From positions 15,387,720-15,451,719 of the forward strand of contig OY978530.1 of assembly GCA_963854835.1 (NCBI GenBank): DNA of 64,000 nt, in the 5' to 3' direction. The stretch's first letter is position 1. Each line of letters begins with the position of its first letter. A program made the position numbers and the translations under genes. The stretch comes from Megamerina dolium. Lineage: Eukaryota; Arthropoda; Insecta; Diptera; Megamerinidae. Shown here piece by piece: positions 1 through 64,000 of this stretch. The notes below the pieces were generated by a model, which saw nothing but the letters and a program-made list of their open reading frames with translations, did no database searches and was not told where the DNA came from.

Positions 1-594
1 TTCTGCACATACGTAAGCATACCTGTGTAAGCATACATGACAACTAAAATCACGCGGTCTACTCATATGTGAGAATATCAAAAAGTTGCTTTCTCATGTA
101 GAATATATACACATGGAGAGTGCATCGATCGTGTACATAAACACATATAGTACATACAAACACACAAGTGGTGTGAATATATTATGGTATGTTATATGTT
201 GGTATGTGGGTAGATTGATATGTGGCTAGTGTTAGAAAAATGGATATATGCTGCCAGCTTACTGAAGGTAGTGGCTGTTCAGTTGTGAGTCTTGCACCGA
301 AGTGTTAGCTTTAAGAAAAGTGTAAATACTGCGATCCTTACGAGGCCCTCCAGTATTAGAGTAAAGTTGAAGTAAAAGTGTTAATACTGCTATCCTTACG
401 AGGCCCTCCAGTATTAGTGTAAAAGTGAAAAACACCAGCAAAAAAGTAGAAACCGCAAGTATCCTTAATAAAATATAATTGTTTTATTTTAGTCAACGAG
501 TGTGTTAGACTCGAGGAATATTTAGGAGCTTAGGTCTAGGTGTTAATCTTGTGAGCTAGGTACTTAGTAAGTGTTGTGGAAAAATAGTACACAA
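1..594 (+). repeat. 5' LTR (partial, left end outside window)
   Basis: Bases 1-58 and 452-594 match the right-hand LTR at 6935-7138 almost base for base. Between them lies about 390 bp absent from the right LTR, including two copies of a motif with gcgatccttacgaggccc or its variant (about 330-350 and 390-412). An AATAAA-like polyadenylation motif sits near 466. The LTR ends just before the primer-binding site at 597. Confidence 0.88.
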
Positions 595-596
595 TT

Positions 597-614
597 TGGC
601 GCAGCCGGTAGGAT
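597..614 (+). promoter_or_regulatory. Primer-binding site, tRNA-Ser type
   Basis: TGGCGCAGCCGGTAGGAT lies directly after the LTR. It differs by one base from the Ser-tRNA-complementary site (TGGCGCAGTCGGTAGGAT) used by 17.6/297-type gypsy elements. It would prime minus-strand DNA synthesis. Confidence 0.85.
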
Positions 615-712
615 ACTGCGAAATATCTTGTATATACAAGGTGTTTTACGTTGAACGTTTAACGTAGTACAGGACCTGATTCTAGTGTGTGTTTGTTTTT
701 TTTGGTGGTCTA

Positions 713-1964
713 ATGGACAAGAAATCCTACGAATCATTAGCAACAGAGCTAGACGTGGCAATAACCGAGGCAATCGACTTCGTGTGGAGATTGATTAAGC
801 AACACAGCACATACGAGCAATTCCAGCTCATAAAATCAAAGGTGCATCACGGAAAGGTACTAACTCCAATTCAGGAATTAGACGCCACGTTAACCGAGCT
901 AAAAGAACTATTAAAAAGCCAGGCTGAAGCAGCCTTAAAACAAAAGGACGATTTAGAGGCAGCAGAGGTACAAATTAGGGCTCTGCGAACTCAGATCGCG
1001 GAACAGCTAGAAGTAGAGATTACTAAGACTCTTAATAGAAATAAGGAATTAGAAGATTTACTAAAAGAAAAGGGCATTTCAGAAGAATTTATAGAGAAAA
1101 GGCTCAGAACCTCGGTTGACTCTGAGCAGCTAAGTGCACTCCAGGCAAAAGAGAGGAATCTCGAAAGAGAACGGTGCATAGCACAGGAGACACCTCTTCG
1201 TCGTCGTACACCAGTACGAAAAACACAACTAGAAGTACAACCTGAGGTAAGGCTAAAAATGCGTATTGACGAAATTGCACAGACCGTCAGTAGACTAGTC
1301 CCAGTACTCACTGGAGCGGAGTCTAAAGATTTGAGGACCGAATTACACCACTTTATTTCTGGGTGCGAATTAGCAAAAGAAGCCATAAAACCCGACGAGT
1401 TGGGGATGCTTACAACATGGTGCTAAGTAAGAAATTCGCTAATATAGAATGTAATGTATACACTTCTGCGAAACACATATTTGAAGACCGTTCACCTGGA
1501 ACCTCTCACGCACCAAATACAAGTCGCACGCCAACTTCCTCAGGAAGATATACGTGTTTTACAATCCACGGCGATACAATGTATTAAGAATAGATATGGT
1601 GGGGTAGGAGACCAAGCGTTGTTAAAAGAGCTAGAGGGGTATGCGAGTACATCTTTTATATCAGGCCTTCAAGATCCATTGTTAAAAACTCATATGCTAG
1701 GTAAGACGGGCACGTTGGAAGAATTAGCAGAGGAGGCCGTAAATACATGAGTTCAATTTGTCATGCACACCTTTTAGCAACAACAGGTCACAAGGAAAAG
1801 GCAATCAAACACCTACTAAGGGAGGTCAAGAAAGCAAATGTATTTTCTGTAAGAAGCCGGGACACAGGATCGCCGACTGTTATAAACGCAAAGAATGGGG
1901 AAAAAACCCAGGGGGGGGGGGAGGCCAGGTACGGCCAATAAACCGGGATGGCGGAAGTTGGTAG
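713..1964 (+). pseudogene. gag: Gag (capsid/nucleocapsid), frameshifted
   Basis: Gag coats the retrotransposon RNA in a virus-like particle. The likely start is the ATG at 713, opening MDKKSYESL; an in-frame ATG at 689 lies in a T-rich leader and is less likely. Residues 60-170 are charged and probably coiled coil. The frame stops at 1424-1426. Gag-like sequence continues in another frame to about 1500, returns to the first frame (LLKELEGYASTSFISGLQ, to 1750), then shifts again to 1758-1964. That last part holds a perfect CCHC zinc knuckle, CIFCKKPGHRIADC (C-X2-C-X4-H-X4-C). A run of about ten G near 1910 marks slippage-prone sequence. The assignment rests on position and the knuckle; the frame changes are read directly. 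Confidence 0.85.
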
Positions 1965-2487
1965 CCAAGCGTCCAGGGGGATTGTTGAACCATCTTTTCC
2001 ATCCAGTAATAACAAACATGGCTACTGTTTGGGAGTCTCTAATGTAGATGATGTGTTCATTGAGTTTCCGTGTGAGGAAGCAAAAAATGGAAAACTCATT
2101 TTACTGGTAGACTCTGGGGCAGATACCAGTTTAATAAAGTCATCAGTAATTAATGAATCTGTTAGCAAGAAGCGACATTTAAGGAAAAATCTTAGTGGTA
2201 AATTCGGAGGATTTGTCACCACATTAGGGTCAGTAGCAGTCCAACACGATAGGACTAAAGATTTGATTTTAGAACTACACTTAATCTCTGAAGAGAGAGG
2301 GATACCTGCTGATGGTATCCTAGGTAGAGACAATTTATGGAACCGGTCGGTTATCAATACTATGAAAAAGAAGCTGACTTTCTTCGGTGAACGAAAACAG
2401 CATTTGATGACTTTACCTCTCAAACCGTTGTACGAGGGTAATAGAATACTACACACCAGTGAGGTTGTAGTACCTGGAGAACTATGA
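1948..2487 (+). CDS. Retroviral-type aspartic protease region
   Basis: This 179-residue open frame carries the active-site motif LLVDSGADTSLIK near residue 52 and the downstream ADGILGRDNLW near residue 135, matching the DSGA...ILG pattern of retroelement aspartic proteases, which cleave Gag-Pol. Its stop overlaps the start of the reverse transcriptase frame (ATGA-type overlap at 2484-2487), so it was probably expressed from a Gag-Pol polyprotein rather than from its own start. The motif itself is intact. Confidence 0.85.
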   Translation: MAEVGSQASRGIVEPSFPSSNNKHGYCLGVSNVDDVFIEFPCEEAKNGKLILLVDSGADTSLIKSSVINESVSKKRHLRKNLSGKFGGFVTTLGSVAVQHDRTKDLILELHLISEERGIPADGILGRDNLWNRSVINTMKKKLTFFGERKQHLMTLPLKPLYEGNRILHTSEVVVPGEL

Positions 2488-3713
2488 AGGTAGTCCCTAT
2501 TAAAGTAAATACGAATTTTGAAACAATTATAGTAGAGAAACAGAAAGTATCTCCTGGAATATATTTAGGGGAGACATTGGGCAGTGTGACGGACAACACA
2601 GTTTATGTCCCAATTCTCAATACGAATATAGATTCATATATTGTAAATAATAAGCTTAAAATTAATATAATTAAATTTAATCATTCAGAACACGAAGAAT
2701 ACGACATAGCTCATAAAATAAATAACATCAAGGAAACTAATAGCCAAAAAAGGGTTACCAAAATATTAGAAAAAATTAAACTAGACAAAAACTTAAACAT
2801 TGAGGAAAAGAGTTCCATAGATGGAATACTTAAGTCATTCCAGGATTTATTTTTCTTAGAAGGTGACAAACTATCTCACACCACAGGTATAAAACACACA
2901 ATACCAATAAAAGCAGAACAGGCGCCAATCAACCAAAGACAGTACAGGCTACCAGAAGCGCATAAGGAAGAAATCAATAAGCAAGTAAACAAAATGTTGG
3001 AAGACGACATATTTATTCGCAGCTTATCGCCTTGGAATTCTCCCATAATTTTGGTGCCAAAGAAAGCGGGAGAAGATGGTAAAAGAAAATGGAGGCTAGT
3101 AGTAGATTTCAGGAAATTAAATGACGCCACTATTAAACAAGTTTTTCCCATTCCACGCATCGATGAAATATTAGACCAGTTAGGTCATTGTAGATATTTC
3201 ACTACACTTGATTTGGCCAGTGGGTATCATCAAGTGTTATTGAAAGAACCAGACAGAGAAAAAACAGCGTTTAGTACAGGTGTTGGGCACTATGAATTTA
3301 ACAGAATGCTATTCGGCTTAACAGGAGCCCCTGCCACCTTCCAAAGACTAATGAACCATGTATTAACAGGACTTCAAGGTATAGATTGTTTTGTCTACTT
3401 GGATGACATCGTCGTCTATGGTCGGAACTTGGCACAACATGAGTCGTGTTTACGAAGAGTATTTGGACTTTTACGTAAACATAACTTGAAGTTAAATACA
3501 GAAAAGTGTCAGTTTCTACGAAAAGAGATAATTTACCTAGTCCACAATTGCACTGAGGAAGTGGCATTGCTAGATCCCAGTAAGGTAGAATGTGTCAAAA
3601 ATATTCCTGTTCCAAGAAATAGGAAAGATGTTCAGGCATTCTTAGGTTTAGTAAACTATTATAGAAAGTTTGTTGAAGATATGGCAAGCATAGCGCTACC
3701 AATTAATAAATGA
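2484..3713 (+). pseudogene. pol: Pol part 1: reverse transcriptase
   Basis: A 409-residue frame holds the gypsy-type reverse transcriptase core. The order is YRLPEAHKEEI, SPWNSPIILVPKK, RLVVDFRKLND, FTTLDLASGYHQV, FGLTGAPATFQRLM and the catalytic FVYLDDIVVY near residue 310, then the thumb/connection FLGLVNYYRKFV. It copies element RNA into DNA. A TGA at 3711-3713 cuts the frame between reverse transcriptase and RNase H; homologous sequence continues in the next frame from about 3738, so this is one gene broken once here. Confidence 0.92.
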
Positions 3714-5174
3714 CTAAAAAAAGATGCTTTTGAAAAATTGAAGGAGGCAATTTGCTCTCCACCAATTTTAGCTTATCCAGATTTTTCCGAACCTTTCGTG
3801 CTGACCGCAAATGCCAGCAATGACGCTTTGGGTGCAGTTCTATCGCAAGGTGAAATTGGAAAAGATCGATCAATATCCTTTGCGAGCAGAGCACTCAGTG
3901 ATACTGAGAAAAGATATTCCACCTTGGAATTCTTGGCTATCGTGTGGGCTGTAAAGAATTATAGAGCTTATGTACTCGGTAGACCATTCAAAGTCTACAC
4001 TGACCATCAGCCCTTACGTGGAATTGCCAATCTGAAAGACCAGACATCTCGCTTGGCACGTTTCAGACATAAACTATCTGAATTTGATTTTGAAATAATT
4101 TATAAACCAGGCAAAAGGAACTTGAACGCGGATGCGCTCAGCAGATTTAGACAACCGAATCAAGAGTCAACAATGGTTGTGACTCGTTCTATGGCGAGGA
4201 ATAAAGTCGACAAGACCGAAAGCCAAGAAGAGCCTGAAAAAAGCTCTGGTGACGAATTAGAACTAGATGAAAATGCAGAAAATCAGGAGAACAATAATGC
4301 GGAACTTCTCACTGATGAGAAGGATATATCGACAATACTTCGCAACTTCCATGATTCACCTTTAGGAGGGCATCAGGGTGCTTTGAAAACTTATTTCAGG
4401 ATTAGAAGACAGTACAGGTGGAAAGGTATGCGAAGCCAGATTAAAGAATATGTTAAAAATTGTAAAAAATGTCAAACTAACAAGAGCTCAAGGCTCACGA
4501 AAATGCCAATGATATTAACTGATACACCATCTAAGCCATTTGAAAAGGTATATATGGACATGGTAGGAATTCTTCCAGAGACGACATTTGGAAACAAATA
4601 CATACTTACATTTCAAGATGATTTTTCCAAATTTTTTATTTGTGTAGCTATACCAGATGCTGCAGCTAGCACAGTAGGAAAAGCGTTTTACAACGAAGTT
4701 GTTCCGCGAAATAACATACCAAAAATTGTAGTGACTGATAATGGTACAAATTTCACTTAGAAACTGTTTTCTGATACATGCAAGATGCTGGGTGTTAAAA
4801 AATTGCATATAACACCGTACCATCCACAAGCAAATGGTTCTTTAGAAAGGAGCCACAGACCTTTAGCAGAATATCTTAGGAGTTTTGTTAAAGAAGATGG
4901 GTCAAATTGGGACCAATGGTTAGCATCAGCGATGCACGTACGCAATAACACCATACATATTTCGACGAAACGTACACCATTCAGTGTCCTATATGGTTTC
5001 AATATCGATATGCCGACAAACCTAAAAACAAAAAGATCACCTCTGTACAATACAGATGATCAAAATAAAGTATTAAAATACAAACTACAAAGGTCACACG
5101 AGGTAGTAAGGAAAAATCAGGAAAAGCAAAGAAATCAGCTAAAATTCAATACGACAAACGGATCCACCCAATAA
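3714..5174 (+). pseudogene. pol: Pol part 2: RNase H and integrase, with stop codon
   Basis: The RNase H part (3738 onward) shows TANASNDALGAVLSQ, EKRYSTLEFLAIVWAVKN and YTDHQPL. The family normally has D-A-S where this copy has N-A-S, so a catalytic aspartate appears lost. Integrase follows: the zinc-binding HH-CC segment (GHQGALKTYF...CKKCQTN), then the DDE core with YMDMVG, VVTDNGTNFT and, after an in-frame TAG at 4758-4760, NGSLERSHRP carrying the glutamate. The frame ends at 5174 without an obvious chromodomain. Confidence 0.88.
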
Positions 5175-6687
5175 TTTGTAAAATAGGTGATAAAGTATTA
5201 CTGCATTTTTAATACCTTTTAAAAAATTAAGTATAGATTATAAATGAATATTACAAAAAAAAATTATTTTTATATGGTATATAAGACTATATGTAAATCT
5301 TAATATGAAAAATTAACTAAATAAGTAACAGTAACAACAACAAATAACAACATAAGTTCCAATTTCTATATTGAAAATCGTACCACCCACAAGTACGAAA
5401 AGTTTGTCACTGTAACTATAAAGATAAAAACCAATGTTGTCACTACATTTTTGTATCAAACAACAATGCACTTTTAATACATTTTAAAGAATTAAGTATA
5501 GATTATAAATGAATATTGCGAAGAAAGAAATTAATTAATTAAGAATATATGTATATCTTTATAAGAACAACTAACTAAATGAGTGTTATAGTAGATATAG
5601 TAGTTATAATATATATAGTAGATGCAAGTGATCTATTATTGAAAAAGAATCTGGTAATTCCCCTACAAACACAAGAGAGCAGCAGTATGTCCACGAGAAT
5701 CCAAAATCAACTCATACTGTGAAATTTCGAGAGATGCAAACGCAGCAACATTAACAGCTTTAACAACAGTAACAACCAAGAGAAGGATGACACAAAACTA
5801 TCCTTGAGGCAGTAAAGAACTAATAAACCCATAGCAGAAAACAAAGCAGGCCCAGTACAGCGAGTACCCATAAAAAACTTACAAAACAACAAATAACTTT
5901 GATGTACCTAGACAGCGTGACAATAATAGCTATGAGATATCAACAATAGCTAATAGCTAATATTGAGACATCATCAATAACAGCTAGCAACCACAACCGA
6001 ATAAAATATTTCAGCTACTGTATTTATCAGTGATAATGGATTCTGATCCACATTAGAAGAAAATGATAAATAACTGAACCAAAATTACATATTCATTATT
6101 GCTCCAATCATTAAACACTTACACCAGGAGTACAGAGTTTCACATCGACAATATTACTTAGCGGTGCGGTACACATAAAAACCACTTTGCAAGCTATTGT
6201 TCACACCATTTATATACAAAAAAATTCTGCCGAATCAAACCATTGGACGCATTAGACACCAGCAACAACCCCCATGCACACTAAACCAACTATTCACAAT
6301 AATAATCCAGATAACGATTCCATGACAAAACATCCAGAAGATCAACTAAATGTAAATAATCTCGCTCTAATTGCCGAAATAAAAATCGAACCTTGATAAA
6401 GGAGAAGTTACTGTTTGCATCACTAGAATTCAATAACAAAATCTGCAACAAAACCATTAAAAAAAAAAGCTAAGTACAGCAGACAACAACTAGCAGGAAA
6501 CTCATCGTCATCATGGGCACCATAATCACCGAATTACCAGTGACCATATATGTAAATAATACTTCGTATTTTATTCCTCATAGTATCATACATTTTGAAT
6601 TGTTCTAAACTTTACAAATTAAGCATATTTTAAACTTTTTCCTTATAAGAAAAAATTATTATTATTTCATAATAATTTTTTCTTCCT
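5175..6687 (+). other. Pol-to-LTR spacer, no supported gene
   Basis: This A/T-rich 1.5-kb interval has no credible env-like or other frame. It contains an imperfect direct repeat: about 5203-5325 and 5467-5590 share attaagtatagattataaat and flanking sequence, 265 bp apart. It may be a decayed third gene or an untranslated region. Confidence 0.6.
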
Positions 6688-6702
6688 GAGAGAAGGGAGG
6701 GA
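6688..6702 (+). promoter_or_regulatory. Polypurine tract
   Basis: The purine run gagagaagggaggga lies directly before the right LTR, where plus-strand synthesis is primed. The next bases, TGTTG, start the LTR. Confidence 0.8.
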
Positions 6703-7139
6703 TGTTGCGAGCCAAAATATGAAATATGCACATATGCATATTTTGCCTCGCGACATATTTCCCGAAATTGGGAACTACATATTAGTCAATGCACATACCA
6801 ACATTGCTCACAGTTGTTATATACACAATACATACTAATATTACTTATAATTGTGAAATGTCAGAACATTGAGCCAACTGAGTTGCAGCTAGGTGTGAAA
6901 ATGCTGACAAAGCACTTTCCCACACAATTCGTAGTTCTGCACTTACGTAAGCATACCTGTGTAAGCATACATGATAACTAAAATCACGCGGTATCACCGC
7001 AAGTATCCTTAATAAAATATAATTGTTTTATTTTAGTCAACGAGTGTGTTAGACTCGAGAGATATTTAGGAGCTTAGGTCTAGGTGTTAATCTAGTGAGC
7101 TAGGTACTTAGTAAGTGTTGTGGAAAAATAGTACACAAC
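6703..7139 (+). repeat. 3' LTR, internally deleted
   Basis: The LTR begins TGTTGCGAGCC and ends near ACACAACA, giving short inverted ends (TGTTG/CAACA). Bases 6935-7138 match the left LTR but lack the roughly 390 bp that the left LTR has between its positions 59 and 451; the junction reads gcggt-atc-accgc. The right flank is LINE sequence. Confidence 0.87.
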
Positions 7140-7140
7140 A

Positions 7141-7609
7141 CGGCAATGTTTTATCTTTTCCTGGCTTTAGGATCATTGTTACTTGTGATTTTTTCCATTG
7201 GTTAGGAAAGTAGTAGTGTCTGCCATTCTCTTCTACGCCGGCGCTTTTCATTAACGAGTTTTTCAATTTGGGTGTTGGTGGTTATACAAAAATTCTTTTG
7301 TTTTTGGTAATCACGTGGGGTTGAAACTATTGCAGCAGTAGTGAGCATGGTATTGATGATGTTTAGATTATCATCGATGTCGATCTCAGACTGGATTACA
7401 GGACTGGTGTTGATATGACTACTTATATACTTTTTGTATTTCAGCCAATCTGTTTTTGGGGATGTCAGCCTAAATGGTAGTTTTGACAATGGAGGACGTT
7501 TATTTAGATAAAATAATACAGGAGAGTGATCTGAGGATAGTTCGTAACTTATTTCGGCAGTGACAATATTTCGATTAAGATTTCGAACGAAATCAAAAAT
7601 CAAAATCAA
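7141..7609 (-). pseudogene. Jockey-like LINE fragment: endonuclease C-terminus and start of reverse transcriptase
   Basis: Minus-strand frame 7202-7609 contains ISYELSSDHSPVLFYL, the SDHSP motif of APE-type endonucleases of Jockey-clade LINEs, followed by linker. Just downstream (7141-7200, another frame) YFPNQWKKSQVTMILKPGK matches the first block of Jockey reverse transcriptase. The rest of the RT is missing because the gypsy element joins at 7140. Short (AAAATC)-type repeats at 7580-7631 border it on the other side. Confidence 0.75.
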
Positions 7610-7631
7610 AAATCAAAATCAAAATCAAAAT
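7575..7631. repeat. Simple repeat, (AAAATC)n-like
   Basis: Six or more imperfect copies of an atcaaa/atcaaaa unit lie at the junction between the LINE fragment and the next gag fragment. Confidence 0.8.
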
Positions 7632-7633
7632 AT

Positions 7634-8236
7634 TTAAGTTGACTCCGTATTGGTTGATTGGTTCCTTCGTGATTTGGTGAGGATCTGTTTGGGTGCATTT
7701 CTCAAAGCATCCTTTAACGAGTTTTTTTTATTACTGCAATTCGGGCACGATGGTTTATAAGTTCTTGGAATACCACAACTGTAACATAAGACCTTACGTT
7801 CACTTAAACAGTCTTGGTAACGGTGACCACTTTTGCCATAATTCCAACACTCTAATGTAATGGCTGCAATATTTCCGCCTGAATCATGCATCTGAGAAGC
7901 TTTATCCTCGTAAGAGTCGATATCGACTTCTGCGATACGTTTTCTAATTGGTGTTGTTTTGGTATAATTATGCTTTTGGGCGACATCCTTAATAAAGAAC
8001 TCTCGCCTCCGACAAAGTTCTCTTAATTCTGATACTGATGATACCTTGATATTGAGTATCTCATGCTGTATATCCGGTAATAAATTTCTCCGCAAAATCT
8101 CCACTAGATGCATAAATGAGAGTAACGTAGAGTAACGTATCATATCCAAATTTATTACAGTGGTCAGATTCTGGCACATAAGTCCTGAATAGTTGATTTC
8201 CAAGCGGAAAAATTGAAGATGATAGATATCCGACAA
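7634..8236 (-). pseudogene. gag: Gag fragment with zinc knuckles of a gypsy-type element (Lys-type PBS)
   Basis: This 200-residue minus-strand frame includes the capsid-like segment VSSVSELRELCRRREFF and two cysteine clusters near residues 130-165: CWNYGKSGHRYQDC, where the second cysteine of the CCHC box is replaced by Y, and CYSCGIPRTYKPSC. It lies 250 bp downstream of a Lys-type primer-binding site on the same strand, as gag should. It ends at the boundary with the LINE fragment, so protease and pol of this copy are absent here. Similar gags occur in Osvaldo/Ulysses-like elements; that subgroup is a guess. Confidence 0.78.
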
Positions 8237-8483
8237 ATTTTCCTGATATGTTGGTCATACGTCGTGATTGTAGTTGACACATGGTTATAAGCTAATATTA
8301 CTAACTGGCGCTGTATAAACTCCAAATGTGAACTAATGAAAATTATAAGAGAAAAAACAGACACAATTAAGAGTAAGAGCCATGAAGTAATGTTTCGGCA
8401 TCACCACACATGAAAATAACGATTTAGTGTTGTTTCCTAGTACACGGTTTCCAATATGTGGATGATGTGTGTTTTTGTGCGGT

Positions 8484-8502
8484 GGCCCCATGTTGGGCGC
8501 CA
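8484..8502 (-). promoter_or_regulatory. Primer-binding site, tRNA-Lys type
   Basis: Read on the minus strand, TGGCGCCCAACATGGGGCC differs by one base in its first 18 from the Lys-tRNA primer site (TGGCGCCCAACGTGGGGC). It lies between the long repeat 8523-10238 and the gag frame, which identifies that repeat as an LTR. Confidence 0.85.
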
Positions 8503-8522
8503 AAAATTATAATACCTTTCTG

Positions 8523-10238
8523 TAGAATACAAGGTGTATATTTTCGTATGTTAAGATGCGGTTGCACCCACTGGAATTCGGCCTGGCTCGTCGGCAATCG
8601 GGGTAGGTTCCTGCATCCTATATTCGTATTGCAGAATGGGTAAGCATTTTATTTGCGTGCAAAATGTAAAGAACAAACACAAAGGAGGAGGTTGAAACGC
8701 TATATTTCAGCAGACCATAATATTAGACTGAAATTAATTGCCAGGTTGCTAATAAGACCAGGTGCTCGAAGTCAAAATAAACAAAAAATTACTTAAGCCA
8801 ACATTTTTACAAATTTACGTTTCGATTTATTAAATATCATATACGATATGGAATTTATTTATTTTTTTTTAACAATTATCGCACTATTATTAAATATGGT
8901 AACTAAATTCATGTATTTAAATTTTCATTGTTCTTATAAGTGCATATGTGCAAAAGATATTCATGAGTTCGCTACATGTGTGAATACAAACCAAATGTAG
9001 CAACAATTGTATGCAGGTATATAAACACTGTATACTTTATCAATATGTTTTTACTTTAGGAACAGTGTATATATCACAACATGTTTTCTGCTAACCTATA
9101 ATCCTCTTTCTTACACCTAATATACATATTTCTGCATGCAAAAAGGAAATACCAACATATATATAATATAATTGAAAAGCGATGACTTACTGTGTGATGT
9201 TGCGTAGCTCCCACGATGAAAGATCTTTCAAATGGGTGAACGCTATATTCTAAAAAAAAGGAGCAAACCAACTTACGTAGCACAGGATGGTTTGTTTGCA
9301 CCTCTTTACTACAATATTTACTAATTAAACTTTTCTTTATTGTTTAGAATGCAGATTTCACTAATTACTTACACTTAACTCTATTTTATTTCTATTCACT
9401 GCAATTAATTTTAATCTTAGATTCTAATTTACTTCTTTAAATAGTATTTTTTATTCTATTTTTCTCGTTTTAACCTTTAGGTAAATTTACCCATTTCCGT
9501 TATTATCTTTTCACTAGTTTCTTTGGTATTTAATTAAATTTTCACATCTTACAAATTCGACACTACATCAGCAACACCACGTGTCTACTGACTACTGCTC
9601 GTTGTAATATCACAATTGTCCTGTGCATTGAACTTATGCATGTATGTTAACATGAAGTGCGACAGAGATGACTTGCTTTCAGGCTTTCCATTGAGAGGTG
9701 ACCTTGGCCTAAATTTTGTGTTTCACTGTCCTTGATCTTGAATTTTTGTTTGTTTTTGTTTTGTTTTTGTTTTGTTTTTGACGATCATCGATTCAATTCT
9801 TGATCTTCTCAAACATGTCTCAGGCATGTCTATGTGTAAGTATACCCCTTTTATATATGATATAGTACTCAACGATTTCATTTAGAGAGATCCATAATTT
9901 TCTCCTCTGTTTTATTAATATACATATTTTAGATCTAGAGCTTAAAGTTTATGGTTTCATATATTATTTATTTTATTTTATATATTTTATTTTTCGAGTT
10001 CTCGTTAGTCTCTTGTAATTATTTATATTTATTGGATTTTTTCCATATTTAATAAGTTTATATTGTATTTATTCCTATTTACTTTAATTTCGAAGAAGTG
10101 TTAAGTAGCTACTGCGTGCCAAACCTTTTGCAAATCAAATTGTTGATAGGCAAAAGAAATGAATCTCCAATATGTGTACCGTGAAGTATCTGGTTCTAGA
10201 TGTATACACACTTGTGTCTCACAGCAAAAAAAAAAACG
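8523..10238 (-). mobile_element. Long LTR (about 1.7 kb) of the Lys-PBS gypsy-type element, minus orientation
   Basis: The block is the reverse complement of 38750-40474 over about 1.7 kb; a 75-residue translation (9074-9301 here, 39695-39922 there) is identical in both. The PBS just beyond its lower end shows it is a 5' LTR read on the minus strand. It carries a TATA box, TATATAAAAGGGG (minus, 9841-9857). The similarity starts at gagacccg, which in the other copy still belongs to the last codons of pol, so the block may include a few codons of pol before the LTR proper. The exact LTR ends are therefore uncertain. Confidence 0.8.
9841..9857 (-). promoter_or_regulatory. TATA box in the LTR
   Basis: TATATAAAAGGGGTATA on the minus strand, conserved as CATATAAAAGGGGTATA in the plus-strand copy at 39139-39155. 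It is the likely LTR promoter core. Confidence 0.6.
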
Positions 10239-10453
10239 GGTCTCGATTCTTGCTTTAACGAAACCTCGTAAGGTTCTTTTTTTTTGTATCCACTCATACC
10301 GTTAGTTTTCCATGTTCCTCAGTTGGTATGCCTGATCATCTGGCCCACATCTTTGACATAAAAAATGCATTGGTACAGCGGTTAATATGCAAAAAATGAC
10401 CACTGACGTCGCTACGTTACTTAGAAATTTGTGAAATTCTTCGAAATGCAGTA
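10239..10453. other. Short unique spacer
   Basis: I see no gene or recognisable repeat between the LTR block and the mariner. Confidence 0.5.
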
Positions 10454-11754
10454 TAATGTACGACAATTATGTATTAAGACTGCCTCTAGAAAACACAATT
10501 AAAACACGATATCTGCTAATTCTTCGGTATATTTATTCGAAATATTCTCCTTCTGATTCAATATACTTGTTACATCGGTTTAATAGTGATTCAAACGCGT
10601 GTTCCAGCTCATTTTTCGGAATTGCCTCAGTGTTCTCGTCGAAGCCCGTTGTATGGTCTGAATGGCATCAAAAAGCATCCTTTCAACTTCAATTTCAGTT
10701 TTGGGAACAAAAATAAGTCGCACGGTGCCAAATCAGGTGAATGCGGTGGGTGATTTAACACAGAGACCTGATTCCGAGCCAAGAATTGACGAACAATGAG
10801 TGCTGTGTGACTCGGTGCAACAGAGTCCAAGTTTTTGGATAGCGGTATTCCAGTCGAACACGACGGATTCTGGTCATCAAACGCTTCAAAACTTCGAGGT
10901 AACATGCGGAAGTAACTGTTTGACCAGTTGGAACAAATTCTTTGTGTATAATTCCTTTGCTATCGAAGAATGTGATGAGCATTGTTTTGATTTTTGATGG
11001 AACTCTTCGTGTTTTTTTGGCTTGTGGTGAGTTTTTTGATTTCCATTCCGCACTTTGACGCTTGGTTTCTGGATCGTATTGGGAACACCATGTTTCATCA
11101 CCCGTAACAATTGTTTTCAGGAAGTTTAGATCATTTCCTGCAGCTGCAACCATGTCTCTAGAATGACTGACTCTCATTAATTTTTGGTCCTCGGTCAATG
11201 TGTGTGGAACAAATCTCGCGCAGACCTTTGTTTTGCCCAAATCTTCGTGAAGAATGAGTCGGATAGTTTCTCTGTTGATGCTTAAGGCCTCTTCCATCAT
11301 TTTTACTGAAGCATTGCGGTCTTCTGTAATAAAATCACGAACTTTCTGGATCGCTTCCGGCGCCCGCACTGAAATTGGCCTTCCTTCGTTTATTTCATCT
11401 TCCAGCGACTCTCTGCCATCCACAAACCGTTTATGCTTATAAAAACATTTGATCTTGATAAACAAGCATCGCCATACGCTTGCTGCTTCATTCCGAATGT
11501 TTCTGATGCACTTTTACCAATTTTTGCGTGGAATTTAATGACCGCTCTTTGCTCCATGTTAAAATTACAACATCAAACCAACCCGTGTTTTGTAAAATGA
11601 ATGTCAATAAACATTAAATGTCAACCAAGTGCAATGAAATTTTCACAGTTAGCAGAGGAAGGTTGAAGCTTCAAAACGCATGTGCTCACACATAGATGGC
11701 GCGCTTGGTAGCTGAGATATGGTTGGAGTCTTAATACATAATTGTCGCACCTTG
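10454..11754 (-). mobile_element. Mariner element with both inverted ends
   Basis: Ends share the 21-bp inverted repeat CGACAATTATGTATTAAGACT (10461-10481; reverse complement at 11727-11747), with a more diverged outer 7 bp, and both are flanked by TA (10452-10453 and 11755-11756). The 1.3-kb length is that of a full mariner. The transposase inside is frameshifted, so the copy is inactive. Confidence 0.9.
10627..11557 (-). pseudogene. Mariner transposase (D34D type), frameshifted
   Basis: The start is the minus-strand ATG at 11555-11557 (MEQRAVIKFHAKIG). A frameshift near 11460 moves the protein into the 10755-11465 frame, which holds the helix-turn-helix region and the first catalytic aspartate in IVTGDETWCSQYDPETK. 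A second frameshift near 10870 moves it into the frame with NHPPHSPDLAPCDLFLFPK, which contains the third aspartate. The full family length is about 345 residues, so all domains are represented but not in one frame. It catalysed cut-and-paste transposition at TA sites. Confidence 0.88.
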
Positions 11755-11757
11755 TAT

Positions 11758-12267
11758 ATGTAGCATGCTAGATATTATTCTACAAGCGCTACTACAACAT
11801 ATTTATTATATACTTTTTATCTTTAATACTGCAGTTATTGACTGATTGTGTTTGTGAATCGAATATTAAATATTTTAAATATTTTACTCTGATTATAACA
11901 TCTAACAAACGATCACATATTTCTTTTGTACACTATTGGGCTTATTATTTCAAGAAGTAGTGGGGCCATGACCGAAACCAGAGTACAGGAGTATAATATA
12001 GACATTAGCGAGTTTGGTTTCCAAAATTGATAAAGGAAGAATAAAGGTATAAAGGAATAAGAACATTTCTAAAATTAAAATGGCGATGATGACCGGCTGA
12101 ATGACGGGATGAATTCGCAACATGGAAACTTAAAATGGAGACAATTCTACACAAGAGCAGATTTTTATTTACAATTGGGTTCCAAAAGAAAGGTCCTCTT
12201 AATACTTTTAATAAATAAGAAATTTTTTTTTAAGAATTGATTTTTTTTTAAATAAGTCCAATTAACC
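11758..12267. other. Spacer, nothing recognised
   Basis: AT-rich sequence without a credible frame or repeat that I can match elsewhere in the window. Confidence 0.5.
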
Positions 12268-12535
12268 TATATAAAATTTAGCACCATATTAAAGGTCATA
12301 CAATATCCTTTCCAATGGTGTATTAAACATATTTAAAAAAAATATTTATGTATTTTTGATATTTTTTTAAATCTTCATATTTTGTCTACTGCAATTAAGT
12401 GTACACGAAAAAAATAGCGAGACAAAGGAGAATTCTGGTGATAAATGTAAATATTGTGAAAATACTTATGATCGCGATGCCGGCGTGCTATCAAGAAAGA
12501 CTTTTATGCGAAAATGCTGATAGTCGCGAAGCTAC
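12268..12535 (+). repeat. Dispersed repeat, copy 1
   Basis: The stretch around atcctttccaatggtgtatt (12304-12323) and the later segment with tcgcgatgccggcgtgctat to tcgcgaagctac (12471-12530) recur in the same order at 53130-53595. Part of it (12268-12350) also recurs inverted at 12945-13030, so the intervening SINE lies between two inverted pieces. Confidence 0.65.
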
Positions 12536-12598
12536 ATTTGAAGACATACAGGTAATTCCATCGAAAGCCATCCATATTGAAAAAATTTCATGAAGCTA

Positions 12599-12915
12599 CT
12601 GCCGTAGTTCAGTGGTTAGTCGTTGTTTTAATACCCGGCTGAAGCATAACTAATTTAATATCGAAAAGATTTTTCTTTCTAACGGTACACACCTGTCGGC
12701 AAGCAATTGGGAATTCTTCCGGCAGTAATAATTTGCCAAGAACTCTGTGACAAAGCTCAGAAAAAGTGATGTCGCATGAGTTCTGACTTTCGGAACCGGC
12801 TAAAAAAGTAGGTCCCTTCTTGCACTGTCCAAAATTTAACACGCACAACAGTAATGGAAAAGATGCTCGACCAAAGAGCGCTTCGGGGCATATAAGTGCC
12901 ACATATTTATTTACT
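12599..12915 (+). mobile_element. tRNA-derived SINE, copy 1 (diverged, internally deleted)
   Basis: It starts gccgtagttcagtggttag, a box A-like motif, but the box B region is shortened. The body (cacacctgtcggcaagcaat, ggaaccggctaaaaa, taagtgccacatatttattt) matches the other SINE copies in this window. The tail is TTTA-rich. Confidence 0.85.
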
Positions 12916-12944
12916 TTTTTTATCAATTAAAAAAAATATTAAAA

Positions 12945-13030
12945 TTATATATGCATTTTCTAAAAATATGTTTTAAATACCGTTGAAAAGGCCATTGTAT
13001 GCCTTTAAATATGGTTCTAAATTTATTATA
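12945..13030 (-). repeat. Inverted partner of the dispersed repeat
   Basis: Its reverse complement resembles 12268-12350 (attaaaggtcatacaatatc in that copy; here the equivalent is diverged). It lies on the other side of the SINE. Confidence 0.55.
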
Positions 13031-13149
13031 TTTTTTTCCACTGCTTTATATAGGAGTTACATTAAGAAGCATTCGTGGCTCACCAATTTTTTGAGGAACA
13101 GTTTCTGCCTTTAATACTTTACTACACCTGAAATATGGGTGTTTTAATG

Positions 13150-14213
13150 TTTAACATAATTCCGAGGCTTTGTACGGAAGCTATATAAAAAGTGGGCGTG
13201 GCGCGCCTTTTTCTTGTAAATCTAACTATCTTTGCAATATTAATCCACGCCTTAAATTTAGTTGCCCCATACTGAATAGTTCGTAACAAAGAGGTTTACA
13301 TTTTCTTAATTTTCGCAACTTTGTATGGTAGCCCCATTAAGAAGTGGGCGTGACGTGCTGACTTAATGCCAACATATTTTTTACAATGATATTAATATAA
13401 GTGTCAATTATAGTTGTTCTAGACAAAAATTTGCAGAAGTTACACTGTTTCAAATGAAAAGATTTCAGTCATTTTGGATAGGAGCTAAAACAAACAGTGG
13501 GCGTGGCTCGCCCATTCAAATCTAGTTATTTTTACATTGCTAATCGATAACGTAAATAAGGTTGTTCTACGCTAAATAGGTTGTAAGTTATGACGATAAA
13601 ACATTTTTTTTATTTCCTCGACTTTGTGTGGGAGCCACATAAGGGAGTGGACGTGGCACGCTGATTTTTTGCCATATTATTTGCGACTACGATATTAATC
13701 TAAGTGTCAATTATGGTTATTTTAGACATAAGATTGCAGGAGTTACAGCTGTTTCAATTTACAGACACTTTGTATGGGAGCTACTATAAAAAAAACGTGG
13801 CTCGCCCATTTCTGGCAAGGCTATGTAGCAGTATGATGTAACGCTATGTGCTAAATATTGTTGTCTCAAATGGTATATTAAGCAAGTTATAGCAAGTTAA
13901 AAATTTTGAAAATTCCGAGGTTAGCCGCTTTGAGTGCTTGGTGTGGGCGTGGCTATTGACCGATCATGCCCAATATCTATCCCCTCCGTACTCTTGGATC
14001 ATAGGTTATTTATGCCAAATGTCGTCACAATAGCTGAATATTTGCTCAAGTTATCGTGCGAACCAGCCAGGTGACGGACGGACGGAAGGACGGATATCGT
14101 TAAATCGAAAATCGAAAAGCGACACTGATCACGAATATATATACTTTTCTATATCTCCGGTGATTCCTTCAAGTGGTTACAAACATCTGACCGAAATGAA
14201 TACATATACATAT
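13150..14213 (+). repeat. Degenerate tandem repeat with GTGGGCGTGGC motifs and a GACGGACGGA end
   Basis: Units of roughly 150 bp recur at about 13190, 13345, 13497, 13645 and 13790. Each has a gtgggcgtggc-like box followed by an AT-rich stretch with ctaagtgtcaattatgg. The array is followed by gacggacggacggaaggacg (14075-14094) and a segment ending ttcaagtggttacaaacatc (14167-14186). The last segment recurs inverted at 17052-17105 and, diverged, near 62030-62105. It is a non-coding dispersed fly repeat; the family name is not known to me. Confidence 0.7.
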
Positions 14214-14255
14214 ATATATGTACATATATATATATATATATATATATAGATAGAT

Positions 14256-14300
<45 letters not shown>

Positions 14301-14398
14301 TACATATATATAAATATACAAATATATAAATATATATATATATAAATATACATATATATAAATATACATATATATATACATACATATATATGTATATA
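14203..14398. repeat. (TA)n/(ATAC)n tract
   Basis: Pure alternating AT with interspersed tac and taa. The long Tyr/Ile-rich frames across it are artefacts. Confidence 0.95.
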
Positions 14399-14436
14399 CT
14401 TACTTACTTATGTGGCCATAACAACCGAATATCGAT

Positions 14437-15808
14437 TTAGGCCGAAAATAAAATGCTTCGCCAGCCATCTCTGTTCTTCGCCAGCTGGCGCCAGTTAGAA
14501 ATTCCAAGCGCCGTCAGGTTCTCCAGTACTTGGTCTTTCCACCGGAGGTTTGGTCTTCCTCTTCTGCGCCGTCCTCCAGCGGGTTCCGAATATAACACCT
14601 TCTTAGCTGGAGCGTGTTCTTCCATTCGCTCGACATGACCTAGCCAGCGCAGCCGCTGGATTTTGATGCGCTTTACTATGTCAATATCGGCATACAGCTC
14701 GTACAGCTCATAGTTGTACCTTATTCGGTACTCGCCACCAACGCAAATAGGTCCAAAGATCCTGCGTAGAACTTTTCTCTCGAAAACTCCAAGCATTCGC
14801 TCGTCCGAGGTGGAAATTGTCCAGGATTCAGCGCCATATGTTAGCACAGGCATGATGAGAGACTTGTAGAGTGTAGTTTTCGTTCTTCGAGAGAGGGCTC
14901 GACTTCTCAGTTGCTTACTCAGCCCAAAGTAACACCTGTTAGCAAGAGTTATCCTACGCATGATCTCCAAGCTGACGTCATTACTGCTGTTAATGCTGGT
15001 TCCAAGATAGACAAAGTCCCTTACTACTTCAAAAGCGTAGTTGTCAACAGTGACGTGCTGTCCAAGATGCCGGGACTCTTTGTTTGTTGACTCTAGATAC
15101 TTCGTCTTGCCCTCGTTCACCGTTAGACCCATCCGACGCGACTCTCTTTCCAATTCTGAGAATGCTGCACTGACTGCTCGCGTGTTCATGCCGATTATGT
15201 CAATATCGTCGGCATACGCCAACAGCATGACACTTTTGTTGAAGATAGTGCCATTATGTCGTAGATCAGCAGCTCGTATTATTTTCTCCATAATAAGATT
15301 GAAGAAGTCGCACGATAACGAATCACCTTGTCTGAAACCCCGTACGGTATTAAACGGTGCGGAGAGGTCCTTCCCAATTTTCACTGCACAACGGGAGTTA
15401 TGCAGTGTCATTCTACAAAGTCGAATGAGCTTTGCAGGAATACCGAACTCAGACATTGTTGCGTATAGGTAATCCCTTACCGGACTGTCGAAAGCGGCTT
15501 TAAAATCAACAAATAGGTGGTGTGTCGATCTGTTTTTCTTGGGCCTTCTCCAGGATTTGGCGCAGTGTGAAAATCTGGTCGATGGTGGATTTACCAGGTC
15601 TGAAGCCACACTGATACGGTCCAATCAGGTTGCTGAGCATAGGCTTCAACCTTTCACACAGTACGCTCGATAGAACCTTGTATGCGATGCTCAGGAGACT
15701 TATTCCACGGTAGTTGGCTCAAATTGTGGGGTCTCCTTTTTTATGTACAGGACAAAGAACACTGAGCCTCCAATCATCAGGCATGCTTTCATCCGACCAT
15801 ATTCTGCT
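14437..15808 (-). pseudogene. LINE reverse transcriptase, main part
   Basis: The 395-residue frame 14437-15624 holds FVDFKAAFDSPVR (RT block A), GFRQGDSLSCDFFNLIM, the catalytic VMLLAYADDIDIIG near residue 135, and the long C-terminal region with LVYLGTSINS-like DFVYLGTSINSSNDVSLE, RLRWLGHVERM and GRRRRGRPNLRWKDQV. Upstream in other frames (15625-15808) come GFRPGKSTIDQIF and ANYRGISLLS, with an in-frame stop and one frameshift. The C-terminal RWLGHVERM...GRPxLRWKD signature is shared by a large arthropod LINE group; I am unsure of the clade. It has no RNase H. Confidence 0.88.
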
Positions 15809-16176
15809 GGTGGTGCCGTAGCTCAGTGGTTAGTGTGTTCGCCTTCTGATCTGTAGGTCGTGGTTCAATACCCGGCTGATGCATAACAAATTTAATATCG
15901 AAAAGATTTTTCTTTCGAACGGTACCCACCTGTCGACAAGCAATTGGCAATTCTTCCGACAGTAACAACTTGCCATGAAAAAGCTTCTAAAAAGAACTCT
16001 GTGACAAAGCTCAGAAAAAGTGATGTCACAAGTGTTCTGCCGTTCGGAACCGGCTAAAATAAGTAGGTCCATTCTAATACTGTCCAAAATTTAAGACACA
16101 CAACAGTAATGGAAGAGAAGCTCGGCCAATGAGCCCTTTGGGGCTTTAAGTGCCACATATTTATTTATTTTATTTT
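15809..16176 (+). mobile_element. tRNA-derived SINE, copy 2, full length with target-site duplication
   Basis: The 5' part reads GCCGTAGCTCAGTGGTTAG (box A-like) followed 35 bp later by GTGGTTCAATACCC (box B-like). The remainder is a 300-bp tRNA-unrelated body ending in cacata and a TTTA-rich tail. It is flanked by a perfect 10-bp duplication, ATATTCTGCT (15799-15808 and 16177-16186), and interrupts the LINE, so it inserted after the LINE. Confidence 0.95.
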
Positions 16177-16186
16177 ATATTCTGCT

Positions 16187-16510
16187 TATGAGCTGGTGCA
16201 TGCGGGTGAGGAGCTCATCGCCTCCGGTCTTAAACAACTCGGCAGGCAGGCCATCGGCACCTGCAGCTTTGTTGTTCTTCAGCCTTAAAATGGCCGTTTG
16301 AACCTCGTCATAGTTGGGTGGTGGAATATCAACACCATCATCTGTAATTGGGGTTTTCGGGCAAACTCCTCCACTGGCGGAATTGTTCGTAGCATCGCCA
16401 TTCAGTAACGTGGAGAAGTGTTCCCTCAATAGGCTCAGTACACTCTGGACATCCGTAACCAGATTCTCATTTCCATCACGACAAGAAGAGGCTCCGGGAT
16501 TTAAACCTCC
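16187..16510 (-). pseudogene. LINE ORF, part upstream of the SINE insertion
   Basis: The minus frame reads [20 protein letters not shown] then [20 protein letters not shown], the segment that precedes the reverse transcriptase fingers in LINEs. It continues on the other side of the SINE in the expected order and orientation. Sequence further 5' (the endonuclease) is replaced by a (TA)n tract at 16511. Confidence 0.85.
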
Positions 16511-17283
<773 letters not shown>

Positions 17284-17291
17284 ACACATTG

Positions 17292-17484
17292 ATTCTGTGA
17301 GGGATGGGGTGCCAGGTGAACTCGTTCCAACGATGGTTGCTTCCCCCACGTGATCGTGGTGTGTGTGAGTGCAGGGATATTTGTTTGTGAAAGCTGTTGC
17401 TATTGTGTCTTGGTGATATAGGTGATGATGTGTTTTGTGTTTCTGCTGTTGCAGCTGCTGCTGCGATGTTGTGTTCTTTATACG
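17292..17484 (+). repeat. Dispersed repeat A, copy 1
   Basis: From gggtgccaggtgaactcgtt to gcgatgttgtgttctttat it matches 24104-24279 with few differences. In both places a tRNA-derived SINE follows in the same orientation. It has no coding capacity that I can support. Confidence 0.75.
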
Positions 17485-17666
17485 CGATTATTTTCTTTTT
17501 GTAAATATACAATATTTATTTTACGTTATCGTTTTAACTATATAAAGCGAGATTTAAATTTTTGCGCGCACTGGCTGTCTATATATTTCGAGAATAAGAA
17601 TAAATAGGTAATCAAAACAGGCGATCAGAAGAGAAAATGTTATATGAGTAAAAGGGAGGAGTAAGT

Positions 17667-17984
17667 ACCGTAGCTCAGTGGTTAGTGTGTTCTGTGTGTG
17701 TGTTCTGATCTGTAGGTCGTGGTTCACTACTCGGCTGATGCATAACAAATTTAATATCGAAAAGATTTTTCTTTCGAACGGTATCCACCTGTCGGCAAGC
17801 AATTGGCAATTCTTCCGACAGTAACAACTTGCCATGAAAAAGCTTCTAAAAAGAACCGGCTGTTCGGAACCGGCTAAAATAAGTAGGTCCTTTCTAATAC
17901 TGTCCAAAATTTAAAACGCACAACAGTAATAGAAGAGAAGCTCGGCCAATGAGCCCTTTGGGGCTTTAAGTGCCACATATTTAC
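17667..17984 (+). mobile_element. tRNA-derived SINE, copy 3
   Basis: Starts accgtagctcagtggttag, with an extra tgtgtg repeat before the box B-like gtggttcactactc. It lacks about 40 bp in the middle compared with copy 2. The end reads gtgccacatatttac. Confidence 0.88.
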
Positions 17985-18890
17985 ATATGGAGGTTTGCCA
18001 ACCTGCTCCAATTAAGCAAAACAAACAGTGCACGCGTCTTACTCTGGCATAGACATTCCGCCCCACTTGCAAGTAGTACAAAAGTATCTCACGATTGGTT
18101 GATGATGGGTGGGGTCTTCACTGCATGCTCCAAGCATATAGTTTTTAATGGGTTATTGAAATAAAACTGACTATAAGTCATGGGGGAGAGATGCCACACG
18201 TCACTCCGTTTCGAACCGCAAAAGGATGTACGCAGATGCCACTGAGTTCGATAAGAATTGTCAACGGCATTGAACATGCTCATATTAGTTCTACAAGAAC
18301 CATGTGAATGATGATAAATTATATCTATATTTAAACCGTAAGTTTTCGGGGGAAGTATATCGGGATTGACGCTTTATAAACTACTTTTCCTTCCAGAAGG
18401 ATTTGTTGAGAGTATAAATATATAAGAGCTGGTCGTAGACTAGATTTACGGGAGAGAAATATTTTTCTTCGAGATATTAGATTTGCTGGATTGTCAGAAC
18501 ATGTAGCGCTTCCGACAATTTCTCAACTCAGCTAGATTTAGAGTGTTTCGGGTTCATGATAGTTCAATCGTAAACTCGGTTCATGAATATGCAGCAAACA
18601 ATGTGAAATATGGGATTATTCATACGCATGTAAACTACACCAGGGCATAGTTTCACTGAAGCAGTTACAGTGAACTGAACAACATGAGAGAGGAATGCGT
18701 ATGACGGTCAGAATCGCGTACTCTGACAAAACGTTGCTACATAATACGGGTGTGGCTTCAAACCATAATTCTCATCGGGAGGCCAGTTTTAGGCATGATC
18801 GAATTCATTGGCATTCGAGTACAAATGTTCTCGTTGATTGAACAACCTTACTCTAAGGTATCATTTGAATTCACCATTCTATTGAATATC
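17985..18890. other. Region without recognised genes
   Basis: The sequence is less AT-rich than its surroundings and unlike simple repeats, but I found no frame matching a known family. It lies downstream (minus strand) of BEL/Pao gag pieces and could be decayed pol of that element. Confidence 0.4.
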
Positions 18891-18899
18891 GTTGTATAG

Positions 18900-19407
18900 A
18901 ACGGATTATGTGTTGTAGTCATTTTGGACGGGAGTTGTCTTCGTCTTGTATGCAATCTGTAAGATCGATCCTTTGAATCTGGGGGGAGCATTCTATAACA
19001 GTGAACATTCCGCTTTGCTCTCGGGTCATGCCTTGCTCTATGAAGCAGGGAATGATGTTGCTTCCCACTAAGTCGGCATGGAAACTAGCTAGGGCACTTT
19101 GTAAGAGTATGTGAAGTTGCCAAGCAGTTTATGCAAATTTTCTGATGACGCACAAAGAGTATTCTCTCTTCAACCGTAAGTTTGGAGAATTCTGTGCGTT
19201 GCCGTAGGGGGGCATGCCTCTACATAGCGGGCAGCATGTCTTCGAAACAGTAGTGTTTAACGAAATAACACTCTTAGTTGTTTGGAGGGATTTATTGGGA
19301 ATTGTAGCCTGTTTTCGACTACACATTTGTGTTTGAAGCTTATCACATCGAGCGTAAGAAGATGAATATGGAAGTTTATAGAAACTGATGTAGAGGTACC
19401 ATATCAT
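18900..19407 (-). pseudogene. gag: BEL/Pao gag fragment with zinc-knuckle region, degenerate
   Basis: Minus-strand frame 19129-19407 ends with TCCPLCRGMPPYGN and LRLKREYSLCVIRKFA, matching the first cysteine cluster of BEL/Pao Gag. The next part in another frame reads QHHSLLHRAR near 19050, the conserved end of the knuckle region. Stops and shifts occur between them. A second, separate piece of the same type lies at 19950-21281. Confidence 0.65.
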
Positions 19408-19949
19408 CGTATATGCATACCACTGTGCATAGCACTATACTGTACTGTACAACAATACATTACGTACATACAAATATGCTTGCACATTGTCAACATATGT
19501 ATATCATTATGTACATACATATTCATACATACATATCTACTTTTGTTTTACTTTTGTTTACATTTCGCTTTTCTTTAAAGGCACAGGCAACATGATATGC
19601 TGATATTTTCGATCACTTGCATTGATATAGAAATTTACATAATTTACAAAATTATGAATTTTTGTGACGCCATTTAAGTGTTATGTATGTATGACCAATT
19701 AACCCAAATCTAAGCATTGATTTTTGCTGCAATCTAGGTGTTGAATGATCTAGGCCACCTTATGGAAATAGATGGGAATATGGGAAATTCTGGAAAGAAT
19801 TATTCCGTAGAAATAGAGCCGATATTTGAAATAAAGAATCAGAATTAAACTAACACGAATACGTTGTAGTTTACTTTCTTAATATCAAGCTAGTAGTGGC
19901 AACACACGAGCTGTCAATTAATGGAGCGGTGCAACCGCTTTGACGGACG
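19408..19949. other. Spacer, nothing recognised
   Basis: Contains short TACATA-type repeats near 19490-19540 and no credible gene. Confidence 0.5.
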
Positions 19950-21281
19950 CTAGGACAGAGACATAGTTATTAGTTTAGTTGGTCCTATATGAGGCAATCC
20001 TTGCCCACGACATTCCTTAACTCGAACGATCCCATCATCCTCTTTTTCTATTACATGGCGATCTCTTTCTATTACACTGATTCTGCTGTGGAACGATGAA
20101 ACCGTTCTACGGATGTCGTATTTATTGGATTGAGGATTGTTGTGATGGGAGCTGTATCCAAAGTTGTATTGCAACACCTCGCAGCAGAGAAATGCAAGTG
20201 CGCTGACAGGCACGTTCAGCTGATGTTTCAGTGGGAGTTGATTCACAACGAGTTCTGGAAGCATTCTCTAGCCTATGAAGTAGGGAATTGTGTCTTTGTC
20301 GACACGATGATGGATCAATGGCGAAGAGGGTGTGTCTTTCGGCACAATGGACAACCGTGATTGGTGACACTGGCATGATAAATGCTAATTCCCTATGACT
20401 CTACCGGAGGTCTATTTGTTCACTGGGTGGTTTGAATCGACCGGGTTGCTGATTCTATGGTTGCCTGAGTTGCCGAGTTGGTTGTTGGCTGGATTGCCGA
20501 TATCATACCGATCTGTAGGAAAGGCGTCGAAATCACACCATTTCCGAATTTCTCGCTTGTTTTTTAATGACTGCTCCGAAAGACATAATGTGGTATACGG
20601 GAGTTTTGTGGAGCACAAATACAGAATAATAGCGTCCCAATGACTTGTGTCAATCTGCAGGAGCTTCAAATTCGTGATGCAGTCGTTCAGTGTGTGCTGT
20701 AAGCGCTTCAAATGTGGGCCGGTTTCTTGCACGACCGGTTGCAAGTTCAATTGGGTGTTGATAAGTATACGCTTATTATCATAGCGTTCTTCTAAATTGT
20801 ACCACGCTATCGAGAAGCCATAATTAGTCAACGGAGTTGGTTTATGATATTGTGTGCTTCGCCACGATTTTTTTGTAATAAATGGTACAACTTTTCTACG
20901 GGACTTAGACTGGGATTATTTATGTACAAGGCCGTGAACATATCTCGAAAGCTTGGCCACGAAACATAATCGCCCGAAAAACATTATATGTCGCACGGAG
21001 GCAGCTGAATAGCTGGAAACGAATATTGATGAGATAGGTTTATATCGGGAGGACCGGGAATTTCGGGAGATACCATCTCAGTGTTCAGTTCATGAAGATG
21101 AGCATTAATTTTAGAGAGGCACCGGACATAAGAGGTGTAACATTCTCTATATACCTCTTTAATTTGGCTAATATCGACACCTTCAGCGACTTCCTCTGTT
21201 ATAACAGTGTGATATGCTGTTCTGCAATCACTCCACAGGGACTGGTATTGCTTTTTCAGATTTAAACAGATTGAGATTTGA
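19950..21281 (-). pseudogene. gag: BEL/Pao gag (DUF1759-like core), degenerate
   Basis: From the minus-strand ATG at 21281 several frames can be followed. Near 21230-21110 comes EEVAEGVDISQIKEVYRECY. Near 20990-20880 is GDYVSWPSFRDMFTALYIN, the hallmark of BEL/Pao Gag. Frame 20412-20831 reads IAWYNLEERYDNKRILINTQ and SHWDAIILYLCSTKLP, the DUF1759-type core. Near 20290 RHNSLLHR marks the knuckle end. Stops and frameshifts separate these. No LTR for this copy was identified. Confidence 0.8.
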
Positions 21282-21284
21282 CAT

Positions 21285-21884
21285 GATGAGGTTAACTCGT
21301 AAAATTACAGAATTACAAAATTCGAAATGGAGATAAGACCGGGAAAGAAATCAAGACAAATCTGAATTTCTGCTTACCTAAATTGTGTTCTGCAAGAAAG
21401 TAATCCAAAAGACGTAGTCTTAAATAGTAAAGCTAAGTGAAACCAGTATGCGAACTTATGAGATATGTGATATTTGTATATAAAAATACACGTATGTAAT
21501 ATGTATAGGAAAATAACCGCGGGACCGAATAACAGTTTGGGAATCACTGTATTGGACTTTCCAGAACTTGTACTATATTATCTCTTACCAAGAATTAACT
21601 AATATTATATTTGTTCGCACTGTAGCAACTTAGGGTCGAGAGTGACTGGGTGTGTTCTCAATAGAAAATAGTATACAATTGTTGTTACAATTCTATTTCT
21701 TGTGTATAAGCCAGTACAAATATATTTTGTTGCTAATAGACATAAGCAAAACCATAAGTAGGGAGAACAATTTTTAGTAACAATATATAGTACCGCTATA
21801 CTTATAATAATATAACATATTTTGTTGTTGTGATTGTATGAATATAATCAACAGTATGCTGATTTAATGTGATGAGTATGTCTA
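21285..21884. other. Spacer, nothing recognised
   Basis: AT-rich sequence upstream of the BEL/Pao gag on the minus strand. It may contain its leader or LTR, but I see no PBS or LTR match. Confidence 0.4.
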
Positions 21885-21899
21885 CGGGCGGATTGATAA

Positions 21900-22192
21900 T
21901 GAAGCTACCTAAGTAGGAAAAAAACATTTTTTTTTTCAAAAACCTTTTTACTTCGACACACTTAGTAAGACGATATTCCAACTTTTTTATACCATCTGAA
22001 TAATACGATTTCGGGAACCCCTCAAAATACGCGTTAGTTTCGGTAATCACTTCTTCGTTTGAGCTGAATCTTTTTCCTGCGAGCTATTTTTTCAAGTTTG
22101 GAAACAGGAAAAAGTCACTAGGAGCTAAATCTGGGTTATAAGTTGGATAATCAACCAATTCGAAGTGTATTTCAAGTAATTTTAGCATCGTA
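21900..22192 (-). pseudogene. Mariner transposase, C-terminal part
   Basis: The minus strand reads DYPTYNPDLAPSDFFLFPNL, which carries the third catalytic aspartate, then a stop in LKK*LAGKRF and ITETNAYFEGFPKSYY...LTKCVEVK. It continues the N-terminal part located beyond the SINE. Confidence 0.82.
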
Positions 22193-22204
22193 TCTAATGC
22201 TGTG

Positions 22205-22574
22205 GGTGCCGTAGCTCAGTGGTTAGTGTGTTCGCCTTCTGATCTGTAGGTCGTGGTTCAATCCCCGGCTGATGCGTAACAAATTTAATATCGATAAGAT
22301 TTTTCTTTCGAATGGTACCCACCTGTCGGCAAGCAATTGGCAATTCTTCCGACAGTAACGACTTGCCATGAAAAAGCTTCTTAAAGAACTCTGTGACAAA
22401 GCTCAGAAAAAGTGATGTCACAAGTGTTCTGCCGTTCGGAACCGGCTAAAATAAGTAGGTCCCTTCTAATACTGTCCAAATTTAAGACGCACAACAGTAA
22501 TGGAAGAGAAGCTCGGCCAATGAGCCCTTTGGGGCTTTAAGTGCCACATAAAAAAAAAAAAAAAAAAAAAAAAA
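22205..22574 (+). mobile_element. tRNA-derived SINE, copy 4, poly(A)-tailed, with target-site duplication
   Basis: Full-length copy with GCCGTAGCTCAGTGGTTAG and GGTTCAATCCCCGGC (box A- and B-like). It ends in about 25 A. Flanks tctaatgctgtg (22193-22204) and tctaatgatgtg (22575-22586) are an 11/12 target-site duplication, so it entered an existing mariner. Confidence 0.95.
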
Positions 22575-22586
22575 TCTAATGATGTG

Positions 22587-23290
22587 TGAACCGGCACTTT
22601 TTTCTTCTTTAAATGTGGTCGTTTTTTCTATGATTGTGATCCTTTTTCAAGATAATCGATAAGTAATATTCCAAGTACATCCCAAAATATAGTGGCCATA
22701 ACCTTGCCAGCCGATTTCACTGCCTTCACCTTCTTCGGACCACTTCCACCAGCTTCCGCCTATTGTTTCGATTGACTTTTGGTTTCAGGTGTGTAGTGGT
22801 GGATCCACGTTTCATCAACAGTTATTAATCGATGCCAAAAATCAACAGGATTACGCTTTATCATGTCCAAACACCGCTGTGAAGTGGTCTCTCGAACTCG
22901 TTTTTGTTCGACACTGAGCAAACGCGGCACCCATCTTGCCGATAGCTTTTTCATATACAAATGTTCATGCAAAATGTTGATCAAACGTTCATATGAGATG
23001 TTTACCATTTCAACAATCTCACGCAACTTGACTCGGCGATAATTCATAACGATATAGAGGATTTTCTTGATATTTTCTTCAGTAACCACCTCTTTTGGCC
23101 TTCCTGTTGATGATATTGTTTTAGTGCTTATTCGGCCGCGTTTAAATTCAGCAATCCAATATTTTACCATGTAATCTGACGGAGCAGACTAACCGTAATG
23201 TTTATCGAGCTTTTCTTTTGTCTCTTTCGCCGTTTTACCTTTCAAATAATAGTGTATAATCACTGCACGGAATTCGATTATTTCCATTTT
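22587..23290 (-). pseudogene. Mariner transposase, N-terminal and central part
   Basis: The start MEIIEFRAVIIHYYLKGKT lies at about 23288 on the minus strand. A stop follows HYG, then the open frame 22760-23170 has YWIAEFKRGR, GRPKEVV and the first catalytic aspartate in LITVDETWIHHYTPETK. Central sequence down to PVHTSL near 22590 is frameshifted and shortened. Confidence 0.85.
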
Positions 23291-23466
23291 TCAAGAAACA
23301 CAAAAGTTGGTTACTTCAAGCGACTACAACAAATAAACTAATCGATGACTTTGGGTGAAATTTTAACAGCTGACGTTTGACAGATCGCAATTTCAAAAAA
23401 AAAAAGTTTTTGTGTTTGTGCTGCCTTTTTCGTACTTAGGTAGCTTCTTTATCAATCCGCCCTCTA

Positions 23467-24100
23467 AGTTGAAAAATATATAAATTTGTTGTTGCCAAAA
23501 TTGCAGCAGCTATATTTAAAATAATTATTGGGAATGCAATTGGTTTTGGTGTTTTTGCAAACAAACCAAACAACAAGGGAGACCAAAGGCAAGTTGGTCT
23601 TGTAATTGGTTATTGCTATTTATTTATTTGGAATCCGTGCAAACAATTGTTGTTTGATGTTATTACTTGTTTTCGGGAAAGCAACAACTAACTCTCGTAG
23701 AGAGGTTTATAGGTAGATATGTGTTATGATGCAACTGAGGTCGTGTAGTTGTTGTGCCAGGCACCTTTTTTGTTTTTATATGATGTAATTCATATATTTA
23801 CAAAATAGCTTTTTGACACGAACATACAAGTATCGAGACTCTCGTAGAGAGATTATTTATTGTATATGGGGGAGATGGGAAAGATATTATCATTTAACGC
23901 AGCACCTACTACTGGTTACATACGTATGCAAATGTAGGAGAGATTTGATAGCAAATACATGTACGTATGTCTGTATGTCTATCATAACTGTCATGTCCGT
24001 AATAACTATACGTACATGTAGTATGCTCAACACAAGTACCTGGGTGGCAATATTTGCTTACCAATCGTTGCGAGCCTATTCGGCTCAAAGGACCAAAAAA
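23467..24100. other. Spacer, nothing recognised
   Basis: No supported gene; several short T-rich runs. Confidence 0.5.
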
Positions 24101-24103
24101 AAT

Positions 24104-24279
24104 TGTGTGAGGGAGGGGGTGCCAGGTGAACTCGTTCCAACGATGATTGCTTCCCCCAGGTGATCGTGGTGTGTGTGAGTGCGGGGATATTTGTTTGTGC
24201 AATGCTGTTGCTATTGTGTCTTGGTGATGCAGGTGGTGATGTGTTTTGTGTTTCTGCTGCGATGTTGTGTTCTTTATTT
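24104..24279 (+). repeat. Dispersed repeat A, copy 2
   Basis: Matches 17292-17484 (gggtgccaggtgaactcgtt onward) and is likewise followed at once by a SINE, via the shared linker aataaataatcaaaac. Confidence 0.75.
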
Positions 24280-24500
24280 ATTAACAATAAATAATCAAAA
24301 CGGGTGGGTGCCGTTGCTCAGTGGTTAGTGTGTCTGTAGGTCGTGGTTCAATCCACGGCTGATGCATAACAAATTTAATATCGAAAAGATTTTTCTTTCG
24401 AACGGTACCCACCTGTCGGCAAGCAATTGGCAATTCTTCCGACAGTAACCACTTTCCATGAAAAAGCTTCTAAAAGAACTCTGTGACAAAGCTAAGCTAA

Positions 24501-25557
24501 TGTTGTGAGTTAAAATAATGCTTATCTATTTATGCATTTTGACTCTCTACAAATGTTATAGTAATATTATTATTATCGTTGTTATTTTATTAGGTGTATT
24601 TACTGTAACCATTAATTAACGATAATCCACACACAATGAATAATGTAATTATCATTGGTTAAAATGGGTTGTAGTAAATTTATAAAGAACAATTGTAGAA
24701 CAATTTCACAACCATGAAAAACAAAGAACAAAGAAAAATAATAAATAAACAATAATAAAAGAAAGAACGGGTCATCGTACCTCGCTATATGATTATGAAA
24801 TAATTCAACAATCATACACAGTGAAAAGAAAATAAAAGCCAAAAAGAAAAACAAAATACGTAAAATTGAACGCATTGCACAATATTTACAACAAGTAGTA
24901 TTAACTACAAATAATAATGATGACTTACTAAAAAAAAGTTATATGACCTACTGAAGCAAATGCAATGAATTAACCTACTGAAGAAATTGCAATAAATTAA
25001 CCTACTTAAAAAATTGCCATTTCTTCAGAAATTCTTTTATACTAAAATGGGGTTATATTGTAAATTATGACATATATTTTAGGCTATATAAACTAAGACA
25101 AGGCCTGAAATGAGGGCAATCAGACAAGTAGTAAATCTAGTGAAGTAAGATAACTCGAAGAGCGAGTTAGTGCATTTATAGTATTAACAATACATTGTGA
25201 AAGGATTCAATATCCTATTGAAAGTGGAAATTATATTGTAAAGAATTTAGCGTCCTGTAAATGTATGTATACATGTGAAAGAAAGTAAAGGTAGTAATCA
25301 CATTGTGAAGGATACAACATCCTTGATAGGGTCAAATTGTGAAAAAGAATATATATAAATTGTGAAGAGGAAACATTTAAAGAAAACAACTTTGTTTAAG
25401 AAAATGACATATTGTTAAATAAAAACCATATGGTAAAAGGAAAACGAATCAACTAAATAAAGACAGACTGTTATTAAATTAAATAATAATTGAAGTAAGT
25501 CCTAAACTATAAGATTTCTAGACAGAGATTAGGGTGCTACGAAAGAAGGACACAACA
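24501..25557 (+). mobile_element. Solo LTR, 1,057 bp, with 4-bp target-site duplication
   Basis: It begins TGTTGTGAGTT and ends GGACACAACA, a 7-bp inverted end pair (TGTTGTG/CACAACA). It is flanked by ctaa on both sides (24497-24500 and 25558-25561), and removing it restores the SINE. It holds no coding frame. A TATA box, CTATATAAAC, lies at about 25084. Family unknown; a 4-bp duplication suits Ty3/gypsy. I cannot exclude that a little internal sequence is included. Confidence 0.85.
25084..25093 (+). promoter_or_regulatory. Putative LTR TATA box
   Basis: ctatataaac inside the solo LTR, followed about 30-40 bp downstream by gggcaatcagacaag, an initiator-like segment. Confidence 0.5.
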
Positions 25558-25861
25558 CTAAAGTGATGTCACAAGAGTTCTGCCCTTCGGAACCGGCTAA
25601 TATAAGTATGTCCCTTTTAATGTTGTCCAAATTTAACACGCACAACAGTATTGGAAGAGAAGCTCAGTGGTATCATAATGGGCCTTTTTGGTCTAAGTGT
25701 GTCCTCTCAGAGAAAGGGCAGCCACATAACCTAACCTAACTTCTATAGGTTCATTGCTTGTTGCTGCAATTGATTCATTTCAATCATAAATCGCTAGAAA
25801 TCCTTTTTCTAGTAAAAAGAAACGCATTATTTTTGCATTAAATTGAAGGTTTTATTTAGCA

Positions 25862-26700
25862 TAGTTAGAATGATCCGATTTAGGTCAAACATGCACCGCT
25901 TTGTTCGATAACTTGTTGCCATTGTGCCAATTTCATAATGCCACTCTCATAGAAACCCTCGTCCCTATTGTCAAAAAACTGGGACAGTCGATTTTCACAA
26001 GCTTCTTTTGAGGCGAATTTTTCACCAGCAAAATCATTCGCCGTAGACAGGAACAGGTAGTAATAACTTGGTGCCAGGTTCGGACTATAAGGTGGATGCA
26101 TAAGAACCTCCCAACTAAGCTCCCGGAGTTTGTGGCGACTCACTATCGATGTGTGCGGCCTGGCGTTGTCCTGATGAAACATAATTCCTCTCTTATAATT
26201 CCCACTTTTTATCACCAGTAACCATCCGCTTCAGAAATGGATCGAATTTGTTGCGATTCAGCCGCGATTCGCAGATGGAAATTCGGTCCATGAGGTTTTT
26301 TTGCGTTAACTCGTGTGGCACCTATACATCGAGCTTCATTTTGTATCCAGCCTTATTTAAATGGTTCCAAACGGTTTTTTGTGCAATGTTTAGCTCCTGG
26401 GCAATAGAAACAGTGCTTACATGACAGTCAGACTCGACGATTTCCATTCTTTTATCGATATTTCCAACAATTGGCCTTGCATCTTTGACATCAAAATTAC
26501 CGGAACGGAATCGACGAAACCAAAATTGCACGTGATTGGCTGTTACAGTATCAGGACCATGAACACTATTCACATTTTCAGTGGTTTGGCTTGCGCTTTC
26601 GCTTTTATCGAAGAAAAACTGTAAAATATGGCGTATTTTCTCTTTATTAGTGTCCATCTTTGACGCGTGCTCAAACAATACTGAGTCAAGCAATCACAAA
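25862..26700 (-). pseudogene. Irritans-type mariner transposase with internal deletion
   Basis: Frame 26322-26693 (minus) contains MDTNKEKIRHILQFFFDK at residue 12, FWFRRFRSGNFDVKDA, and SIAQELNIAQKTVWNHLNKA, the N-terminal DNA-binding half of irritans-subfamily mariners. After a stop near 26320, RMVTGDKKW-like sequence is reached and then fused to NYKRGIMFHQDNARPHTSIV. About 110 residues between the first and second catalytic aspartates are gone. The C-terminal frame 25880-26215 has MHPPYSPNLAPSYYYLF, where two aspartates usual in the family (SPDLAPSDY) read N and Y, so the third catalytic residue is lost. I could not identify inverted ends. Confidence 0.88.
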
Positions 26701-26777
26701 ACTGCCTGAAAAATTTCTTTAGCATGAAATTCTGTCTTTCTAACGCCATCTAGCGTAACCCGATGGCGCTGATACAA

Positions 26778-26962
<185 letters not shown>

Positions 26963-27009
26963 AAATTTGTGCGGTTTATTTTCGAAAATTTATAATAAAA
27001 TTAATAAAA

Positions 27010-28440
27010 AACTTGGTTGGGCAAAAGTTTGTATAACGCGTGCATGCATACGAAGTTACATGAGATCTTGACCAGTATATCTCGGTTGAGCTTTTATCGA
27101 ATCGGTTGCAGAAGTTAGAAGAAAATTGAAAATGATCGTGATTTTGTTGACTTGTCTAAAAATTATACGATTATTCAGAAAATCAAGAGTTTGTTGATCC
27201 CGTTGAAGATATTGAGCAGTATGAAGACAAATATTTTTATGGTTCATGCGGTGTTCGCTAAAGTTGTTGATTAAAAAACGCAAGTTGCACACAGAAGTTC
27301 CATTACTTAACAGCATATTTGGAAGGTGAGGTGTTATATGTAGTATAGCATATATCCCTAGGAGTTAGCAATTGCAATGAAGCATGTGAACAACAGTACA
27401 GTAAATAAACGTTGATCATTCGATCTTTTATACAGTCGTTCACGTCGGGCACCTTCATATCACTTTTTACACCTGAGTCGACTTCGTAAAATTAGTGATA
27501 GTGTTGATGAGATTATTAGTGAACTGAAGGCACTTGAGGCAAACGATCGAGACCCATGACTTATACATACATTGATGAATAAAGTAAATAAAACAAAGAA
27601 GGCATGGTCTGAGATAACAGATACCAAAACTTACTATCAATTTCACGACTTTTTGAAATTTCTGTGTAATCGATGTGTGTCCTTGAATCATGTCAAACTA
27701 TCTCGCGCATGATAAATAATCGCTGTGCAGTGGTACCTAATTTTGTGAAGTTAGACCCACAATCGAGTAATGCCAGGTGTGTGAATGATCAAGAATTACA
27801 TTTGATCGTGCATTGTCAAAAGTTCAAAGAAGTTAATGCAAGTGAACGAAGGAAGTTCGTAAAAGCAAATAGCTTATGCTTTAACTGTTTAAGTCGCGCT
27901 CATGATGCTAGTAAATGCCTATAATCATTTCGTTGCTGAATTTGTAACGCAAAACACCACTGTTTAGTGCACATTGATCAGTCGTCTACACCATCTTAAG
28001 ATACAATAACTCCGTTAGAACAGTTGACGTCATCATCTCATGTAGCAAAAAAGCGTCTTCTGTAAACACACCTGTTATCAACAATCATTCTACCATAACT
28101 TCGGCTCATGTTCCGTAGGCATTGCTGCCGACAGCTCTGGTTCATGTGATGGAGAACTATGGAAATACCATTCAGCCTCGAATACTACTGGATACAGGCT
28201 GGATACTCAGTCTCATTGGTCACTGAACCTTTCATTCAGCGTACTTGGATTCCAGTTTTAGGTCTTTCCTCTTGCAATGCAGGTGTTTCACGTGGTCTTG
28301 CTCGTCTAACATTGCTGTCTTGGAATTCCAGCAAGCAGATTGGAATAGACGCGCTCATATTATCTACACTCACTTTAACTCTTGCAGTTTTTTTGGATAG
28401 TTCATAACGGGTTCATACTTTTTATCAGAGTAAACCATAC
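27010..28440 (+). pseudogene. BEL/Pao gag-protease remnant
   Basis: Degenerate plus-strand frames follow the BEL/Pao order. Near 27290 is KFHYLTAYLEGEVLYV. Near 27470-27660 are SRLRKISDSVDEIISELKAL and WSEITDTKTYYQFHDFLKFL. Frame 27673-27924 holds HLIVHCQKFKEVNASERRKF and SLCFNCLSRAHDASKC, the knuckle region. Near 28120-28200 LPTALVHVMENYGN and RILLDTGWILSLIGH match the protease active site (normally D-T-G-S). Stops occur throughout. It continues beyond a mariner insertion with RT at 29058. Confidence 0.82.
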
Positions 28441-28596
28441 AACATGGAGTCGCACATCACTCTCTTTTTGACATTGGACATTGGAAATGGAAAATATACA
28501 ACCAAGTGATCGTCAACATACTGCTCATCATCCAACAGAGACTCAATTCGCATCAATCTATGCAAGAGAAGTGAATGGAACATACGTTGCTAAATA

Positions 28597-29057
28597 CCAG
28601 GTGTACAAGCATAAATCCGCTGTTTTTTGGTAAAAAGAAAACACATTTTTTTTTCATAGAACTTTCCCCATGGCTCGTAAACGTATGGAATGGCTTCTTG
28701 AGTAACACCTAACTGTTAGACAAGCAGTTTTTGCGATTGGGTGTCGCGCTCATCCAAAAGTTCCTACAAATCATGGTCCTCAACTTTTCTGGGTCTATTT
28801 TCACGCTTCGTGTCACTCAAGTCAAAATGGCCTTCTTTGAACCGACGAAACCAGTCTCTGAAAGTTGTGTCCGATAGCGCACTGTCTCCACAAGCATTCG
28901 ATGCGACTCAGCAGCAGATTTCTTCAAATGTAGAGCTTCCCGCATATGCTCTTTTTCTGGCACGAAACTAGACATGATTATACGAGGAAAAATGTATGTT
29001 GTTGTATGAAATCACTGATGATGTTTACTAATTGATGTAAACAGGTGTCGAACTCGG
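28597..29057 (-). mobile_element. Deleted mellifera-type mariner in BEL/Pao (left arm)
   Basis: The end CCAGGTGTACAAGC...TAAATCCGCTGTTT at 28597 matches the inverted end of the mariner at 44933-46532. The minus strand then gives the C-terminal edge, a large internal deletion, and the transposase N-terminus ([14 protein letters not shown] near 28970). The 5' inverted end is lost at about 29057. The remnant separates BEL/Pao protease from BEL/Pao RT. Confidence 0.82.
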
Positions 29058-29513
29058 ATTTCGACATGATCCAGAACTAAAACGACAATATATAGATATA
29101 ATTAACAATTATGAATTTTTAAGACATATGGAGTTGGTACCACCGGAAGAAATTTCTACACAGAAATCGCGATGCTTCTACTTGTCGCACCACGCAGTCT
29201 TCAAACCCGATAGCTTGACTATCAAATGTCGTGTAGCATTCGATGGGTCTTGTAGAGATGGATCGGGAGTCTCCCTAAATAATCGTTTACCATGGTTCCT
29301 CCCATTCAACGAGACTTGTTTGGAGTGTCACTTCGCTTTCGTCAGCATCGCTATGTTTTTGCAGCCGATGTTTCGTAGCATAAAAGTGCCATATGTTCAG
29401 ACAAATTTTCAGCGTATTGTTTGAGAAAAGATGAAAGTTTACCTATAGAATATTATTGTCTACTAACTGTTAGCTATGGGCTTGCTCCGTCGCCGCTTTT
29501 AGCTGTTCGTGTT
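29058..29513 (+). pseudogene. BEL/Pao reverse transcriptase fragment (left arm)
   Basis: Frame 29128-29424 reads CFYLSHHAVFKPDSLTIKCR and VAFDGSCRDGSGVSLNNRL, the first RT blocks of BEL/Pao pol. After a frameshift come FRQHRYVFAADV and QRIVW-like sequence, then YYCLLTVSYGLAPSPLLAVR. The catalytic YxDD block lies further downstream and is absent because LINE sequence begins at about 29514. Confidence 0.85.
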
Positions 29514-29591
29514 CTAGGTAGGTAGGTAGAATGGCTGCGACCCTGGTCGCTCAAGTAGCAAACAAGATGCCGTTTTGAGCCATAAATCTCG

Positions 29592-30900
29592 CTAAGACCT
29601 ACTGAATGTTGAAGGATATGTTACAACCAGCCGGAGTTGTTTATGAATTGAAGGATAAGACGGTAAGCATTTGCACAAGAAATGCTCTACCGTCTCCTTA
29701 GCGGTTATATCGTTGCAGCTTCTGCAGTGGTCGTTGTGCGGAATACCCATTTTCTCTGCATGTGTACCAATGGCCCAGTGGCCTGTGCATACTGCTCTTA
29801 GTTTGTGTATGACGGCCCTAGGTCTACTCAGAAGGCTCCTTGTCCTCTTCTCGTTGTAGTCTGGCCAGGTAGATTTTGAAATTGCGCAGGTTATGGTGCT
29901 TGTCCATTTCCGTTGCTCTATGTTTAGGTAGTATTTTTGAATGATCCTCTTGGCTTCGGCTAGGGGAACAACTACATCGGCGTTGGTTGTTCGTTCATTG
30001 TCTGCAGATGAGCCCCTAAGGGCTAGCTCATCAGCATTCTCGTTGCCTGCGATTCCCTTGTGTCCTGGAACCCAGATAACTGATACTTCGAGGTTGGTAG
30101 TTATTGAGGTTATTATTTGTTTACATTCTTCGATCAGCTTTGAGCTAACAGTTGGTGCGGCTAGTGCTTTTATAGCTGCCTGGCTGTCGGAGAGAATTGT
30201 TACCTTTCCATTTATGTTCCTCTGCTGAAGCAATTCGCATGCTTGTAGAATTGCGTATACCTCCGCCTGGAAACCACTGCAGTAAGAAGGGAGTTTCACG
30301 GACGTTGATGTTTCTAAGGACTCCGAGTAGATTCCTGCTCCAATTCCATAATCCGTTTCGGAAAATTCAGTGAAAATTTGTGTAACCGTACCGGTCAGGA
30401 TCACACCTTTCTTCCACTCATTTCTACTTGGAAAAACATCCTTGATGCCACTCTCAAAAGACAGCTTGCGAGGGCAAAAGTCCGTCCTGTTATCGACTAT
30501 ATCTGTAGGTACATTTCTAAGGATACTACTGTGTCCTTGTTGAGTACACTTCCAACATCCAGATTCTCTGAGTCTGAGTGCCGTTTGCGATGCAGTACAT
30601 AGTATATATAACTCAATTGGGAGGAGGTTCAAAATAGTATCCAAGGCCGCTGCAGGGCAGGAGAGACATGCCCCAGTGTCACCAACGCACGCAGTGCGCT
30701 GAACTTTCCGTAGTTTATTGGTGTATAGTTCTTCCGAAAAGCTTCCCACCAAACTACAGAGCCATAGGTCAAAACCGGTCTCACTACCGCTTGGTACTTC
30801 CAGAGTACCATGTTTGGCCTTAGACCCCATTTCTTACCAAACATCGATTTGCAAGCATCCATTTGCGTTAAGTTCCACAAGGATATCATTTATAATTATT
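29592..30900 (-). pseudogene. LINE RT C-terminus and RNase H
   Basis: Frame 30629-30889 has CKSMFGKKWGLRPNMVLWKY and VVRPVLTYGSVVWWEAF (RT thumb). Frame 29592-30830 continues with RNase H: GIGAGIYSES, the FQAEVYAILQACELL block, KVTILSDSQAAIKAL and VIWVPGHKGIAGNENADELA with its D, E, D and H/D residues present, then a C-terminal Cys/His segment HNDHCRSCNDITAKETVEHF. The N-terminal 60 residues of the long frame are a shadow of the RT thumb in another frame. Confidence 0.88.
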
Positions 30901-31568
30901 AGCCAGAGCAGGGGGGACAGCACGCCTCCCTGCGGTGTGCCTCAACGTACCCGCTTGCTACGTTTCGCACCCCCTAGCTCAGCTGTTATTTCGCGGTTAA
31001 GAAGTAGGGATGAGATCCAATTCCTAATTGGTTCTGCTTTTTCTGCACTGGCAAGGGCGGATCTAATCGAATCTGCCTTGACGTTATTGAACGCTCCCTC
31101 TACGTCAACTAACGCCGCCAGAGTAAATTGTTTATACAGAAGGGACCTCTCCACTGTGTGTACCACCTCATGTAGCGCAGTTTCTGTAGAACTCCCCCTC
31201 AAGTACGCGTGCTGCACTGTAGAGAGAGATTGCTCATCTAAAAGCTCCCATATATATAAGTATAAGATTCTTTCTAGAGTAGATACGAAGGACCTAAGGC
31301 TTATTGGCCTGAAGTCCTTGGCCAATTCATGTCCTCTTCTACCCGATTTGGGAATGAAAATCACCCTTGTTCTCCTCCATCTAGTCGACATATGGTTGTA
31401 GCGAATACAAGCACGGAAGATCTCCTTTAGCTCCTTGACCAAAGATTTTTGAGTCTTCTGCGTCATTATAGGGAGAATACTGTCTACCTCCGGAGATTTA
31501 AACGGTGAGAAACTATTAATTGCCCAACCTATTTTCTCCTCGGTCGTAATTTTATCCAGCAGCGCCAC
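30901..31568 (-). pseudogene. LINE reverse transcriptase, catalytic block deleted
   Basis: The frame reads RVIFIPKSGRRGHELAKDFR, FRPISLRSFVSTLERIL, HAYLRGSSTETALHEVV and LAALVDVEGAFNNVKADSIR, then a TGA, then GTPQGGVLSPLLWLIIINDI. After NANGC the sequence jumps to ACKSMFGKKWG. The intervening region, which normally carries the YADD catalytic motif, is missing (roughly 0.5 kb by family comparison). Both palindrome arms share this deletion. Confidence 0.88.
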
Positions 31569-31693
31569 CGATACTTCCTGCTGTACCGATTCACTTCCTT
31601 GCGTTGCCTCTTCAGGACTGTCTGGAAATTGGGTATCTATGAGGATATCTAAAGTTTCGGCAGCCGATTCCGCGCAATTGCCATCGGCGCGCT

Positions 31694-32512
31694 TTATAAA
31701 GGTTTTGTTTGAGTGATCTTGCCGAGGTTTTTGCCAAGTCTTGCTGAGTCCTTAATGGCCTCTATCGACTCGACGAATCTTCCTACAGGAAGATTCGCTT
31801 CGAAACTATCCAGTTCCGAATTACAAGTCGGGAGAATTTGTTGCAAGTGTTGCAATGTCAAGCACTTTTTCCCACCCCCCAACAGGGGTAGGCGAATCAC
31901 CCCTGTTGCAAATGTTGAGATCGTAGGATATCATAAAATCAAAAAGAGACTCACCTCGCTCATTTGTTTCGCTGCTTCCCCACATCGCATGTCTGGTGTT
32001 GGCGTCGCAGCCCAATAGAGCATCCTCCTTGCTGGTTGTGGTGTTGCTGATGAGTCGTTGGATGGTCATGCGCCAAGTACACAGAAGCGATCGTGAGACT
32101 ACGACCGCTTTGCGACTCAATTTTGAACACTACGACATCGTAAGAATTGAAATTAGGTAGAAGGAAAGCATTAATTGTATTCCTTACCAGGATAAAACCC
32201 CTCGGCTTACCTGCCCCATGCGTATAAAATATGTTGTAGTCCCTGGTGTGCAGGCCATATCCAGGGTTCCTGTATAAGACAGTTGTCAATGTCCTGCTCT
32301 CTGAGAAGGATTATGAGGTTGTTCGAGGCTGCTTTGGGATGCTGCAAGTTATTCTGCGCCACCCTAAGCATCTCCTTCTGTGCTGGTTTGTGGCGCACTT
32401 CCAGTTTGCACAGCTGGTGACGAGGCACCTTCCCTGGCCGGCTCGGCCAGCTTGAGCCCCCTAGGAGCTTGTTAGCGTCATCAACCTCTTCCAGATTATC
32501 ATCCGGAGCCAC
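31694..32512 (-). pseudogene. LINE APE-type endonuclease region, frameshifted
   Basis: Frames 32207-32512 (NNLQHPKAASNNLIILLREQ, DIDNCLIQEPWI) and 31821-32289 (GFILVRNTINAFLLPNF, SLTIASVYLAHD, DALLGCDANTRHAMWGSSET, GESLFDFMISYDLNICN) together make up the N-terminal and central blocks of an APE endonuclease. QEPW and GCDANxRHxxWG are characteristic. Confidence 0.82.
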
Positions 32513-32814
32513 CGAGGCTGGAGCACCTTCATTTTAGCCTCACCGATGCCAAACCGAAGTTTGTTCTCTCTCTGCTTGAGTGCCCCCAGGGACTCATTGC
32601 AGATAAGCAGTAAGACTGGCTGGCTATTACGCTGCTGCTCTTCGATCTTAATGACCGACCAGTCATCCATCGGGAAACCTGGGTTCTGCAGCGTCAAACT
32701 TTGGATTAACTTCGATTCATCCAATTTCAGTTGCATTTTGAGCAACCAAATACGCACCCGGAGCTCGTGGGAATCTTCGCTGCCCGGACGATCTTCACCG
32801 AAAGACCATCCCAT
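32461..32814 (-). pseudogene. LINE ORF1 C-terminal part (DUF4780-like)
   Basis: The 117-residue frame reads LDESKLIQSLTLQNPGFPMD then DWSVIKIEEQQRNSQPVLLL and ESLGALKQRENKLRFGIGEA. The W-x-V-x-K...LLL...LxxL...LxFGxGxAxxxV pattern is that of the DUF4780 domain found in LINE ORF1 proteins. It overlaps the endonuclease frame. Confidence 0.65.
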
Positions 32815-32961
32815 GCGTTACTAATCTTAGTCATGCTTGAAATAACGCGTGATGTTATTATGAGGACGGAAGTAGAGGAATTCTGCAACCGAACAAATAA
32901 TTAACACACGATTTAAGGGACGAAAAGGGACCCATATAAGTGGTCTGATTCGGCTAATCCC

Positions 32962-33152
<191 letters not shown>

Positions 33153-36100
33153 GGGATTAGCCGAATCAGACCACTTATATGGGTCCCTTTTCGTCCCTCA
33201 AATCGTGTGTTAATTATTTGTTCGGTTGCAGAATTCCTCTACTTCCGTCCTCATAATAACATCACGCGTTATTTCAAGCATGACTAAGATTAGTAACGCA
33301 TGGGATGGTCTTTCGGTGAAGATCGTCCGGGCAGCGAAGATTCCCACGAGCTCCGGGTGCGTATTTGGTTGCTCAAAATGCAACTGAAATTGGATGAATC
33401 GAAGTTAATCCAAAGTTTGACGCTGCAGAACCCAGGTTTCCCGATGGATGACTGGTCGGTCATTAAGATCGAAGAGCAGCAGCGTAATAGCCAGCCAGTC
33501 TTACTGCTTATCTGCAATGAGTCCCTGGGGGCACTCAAGCAGAGAGAGAACAAACTTCGGTTTGGCATCGGTGAGGCTAAAATGAAGGTGCTCCAGCCTC
33601 GGTGGCTCCGGATGATAATCTGGAAGAGGTTGATGACGCTAACAAGCTCCTAGGGGGCTCAAGCTGGCCGAGCCGGCCAGGGAAGGTGCCTCGTCACCAG
33701 CTGTGCAAACTGGAAGTGCGCCACAAACCAGCACAGAAGGAGATGCTTAGGGTGGCGCAGAATAACTTGCAGCATCCCAAAGCAGCCTCGAACAACCTCA
33801 TAATCCTTCTCAGAGAGCAGGACATTGACAACTGTCTTATACAGGAACCCTGGATATGGCCTGCACACCAGGGACTACAACATATTTTATACGCATGGGG
33901 CAGGTAAGCCGAGGGGTTTTATCCTGGTAAGGAATACAATTAATGCTTTCCTTCTACCTAATTTCAATTCTTACGATGTCGTAGTGTTCAAAATTGAGTC
34001 GCAAAGCGGTCGTAGTCTCACGATCGCTTCTGTGTACTTGGCGCATGACCATCCAACGACTCATCAGCAACACCACAACCAGCAAGGAGGATGCTCTATT
34101 GGGCTGCGACGCCAACACCAGACATGCGATGTGGGGAAGCAGCGAAACAAATGAGCGAGGTGAGTCTCTTTTTGATTTTATGATATCCTACGATCTCAAC
34201 ATTTGCAACAGGGGTGATTCGCCTACCCCTGTTGGGGGGTGGGAAAAAGTGCTTGACATTGCAACACTTGCAACAAATTCTCCCGACTTGTAATTCGGAA
34301 CTGGATAGTTTCGAAGCGAATCTTCCTGTAGGAAGATTCGTCGAGTCGATAGAGGCCATTAAGGACTCAGCAAGACTTGGCAAAAACCTCGGCAAGATCA
34401 CTCAAACAAAACCTTTATAAAGCGCGCCGATGGCAATTGCGCGGAATCGGCTGCCGAAACTTTAGATATCCTCATAGATACCCAATTTCCAGACAGTCCT
34501 GAAGAGGCAACGCAAGGAAGTGAATCGGTACAGCAGGAAGTATCGGTGGCGCTGCTGGATAAAATTACGACCGAGGAGAAAATAGGTTGGGCAATTAATA
34601 GTTTCTCACCGTTTAAATCTCCGGAGGTAGACAGTATTCTCCCTATAATGACGCAGAAGACTCAAAAATCTTTGGTCAAGGAGCTAAAGGAGATCTTCCG
34701 TGCTTGTATTCGCTACAACCATATGTCGACTAGATGGAGGAGAACAAGGGTGATTTTCATTCCCAAATCGGGTAGAAGAGGACATGAATTGGCCAAGGAC
34801 TTCAGGCCAATAAGCCTTAGGTCCTTCGTATCTACTCTAGAAAGAATCTTATACTTATATATATGGGAGCTTTTAGATGAGCAATCTCTCTCTACAGTGC
34901 AGCACGCGTACTTGAGGGGGAGTTCTACAGAAACTGCGCTACATGAGGTGGTACACACAGTGGAGAGGTCCCTTCTGTATAAACAATTTACTCTGGCGGC
35001 GTTAGTTGACGTAGAGGGAGCGTTCAATAACGTCAAGGCAGATTCGATTAGATCCGCCCTTGCCAGTGCAGAAAAAGCAGAACCAATTAGGAATTGGATC
35101 TCATCCCTACTTCTTAACCGCGAAATAACAGCTGAGCTAGGGGGTGCGAAACGTAGCAAGCGGGTACGTTGAGGCACACCGCAGGGAGGCGTGCTGTCCC
35201 CCCTGCTCTGGCTAATAATTATAAATGATATCCTTGTGGAACTTAACGCAAATGGATGCTTGCAAATCGATGTTTGGTAAGAAATGGGGTCTAAGGCCAA
35301 ACATGGTACTCTGGAAGTACCAAGCGGTAGTGAGACCGGTTTTGACCTATGGCTCTGTAGTTTGGTGGGAAGCTTTTCGGAAGAACTATACACCAATAAA
35401 CTACGGAAAGTTCAGCGCACTGCGTGCGTTGGTGACACTGGGGCATGTCTCTCCTGCCCTGCAGCGGCCTTGGATACTATTTTGAACCTCCTCCCAATTG
35501 AGTTATATATACTATGTACTGCATCGCAAACGGCACTCAGACTCAGAGAATCTGGATGTTGGAAGTGTACTCAACAAGGACACAGTAGTATCCTTAGAAA
35601 TGTACCTACAGATATAGTCGATAACAGGACGGACTTTTGCCCTCGCAAGCTGTCTTTTGAGAGTGGCATCAAGGATGTTTTTCCAAGTAGAAATGAGTGG
35701 AAGAAAGGTGTGATCCTGACCGGTACGGTTACACAAATTTTCACTGAATTTTCCGAAACGGATTATGGAATTGGAGCAGGAATCTACTCGGAGTCCTTAG
35801 AAACATCAACGTCCGTGAAACTCCCTTCTTACTGCAGTGGTTTCCAGGCGGAGGTATACGCAATTCTACAAGCATGCGAATTGCTTCAGCAGAGGAACAT
35901 AAATGGAAAGGTAACAATTCTCTCCGACAGCCAGGCAGCTATAAAAGCACTAGCCGCACCAACTGTTAGCTCAAAGCTGATCGAAGAATGTAAACAAATA
36001 ATAACCTCAATAACTACCAACCTCGAAGTATCAGTTATCTGGGTTCCAGGACACAAGGGAATCGCAGGCAACGAGAATGCTGATGAGCTAGCCCTTAGGG

Positions 36101-36600
36101 GCTCATCTGCAGACAATGAACGAACAACCAACGCCGATGTAGTTGTTCCCCTAGCCGAAGCCAAGAGGATCATTCAAAAATACTACCTAAACATAGAGCA
36201 ACGGAAATGGACAAGCACCATAACCTGCGCAATTCAAATCTACCTGGCCAGACTACAACGAGAAGAGGACAAGGAGCCTTCTGAGTAGACCTAGGGCCGT
36301 CATACACAAACTAAGAGCAGTATGCACAGGCCACTGGGCCATTGGTACACATGCAGAGAAAATGGGTATTCCGCACAACGACCACTGCAGAAGCTGCAAC
36401 GATATAACCGCTAAGGAGACGGTAGAGCATTTCTTGTGCAAATGCTTACCGTCTTATCCTTCAATTCATAAACAACTCCGGCTGGTTGTAACATATCCTT
36501 CAACATTCAGTAGGTCTTAGCGAGATTTATGGCTCAAAACGGGCATCTTGTTTGCTACTTGAGCGACCAGGGTCGCAGCATTCTACCTACCTACCTAGAA
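33153..36600 (+). mobile_element. LOA-like LINE, right arm (mirror copy)
   Basis: Reverse complement of the left-arm LINE with the same ORF1 (33300-33653), endonuclease (33602-34420), RT (34546-35213), RT thumb and RNase H (35225-36288 and beyond) and CTAC tail (about 36582-36598). The missing YADD segment is the same. A 2-bp difference near 36235 shortens the RNase H frame here. Confidence 0.9.
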
Positions 36601-37055
36601 CACGAACAGCTAAAAGCGGCGACGGAGCAAGCCCATAGCTAACAGTTAGTAGACAATAATATTCTATAGGTAAACTTTCATCTTTTCTCAAACAATACGC
36701 TGAAATTTGTCTGAACATATGGCACTTTTATGCTACGAAACATCGGCTGCAAAAACATAGCGATGCTGACGAAAGCGAAGTGACACTCCAAACAAGTCTC
36801 GTTGAATGGAGGAACCATGGTAAACGATTATTTAGGGAGACTCCCGATCCATCTCTACAAGACCCATCGAATGCTACACGACATTTGATAGTCAAGCTAT
36901 CGGGTTTGAAGACTGCGTGGTGCGACAAGTAGAAGCATCGCGATTTCTGTGTAGAAATTTCTTCCGGTGGTACCAACTCCATATGTCTTAAAAATTCATA
37001 ATTGTTAATTATATCTATATATTGTCGTTTTAGTTCTGGATCATGTCGAAATCCG
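36601..37055 (-). pseudogene. BEL/Pao RT fragment, right arm (mirror copy)
   Basis: Same content as 29058-29513 on the opposite strand. One C fewer near 36808 shifts the frame after SLNNRLPWFL. Confidence 0.88.
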
Positions 37056-37503
37056 AGTTCGACACCTGTTTACATCAATTAGTAAACATCATCAGTGATT
37101 TCATACAACAACATACATTTTTCCTCGTATAATCATGTCTAGTTTCGTGCCAGAAAAAGAGCATATGCGGGAAGCTCTACATTTGAAGAAATCTGCTGCT
37201 GAGTCGCATCGAATGCTTGTGGAGACAGTGCGCTATCGGACACAACTTTCAGAGACTGGTTTCGTCGGTTCAAAGAAGGCCATTTTGACTTGAGTGACAC
37301 GAAGCGTGAAAATAGACCCAGAAAAGTTGAGGACCATGATTTGTAGGATGAGCGCGACACCCAATCGCAAAAACTGCTTGTCTAACAGTTAGGTGTTACT
37401 CAAGAAGCCATTCCATACGTTTACGAGCCATGGGGAAAGTTCTATGAAAAAAAATGTGTTTTCTTTTTACCAAAAAACAGCGGATTTATGCTTGTACACC
37501 TGG
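37056..37503 (+). mobile_element. Deleted mellifera-type mariner, right arm (mirror copy)
   Basis: [14 protein letters not shown] starts at 37136-37139; the same internal deletion is present, and a further 9 bp are missing relative to the left arm. The end matching the inverted repeat lies at 37503. Confidence 0.85.
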
Positions 37504-37696
37504 TATTTAGCAACGTATGTTCCATTCACTTCTCTTGCATAGATTGATGCGAATTGAGTCTCTGTTGGATGATGAGCAGTATGTTGACGATCACTTGGTT
37601 GTATATTTTCCATTTCCAATGTCCAATGTCAAAAAGAGAGTGATGTGCGACTCCATGTTGTATGGTTTACTCTGATAAAAAGTATGAACCCGTTAT

Positions 37697-37896
37697 NNNN
37701 NNNNNNNNNNNNNNNNNNNNNNNNNNNNNNNNNNNNNNNNNNNNNNNNNNNNNNNNNNNNNNNNNNNNNNNNNNNNNNNNNNNNNNNNNNNNNNNNNNNN
37801 NNNNNNNNNNNNNNNNNNNNNNNNNNNNNNNNNNNNNNNNNNNNNNNNNNNNNNNNNNNNNNNNNNNNNNNNNNNNNNNNNNNNNNNNNNNNNNNN
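37697..37896. other. Assembly gap (200 N)
   Basis: A run of N of round length, hence probably a placeholder of unknown true size. It separates the right palindrome arm from the gypsy-type integrase. Confidence 1.
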
Positions 37897-38800
37897 TTTA
37901 TAGACGAACGGAACATGAAACCGGCGAGCAACTGCACGATGATTTGGCGAGGAAGTTATGGTTGCCAAAAAGCATAATTCCAGAGATTTTGTATAAAGCC
38001 CATAATAGCCACTTAGCGTCACATGGAGGCATTAACGAAACATTAGAAAGAGTTCGGAGATATTATTTTTGGCCAGGTTTGGTAAATGACGTTAAAAATT
38101 ATATAAATGCATGCGAAGTATGTAAAACCACGAAACATCCTAATTATGTGCTGAGGAAACCTATGGGTAAAAACGTTGAAGCACACAGGTTTTTACAGAA
38201 ATTATACGTTGATTTTTTAGGACCATATCCTCATTCTCGTTCAGGGCATATAGGTATCTTTATAGCACTCGATAATTTCTCAAAGTTCCCTTTTTTAAAG
38301 GCAGTTAAAAAGTTTTCTGTTGATGTTATAGTTAAATATTTAGAAGAATATGTTTTTCATACGTTTGGGGTTCCAGAAACAATCGTGTTTGACAATGGCA
38401 CCCAATTCAAGTCACATGTCTTTAATGAATTACTTCAAAAATACGGTGTTCATCATGTATACACAGCAGTGCATTCCCCACAAGCTAATGCACCGGAAAG
38501 GGTGAACAGATCGGTTTTGTCAGCAATAAAATCCTATGTGAATCATGATCAGAAAAACTGGGATGATTGTTTAAGCAGCATTAGTTGTGCTTTGCGATCT
38601 GCTATACATACAACGATAGGTACTTCACCATATTTCATGACTTTTCGTCAACATATGATCACAAATGGCTCTACATATGCGTTATAGGAACGGTTACACT
38701 TGCTAGTATTAACTTCAACAGCGAAGACTCGGTTGACTCTGTTGAGGATAGAGACCCGCTTTTTTTTTTTGCTGTGAGACACAAGTGTGTATACATCTAG
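37897..38800 (+). pseudogene. pol: Gypsy-type integrase and pol C-terminus (Lys-PBS family, 3' part)
   Basis: After the gap the frame reads GGINETLERVRRYYFWPGLV and CEVCKTT (HH-CC zinc domain), then the integrase core: LYVDFLGPYPHS, IVFDNGTQFKSHVF and HSPQANAPERVNRSVLSAIK, with D, D and E present. A TAG at 38685-38687 ends this frame. The pol C-terminus continues in another frame (NSEDSVDSVEDRDP) to 38800 and runs into the long LTR. The 5' part of the gene is in or beyond the gap. Confidence 0.9.
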
Positions 38801-40474
38801 AACCAGATACTTCACGGTACACATATTGGAGATTCATTTCTTTTGCCTATCAACAATTTGATTTGCAAAAGGTTTGGCACGCAGTAGCTACTTAACACTT
38901 CTTCGAAATTAAAGTAAATAGGAATAAATACAATATAAACTTATTAAATATGGAAAAAATCCAATAAATATAAATAATTACAAGAGACTAATGAGAACTC
39001 GAAAAATAAAATATATAAAATAAAATAAATAATATATGAAACCATAAACTTTAAGCTCTAGATCTAAAATATGTATATTAATAAAACAGAGGAGAAAATT
39101 ATGGATCTCTCTAAATGAAATCGTTGAGTACTATATCACATATAAAAGGGGTATACTTACACATAGACATGCCTGAGACATGTTTGAGAAGATCAAGAAT
39201 TGAATCGATGATCGTCAAAAACAAAACAAAAACAAAACAAAAACAAACAAAAATTCAAGATCAAGGACAGTGAAACACAAAATTTAGGCCAAGGTCACCT
39301 CTCAATGGAAAGCCTGAAAGCAAGTCATCTCTGTCGCACTTCATGTTAACATACATGCATAAGTTCAATGCACAGGACAATTGTGATATTACAACGAGCA
39401 GTAGTCAGTAGACACGTGGTGTTGCTGATGTAGTGTCGAATTTGTAAGATGTGAAAATTTAATTAAATACCAAAGAAACTAGTGAAAAGATAATAACGGA
39501 AATGGGTAAATTTACCTAAAGGTTAAAACGAGAAAAATAGAATAAAAAATACTATTTAAAGAAGTAAATTAGAATCTAAGATTAAAATTAATTGCAGTGA
39601 ATAGAAATAAAATAGAGTTAAGTGTAAGTAATTAGTGAAATCTGCATTCTAAACAATAAAGAAAAGTTTAATTAGTAAATATTGTAGTAAAGAGGTGCAA
39701 ACAAACCATCCTGTGCTACGTAAGTTGGTTTGCTCCTTTTTTTTAGAATATAGCGTTCACCCATTTGAAAGATCTTTCATCGTGGGAGCTACGCAACATC
39801 ACACAGTAAGTCATCGCTTTTCAATTATATTATATATATGTTGGTATTTCCTTTTTGCATGCAGAAATATGTATATTAGGTGTAAGAAAGAGGATTATAG
39901 GTTAGCAGAAAACATGTTGTGATATATACACTGTTCCTAAAGTAAAAACATATTGATAAAGTATACAGTGTTTATATACCTGCATACAATTGTTGCTACA
40001 TTTGGTTTGTATTCACACATGTAGCGAACTCATGAATATCTTTTGCACATATGCACTTATAAGAACAATGAAAATTTAAATACATGAATTTAGTTACCAT
40101 ATTTAATAATAGTGCGATAATTGTTAAAAAAAAATAAATAAATTCCATATCGTATATGATATTTAATAAATCGAAACGTAAATTTGTAAAAATGTTGGCT
40201 TAAGTAATTTTTTGTTTATTTTGACTTCGAGCACCTGGTCTTATTAGCAACCTGGCAATTAATTTCAGTCTAATATTATGGTCTGCTGAAATATAGCGTT
40301 TCAACCTCCTCCTTTGTGTTTGTTCTTTACATTTTGCACGCAAATAAAATGCTTACCCATTCTGCAATACGAATATAGGACGCAGGAACCTACCCCGATT
40401 GCCGACGAGCCAGGCCGAATTCCAGTGGGTGCAACCGCATCTTAACATACGAAAATATACACCTTGTATGCTAC
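38750..40474 (+). mobile_element. Long LTR of the Lys-PBS gypsy-type element, plus orientation
   Basis: Inverted partner of 8523-10238. It follows pol, so it is the 3' LTR. It contains CATATAAAAGGGG (39139-39151) as TATA box and aataaa motifs (39080, 39653). Its right end joins copia sequence near 40474, about 18 bp short of where the other copy reaches its PBS. Confidence 0.82.
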
Positions 40475-40650
40475 AAAGTATATATGTAAAGATAAACATT
40501 GTTAATCTTCAATACTCCTCTTCAACAACGTTTACTTGCTAATGTGATTCCCATAGACGTTGTACAAAAATTATGTTTGATTTTAGACAGCGATTTGGTT
40601 AAGACATCTGCTGGCATCTCGTTTGTTTGCATATATTTGATTTCCACAAA
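40475..40650 (-). pseudogene. Copia pol C-terminal end
   Basis: Minus strand 40521-40650 encodes VEIKYMQTNEMPADVLTKSL, the last block of copia RNase H (Y-x-x-T-x-x-M-x-A-D-x-L-T-K), and ends with TGA. A short purine tract (gaagaggag) and the beginning of a possible LTR follow up to 40475. The rest of the element is missing. Confidence 0.82.
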
Positions 40651-40977
40651 ATCAGACTAAAATCGTTTAAAACCGACCAAATAATTTTCAAACTACAAAA
40701 AAAAATTTTTTTTTATTAAGTTCGTATATTTACATTAAATATTTGGAGGACAGAATATATTTGCATGTACTTTGTACATTATTAAAGAAATTAAAACATA
40801 AAAAAACAGAAAATTAATGGTAACAAAAAGCAGATGTTATACAGTGTTCATTTTTACAATACTAATGAGATCTTACTTAGGTTAGAATGTGAAACTAACA
40901 TATGTAGTTATTCAAAAAAAAGTACATACAATGTAATATTCATTTTAAGTCTTAAAAAGTGCATATTTTATACTAAA
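40651..40977. other. Spacer, nothing recognised
   Basis: AT-rich; probably the 3' untranslated end of the hAT element that follows on the minus strand. Confidence 0.4.
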
Positions 40978-42600
40978 TTAGTCTTCAATTACTGAGATCC
41001 CTATTGGCCGACCACACATAGTCAGGGTCATTTTTACTTACAAGTTCCTTGCATAGCATTATGCTATTAATATTTTCTATTTTAAGTTTGTTTCGTAATT
41101 TAGTTTTTATTAAAGAGAGCGTCGAAAATTAGCGTTCTGCTGCTGCAGAGCTATGCGGTAACGAAATAAGATTCAATACAAAACTACGCCGAAACTATTT
41201 TCATTCATTCCACTTTTAATTGAGAGGAATTTTCCCAAAATACATTGATATCCATATCGCTGGAAAGGTTAACCTCACCTAGCCTTAGTAAATTCCATTG
41301 TGTGGTTATTAGGTCAGGATCAGTGTCTACAAGATTTGGAAACTTTAACATAAGAAACAAAATGGGTAAATCTTCTTCTTTTAAAGTACCTTAGCTGGAA
41401 TAATTATTTGTAAAAGTTTTATATCTTCACGTTTGAAATCAAACCTTGAATGAACTTGATCCAAAAACTCGATATAAAATTTTAAAATATTGGTTTTAAT
41501 TTCAAATATTTTATGCGAATTTATGTTACTTTGCATAAACACATCCGATTTTGTTCCAATAAAATCTTTGATATATCGATATGATCTTTCTTTACAAAGT
41601 TACTCAAAATTAAGAGATAATTCGCTTTGATACTTGAATACAAGTATGGTAAACGGGAACTTTCAGATTGGAACTCTTTATTAAGATTATTAATTATGGG
41701 CAATATATATGACAAAAATAGAAAATAACACTTAATTTTGCAATTCATCCCTTCCGCTAACTCCAAAGATCACACGCCATTTATGCATCGCATTGCATAA
41801 AAGCAAGAAATGAAATGAAGTTTCAAAATATCCCAATGCTCAACTATTCTCAAAAAACTCCTTCTAGTGAAAGCCACCGTGTTTCGCTTATTCCCAGAAT
41901 TTTATGAGGTTTGACCGAACAGTAATCTTGAAATTATTTGAGTTCATGTATCCTCTTCGAACTGTGGGAAAAGAAACTCTAAATATTACGACACAATGTC
42001 TCAATGTTTTTTGGCAAACATTTACAAGCGTAGCTTGAACAAAGGTGGAGTGAATGGCATGTACACTTTATATAAAATAAATCTGTTTCAGGGCTCAATA
42101 ACGCTTTGGGCCCGCCTATGTCTCCGGCCATAAGATTGGCTCTATCAGTGGCCAAACCGATTAAGTTTTTTAAGGGAATTTGATGTATAGCAAAGAAATC
42201 TCTTATTAAATTAAATATAGAAATTGAGTCTGCTTTGGTAACCTCCAATAAAGCGGTACTGTATAACACGAGCACTATCAACGTATCGAGCAACTAAAAC
42301 TATGCTTTTTGTCATCGAAATATCTGTCGTTTCGTCAACAATCAAAGACAACTTTTTATTTCATAAAGCTAACATTACCTTTTGGCTTGCCTGCTTAGCT
42401 ATGCAATCAAATACTTCCATTGATTTTGTTCTGCTACATTTGAGTAATTTGTGTATAGAAGAGTCTGGGCAGCACTCCACCAATAAAGCCGGCAGGTAAT
42501 CCATCAGCAACAATGGAAGGTTATGCGTAATACAAAATATAACAAGCGCAAACTCAGCGTCTCTAACTTTCTTTTGTTGGTCCGAAATATTGCACAATAT
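40978..42600 (-). pseudogene. hAT-like transposase, degenerate
   Basis: Minus frames in order: 42361-42597 (AEFALVIFCITHNLPLLLMD, STRTKSMEVFDCIA-like), then TDISMTKS near 42320, then 41979-42293 with IPLKNLIGLATDRANLMAGD and IKCTCHSLHLCSSYACK, the hAT RNase H-like core, then frameshifted pieces, ending EELVSKNDPDYVW-like sequence and a stop near 40978. The BED zinc-finger N-terminus was not found. Family members are usually 500-650 residues, so most of the length is present. Confidence 0.8.
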
Positions 42601-43022
42601 AACAAGTCAGTAAACGTTTATTGCTTATTTACATATAAGTAGACTTACTTATCCTACACAATTATATTATTAAATGAAAAAAGTTGTTGTATGCAGCTTA
42701 TTCAAAATGTGCGCCTTTGGATGAAATTTGAACTTTTGAAGATTGTTTTTCACTTTTCTTTTTTCTTTATTATGTATTCACTCTTATCAAAACAGGGACC
42801 ATGTAATCAACATCATTAATGTGCTATTGCGCAACAGCACATTAATAGAGACAGGCATGGCAAATGTCAACATAAAATTTAAAATATTTTTGAGGCAAAA
42901 GTGGCAACGCTGTTTCTGTAGTGAGTATGATTAGTTCAAGAGTAATGACCACTAAATTTGGCATTGCACTGTGCGCTTTGTGAATCATTGTAAATTGTGA
43001 TTGGATTATTAGGTTTGTAATG
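42601..43022. other. Spacer between hAT and DD37D element
   Basis: May include the 5' end of the hAT element, but I see no convincing terminal repeat. A short hairpin-like inverted repeat, taatgtgctattgcgcaacagcacatta, is centred at about 42832 and is written here only to locate it by its arms (taatgtgct and agcacatta). Confidence 0.5.
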
Positions 43023-43024
43023 TA

Positions 43025-44325
43025 CACGGTGTCCAATAAGTTTTAATAAAAATGTTTTTCGCTATATTAAGGCAAGTTGACGAAATGAATGGAAAAATTT
43101 TATCCAAATGAGTTGTCTTATACATTTTGAAAAATTATAAAAGGTTTTTATTTATTACGCCCCCCTTTGCTTTTTTTACTAAGCCCAATCTCTTTTCAAA
43201 AGAGTCGCATGCGGCACGTACATGATTCATGGGCATTTCCTCCCATATCTTTTGTAAAGTTTTACGTAGCTGCCCCAAATTTCTTATTTTATAGTCGTTG
43301 AGCTTTGCTGTTATATATCCCCATGCGAAGAAATCCATAGGATTAAGATCAGGGCTGCTTGGTGGCCACTCATCCTTCCTCAAAAAATCAGCCAAATTCT
43401 CTTCGCATCAGTCTTGACAAATTTTTGCAGTATGTGATGGCGCTCCGTCTTGTTGAAAACAATAGTAGTCGTCACCAAACAAGTGTTTGCAAGCAGAGAG
43501 GACTACTGATTTCAAAACGTGCTCTTTGTAGTACACAGCATTTACTTTGACCCCTTTTTCAATAAAAACAAGCGGCAATTTACCCCTCTTGCAAAATCCC
43601 AAACCATGATCGAGAGAGCACTCTGATATCTGGGGACAAATAATTCTGATTCAGGAACATCCTCCAATGAAACAGCCCATACTCGGTCGTTCTGTGCATT
43701 ATGCGATTGCTGCAACACGAAAAGTTTTTCATCAGAAAATACGAACTCGTCGCCACCGTGTCAAGCCTGAATACAGCTGACTCTTTCAGCTCTCTTGTCC
43801 TTCGAAGAAATGGAAACGCCGTGAATTTTTTGTTTTTTGTACGGCTTAAGTCCAACATCTTTTTTTAAAAGCAAATGAGCAGATGACTTGCTTATTTTTA
43901 AAGAGGCAGCTATTTTTCTCACGGAGCGGCACCTTTTTCGTCGAATTTGCTCTCTTACAATTTTGATATTGCTCTTCATCCGGGCAGTGCGTGGACGGCA
44001 ACTTTTCGGTCGATTTTCAGTAGACCCAGTTTCCTTAAATCGTTTTATGGTCTTATAAACAAAATCGCACTTGATTCCACCTTGTTTCAATGATTTGAAA
44101 ATTGCATATGGCTTTATGCCTCGCAAAAATTGATTAATAATTACTTCGCGCACGTTCTTCATCGTTTTTATTTAACTCAACTACAGCTGAAATGAAATGA
44201 ATTCTATGACACGCTGCTCAGAAATGTAACGGGATTTCATATATGTCAAAATAAAAACATACGCCTACTTTCTGTTATTTAAAATTAACGGAAAACATAT
44301 TTATTAAAACTTATTGGACACCGTG
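43025..44325 (-). mobile_element. maT-type (DD37D) Tc1/mariner-superfamily element with both inverted ends
   Basis: The inverted ends CACGGTGTCCAATAAGTTTT (43025 onward) and AAAACTTATTGGACACCGTG (44306-44325) match perfectly and are flanked by TA (43023-43024, 44326-44327). The length of 1.3 kb is complete for the family. Confidence 0.92.
43135..44162 (-). pseudogene. DD37D transposase, with stop and frameshifts
   Basis: Frame 43761-44162 holds the paired helix-turn-helix region (REVIINQFLRGIKPYAIFKS, CRSVRKIAASLKISKSSAHL). After a frameshift near 43800 comes DEFVFSDEKLFVLQQS with the first aspartate, then a frame change near 43600 to GKLPLVFIEKGVKVNAVYYK and YCFQQDGAPSHTAKICQD. A TGA at about 43409-43411 precedes CEENLADFLRKDEW and PPSSPDLNPMDFFAW. 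There are 37 residues between the QQD and PMD aspartates, counting the stop as one. Confidence 0.88.
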
Positions 44326-44350
44326 TAGTTCTTCCCCAAAAGAAAAAAAA

Positions 44351-44351
<1 letters not shown>

Positions 44352-44400
<49 letters not shown>

Positions 44401-44722
44401 AATATGTGGCACTTAAAGCCCCGAAGGTCTCATTGGCCGAGCTTTTCTTCCATTACTGTTGTGAGTGTTAAATTTTGGACAGTATTAGAAGGGACCTACT
44501 TATTTTAGCCGGTTCCGAACGGCAGAACTCTTGTGACATCACTTTTTCTGAGCTTTGTCACAGAGTTCTTTTAGAAGCTTTTTCATTTAAAATTGTTACT
44601 GTCAAAAGAATAGCCAATTGCTTGCCGACAGGCATCAGCAATTGTTATCCATCACCCGGGGATTGAACCACGACCTGCAGATCAAAAGGCCAACACACTA
44701 ACCACTGAGCTACGGCACCCAC
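44352..44722 (-). mobile_element. tRNA-derived SINE, copy 6, with (TA)n tail
   Basis: On the minus strand it starts GTGGGTGCCGTAGCTCAGTG (44722 downward), contains GGTTCAATCCCCGGG as box B-like motif, and ends with gtgccacatatttatta and then (TA)n at 44352-44396. The alternating AT thus forms its tail. Confidence 0.92.
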
Positions 44723-44816
44723 TGTATATATAAAATGCTAATAAAAACGGAATATTTTTACTCAAATTTTAATTTTTAAAATCAAAGAAGTCAAAGTTAC
44801 TTATACAGTATATTTA

Positions 44817-44927
<111 letters not shown>

Positions 44928-45077
44928 ATCTACCATGTGTACAAGTTTAAATCCGCTGTTTGATCGACTGTGCATCCTATTTTTTTATGAGTTCGACACC
45001 TGTCCACATCAATTAGTAAACATCATCAGTGATTCAGTGATTTCAAACAACAACATACATTTTTCCTCGTATAATCA

Positions 45078-45894
45078 TGTCTAGTTTCGTGCCAGAAAAA
45101 GAGCATATGCGGGAAGCTCTACTTTTTTGCTTCAATTTGAAGAAATCTGCTGCTGAGTCACTTTGAATGCTTGTGGAGGCCTATGGTGACAGTGCGCTAT
45201 CGGAAACCACTTGCAGAGACTGGTTTCGTCGGTTCAGAGAAGGCCATTTTCACTTGAGTGACAAGTAGCGTGAAAATAGACCCAGAAAAGTTGAGGACCA
45301 TGATTTGCAGGCTCTTATGGATGAGGACGACACCCAATGGCAAAAACTGCTTGGCGAACAGTTAGGTGTTACTCAACAAGCCCTTTCCATACGTTTACAA
45401 GCCTTGGGGAAGGTTCAACAATTTGGAAAGTGGGTACCCCATGAATTAAACGATGGAGGCAGATGGAGCGATGCCAAAACACAAAAGTCTTCTCTAAGAC
45501 CAAATCGCTTTGGACGCAAGACGATGCTGTGCTTTTGGTGGGATCAGCAGGGTGTCATTTACTACGAGCTGTCGAAACCTGGTGAAACTGTCAATGCTCA
45601 CCGCTACCACCAACAACTAGTGAAATTGCGCCATGCTTTGGGAGAAAAAAGGCCTGAGAAGAGAAACATGAGAAACCGATTTTTATCCACGACAACGCCC
45701 CATCGCACACGTCAAAACTGGTCCAAAACTACTTGGACACACTCAATTGAGAGGTGCTACCTCATCCCGCTTATTGACGAGACCTGGCCCCTTCTGACTA
45801 TCACCTGTTTTCGTCGATGGGTCATGCGCTCGCCGAACAGCACTTTTATTCGTATGAAGACGTCGGAAAATGGCTTGAGGAATTCTTCTGGCAT
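45078..45894 (+). pseudogene. Mariner (mellifera-type) transposase, N-terminal and catalytic parts
   Basis: It starts at the ATG of 45078 ([20 protein letters not shown]). A TGA interrupts after SAAESL; then YGDSALSETTCRDWFRRFRE. Frame 45305 onward reads [20 protein letters not shown] and KWVPHELND, and then jumps to [20 protein letters not shown]: the segment with the first catalytic aspartate (usually VTGDEKW) is missing. In another frame [20 protein letters not shown] and [20 protein letters not shown] follow, with 34 residues between the second and third aspartates and two stops. Confidence 0.88.
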
Positions 45895-46380
<486 letters not shown>

Positions 46381-46456
46381 TCTTTTGGCATGGTATACAC
46401 AAATTGCCCGAGAGATGGGAAAAATGTATAGCTAGTGAGGGCAAATACTTTGAATA
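46381..46456 (+). pseudogene. Mariner transposase, C-terminal codons after the SINE
   Basis: Reads WHGIHKLPERWEKCIASEGK then YFE and a TAA, the usual end of mellifera-type mariner transposases. It continues EEFFW from the other side of the SINE. Confidence 0.9.
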
Positions 46457-46528
46457 AATGAATTTTTGGCTTTCTATGAAAAAAATGTGTTTTTTTTACC
46501 GAAAAACAGCGGATTTAAGCTTGAAAAC

Positions 46529-46915
<387 letters not shown>

Positions 46916-47782
46916 TCTTACTAACAATTCAATGTCGGCTGGTGTGTATGGGCTATAGTTTGATTGCTTGTACGTCCTTGTGCAGGTGGCTGAGTTGAGA
47001 GCTAATGAGAACAACTGGTTGAATTTTTCGAGTGCTGAGTCTACATCGTGTCCATTTCTTAATACAGTACTCAGAGGAAGATGTATTTTCTTTCTAACGC
47101 AATTGCCTTGGGGGCTTGGTGATTTTATAGATATTACCGTGGGTGAGTGGTCAGATGATAGATCATAATTACACTCTGTGGAGATATTTTCCATCTGCAA
47201 ATCTTTGGCGACTCCAAAGTCTATGAGATCGGGTATTTTCCTCTTGTCCGTCGGCCAATATGTCGGTTGACCATTTGAAATAACATCGTAGCCGTGGTTA
47301 GTGATAATTGAACATAGTCTTCTGCCTTTTGGAGTTATTAAGCGGGTGCCCCAGTGAGTGTGTTTGGCGTTGAAATCGCCAGCAACCAAGAATTTGCTAC
47401 CAAGACTTGAGAAAAATTCTTTATATTGCTGTTCGGTAATACTGTATCTTGGGGGACAGTATATCGCAGATATTACTAGCTTAGAGATGTATTCTTCCAA
47501 ACATATAGATGTTGCTTGCAAGTAGACACTACTGAAATCTTCGAGAACATGATGTTTTATTCTGCTTTTTATCAATATGGCAGTTCCTCCGCGTGCTTTA
47601 CCATGCGGATGATTTGTGGTGTACAGTTTGTAATATGGTATTCGGTAGGAATTTTTGTCAGTGAAATGGGTCTCAGATATCATCATTATGTCGATCTGGC
47701 TGGATTCAAGGAATTGAATTAGCTCCAAACGGTGCTGGCTTAAGCCGTTGGCGTTCCAGTGGCATATCTTGAGACGACTCAT
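46916..47782 (-). pseudogene. Jockey LINE ORF2: APE endonuclease domain, truncated before RT
   Basis: Minus-strand start [20 protein letters not shown]. The domain shows [11 protein letters not shown] (catalytic E), [59 protein letters not shown] and [13 protein letters not shown], all APE endonuclease motifs of Jockey-clade elements with catalytic residues intact. It ends after about 290 residues in (TA)n, so no reverse transcriptase follows here. A Jockey RT 3' part lies at 60395-61318. Confidence 0.93.
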
Positions 47783-47832
47783 GGTCTGGATAGCAATGTT
47801 TGGAGTAGCATCGATTGATTTTTCATAATTTC

Positions 47833-50394
47833 TTACATCATTGTTTGCATTGAGTTCATGAATTGGTTCATATTCTGAATTAATGTTTGAAGCAAATGTT
47901 CAAGGGTACTTGGCTGTTGGGTGGGCAGTGAGTGTTCCTGCTCATTATTTACATTGCTTTGTTGGTGTGGGTTTTGTTTTAACACGCTAGCGTATGAATT
48001 GGTTTGATTCTTGTTTGGGATTGCAGAGAAGAATTGTGTTGCATCAATATTTTGTCTCTTACTTGAGTTGGCTATCTGAGTTTGCTCAACTGGTTTTAGA
48101 GGTTGATTGCTAGCAGTTAGCTTTAGGGTTGTATATACTGGGCAACCTCTATAATTTGCGGTGTGATTACCTCCACAATTGCTGCATTTTTTCATGCTAG
48201 CATCGCCTTCAGATTTTGGGCATATGTTTGATTTATGGAGATCTCCACAAATCACACAAATAGCTGGAAGGGTACAATATGTCTTAGTATGTCCATATTC
48301 TTGGCAGTTACTGCACTGAGGAGGTCCAGTTCTCTTATGGGGTTCTTCGATTGTGATTTTGCGATGCAATAAATATCGAATTTTATATATGGGGTGTACT
48401 TCACCTTTTTTTTAGGGGTTTTGTTTCAGGCTGAAGCTCAATACGATATAACGGTTGAGGTATATTGCTCTTGTTGAGAATGTTGAATACTGTTTTGGCT
48501 TGAAACCCTTCTTCCTGAAGGGCAAGTTTGATTACGTTAATATCAACGTTGGGTTCGACGCCTTTGAGTACAACGATTACGCCCTCACTACTTTTTAGCT
48601 GATATGTATAGTAATTCTTTTTTACAGCATCAAATTCCGCGATTACTTTGCGATAATGAGTTTCGCTGTAGATTTGCACTTTCGTTTCCTCAATTTGGCC
48701 TTTGCGAATAGAAACAACGTGGAAATTCTTTGGTCCTATAAGACTTGTAATTCTAGAAATCAACTTATCTGAGTTGCGTTCTCCTAAGAAAATGGGTGGG
48801 GGTGTGAAATTTTTCTTTGAGATGATATTTTCGTCACTTTCATCACCTGAAAGCAGAGCGTATCTATTTTCCGAAATAATAGGGGTAGTGTTCTGCTTCT
48901 GAATTTTTGTTGAATTCATTTGTTTTGAATTTTGGGGACTTCTCTTTCGCTTTACTGCAGTAATGTAGCGATCAATTCCAGTTTGAACAGCAACTGGTTC
49001 TTTATTAGTCATCGCACTAGTTGCTTAAACTACTGGGTCATGCACTTCAGTAGAAAGGCCGTTATTTGTTTGCTTTGATGTTGTAGCTGTTGCTGTTACA
49101 GCAGGAGAAGCGCATTGTACACTCGACGGTATAGAGGGAGATAGTATATCACGAGAGAACAAATTATTTTTTTTGTCTGTATTTATTGTTGTTGCAAATT
49201 TTGATGTAGTGTTAGAGTGAGGAATATGTGCAGGCAAAAGATTTGCACTGTTACTTTCACAGCTGGCAGGGTACAATATGTCTTAGTATGTCCATATTCT
49301 TGGCAGTTACTGCACTGAGGAGGTCCAGTTCTCTTATGGGGTTCTTCGATTGTGATTTTGCGATGCAATAAATATCGAATTTTATATATGGGGTGTACTT
49401 CACCTTTTTTTAGGGGTTTTGTTTCAGGCTGCAGCTCAATACGATATAACGGTTGAGGTATACTGCTCTTGTTGATAATGTTGAATACTGTTTTGGCTTG
49501 AAACCCTTCTTCCTGAAGGGCAAGTTTGATTTCGTTAATGTCAACGTTGGGTTCGACGCCTTTGAGTACTACGATTAAGCCCTTACTACTTTTTAGCTGA
49601 TATGTGTAGTAATTCTTTTTTACAGCATCAAATTCCGCAATTACTTTGCGATAATGAGTTTCGCTGTAGATTTGCACTTTCGTTTCCTCAATTTGGCCTT
49701 TGCGAATAGGAACAACGTGGAAATTCTTTGGTCCTATAAGACTTATAATTCTAGAAATCGACTTATCTGAGTTGCGTTCTCTTAAGAAAATGGGTGGGGG
49801 TTTGAAATTTTTCTTGGAGATAATATTTTCGTCACTTTCATCACCTGAAAGCAAAGCGTATCTATTTTCCGAACTAATAGGGGCAGTGTTCTGCTTTTGA
49901 ATTTTTGTTGAATTCATTTGTTTTGAATTTTGTGGACTTCTTTTTCGCTTTACTACAGTAATGTAGCGATCAATTCCAGTTTGAACAGCAACTGGTTCTT
50001 TATTAGTCATAGCACTAATTTCTTTAACTACTGGGTCATGCACTTCAGTAGAAATGCCGTTATTTGTTTGCTTTGATGTTGTAGCTGTTGGTGTTACAGC
50101 AGGAGAAGCGCATTGTACACTCCACGGTATAGAGGGAGATAGTATATCACGAGAGAACAAATTATTTTTTTTGTCTGTATTTATTGTTGTTGCAAATTTT
50201 GATGTAGTGTTAGAGTGAGGAATATGTACAGGCAAAAGATTTACACTGTTACTTTCACTTGTGCAGTGTGTATCAACTGTTTTTTTTGATAATGCACTTA
50301 TCGGGGGGGTTTGCGCGGGTGATTGCAAATTATTGTTTACACACACATTAACAGGCGATTGCCGTTGCCGGGGAGGAGAGCGCTGAACACTCAT
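47833..50394 (-). pseudogene. Jockey LINE ORF1 (Gag-like), with internal tandem duplication
   Basis: The start MSVQRSPPRQRQSPVNVCVN lies at 50394. The first copy runs to KTYCTLPA at about 49263, where it is joined to an earlier point (CESNSANLLP...), so roughly 1 kb is repeated. The second copy has a stop after HDPVV and a frameshift in a T run near 48408. It then continues into 47833-48369 with three Cys/His knuckles: CSNCQEYGHTKTYC, CVICGDLHKSNIC and CSNCGGNHTANYRGC. ORF1 binds element RNA. The C-terminus is Gln/Asn-rich. Confidence 0.9.
48262..50257 (-). repeat. Tandem duplication (two units of about 1 kb) in ORF1
   Basis: Units 48262-49259 and 49260-50257 align along their length with scattered substitutions, such as K/E, S/P and A/T changes in the translations. 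The join lies at tactttca-cagctggcaggg. Confidence 0.85.
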
Positions 50395-50560
50395 ATTATA
50401 AACAAAATGTTTGCAAACGATATTATTATATTTATTTTTTTTTTTATAAAAAAAAAAAAATCACCGAAATAACTTCTTGAGTTTCTTAGCGTCTTTTCGC
50501 AAAATATTAAAAATTTTTTTTTTTTTTTTACCGAAAACAATCACTTTTCCGACTATCAAA

Positions 50561-50594
50561 CACGTCCACTCTTATTGGTGACTTTCACTTTTTT
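50561..50594 (-). promoter_or_regulatory. Jockey 5' end and internal DPE-type promoter element
   Basis: If the first base after the target-site copy (50594) is +1, GGACGTG lies at +28 to +34 (50567-50561). This is the position and form of the downstream promoter element of Drosophila Jockey-clade LINEs (RGWCGTG). It implies a full-length 5' end. Confidence 0.7.
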
Positions 50595-51613
50595 GCTAAT
50601 GTTATTATTTTTTTCAAATACCGAAACTTGATCAATCGGCATAGGGAACACTAATCCATCGAAATTTAATGTTTTACCGCTCACAGTAATTACATTATCC
50701 TGAACATTTATATTCAATCTGGTGCATCTTTGAATATTTCTTCCAGCTGATAATGCAGATATTATTGACCATTTAAAGCAGTACTCGTCATTGTTCCGAA
50801 CATTGATACAAGCATGCTTTTCAGTTAATTTCTGTGGTAATTTTATATATGACGATTCTCTCAGTGGTTTGTACTGATTTAAATTTATCTCCAATCCAAT
50901 CATCTTTATTAGAGTTCATCCACTATCTCGTTCTTGGAACTCTTCCATTTTTGCACATAAAGCATTGGCTTTATCGTTGTACATTGTTTCAATATCTTGC
51001 GGTTTTTGTAATAAGGTCATTTTTGTTTGAAATGACTTTATATCTATGCCAACAGCATCAAAATCAGGGTCATTGTCATCTCTATTATCATAGGGTTTGA
51101 ACTTTATGTATTCACAAAAAAGTTCAAAATTAAATTTATAGGAGTAGTTTCTCTCCAGTTGCTCACGCAATAATTTCATAATTTCCTCCTTTATCTTTTC
51201 CAAAAAAATATCCGGTAAGAGAATATTTTCATCATTTGTAAATGTAGCTCTGTACACGTGATTTAAACATTCCCTTTATCTGTTGAGTATGTCCATCCGA
51301 TGTTGAATTGTTTTCTATCTGTGGCAGAGTGGAATTTTTTTTATGATCATTAGCCCTCAAATGATATGGCCAACAATTGATCATCATTATGTTCTTTTTC
51401 AATTGATTTGCTGATGGATTGTGTATTATTAATATATTCATCTTTCTCATGATTTTTTTCAACATGATTTTTTAAATAACAATTCCTCATGAAACTTTTT
51501 GTACACTGGGTGCAATTGAACTTTCGACCCTCGTGTTTACTTAATACATGTCTTTTTCAATTTTTTTGAGTATTGAAACTCATTTCACAAATATTGCAAA
51601 TGAAACCTTTCAT
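50595..51613 (-). pseudogene. polB: Polinton/Maverick DNA polymerase, N-terminal part
   Basis: The start MKGFICNICEMSFNT at 51613 leads into two C2H2 zinc fingers (CNICEMSF...H, CTQCTKSFMRNCYLKNHVEK), interrupted by a TGA. After further stops or an unrecognised intron come YRATFTNDENILLPDIFLEK, EFQERDSGW and the block KHACINVRNNDEYCFKWSII followed by LNFDGLVFPMPID. This architecture (zinc finger, then CINxxNxDEYCFKW) is that of insect Polinton polymerase proteins. The reading stops at EKNNNIS, exactly where Jockey 5' sequence starts. The next part of the protein is found at 58730-60394. Confidence 0.85.
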
Positions 51614-51664
51614 ATTGATGCACGAAATTGGTTAGTTTGATGTGTAATGGGGAGTATGCAACTT

Positions 51665-51680
51665 TATACTACTTTTATAA
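51665..51680 (-). promoter_or_regulatory. Putative TATA box of the polymerase gene
   Basis: The minus strand reads cttataaaagtagtat about 55-65 bp upstream of the zinc-finger ATG. Confidence 0.4.
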
Positions 51681-52554
51681 GACTGTACCTCCAAACACTT
51701 TATCGTCATAATATAAACGGTTTATCAACAGGAAGTCCTTATCAGTAAAACCGCAATCGTTTCCTGTTTGAATTCTTTCTCACGCGCAATAATTGTGAAA
51801 TACATATATTTCTTATCAGTTGTATTTTCAGGATCTCTTACATGTTTTTGTCAACAGGAAGTTCTTATCAGTAGTATTTTCGAGATCATTCGTATATGTT
51901 ATCATTAAAAATTAAAAAGTTCATTCGAAAATATGGTGATATTTTAACCGAATCGCATTGGTTAAAAGTACAAAGTTTATTAAAACTAATATAAAATGTT
52001 CAAAAGGTTGGATTCATAGAATCGAAATCTGGAATTCATATTTCTAATTGTCCTTGGAGCAATGATGAGACAACTGTTGGACCTGACACTTGTGCCTGTT
52101 ATACCTTCGAAAAAAAATGCTTGGATATGTGCCCACAACTTCGGCAGCTCAAGTTGAAAAACCAACACCCACGCCTCGACATCAATCGGAAGTATCAGAC
52201 TTCAATGTACATATCTAGTACACCAGTATCTGCGTATCAATCTCCCTTACGCTTCATAACTGCAGAGTACATATCACTTTATCAGTGACATCGAAGAAAG
52301 AACTCAGTATTTCGAGCTGCGCTCAACTGGGGGAGAATGTTACAACAACAATAAAATTATTATTAAGTCAAATATCATTATAGCATATTGTTAACAACAA
52401 CAAACTTATTATCAACTCAAATATCATTATAGCATATTGTTAAATCACATTTTGCACGATAAGCATTAATCGATTCTACGTGCAAATGTTATTGAATTAA
52501 TTTAGTAAAATACTTATGTAAGAATTTTCCATAACTACAAAACATCCATTAACG
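51681..52554. other. Region upstream of the polymerase gene; no gene recognised
   Basis: It contains a repeated motif, caacaggaagtccttatcag, at about 51729 and 51855, and a 50-bp tandem duplication at 52342-52442 (shared aatatcattatagcatattg). Just before the duplication, actgggggagaa-TGTTAC resembles a polypurine tract plus LTR start. It should include the Polinton terminal repeat if one survives, but I could not identify it. Confidence 0.4.
52342..52442 (+). repeat. Tandem duplication, 2 x about 50 bp
   Basis: The two units, 52342-52393 and 52394-52442, share acaacaaca at the start and atcattatagcatattgtta at the end. Confidence 0.8.
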
Positions 52555-52860
52555 AGATATCCGAGCAGTTCCACATTCACCTTGCATGGGTGCCAGGGCA
52601 CAAAGACATATCAGGGAACGAAACCGTAAACGAGCTGGCAAAGAAGGATACAACGTTTTAAACTCTTTCTGATAAGGAGAGTATTGGCATTGCAATGGCG
52701 ACGTGTAACCTTCTCCTAGCCTCGGACGTATTACAGAAGACAAACAAAAGATGGGAGTTGCAACGTTCGTGTGCACCTACCCGATCAATCTGGCCGGCAC
52801 TAATTATAAAACAAAAGGACCGGCATAAGTGCAGAATACGGACTCAGAATGGGAAAAAAA
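52555..52860 (+). pseudogene. LINE RNase H fragment
   Basis: The frame reads FHLAWVPGHKDISGNETVNE then LAKKDTT and a stop, the last RNase H block (WVPGHxxIxGNExxxELA). Downstream is MATCNLLLASDVLQKTNKRW and RSIWPAL, the segment that follows RNase H in such LINEs. It is truncated on both sides and is unrelated to the Jockey copy, which lacks RNase H. Confidence 0.75.
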
Positions 52861-53129
52861 ATAAAAAATTGCCTCGGATAGAGCTTAGTTTTGTGAATAT
52901 AAAAAATATAAAATTTGTCTCCGCAAATGCCCATACAAGGCGTGGTTCTAGGTCAAAGTTCAAAATTGAGGTCGAGATTACTCGAGAGACAAGCAAGTTT
53001 TTTCTACAATATGTGTATCAAAACACAGGTTATTTTAATACCTTTTTATAGGTATATAATATTTTATATGAATTTTTAACTTTTTAAATGTTATGAAGAA
53101 AATTATAAATTGTTTATAAAAATTTTGTA

Positions 53130-53595
53130 AAAACCGATTTTTTTTCGAAAAAGTCCCCCATTAATCTATCTATATATTATTTCAAAGATCATAGGATTAC
53201 CTTTCCAATGGTATACAAAACATATTTTTAAAGAATTTTTATATATTTTAAATATATTTTTTTATGATCATACTTTCGCTATAGCAAATATGTGCACAGA
53301 GGAATAATGAGACAGTTATAATCATAGCGGTAGACATAGACAAAAGAATTAAGGAAAAATAGGATGAAATAGTATAATTAACTAATTCTTTTATTAATCT
53401 AGTAAAGACTACATTGTTAGAGCCCTATGTTGAACATTATCCTGATGGTGAATACAATATTGAAACCAATGAATAAAATTTCAATACTAAAAATTACAAA
53501 GAGATTTTAATGCTAAAACTTCTGTCGCGCCGAAGGCCGGCTATCAAAAAAGCTTTTGTCATAAAATACTGTTGGTCGCGAAGCCGGCGTCGGGC
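53130..53595 (+). repeat. Dispersed repeat, copy 2
   Basis: Shares tacctttccaatggta and, further on, ggccggctatcaaaaaagct to ggtcgcgaagccggcgtc with 12268-12535, in the same order and orientation. The first 30 codons of the long frame beginning at 53510 are this repeat, not LINE protein. Confidence 0.65.
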
Positions 53596-53599
53596 CTAT

Positions 53600-54630
53600 A
53601 AGGGTCTTGTTGAGGATTTGTGTTTTAGAGTTAATGAGGATCTTTGTTCTATTGGCGAGTGGGCGACTGTAAATTTGCTACAGTTGAACCCCTTGAAATC
53701 GAATGTTCTTCCAATTTCTAAAATATCTTACTCTTATGCTATTTCACCAATTTTTCTTAACGGAACCCAACTTGAATTTATGAGTAAGGTTAGGAATCTT
53801 GGTTTTATTATTAACTCTTCCCTTTCTTGTGAAGACCATATAAATAATGTGGTGAGGAAGTCGTACTCTGTTCTTCGTAACCTCAGAATGACTGCAGCAT
53901 TTGTGCCATGTGAAACTAAACGAAAATTAATTCTCCAATTGCTGATCCCTATTTTAACATATTCTGATGTTGTTTACAGTAAGATGGACTCCAGGTCCTT
54001 GCACAAATTACGTGTAACTTTCAATAATGCTGTTCGTTACATTTACGGTTTAAAAAAGTTTGATCAAGTCTCGGCCTATAGTGGAAAAATTCTTGGTGTT
54101 GATTTTTTCAATTATCTTGATGCTAGAAATTGCATCTTTTTATACAGACTTATCCACTCGCAGAGTCCAGCGTACTTGTATGAAAAGCTTCAATTCTGTA
54201 GGTCGGGTAGAGGCAGAAATCTTCTTATACCAAGTCTTAATTTCAAAAATTCTAGTAGGTTATTCTTCGTTAGTGCTGTTAGAATGTGGAATTCGCTTCC
54301 GGTACATATTAAAAATGCTGTTACTATGGCAAACTTTAAGCACCTAATTCTCCTACATTTCTCTAACAAAACTTAATTTTTTTTCTTTCTCTCTCTCTCT
54401 CTCTCTCTCTCTTTCACACTCACTTTCTTTTCTTTTCCCTTTTCTCGACAGCCCTATTTAGTTTTAAGCAATTACTTTATTCCTTTATTTTTTAAGCAAT
54501 TTGTTGTTAATATCATTGAAGTTGTTATTTCATGTTTACTCTGCGTATGTGAAAGATTATTATATCTTATATGTGAACTAAAATGAAAATAAATGAAATA
54601 AATGAAATGAAATATTAAAAATTATAGAAA
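53600..54630 (+). pseudogene. CR1-like LINE 3' end (RT C-terminus)
   Basis: Frame 53510-54376 from about 53600 reads LCFRVNEDLCSIGEWATVNL, LNPLKSNVLPIS, KVRNLGFIINSSLSCEDHIN, LIPILTYSDVVYSKM, AVRYIYGLKKFDQVSAYSGK and SAVRMWNSLPVHIKN, the RT thumb and tail of CR1/Jockey-type LINEs. The catalytic YADD lies upstream and is lost by 5' truncation. The 3' end carries (TC)n and closes with aaataaatgaaataaatgaa-type short repeats rather than poly(A), as in CR1 elements. Confidence 0.85.
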
Positions 54631-54828
54631 ACTTTTCAAATTAATATATCTTAAATATTGAAATGATTATTTATTTATTTTTTTGTATGTATAAATAAAG
54701 ATTCAAATTCTATTCAAATTTTTTTGAATAGCAATCAGAAATATATTGTTTTTTCTATTGTGATGATATAAAGCTTTAGTTATGAGCATGAGTTTGTGTA
54801 TTGTGTCGTTGTTTTGGTTAAGCTTATA

Positions 54829-55950
54829 AAGGGTTATCCATATATATATAGCGGTATCTCAGCCATAACGTGACGAATGTTGGTTTTTAGGTGCTCAAGA
54901 GTTAAAGGTTTATCTGCATAAACACGGTCTTTAGCGTAGCCCCACAAAAAAAAAACAAGCGGTGTCAAATCGCATGATCTTGGTAGCCACTTGATATCGC
55001 CACGACGAGAAATTACGCGGCCAGAAAATTTCTCTTGCAATAAAGCCATATTCGCTCGAGTTGTGTGGCATGTGGCACCGTCTTGTTGAAACCACATATT
55101 CTCTAAGTCGTATTCTTCAATAGCAGGCAAAAAAAAGTCGGTTATCATATGACCATAACGCTCCGAATTGACGGTGACAGTCGTTCCATCGTCGTTTTCG
55201 AAGAAGTAAGTTCCAATCACACCTCCGGACCAAAGAGCGCACCAAGCAGTGACTTTTTGTGGATGTAGTGGCCTCTCTTCAATTACTTGAGGATTCTCAG
55301 AACCCCAAATACGACAATTTTGTTTGTTAACATACCCACCGAGTGAGAAATGTGCTTCGTCGCTGAAGAAAATTTTGTTCGAAAAATCGCCGTCCACCGC
55401 CTGTTGTTCAAGCACCCATTCGACGTATCTACGACGTTGTGAATGGTCAGCTGGCTTCAGTTGTTGTGTGAGCTGGATTTTATATAGATGTAGGTGTAGA
55501 TCCAAATGCAAAATACACCATAATGTGCCGTAAGACACATCCTAATTCCTGAAAACGACGAGGAATCGACACATTCGGGTCTTCGGCAACACTTTCACTT
55601 ACAGCAGCGATATTTTCGGTGGTACGAGCGAAACGATGATGCACAGGCGTTACAATATCTGTAATCGATCCAGTCTCTTCATATTTCTTCACAATTTTGC
55701 CAATTGCTTACGTAGTTGGACGATTATGTAAACCATAATCTCCTCTTAAAGCACGATATGTGGCTGTGGCAGAATCACCATTTTTGTAGTAGGTTTTTAC
55801 AATTTTAATACGTTGTGCGATAGATAGGTGATCCATTTTCGCAAATGTCAGATTTTGAACTGAAAAAGAAAGAAATTGTTTTAACAACTCAGTTTGACAG
55901 ATGTCGAATTCTAGCCCTATACTTTTGAAACCGCGAAATGGATAACCCTT
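54829..55950 (-). mobile_element. rosa-like (DD41D) mariner-superfamily element with inverted ends
   Basis: The inverted ends AAGGGTTATCCAT (54829-54841) and ATGGATAACCCTT (55938-55950) are perfect over 13 bp and flanked by TA (54827-54828, 55951-55952). It splits a Polinton small gene on its right side. Confidence 0.92.
54834..55836 (-). pseudogene. DD41D transposase with a lost catalytic residue
   Basis: The start is MDHLSIAQRIKIVKTYYKNG at 55836. A TAA follows RPTT near 55709; then IGKIVKKYEETGSITDIVTP and a frameshift near 55540. Frame 54834-55538 has KIFFSDEAHFSLGGYVNKQN (first D), WFQQDGATCHTTRANMALLQ (second D) and RSCDLTPLVFFLWGYAKDRV. The third catalytic aspartate, expected 41 residues after the second, reads V. 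Length and layout otherwise match the rosa group. Confidence 0.9.
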
Positions 55951-55952
55951 TA

Positions 55953-56231
55953 CTATCTTTGTTGAATGATCGTTTAAAAACCTCTTTGATATCATCGTTG
56001 AACGAACGTTTCAAATATATTGAAGAGGATTTGGATAAAATATTCGAACACTTTAAAACTATTGAAAAATATATTGATGATAATATTTAGGAGCATATGA
56101 AGTATGTTTATGAGCACTTAAACATCGATGACGAGAATTTATCTGAGTCAGTCGATGAGGAAAATCAGAAGAACAATAGCGGTATCAATGAGCACATTGC
56201 TTTGAAAAACAATTATAATATGGAAAACTAA
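55953..56231 (+). pseudogene. Unidentified coiled-coil gene of the Polinton, 5' end cut by rosa
   Basis: The frame reads NDRLKTSLISSLNERFKYIE, EDLDKIFEHFKTIEKYIDDN, a TAG at 56088-56090, then EHMKYVYEHLNIDDENLSES to a stop at 56231. It is highly charged with a heptad-like pattern. It ends 8 bp before the integrase ATG, so it probably belongs to the Polinton. I do not recognise a family. Confidence 0.5.
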
Positions 56232-56239
56232 ATTACAAA

Positions 56240-57116
56240 ATGAGTTAAAGAGAACTTGTTACAGAGTTGGATAAACAAGATCGAAGAAATTTTCCACGTA
56301 GAAAAGTTATAACAAAAGGTATTGATGATCTTTGGCAAGATGATCTTCTTGAAATGGGTACTTACTCCACATACAACAAAGGTTTTCGCTTCTTACTCAC
56401 AGTTATAGATACATTTTCCAAATTTGCTTGGGGTACATCACTCAAAACAATAAATGCTCAGGATGTTGCTAAGGCGATGAAATCAATATTTGACAACGGA
56501 CGAATTACGAAAAATCTTCAAACTGATGATGGTAAAGAATTTTTCAACAAAGAATTTCAAAATTTGACGAAATTATATAATATCAATAATTATTCAACAT
56601 ATAGTACGTTGAAAGCATCAATTGGTTAACTCTTCAACAGAACGTTAAAAGGTATGATGTGGGAGGAGTTTAGTTATCATGGATCTTATAAATGGATTGA
56701 TAATTATCAAGATTTAATTGATGTATACAACAATAAAGTTCATCCCACCATTCAGATGAAACCCAACGAAGTATCTTCATTAAACGAGGAAAGAATTTTT
56801 AGTATTCTTACAATAGTTTAAAAATTTTCAACAAATCAAAATTTCACGCTAACGATACTGTACGCATAAGTAAATACAAAAACGTTTTTGAGAAAGGCTA
56901 TACACCAAATTGGACAACGGAAGTTTTCAAAATACATCGGATTCAAAATAATATAATTAAGGGAGGATTTTATGAATACGAACAATTGAATACCAATCAT
57001 TCTGATATGTATTTAGTAGAAAAAGTCTTAAAAGTTGAAGGTGAAAAAACTTTTGTTAAATGGTTAGGATTTTCAAATCAACATAATTCTTGGATCAGTA
57101 AAAGCCAAATATTATA
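56240..57116 (+). pseudogene. int: Polinton integrase with C-terminal chromodomain
   Basis: The ATG at 56240 is followed at once by a TAA, then RELVTELDKQDRRNFPRRKV, the N-terminus typical of Polinton integrases. The RNase H-fold core shows DLWQDDLLEMGTY (first D), LQTDDGKEFFNKEF (second D) and then SIG-stop-LFNRTLKGMMWEEF: the codon of the catalytic glutamate region reads TAA (56627-56629). A frameshift near 56810 leads to NDTVRISKYKNVFEKGYTPN and GGFYEYEQLN, and a chromodomain, VEKVLKVEGEKTFVKWLGFS. The chromodomain would guide integration to marked chromatin. Confidence 0.93.
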
Positions 57117-57136
57117 ACAAATAATAATTTCTATAT

Positions 57137-57718
57137 ATGAAAACAACAACTTATTTCATATTGGTGATCATATTTATTATAGAAATTCATATTGGTTCTT
57201 ATGAATTCGATGATATTGCTAATTTATTAACCGAAGATTATGTAATAAAAACTAATGATGATGCACATATTAAAATAAAAGCAAACAACAACACATTGCA
57301 AGCGGAAATATCCACCAGTCATGATGCTATTTACTTCGATAAGGAGAGGAGCATTGGACAAACGTTAGGTTTCTTAAGAAATGTTTTACAACCCGGTACG
57401 TTATACATATCAGATCAAACTCTATCGATAACGGGAAATAATGTGATATGCATTGAATGTGGTATTGTTAGCGGTTCATATGTAAATGAAAGAACAGCAC
57501 ACATATTACATCAATTTTTCATCAACGTTGAGCCTGGGTATAAAAAAGATGAGATCCCACAAAATCCCATTTATTTGGCGCTAAACACCAGAGAAATAAG
57601 TTCAATTACTGTCAAAATCGTTCATCAGGAAGGTCAACCATTAAATTTTAATGATAAAACAATCACATTAAGATTACATTTAAAGTCTCAAGAAGAACAA
57701 AATATAGAACTAAAATGA
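57137..57718 (+). CDS. Polinton minor capsid (penton-like, jelly-roll) protein
   Basis: An intact 193-residue frame starts 20 bp after integrase. After a hydrophobic N-terminus (residues 5-22) and an acidic stretch come IKIKANNNTLQAEISTSHDA, ERSIGQTLGFLRNVLQPGTL, VICIECGIVSGSYVNERTAH and ILHQFFINVEPGYK, then YLALNTREISSITVKIVHQE and a closing TITLRLHLK. This pattern matches the conserved Polinton protein predicted to be a jelly-roll minor capsid protein. It is the only Polinton frame here without a visible lesion. Assignment as penton rests on remembered family features. Confidence 0.7.
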   Translation: MKTTTYFILVIIFIIEIHIGSYEFDDIANLLTEDYVIKTNDDAHIKIKANNNTLQAEISTSHDAIYFDKERSIGQTLGFLRNVLQPGTLYISDQTLSITGNNVICIECGIVSGSYVNERTAHILHQFFINVEPGYKKDEIPQNPIYLALNTREISSITVKIVHQEGQPLNFNDKTITLRLHLKSQEEQNIELK

Positions 57719-57901
57719 TTACTTACAATAAAAATATGTTGAAAGAAAATTCCATCGTCAGTAGAACCAGTACGCTTGATGAATATAGTCCGAAAAATTA
57801 TCAAGCTCATCAAAAGAGTAAATTTTATAAAAGCTACCTACTGAAAATAGAGAGTGTTTAAGGTTGTTGGGTTTCAAACTAAAATAAAAAAATTTTGCAG
57901 G
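57719..57901 (+). other. Leader of the capsid gene, possible intron end
   Basis: A 48-codon frame starting at 57716 is too short to support. The sequence aaaaaaattttgcag directly before gATGAGTGAA looks like a 3' splice site, so the capsid gene may have an upstream exon or leader intron. Confidence 0.4.
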
Positions 57902-58192
57902 ATGAGTGAAATACTTAATGTTTTACAAAAACCAATTTACGATGAGAACATTACAGAGAAAGAATATCACAGTTATGTTCCATATTTACAAGCATTTAAC
58001 AACAGCGATGAAATCCGCATAACAATTCAAAACCAAGATCTTTACATTTTGCCCAGTGAGAGTTTGCTGTACATTGAGGAAAATGTAATTTTGAATGAGA
58101 ACACTGTTTCGCACAACATTAACTTTCAAAACAATTGCGTAGCTTATTTATTTGATGAAACTCGCTATTTAATCATGAATCGTATAAGAATT
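57902..58192 (+). pseudogene. Polinton major capsid protein, N-terminal fragment
   Basis: The ATG at 57902 gives MSEILNVLQKPIYDENITEK, then EYHSYVPYLQAFNNSDEIRI, TIQNQDLYILPSESLLYIEE and NNCVAYLFDETRYLIMN. This is the N-terminal 90-100 residues of the double jelly-roll major capsid protein of Polintons, whose full length is several hundred residues. Homology ends near 58190, where another gene fragment is joined. An ATG upstream at 57854 is in frame but precedes the likely splice site. Confidence 0.72.
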
Positions 58193-58580
58193 TCACTATT
58201 AAAGCACCATTTAGTTCTAAGCTGTTGGATAAAGAGCTGCAAAAACAAGTCTATTGGCTTACACATCATTATCATGGACTTCGATGGGGTGATGAGTCAA
58301 TTTCATTGAATGAAGTGAAAAATTATCTCCGTTTACATTTGAAAAATGCAAAAATATATATGTGAAAGGAAGAGAGAAAAAATAATGGTTGGAAGAAATT
58401 TTTAAATTTAAACAGATCTACGATTTGAATGAAATTATTTGTGATAATTTTAAGATAATGTATATGAAATATCCAATACATTCACCATGTACACCAGCAC
58501 CTTCATGTACTGTTAGCAATATACAAATCTGTGCTTTAAACAATGTACTAGTCCTAAGTAAATATGTTAATTTAGAGTAA
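58193..58580 (+). pseudogene. Unnamed protein fragment with VKG...KKxWL motif
   Basis: In a frame different from the capsid: IKAPFSSKLLDKELQKQVYW, LTHHYHGLRWGDESISLNEV, then after a frameshift IYVKGREKK, a stop, WLEEIFKFKQIYDLNEI and CTVSNIQICALNNVLVLSKY. The spacing of HGLxW, VKGxEKKxWL and CALNNV resembles an uncharacterised protein I associate with arthropod transposon-linked loci. I cannot name its function. It is fused directly to the capsid fragment. Confidence 0.5.
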
Positions 58581-58640
58581 AACAAAAGAACATTTCATCA
58601 ATAAAATAGAAAAATAAAATTTCAAATTAGTATAAATTTA

Positions 58641-58642
<2 letters not shown>

Positions 58643-58711
<69 letters not shown>

Positions 58712-58722
58712 ATATATATATT
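58643..58722. repeat. (TA)n tract
   Basis: Alternating AT between the plus-strand genes and the end of the polymerase on the minus strand. It truncates the polymerase C-terminus. Confidence 0.95.
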
Positions 58723-60175
58723 TTGTTGATTTTCCAATTGGTAAAATCATTATGATAATCGTGAATAGATGTAGGATAATCTTGATCAACTTCTAGAATA
58801 AATCCTACATCTGAAGTATTGCTTATTGAGAAAATATTGAAATCTGTAATGTTTTCAACCCACTCAAATCCACCATACGGTAAATACTCTGACATTGCCC
58901 AACCATACAGATATTCACATGGTTTAGTACAATCATACTCTGGTAGTTTTTTATTATTTGCTTTCGCATAGCGATTGCTACATTGAACAATAGCACCTCT
59001 TATTCCATTCTTTATGAAATTATACATGTTGATATCTTGAAAAAGATCTAATTCAATCATGGTGGTTTTTTAACATAGCATCCCAGGATAAACCTGGCGT
59101 AGTACGATTATGACAAGGATCCAATTGATAGATATCTTTACAAACTTTGCGCAAATTTTCAAATATATCTACCAGCAATAAAACATCTGTTTTCAAATAC
59201 AAGAGCATGTAGTCGAGCAAAGTTTTACATTTAAATGTAGTCCAAATACTTACAGCATGTTCATAATTAACAACAGAACACTCTGTATTATTTAAAGTGG
59301 AGAAGAATTGTTATCGAGGAGGAAGATTATTTTCCTTCAAAGGATCAACTGAATTTAAATATTCGTATGGAAATACTCCTTTACGTTTCAATAAGTTAAA
59401 TTCTATACTAGATGGATATGCTGACTTTAAAACATTAAAATCTTCGGTATTTAAATTTTTAGCTAAACTTTCCAAACCAGAGGACATTTCTTTGTTTAGA
59501 GGACTAATTTTACTATCACCGGGAAACGCACTAATTCTTTAACAAAAAGATGACAGTCATATCCCGAAAAATTTTGGAAGAAAATTGGAATGAACTTCGC
59601 AACTTGAAAATTCAAATGAGCGGCACCGCGATATTTTCCCGTTAAATGACAATGATCGAAAACTATCTTCATTCATTTCCTTCTCACAAATATGACATAT
59701 TCTTGCTGACGTACGTAGCTCTAATTCTTCTGGTGTGAGGGAGTTGATTGGTCTAACTATACTTAAATAATTTTTATAAATCATTTAACAATTACTTATA
59801 AATATTTTTGCACAATCTTCGCCCGAGTGAATTACAAATTTATCTAGACTTTGGTCGAAACTACACTTGATATAATACGAAAATGCTATCGGTCTATGAA
59901 TTTGAGTAGTTAACACATTATTAGACTCATTTACATTCACGTTCTCTAAAATACACTAAAAATCTGCATAGATAGCGAATGGAACATTAAGTTTAGACTT
60001 GAAAGAACGAAATTTTAACTTGTCGTTACCGTTTTCACCAGTGGGCATATTTGTTACCACTTTGTTGCACTCTTCTCGGTGTCTGCTCATAATATCATCA
60101 TTTCTGCTATATTGCAAACAGAAGTTACATAAGGAGATAGCACGCTCGTTGAGGATCAGCTGTGATCGTGCAAGT

Positions 60176-60242
60176 CTGTAAATAAGAATTAATGTATAAA
60201 ATATTTGAGACATACTTGATAGTTTAGGTGTGTTGATCTTAC
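60176..60242 (-). other. Putative 67-bp intron in the polymerase gene
   Basis: Starts GTAAGATC and ends TTATTTACAG on the minus strand. Removing it keeps the frame from KDIS to RLARSQ, where family proteins are continuous. The size is typical of fly introns. Confidence 0.75.
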
Positions 60243-60388
60243 CTTGAAATATCTTTAATCCAAACGTAGTGGAAATTGTCTTCTTGTTGAAGAAATAAGA
60301 GGTTTATGTGGATATTTTTCAACTCTTTGGTACTGTAATACGGTCCGACTATAGCATCACGATTTTCGGAACATCCAAATACATTAAC

Positions 60389-60394
60389 GCTAAT
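60389..60394. other. Target-site copy at the Jockey 3' junction
   Basis: gctaat (attagc on the minus strand) sits between the poly(A) of the Jockey 3' half and the polymerase codons. The same six bases lie at 50595-50600, between polymerase and the Jockey 5' end. Confidence 0.75.
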
Positions 60395-61318
60395 TTTTTT
60401 TTGTTTTTTTTTTCAAGCTTTATTTATTGGATCTTCCTAAAATTACTTAGAAACTAACAATAAGTAATCAAATCCTACAAACTAACTAAAATTATGTGAT
60501 ATTCCCAAAGTTCCATCACAATTTGTTGAGTTGCGAGGTATAGCAATTTCACAGCATATTCAGTGTGTCTTTTCTTTTTAATCGACGATGCCCCGTGCTT
60601 AGCAACAATTGCCTAGCAAGGGGATTCGGATGATTGTGTAATTTTTGAATGTAGCTTCTGCAGGACATTGCAACTTCCTCAGAAATTGTGGGTACATTTA
60701 AATCTCGATGGATGTTAAAGTTCCTCATATACCAAGGCGCGTTTACAATAATTCGCAGACACAATTGGATTGTATTCGCTGCAAATTTTCCATATTTGAG
60801 GGAGATGCGGTGCCCCAAAACTGAATAGCATAAGTCCAGATTAGCTTCAGGATTGCTTTATATAATAGCACTTTGTATTCGAGATTCAGCTTTGATCTTT
60901 TGTGTAACAGCCACCATAACTGATTCATTTTAAGATTGATCAGAGTTTTCTTTGACTCTATGTGATTTTTCCATGTCAGCCTTCTGTCGAGGTGAATACC
61001 CAAGTACTTTGTTGAGGAACATTGTGGAACTGATTTGTTATTTATTTTAAGTCGGAGACATGTATCTAGCCTTAGTGTGAAAATTACATGTACACTCTTT
61101 GATTCATTGACTTTTATGCACCAGTTTGCTAACCAGATTTCGAGAGAATCGAGATGAGTCTGCAGGAGTTTAGTAGCTTATATGGGGTTAAAGCGAGGGC
61201 ACAATATTGCCGATATCATCTGCAAAGGTCGATATGAATGTATAGTTATTGTTGAGCATATCTGAAGTATATAAGATATACAGTAAGAGCCCCAAAACGT
61301 TTCCTTGTGGAACGCCAA
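60395..61318 (-). pseudogene. Jockey LINE 3' half: RT C-terminus and poly(A)
   Basis: The minus strand begins with VGVPQGNVLGLLLYILYTSD and FISTFADDIGNI, the palm with catalytic FADD. Frameshifted sequence leads to frame 60743-61003 (YLGIHLDRRLTWKNHI-like GIHLDRRLTWKNHIESK, LYKAILKLIWTYAIQFWGTA) and to 60549-60818 (VNAPWYMRNFNIHRDL, SYIQKLHNHPNPLARQLL). A 3' untranslated region ends aataaagcttg followed by about 20 A with one C (60395-60413). The thumb and tail are Jockey-clade. The upstream RT half is missing at 61318. Confidence 0.88.
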
Positions 61319-61925
61319 CGGTTTATAATTGACATAAATGAAGAAAAGAGGGCAAACTCGGTTTTTGACAGTATGTCAAGATTGTGTGGGTGTCCTGAAA
61401 ATTCCAATTATGCAGTTTTGTTTTACTCGGCCAGACCTACAACCTCCACTGTAAGATTTCCCAGCTATTTCAGGCTCAATGTCAAAAGAATCCTAATTAT
61501 AAAAATGTATTTAAAAATGAATTTTAACTCAATTTGGTGTGCATGCACAGAATTCGTGTGCGTTGCTATATACACGAATTGCAGTGTAAATGCAAAGGGA
61601 TTAGAATTTCGTCATTGTGAGAATAGATGTGAGAAATAACATGGAGTTACCACGACAGTAGAGCAAGTAAAAAATTGGAATGGTGAGTTCTATTCAATGT
61701 TTTTTGTTTTACAAATTGTGCTTCTTCCTAACTTCAATATTTTAAAACATCTATTGCGTTCTGTATAATTGAGAGTGATTTAATTTTTTTTTGTAATTTA
61801 AATGTCTTTCGAAGTGTGTTTAATTGAAAGACACTTTTTAAGTATATAATTATAACGATTAATGTGTATACATATACACACTATGTTTTATATTATGCAC
61901 ATACGTAATTTTCTACACTTTTATG
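61319..61925. other. Region right of the permuted segment; no gene recognised
   Basis: A 110-codon frame at 61307-61639 shows no family features that I recognise and begins inside the Jockey fragment, so I do not call it a gene. Confidence 0.5.
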
Positions 61926-62105
61926 ATATTAATTAAATTTGTAGTGTTCGTTTATATATATATGTAGTTTATTGGGTCTTCTCTCTTTATCTCTCATCGT
62001 GTGATGTACATATACACTTTCCTATATACTCGCAATTCTTTCAAGTGGTTATTAACATATAGTCAAGTTGAAAATACCCTCTTTAGGTGCAGGGTATAAA
62101 AAATA
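61926..62105 (+). repeat. Diverged copy of the ttcaagtggtta repeat end
   Basis: ttctttcaagtggttattaa followed by accctctttaggtgcagggt and ataaaaa resembles the end of the repeat at 14150-14213 and the widespread fly repeat ending in an accctg...cagggtataa hairpin. Confidence 0.55.
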
Positions 62106-63169
62106 TAATATGAAGAATATCAAAATGCTGAATAACGATAAATATTAATAGTATTTTGTGCTATGGTACATGAACACTATTTTTTGCCACTCCTTTGGCA
62201 GTAGGGTGACAAAAGACAATCAGAATCATAGAAATATAAAATAAAGAAAAATTTCTTGCAACAAAAAAAAATACAAAGGAGGGTTAAGTAAAGTGAGTGC
62301 ATATATTAAAAGAAGGAATGGTGTAGAGCGAAAAAGTAACAAAGTGTCGTCGAACTAACGGTTGAAAAACCACCACCATTTTTTGTTTTTTTGATTTGCA
62401 TATTTCAAACATGTTACCTTTGTTGTTTCGTTATACACATAGGCACACACACATACACTAATTTTACCTAGGCATTCGTTTTTTGCGGCCATACTAATTT
62501 TTTATTATTTTTTTCTATCCATATACATGATACTATGGAATTATCGAGGCAGGGAGAAAAAAGGAACCTGCAATAACAACAATAAAAAAATGGGAGGAGC
62601 CTCTCTAGAGTATAATACTAATACAAAAAAATCGTATCTTTCTCAGTATTTATTACGAAGGGGTCAATATAAAAACCACTTTCGATTTCGAGCTGTAAAC
62701 TCGTGTGAATTGTCTTACACATTTTTCAAAGCCTAGCAAGGAGATTTTCAAGGAATCCTTTATGAAATATGAGCGGGACAATTAAGAGTTAAGGTCTCAT
62801 GAGCAAACAAAATCTAAACATCTAACCAATCCATTCGGCGGTCACTTATATTATTGGTTTAAAAACATATAACATGAAGGCATATAGCTACTAAAACAAA
62901 CGAATGTACTCTACAGCAGAAAGTTTAAGAATTACAATTCCCAATGGAGAAATTCATGAAGGCTCACTAAAATCAGTCCAATCAGTGACATTGTGTAAGA
63001 ATAAAACGACTACTTAATGTCGCAAACACGACGGCTCAATTCTTACTGAAAAAAAGCAATTCATTTTATTCGGTCAATACTCAAAATGTACGGTACTTAT
63101 TTGTACCAATAATGATAATTTCTATGTACATGCATTTTAGGTAAACGAAATTCAATAGGTATACATAAA
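62106..63169. other. Spacer, nothing recognised
   Basis: AT-rich sequence without a supported gene. A 69-codon frame at 62527-62736 has no recognisable features. Confidence 0.5.
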
Positions 63170-63193
63170 TATATATATATATATATATATATA

Positions 63194-64000
63194 CAGTGGC
63201 TCACAGCTTATTTCGTACAGTGTATATATTTTTATGTACATGGCTGTAACATCGAAACTAAAAAACTTATCGATAAGTTTTGAATGTAGATGTCTGTGTA
63301 TGTGTTTAGTAAACCTAATAAGAAAACGGGGAACCCCAAAAATTTTTCTTTTTGTTATGCAAGAGAGAAAAACTATTGATCAGCTGATTTTCAGCTCACA
63401 TCTTATTTCGTACACAAACTTCAATGTAAGTAAGTTTCATTCTGCCGCGCAGTTACAAAGTTTTTTTGAATTGTATGAGTTTTTGGACCTTTTTAACTAT
63501 TATAACATTTTTTATTATTATTATTTTAAATAGTTAAAGTGCTGTAAATTAAACATTTAGCGTTATGGGTCGTCGTAAAACGATGGAACAGCGTAAACTG
63601 GTAATTAACCATTTTAGGAAAGGTCAGAGTGTGCGAAAAATTGCTGAAATGACAAATTTAAGTGCCTCAACTGTCCAATACATCATTCAACGCTTCGTTC
63701 GCGAAAATCGGTTGGAGAACAAGGGCAGAGAAGCACCTAATAAGATTTTCAACGCTTCAGACGAGCGTTATATTGTACGAAAAATTAAGAAAAATCCAAA
63801 GTTATCCGCTCCGAAGTTGGCTGCAGAGGTTCAGCGTGAAATAGGAAAATCATCCAGTGCTGAAACTGTCCGACGTGTGCTGCGCAATCATGACTTGAAC
63901 GGTCGAGTAGCCCGAAAGAAACCATTCATTTCGAAAATGAATATACAACGCCGACTTGACTTCGCCAAAGAGCATATTATTAATACTCCTGCGTTCTGGA
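63194..64000 (+). mobile_element. Tc1-like element with two end repeats (IR/DR-type), continues past window
   Basis: After TA (63192-63193) the end reads CAGTGGCTCACAGCTTATTT. The stretch GCTCACAGCTTATTTCGTAC (63199-63218) recurs as GCTCACATCTTATTTCGTAC at 63394-63413 in direct orientation, with one mismatch in 21 bp when the next base is included. Paired binding sites about 195 bp apart within one end are typical of Tc1-family elements with IR/DR ends. Confidence 0.85.
63565..64000 (+). CDS. Tc1-like transposase, N-terminal 145 codons, open to the window edge
   Basis: The ATG at 63565 opens a frame with no stop to the last base. MGRRKTMEQRKLVINHFRKG, SVRKIAEMTNLSASTVQYII (first helix-turn-helix) and LSAPKLAAEVQREIGKSSSA, ETVRRVLRNHDLNGRVARKK (second, paired-like domain) are the bipartite DNA-binding region of Tc1 transposases. 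INTPAFW just before the edge precedes the first catalytic aspartate (usually W...V.WSDE). Unlike the other transposases here it shows no lesion in the visible part. Confidence 0.9.
   Translation, partial: MGRRKTMEQRKLVINHFRKGQSVRKIAEMTNLSASTVQYIIQRFVRENRLENKGREAPNKIFNASDERYIVRKIKKNPKLSAPKLAAEVQREIGKSSSAETVRRVLRNHDLNGRVARKKPFISKMNIQRRLDFAKEHIINTPAFW

What the first reader, a model, noticed from the sequence alone, without database searches (positions are those of the whole stretch)
46916..61318. Permuted Polinton: the two halves of an interrupted polymerase gene and of its Jockey insertion lie at opposite ends of a 14-kb segment
The minus-strand polymerase N-terminus (51613-50595) stops at codons for I-S and meets a full-length Jockey 5' end. 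The next part of the protein begins at 60394 with the same I-S codons, preceded by the poly(A) of a Jockey 3' half. Both junctions carry attagc, the expected target-site duplication of one Jockey insertion. For a minus-strand gene the N-terminus should be on the right, but it is on the left. A simple insertion cannot give this order. A circular molecule or tandem repeat opened inside the Jockey would. It suggests a Polinton that existed as a circle or a tandem array after the Jockey entered.
Basis: partly seen in the sequence, partly recalled or inferred. Interest (0 to 1): 0.92.

Follow-up and report, generated by a model that had tools for sequence, protein, structure and literature searches.

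The report
Block-swapped Polinton split by a Jockey
A dead virus-like transposon (a Polinton) that had been hit by a Jockey retrotransposon lies in this insect-like DNA with its two blocks in swapped order, as if a ring had been cut open, but a host rearrangement or an assembly error would look the same.

Summary
The polymerase N-part (ending at 50595, minus) and the next part (from 60394, minus) match two intact relatives; on P0122 they end at residue 277 and start at 276, a two-residue overlap equal to the 6-bp attagc duplication. Both Jockey pieces match the same Jockey ORF2 relatives: left residues 1-305, right 631-878 of P0004. For one minus-strand gene the order is wrong.

Corrections: the Jockey halves do not abut; about 975 bp (linker and first part of the reverse transcriptase) was not found in the window. 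The 5' half carries a 999-bp gag duplication. No Polinton piece searched occurs twice; no terminal-repeat junction was detected.

Block order B-A/D-C is a published mark of a circular DNA intermediate (PMC7450558), so a circle or equivalent block exchange of one dead copy is my first choice. Nothing shows that the Polinton itself made it. Assembly error is a strong rival: the left break is a 380-bp (TA)n array, and about 9 kb further left the scaffold has a gap next to an artefact-like palindrome centred on another (TA)n array. The window's own genome could not be searched (twelve requests unanswered).

The parts
46912..50594 (-). Jockey 5' part: 5' end, gag (with a 999-bp duplication), ORF2 endonuclease to about residue 305
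   Evidence: Pfam PF03372 2e-19, PF14529 5e-18, PF07530; blastx to P0004 1-305, P0001 1-308; sequence read
48262..50258 (-). two direct copies of 999/998 bp of gag, 96.5% identical; 34 substitutions by codon position 10/12/12
46532..46911 (.). (TA)n array at which the Jockey 5' part ends; a mariner lies on its other side
   Evidence: array; mariner PF01359 1.4e-21, ends read
50595..50600 (-). attagc, 5' copy of the Jockey target-site duplication
50595..51613 (-). Polinton polymerase N-terminal part (broken)
51670..51990 (.). sequence upstream of the polymerase with short direct repeats, perhaps close to the Polinton right end
   Evidence: repeats; the assignment is inferred
51990..54617 (+). 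inner joint: fragments of other elements (LTR-like fragment, RNase H piece, 3' end of another LINE)
   Evidence: PF00075 0.0014, below cut-off; ORF 53477-54373 without Pfam match; 53123-53298 matches 12226-12405 at 72%; LTR and LINE named by eye
54827..55952 (-). mariner-like element nested left of the integrase, TA duplication
   Evidence: inverted ends printed; ORF 54837-55541 without Pfam match; named by eye
56249..57117 (+). Polinton integrase (rve 56249-56626) and chromodomain end (56803-57114)
   Evidence: PF00665 3.7e-12; PF00385 0.002, below its cut-off
57128..57718 (+). Polinton minor-capsid-like ORF
   Evidence: no Pfam match; named from position in the Maverick map (PMC8097293) and from recall
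57851..58309 (+). N-part of a major-capsid-like ORF
   Evidence: no Pfam match; named from position and recall
58641..58721 (.). (TA)n array where the middle of the Polinton is missing
   Evidence: missing genes inferred from the map in PMC8097293
58743..60394 (-). Polinton polymerase, part after the Jockey site (frameshifts and stops), 67-bp GT-AG intron-like gap at 60176-60242
   Evidence: blastx to P0121 253-831 and P0122 276-936 in several frames; intron ends; PF03175 0.0063, below cut-off
60389..60394 (-). attagc, 3' copy of the Jockey target-site duplication
60395..61319 (-). Jockey 3' part: ORF2 from about residue 631 to near its end, 3' UTR and A-rich tail; two frameshifts
   Evidence: blastx to P0004 631-878, P0001 634-881 in three frame pieces; PF00078 0.0041, below cut-off

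Best explanation
One Polinton took one Jockey insertion in its polymerase gene (shown). This left a dead locus in the order integrase ... polymerase C-part, Jockey, polymerase N-part (inferred from the gene and from the published Maverick map). Later the stretch was rearranged as a block exchange, most simply by excision or copying as a circle closed between the two outer sides of the Polinton and opened inside the Jockey with loss of about 1 kb, then joined to other DNA by end joining or template switching (inferred). The process is host DNA repair acting on transposon-rich DNA; the Polinton's own replication is not needed.
For: Single-gene continuity with a two-residue overlap at the attagc site on P0122. 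Same Jockey relatives for both halves, non-overlapping. None of nine Polinton pieces has a second match better than E 0.3 in the window, and the self-comparison shows no repeat in the Polinton or Jockey parts except the gag duplication (E 1e-8). If two full copies had each been cut at random, both cuts in the Jockey without overlap and with a gap of at most 1 kb is expected in 0.9% of cases, against 21% for one break in the Jockey (simple uniform model, Polinton 16.9 kb from PMC8097293, Jockey 4.58 kb). The order change A-B/C-D to B-A/D-C is a published sign of a circular intermediate, with most breakpoints in interspersed repeats (PMC7450558, abstract and passages).
Against: The opening point lost about 975 bp, against 1-27 bp gains or losses in the resolved cases of PMC7450558. 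The inner closing joint is not resolved: about 2.6 kb of other fragments, no inverted-repeat junction detected. The left break is a (TA)n array in an assembly that looks unreliable at another (TA)n array. The same-family test of the Jockey halves is weak. Several local breaks could give the same order.
Confidence: 0.42

Rival explanations
1. Assembly error: the true locus is collinear (integrase ... polymerase C-part, Jockey, N-part), and the assembler broke it in the repeated Jockey and joined the pieces wrongly at (TA)n or transposon copies.
For: The left break is a 380-bp (TA)n array. A 9.3-kb palindrome (28404-37696) centred on (TA)n 32965-33149 ends exactly at a 200-N gap; outside the array its arms differ by 8 gap events and 1 substitution (my count), against 2 and 38 in two other repeat pairs (Fisher p 9e-7), the pattern of consensus errors. 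The Jockey middle, probably multi-copy in the genome (not tested), is what is missing.
Against: No N between 37897 and 64000. At least two or three wrong joins within 14 kb are needed. The right break (61319) and the inner joint are not at (TA)n arrays. The left (TA)n array is split by a mariner with array on both sides, so the array itself is probably real. The palindrome lies in the other contig.
Confidence: 0.33
2. Two Polinton copies carrying the same Jockey (tandem duplication, or neighbouring insertions of a Jockey-bearing Polinton), each later cut inside its Jockey.
For: Gives the same order without a circle; transposons are dense here; the Jockey has a tandem duplication of its own, so duplications occur.
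Against: No second copy of the Polinton pieces searched and no repeat of the Jockey except the gag duplication; the missing Jockey middle was not found in the window. Two independent cuts must fall in the same 1 kb (0.9%). The Pfam flank scans also show no RT, but one search covered the known Jockey end at 61000-61319 and did not list it, so those two scans are not sensitive.
Confidence: 0.15
3. The Polinton itself formed a circle or concatemer by joining its ends during replication after the Jockey entered.
For: The order fits; polymerase upstream sequence and integrase upstream sequence lie only about 3 kb apart.
Against: No joined terminal repeats detected. The Jockey breaks the element's own polymerase. 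An 11-bp repeat that would frame the 2.7-kb joint as one insertion is not significant (p 0.10).
Confidence: 0.07
4. Coincidence: two unrelated Polinton fragments and two unrelated Jockey insertions.
For: Polintons and Jockeys are both common in insect genomes (recalled). The Jockey same-family test does not exclude a mismatch (30% of mismatched pairs reach rho 0.56).
Against: Six-base match with probability 0.0005-0.0017 exactly where the protein breaks, with a two-residue overlap on an independent relative.
Confidence: 0.01

Closest known systems
Segmental duplications through circular DNA intermediates (human cases in PMC7450558, abstract and passages seen; the cattle colour-sidedness case is cited there, its paper not seen)
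   Same: Block order changed from A-B/C-D to B-A/D-C, most breakpoints in interspersed repeats
   Different: Here about 14 kb, inside one transposon; the donor locus is unknown, the closing joint unresolved, and about 1 kb lost at the opening point
Polinton/Maverick elements (PMC8097293: passages and section 7; PMC4028283: passages)
   Same: Integrase and polymerase at opposite ends on opposite strands pointing inward; degraded copies without discernible terminal repeats are common
   Different: Polymerase N-part lies beyond the integrase; Jockey in the polymerase; 67-bp intron-like gap, whereas intact vertebrate Mavericks are described with intronless ORFs
Jockey-clade LINEs (120 listed ORF2 relatives of 880)
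   Same: Gag with PRE_C2HC, endonuclease, RT, A-rich tail, short target-site duplication
   Different: Split in two with the middle missing; gag part duplicated

Membership tests
Polinton/Maverick | RVE integrase with chromodomain | tested here: met
   PF00665 3.7e-12, above cut-off; PF00385 0.002, below cut-off
[quoted passage not shown]
   Both parts align to P0121/P0122. PF03175 0.0063 on one window piece, below cut-off, and not listed for P0121/P0122 at E 0.01; these show endonuclease VII matches (Pfam 0.0013 and 0.004, below cut-off; PHROG 3e-6 and 0.004). PDB: no match for P0122, two at E 0.28 and 0.93 for P0121. DTDS and NSVFGK stretches in these relatives are read by eye and known as B-polymerase motifs from recall.
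Polinton/Maverick | polymerase and integrase modules on opposite strands facing inward | tested here: met
   Integrase + and polymerase - against PMC8097293 section 7; true for the C-part, the N-part is displaced
[quoted passage not shown]
   No inverted-repeat pair found; PMC8097293 reports 2,166 elements without discernible repeats, so I call this a degraded relic, not an intact member
Polinton/Maverick | ATPase, protease and capsid genes | tested here: inconclusive
   Two capsid-like ORFs without Pfam match; ATPase and protease not noticed among the ORFs and not searched for specifically; probably deleted at 58641-58721
Jockey-clade LINE | endonuclease plus reverse transcriptase ORF2 | tested here: met
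   PF03372, PF14529; relatives over both parts, themselves with PF00078; no tree was built, the clade name rests on recall and on one relative named X-element (P0074)
Jockey-clade LINE | one insertion flanked by a target-site duplication | tested here: met
   attagc on both junctions
Circular-intermediate rearrangement | block order B-A/D-C | tested here: met
Circular-intermediate rearrangement | resolved closing joint and opening point against the donor locus | not testable with these tools
   The genome search gave no answer in twelve calls
Tandem array | a second copy next to the first | tested here: not met
   No second copy of nine Polinton pieces or of the Jockey middle in the 64-kb window; beyond the window unknown

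The most novel reading that the evidence does not exclude
A Polinton episome with its ends joined persisted in the germ line after a Jockey had entered it, and was later opened inside that Jockey and fixed in the chromosome: a fossil of a circular Polinton form.
Probability: 0.07. Interest if true: 0.75.

Novelty: new member of a known kind. Interest (0 to 1): 0.4.

Why it matters
A retrotransposon insertion inside a conserved gene acts as a ruler: its target duplication and the interrupted reading frame show the original order to the base. If reads confirm the locus, this is a small, well-marked case of circle-type block exchange in an insect-like genome, and a way to look for more. If they do not, it is a caution about reading transposon biology from single contigs with (TA)n arrays.

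Tried and rejected
Rejected: chance match of attagc; unrelated Jockeys (weak test); a 5'-truncated separate Jockey at 60395-61319, because no attagc adjoins 61319; a 3'-transduction origin of the right part, because integrase and capsid-like ORFs continue beside it; a framing 11-bp duplication around the inner joint (p 0.10); the idea that (TA)n arrays in general are tails of the SINE-like repeat (2 of 7 copies adjoin one). Maverick end motifs from PMC8097293 in 51.6-54.8 kb: AGTAGT once, ACTACT once, AGAGAG none, CTCTCT ten overlapping times in one CT run; not compared with expectation, not used.

Led nowhere: six scans of viral contigs: five gave no relative; one search gave two loci, and tblastn of nine window pieces against the stored locus file found nothing better than E 0.05. 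Homologue search with a polymerase C-part piece: 16 candidates, none scored. PDB searches with P0121 and P0122. ARAGORN: no tRNA. Paper searches on Polinton circles or tandem copies: 11 of 11 papers listed, 20 of 139, 2 of 2, 20 of 37; no title or abstract start there names a permuted Polinton, the unlisted papers were not seen. Searches on assembly artefacts: listings only. led to PMC7450558 (abstract and passages). Passages only: PMC10680173 and PMC4028283; passages and section 7: PMC8097293.
Full report
What was claimed and checked. I tested sequence, family and order separately.

Junctions. On the minus strand the N-part of the polymerase ends at ATTAGC (50600-50595) and is followed by a Jockey 5' end. 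A GGACGTG stretch lies about 28-34 bases after the first base, where Jockey-type LINEs carry a downstream promoter element (recalled, not tested). The A-rich Jockey tail is followed by ATTAGC at 60394. Two random junctions share six bases with probability 0.00045, or 0.0017 if one boundary may slide by up to three bases.

The gene. A homologue search with the last 107 residues of the N-part gave 2 proteins of 37 candidates, P0121 (1190 aa) and P0122 (1292 aa). A search with a C-part piece had scored none of 16 candidates, yet both proteins also align to the C-part: the N-part runs to residue 277 of P0122 at window 50595, and the C-part starts at residue 276 at window 60394. On P0121 the alignments stop at 248 (window 50604) and start at 253 (window 60388), consistent to within one residue. 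So intact relatives run through the site, with an overlap on P0122 equal to the six duplicated bases. The polymerase name rests on these alignments, on a PF03175 match below cut-off and on motifs known from recall; P0121 and P0122 give endonuclease VII matches in Pfam (below cut-off) and PHROGs. The integrase is firm (PF00665, 3.7e-12).

The Jockey. The endonuclease piece found 880 relatives, 120 listed. The left part covers residues 1-305 of P0004 and the right part 631-878. P0001, P0002, P0004, P0005 and P0007 are in the top ten of both halves by summed blastx score, with rank correlation 0.40 over 119 of 120 proteins; all were chosen by the left half. Split-half calibration on 115 of the 120 (860-910 aa) gives rho 0.56 for the window, within the range of one protein (mean 0.67, 5th percentile 0.42) but also reached by 30% of mismatched pairs. 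The same family is therefore likely, not proved. Residues 306-630, about 975 bp, are missing: tblastn with that stretch of 7 relatives found only short matches or 24-37% identity to other LINEs of the window. The right part has two frameshifts, the left ORF2 part none; numbers are too small to argue different ages.

The gag duplication. 48262-49260 and 49261-50258 are direct copies with 34 substitutions and one gap. Substitutions fall 10/12/12 on codon positions; 13 of 34 are synonymous against 25% expected (p 0.07). This looks mostly like decay after the duplication, so the Jockey is not recent.

Order. Intact vertebrate Mavericks generally have a polymerase module and an integrase module on opposite strands, both pointing inward (PMC8097293 section 7, which also names exceptions in two frog and toad species). 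The window shows integrase, chromodomain, two capsid-like ORFs, a (TA)n array where the middle is lost, then the polymerase C-part facing inward. The N-part should follow on the right beyond the Jockey; it lies on the left, beyond the integrase. The displacement itself needs no map: it follows from one gene on one strand. This is B-A/D-C order.

Surroundings. Left of the Jockey 5' part lies a 380-bp (TA)n array, then a mariner (PF01359) with a SINE-like repeat inside it and (TA)n again on its other side. Nine Polinton pieces matched only themselves in the window, apart from three short matches at E 0.32-0.50. Pfam scans of 41.9-46.5 and 61-64 kb list no RT, but one search also failed to list the Jockey end known at 61000-61319, so these scans are not sensitive. 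The inner joint contains an RNase H piece below cut-off, another LINE 3' end named by eye, a stretch repeated at 12226-12405 (72%), and no inverted-repeat pair.

Assembly quality. The window has one 200-N gap, 37697-37896. The 9.3 kb before it form a palindrome centred on (TA)n 32965-33149. Outside the array the arms differ by eight gap events and one substitution, counted by me; two other repeat pairs differ by 38 substitutions and two gap events (p 9e-7). Biological divergence gives mostly substitutions, so I read the second arm as a poorly polished fold-back copy. This lies in the neighbouring contig, but it warns about (TA)n arrays in this assembly.

Explanations. A circle opened in the Jockey, or an equivalent block exchange of one copy, explains why nothing but the gag stretch is duplicated and why both ends lie in the same element. 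In a simple uniform model two independent truncations do this in 0.9% of cases. The same flip is described for human duplications through circular intermediates (PMC7450558); there the losses were 1-27 bp in resolved cases, here about 975 bp. Misassembly remains at about one third. A Polinton-made circle needs joined ends, which I do not see.

Limits. The window's own genome could not be searched: the request was unanswered in twelve calls. No reads and no sister species were available. The host is not identified; insect-like is judged from the transposon families (recall), one listed relative (P0074) being named as from Bactrocera dorsalis.

Noticed in passing
28404-37696: 9.3-kb palindrome centred on a (TA)n array and ending at a 200-N gap; outside the array the arms differ almost only by indels, which suggests a fold-back artefact.
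   Followed up: yes
60176-60242 (minus): 67-bp GT-AG intron-like gap in the Polinton polymerase, at a place where the relatives P0121 and P0122 run on.
   Followed up: partly
48262-50258: 999-bp direct duplication of Jockey gag, 3.5% diverged, with mostly neutral-looking substitutions.
   Followed up: yes
44809-46911: A mariner inserted in a (TA)n array, itself carrying a SINE-like repeat with a (TA)n tail.
   Followed up: partly
12619-12923, 15812-16165, 17665-17983, 22182-22550, 24304-24496, 44397-44741, 46070-46378: Seven copies of a short repeat with tRNA-like A and B boxes by eye, probably a SINE; two of seven adjoin a (TA)n array, and ARAGORN calls no tRNA.
   Followed up: partly
58641-58721: The Polinton's middle (capsid end, other genes, polymerase end) is missing at a (TA)n array, like the left Jockey break.
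   Followed up: partly
8521-10250 and 38745-40475: Inverted pair of 1.7 kb, 99.7% identical, on both sides of the scaffold gap; probably a young repeat.
   Followed up: partly
7202-8254 (minus): A second, more distant Jockey-like fragment (gag and endonuclease) next to repeats shared with the window's left end, probably LTR pieces of a Gypsy-like element.
   Followed up: no
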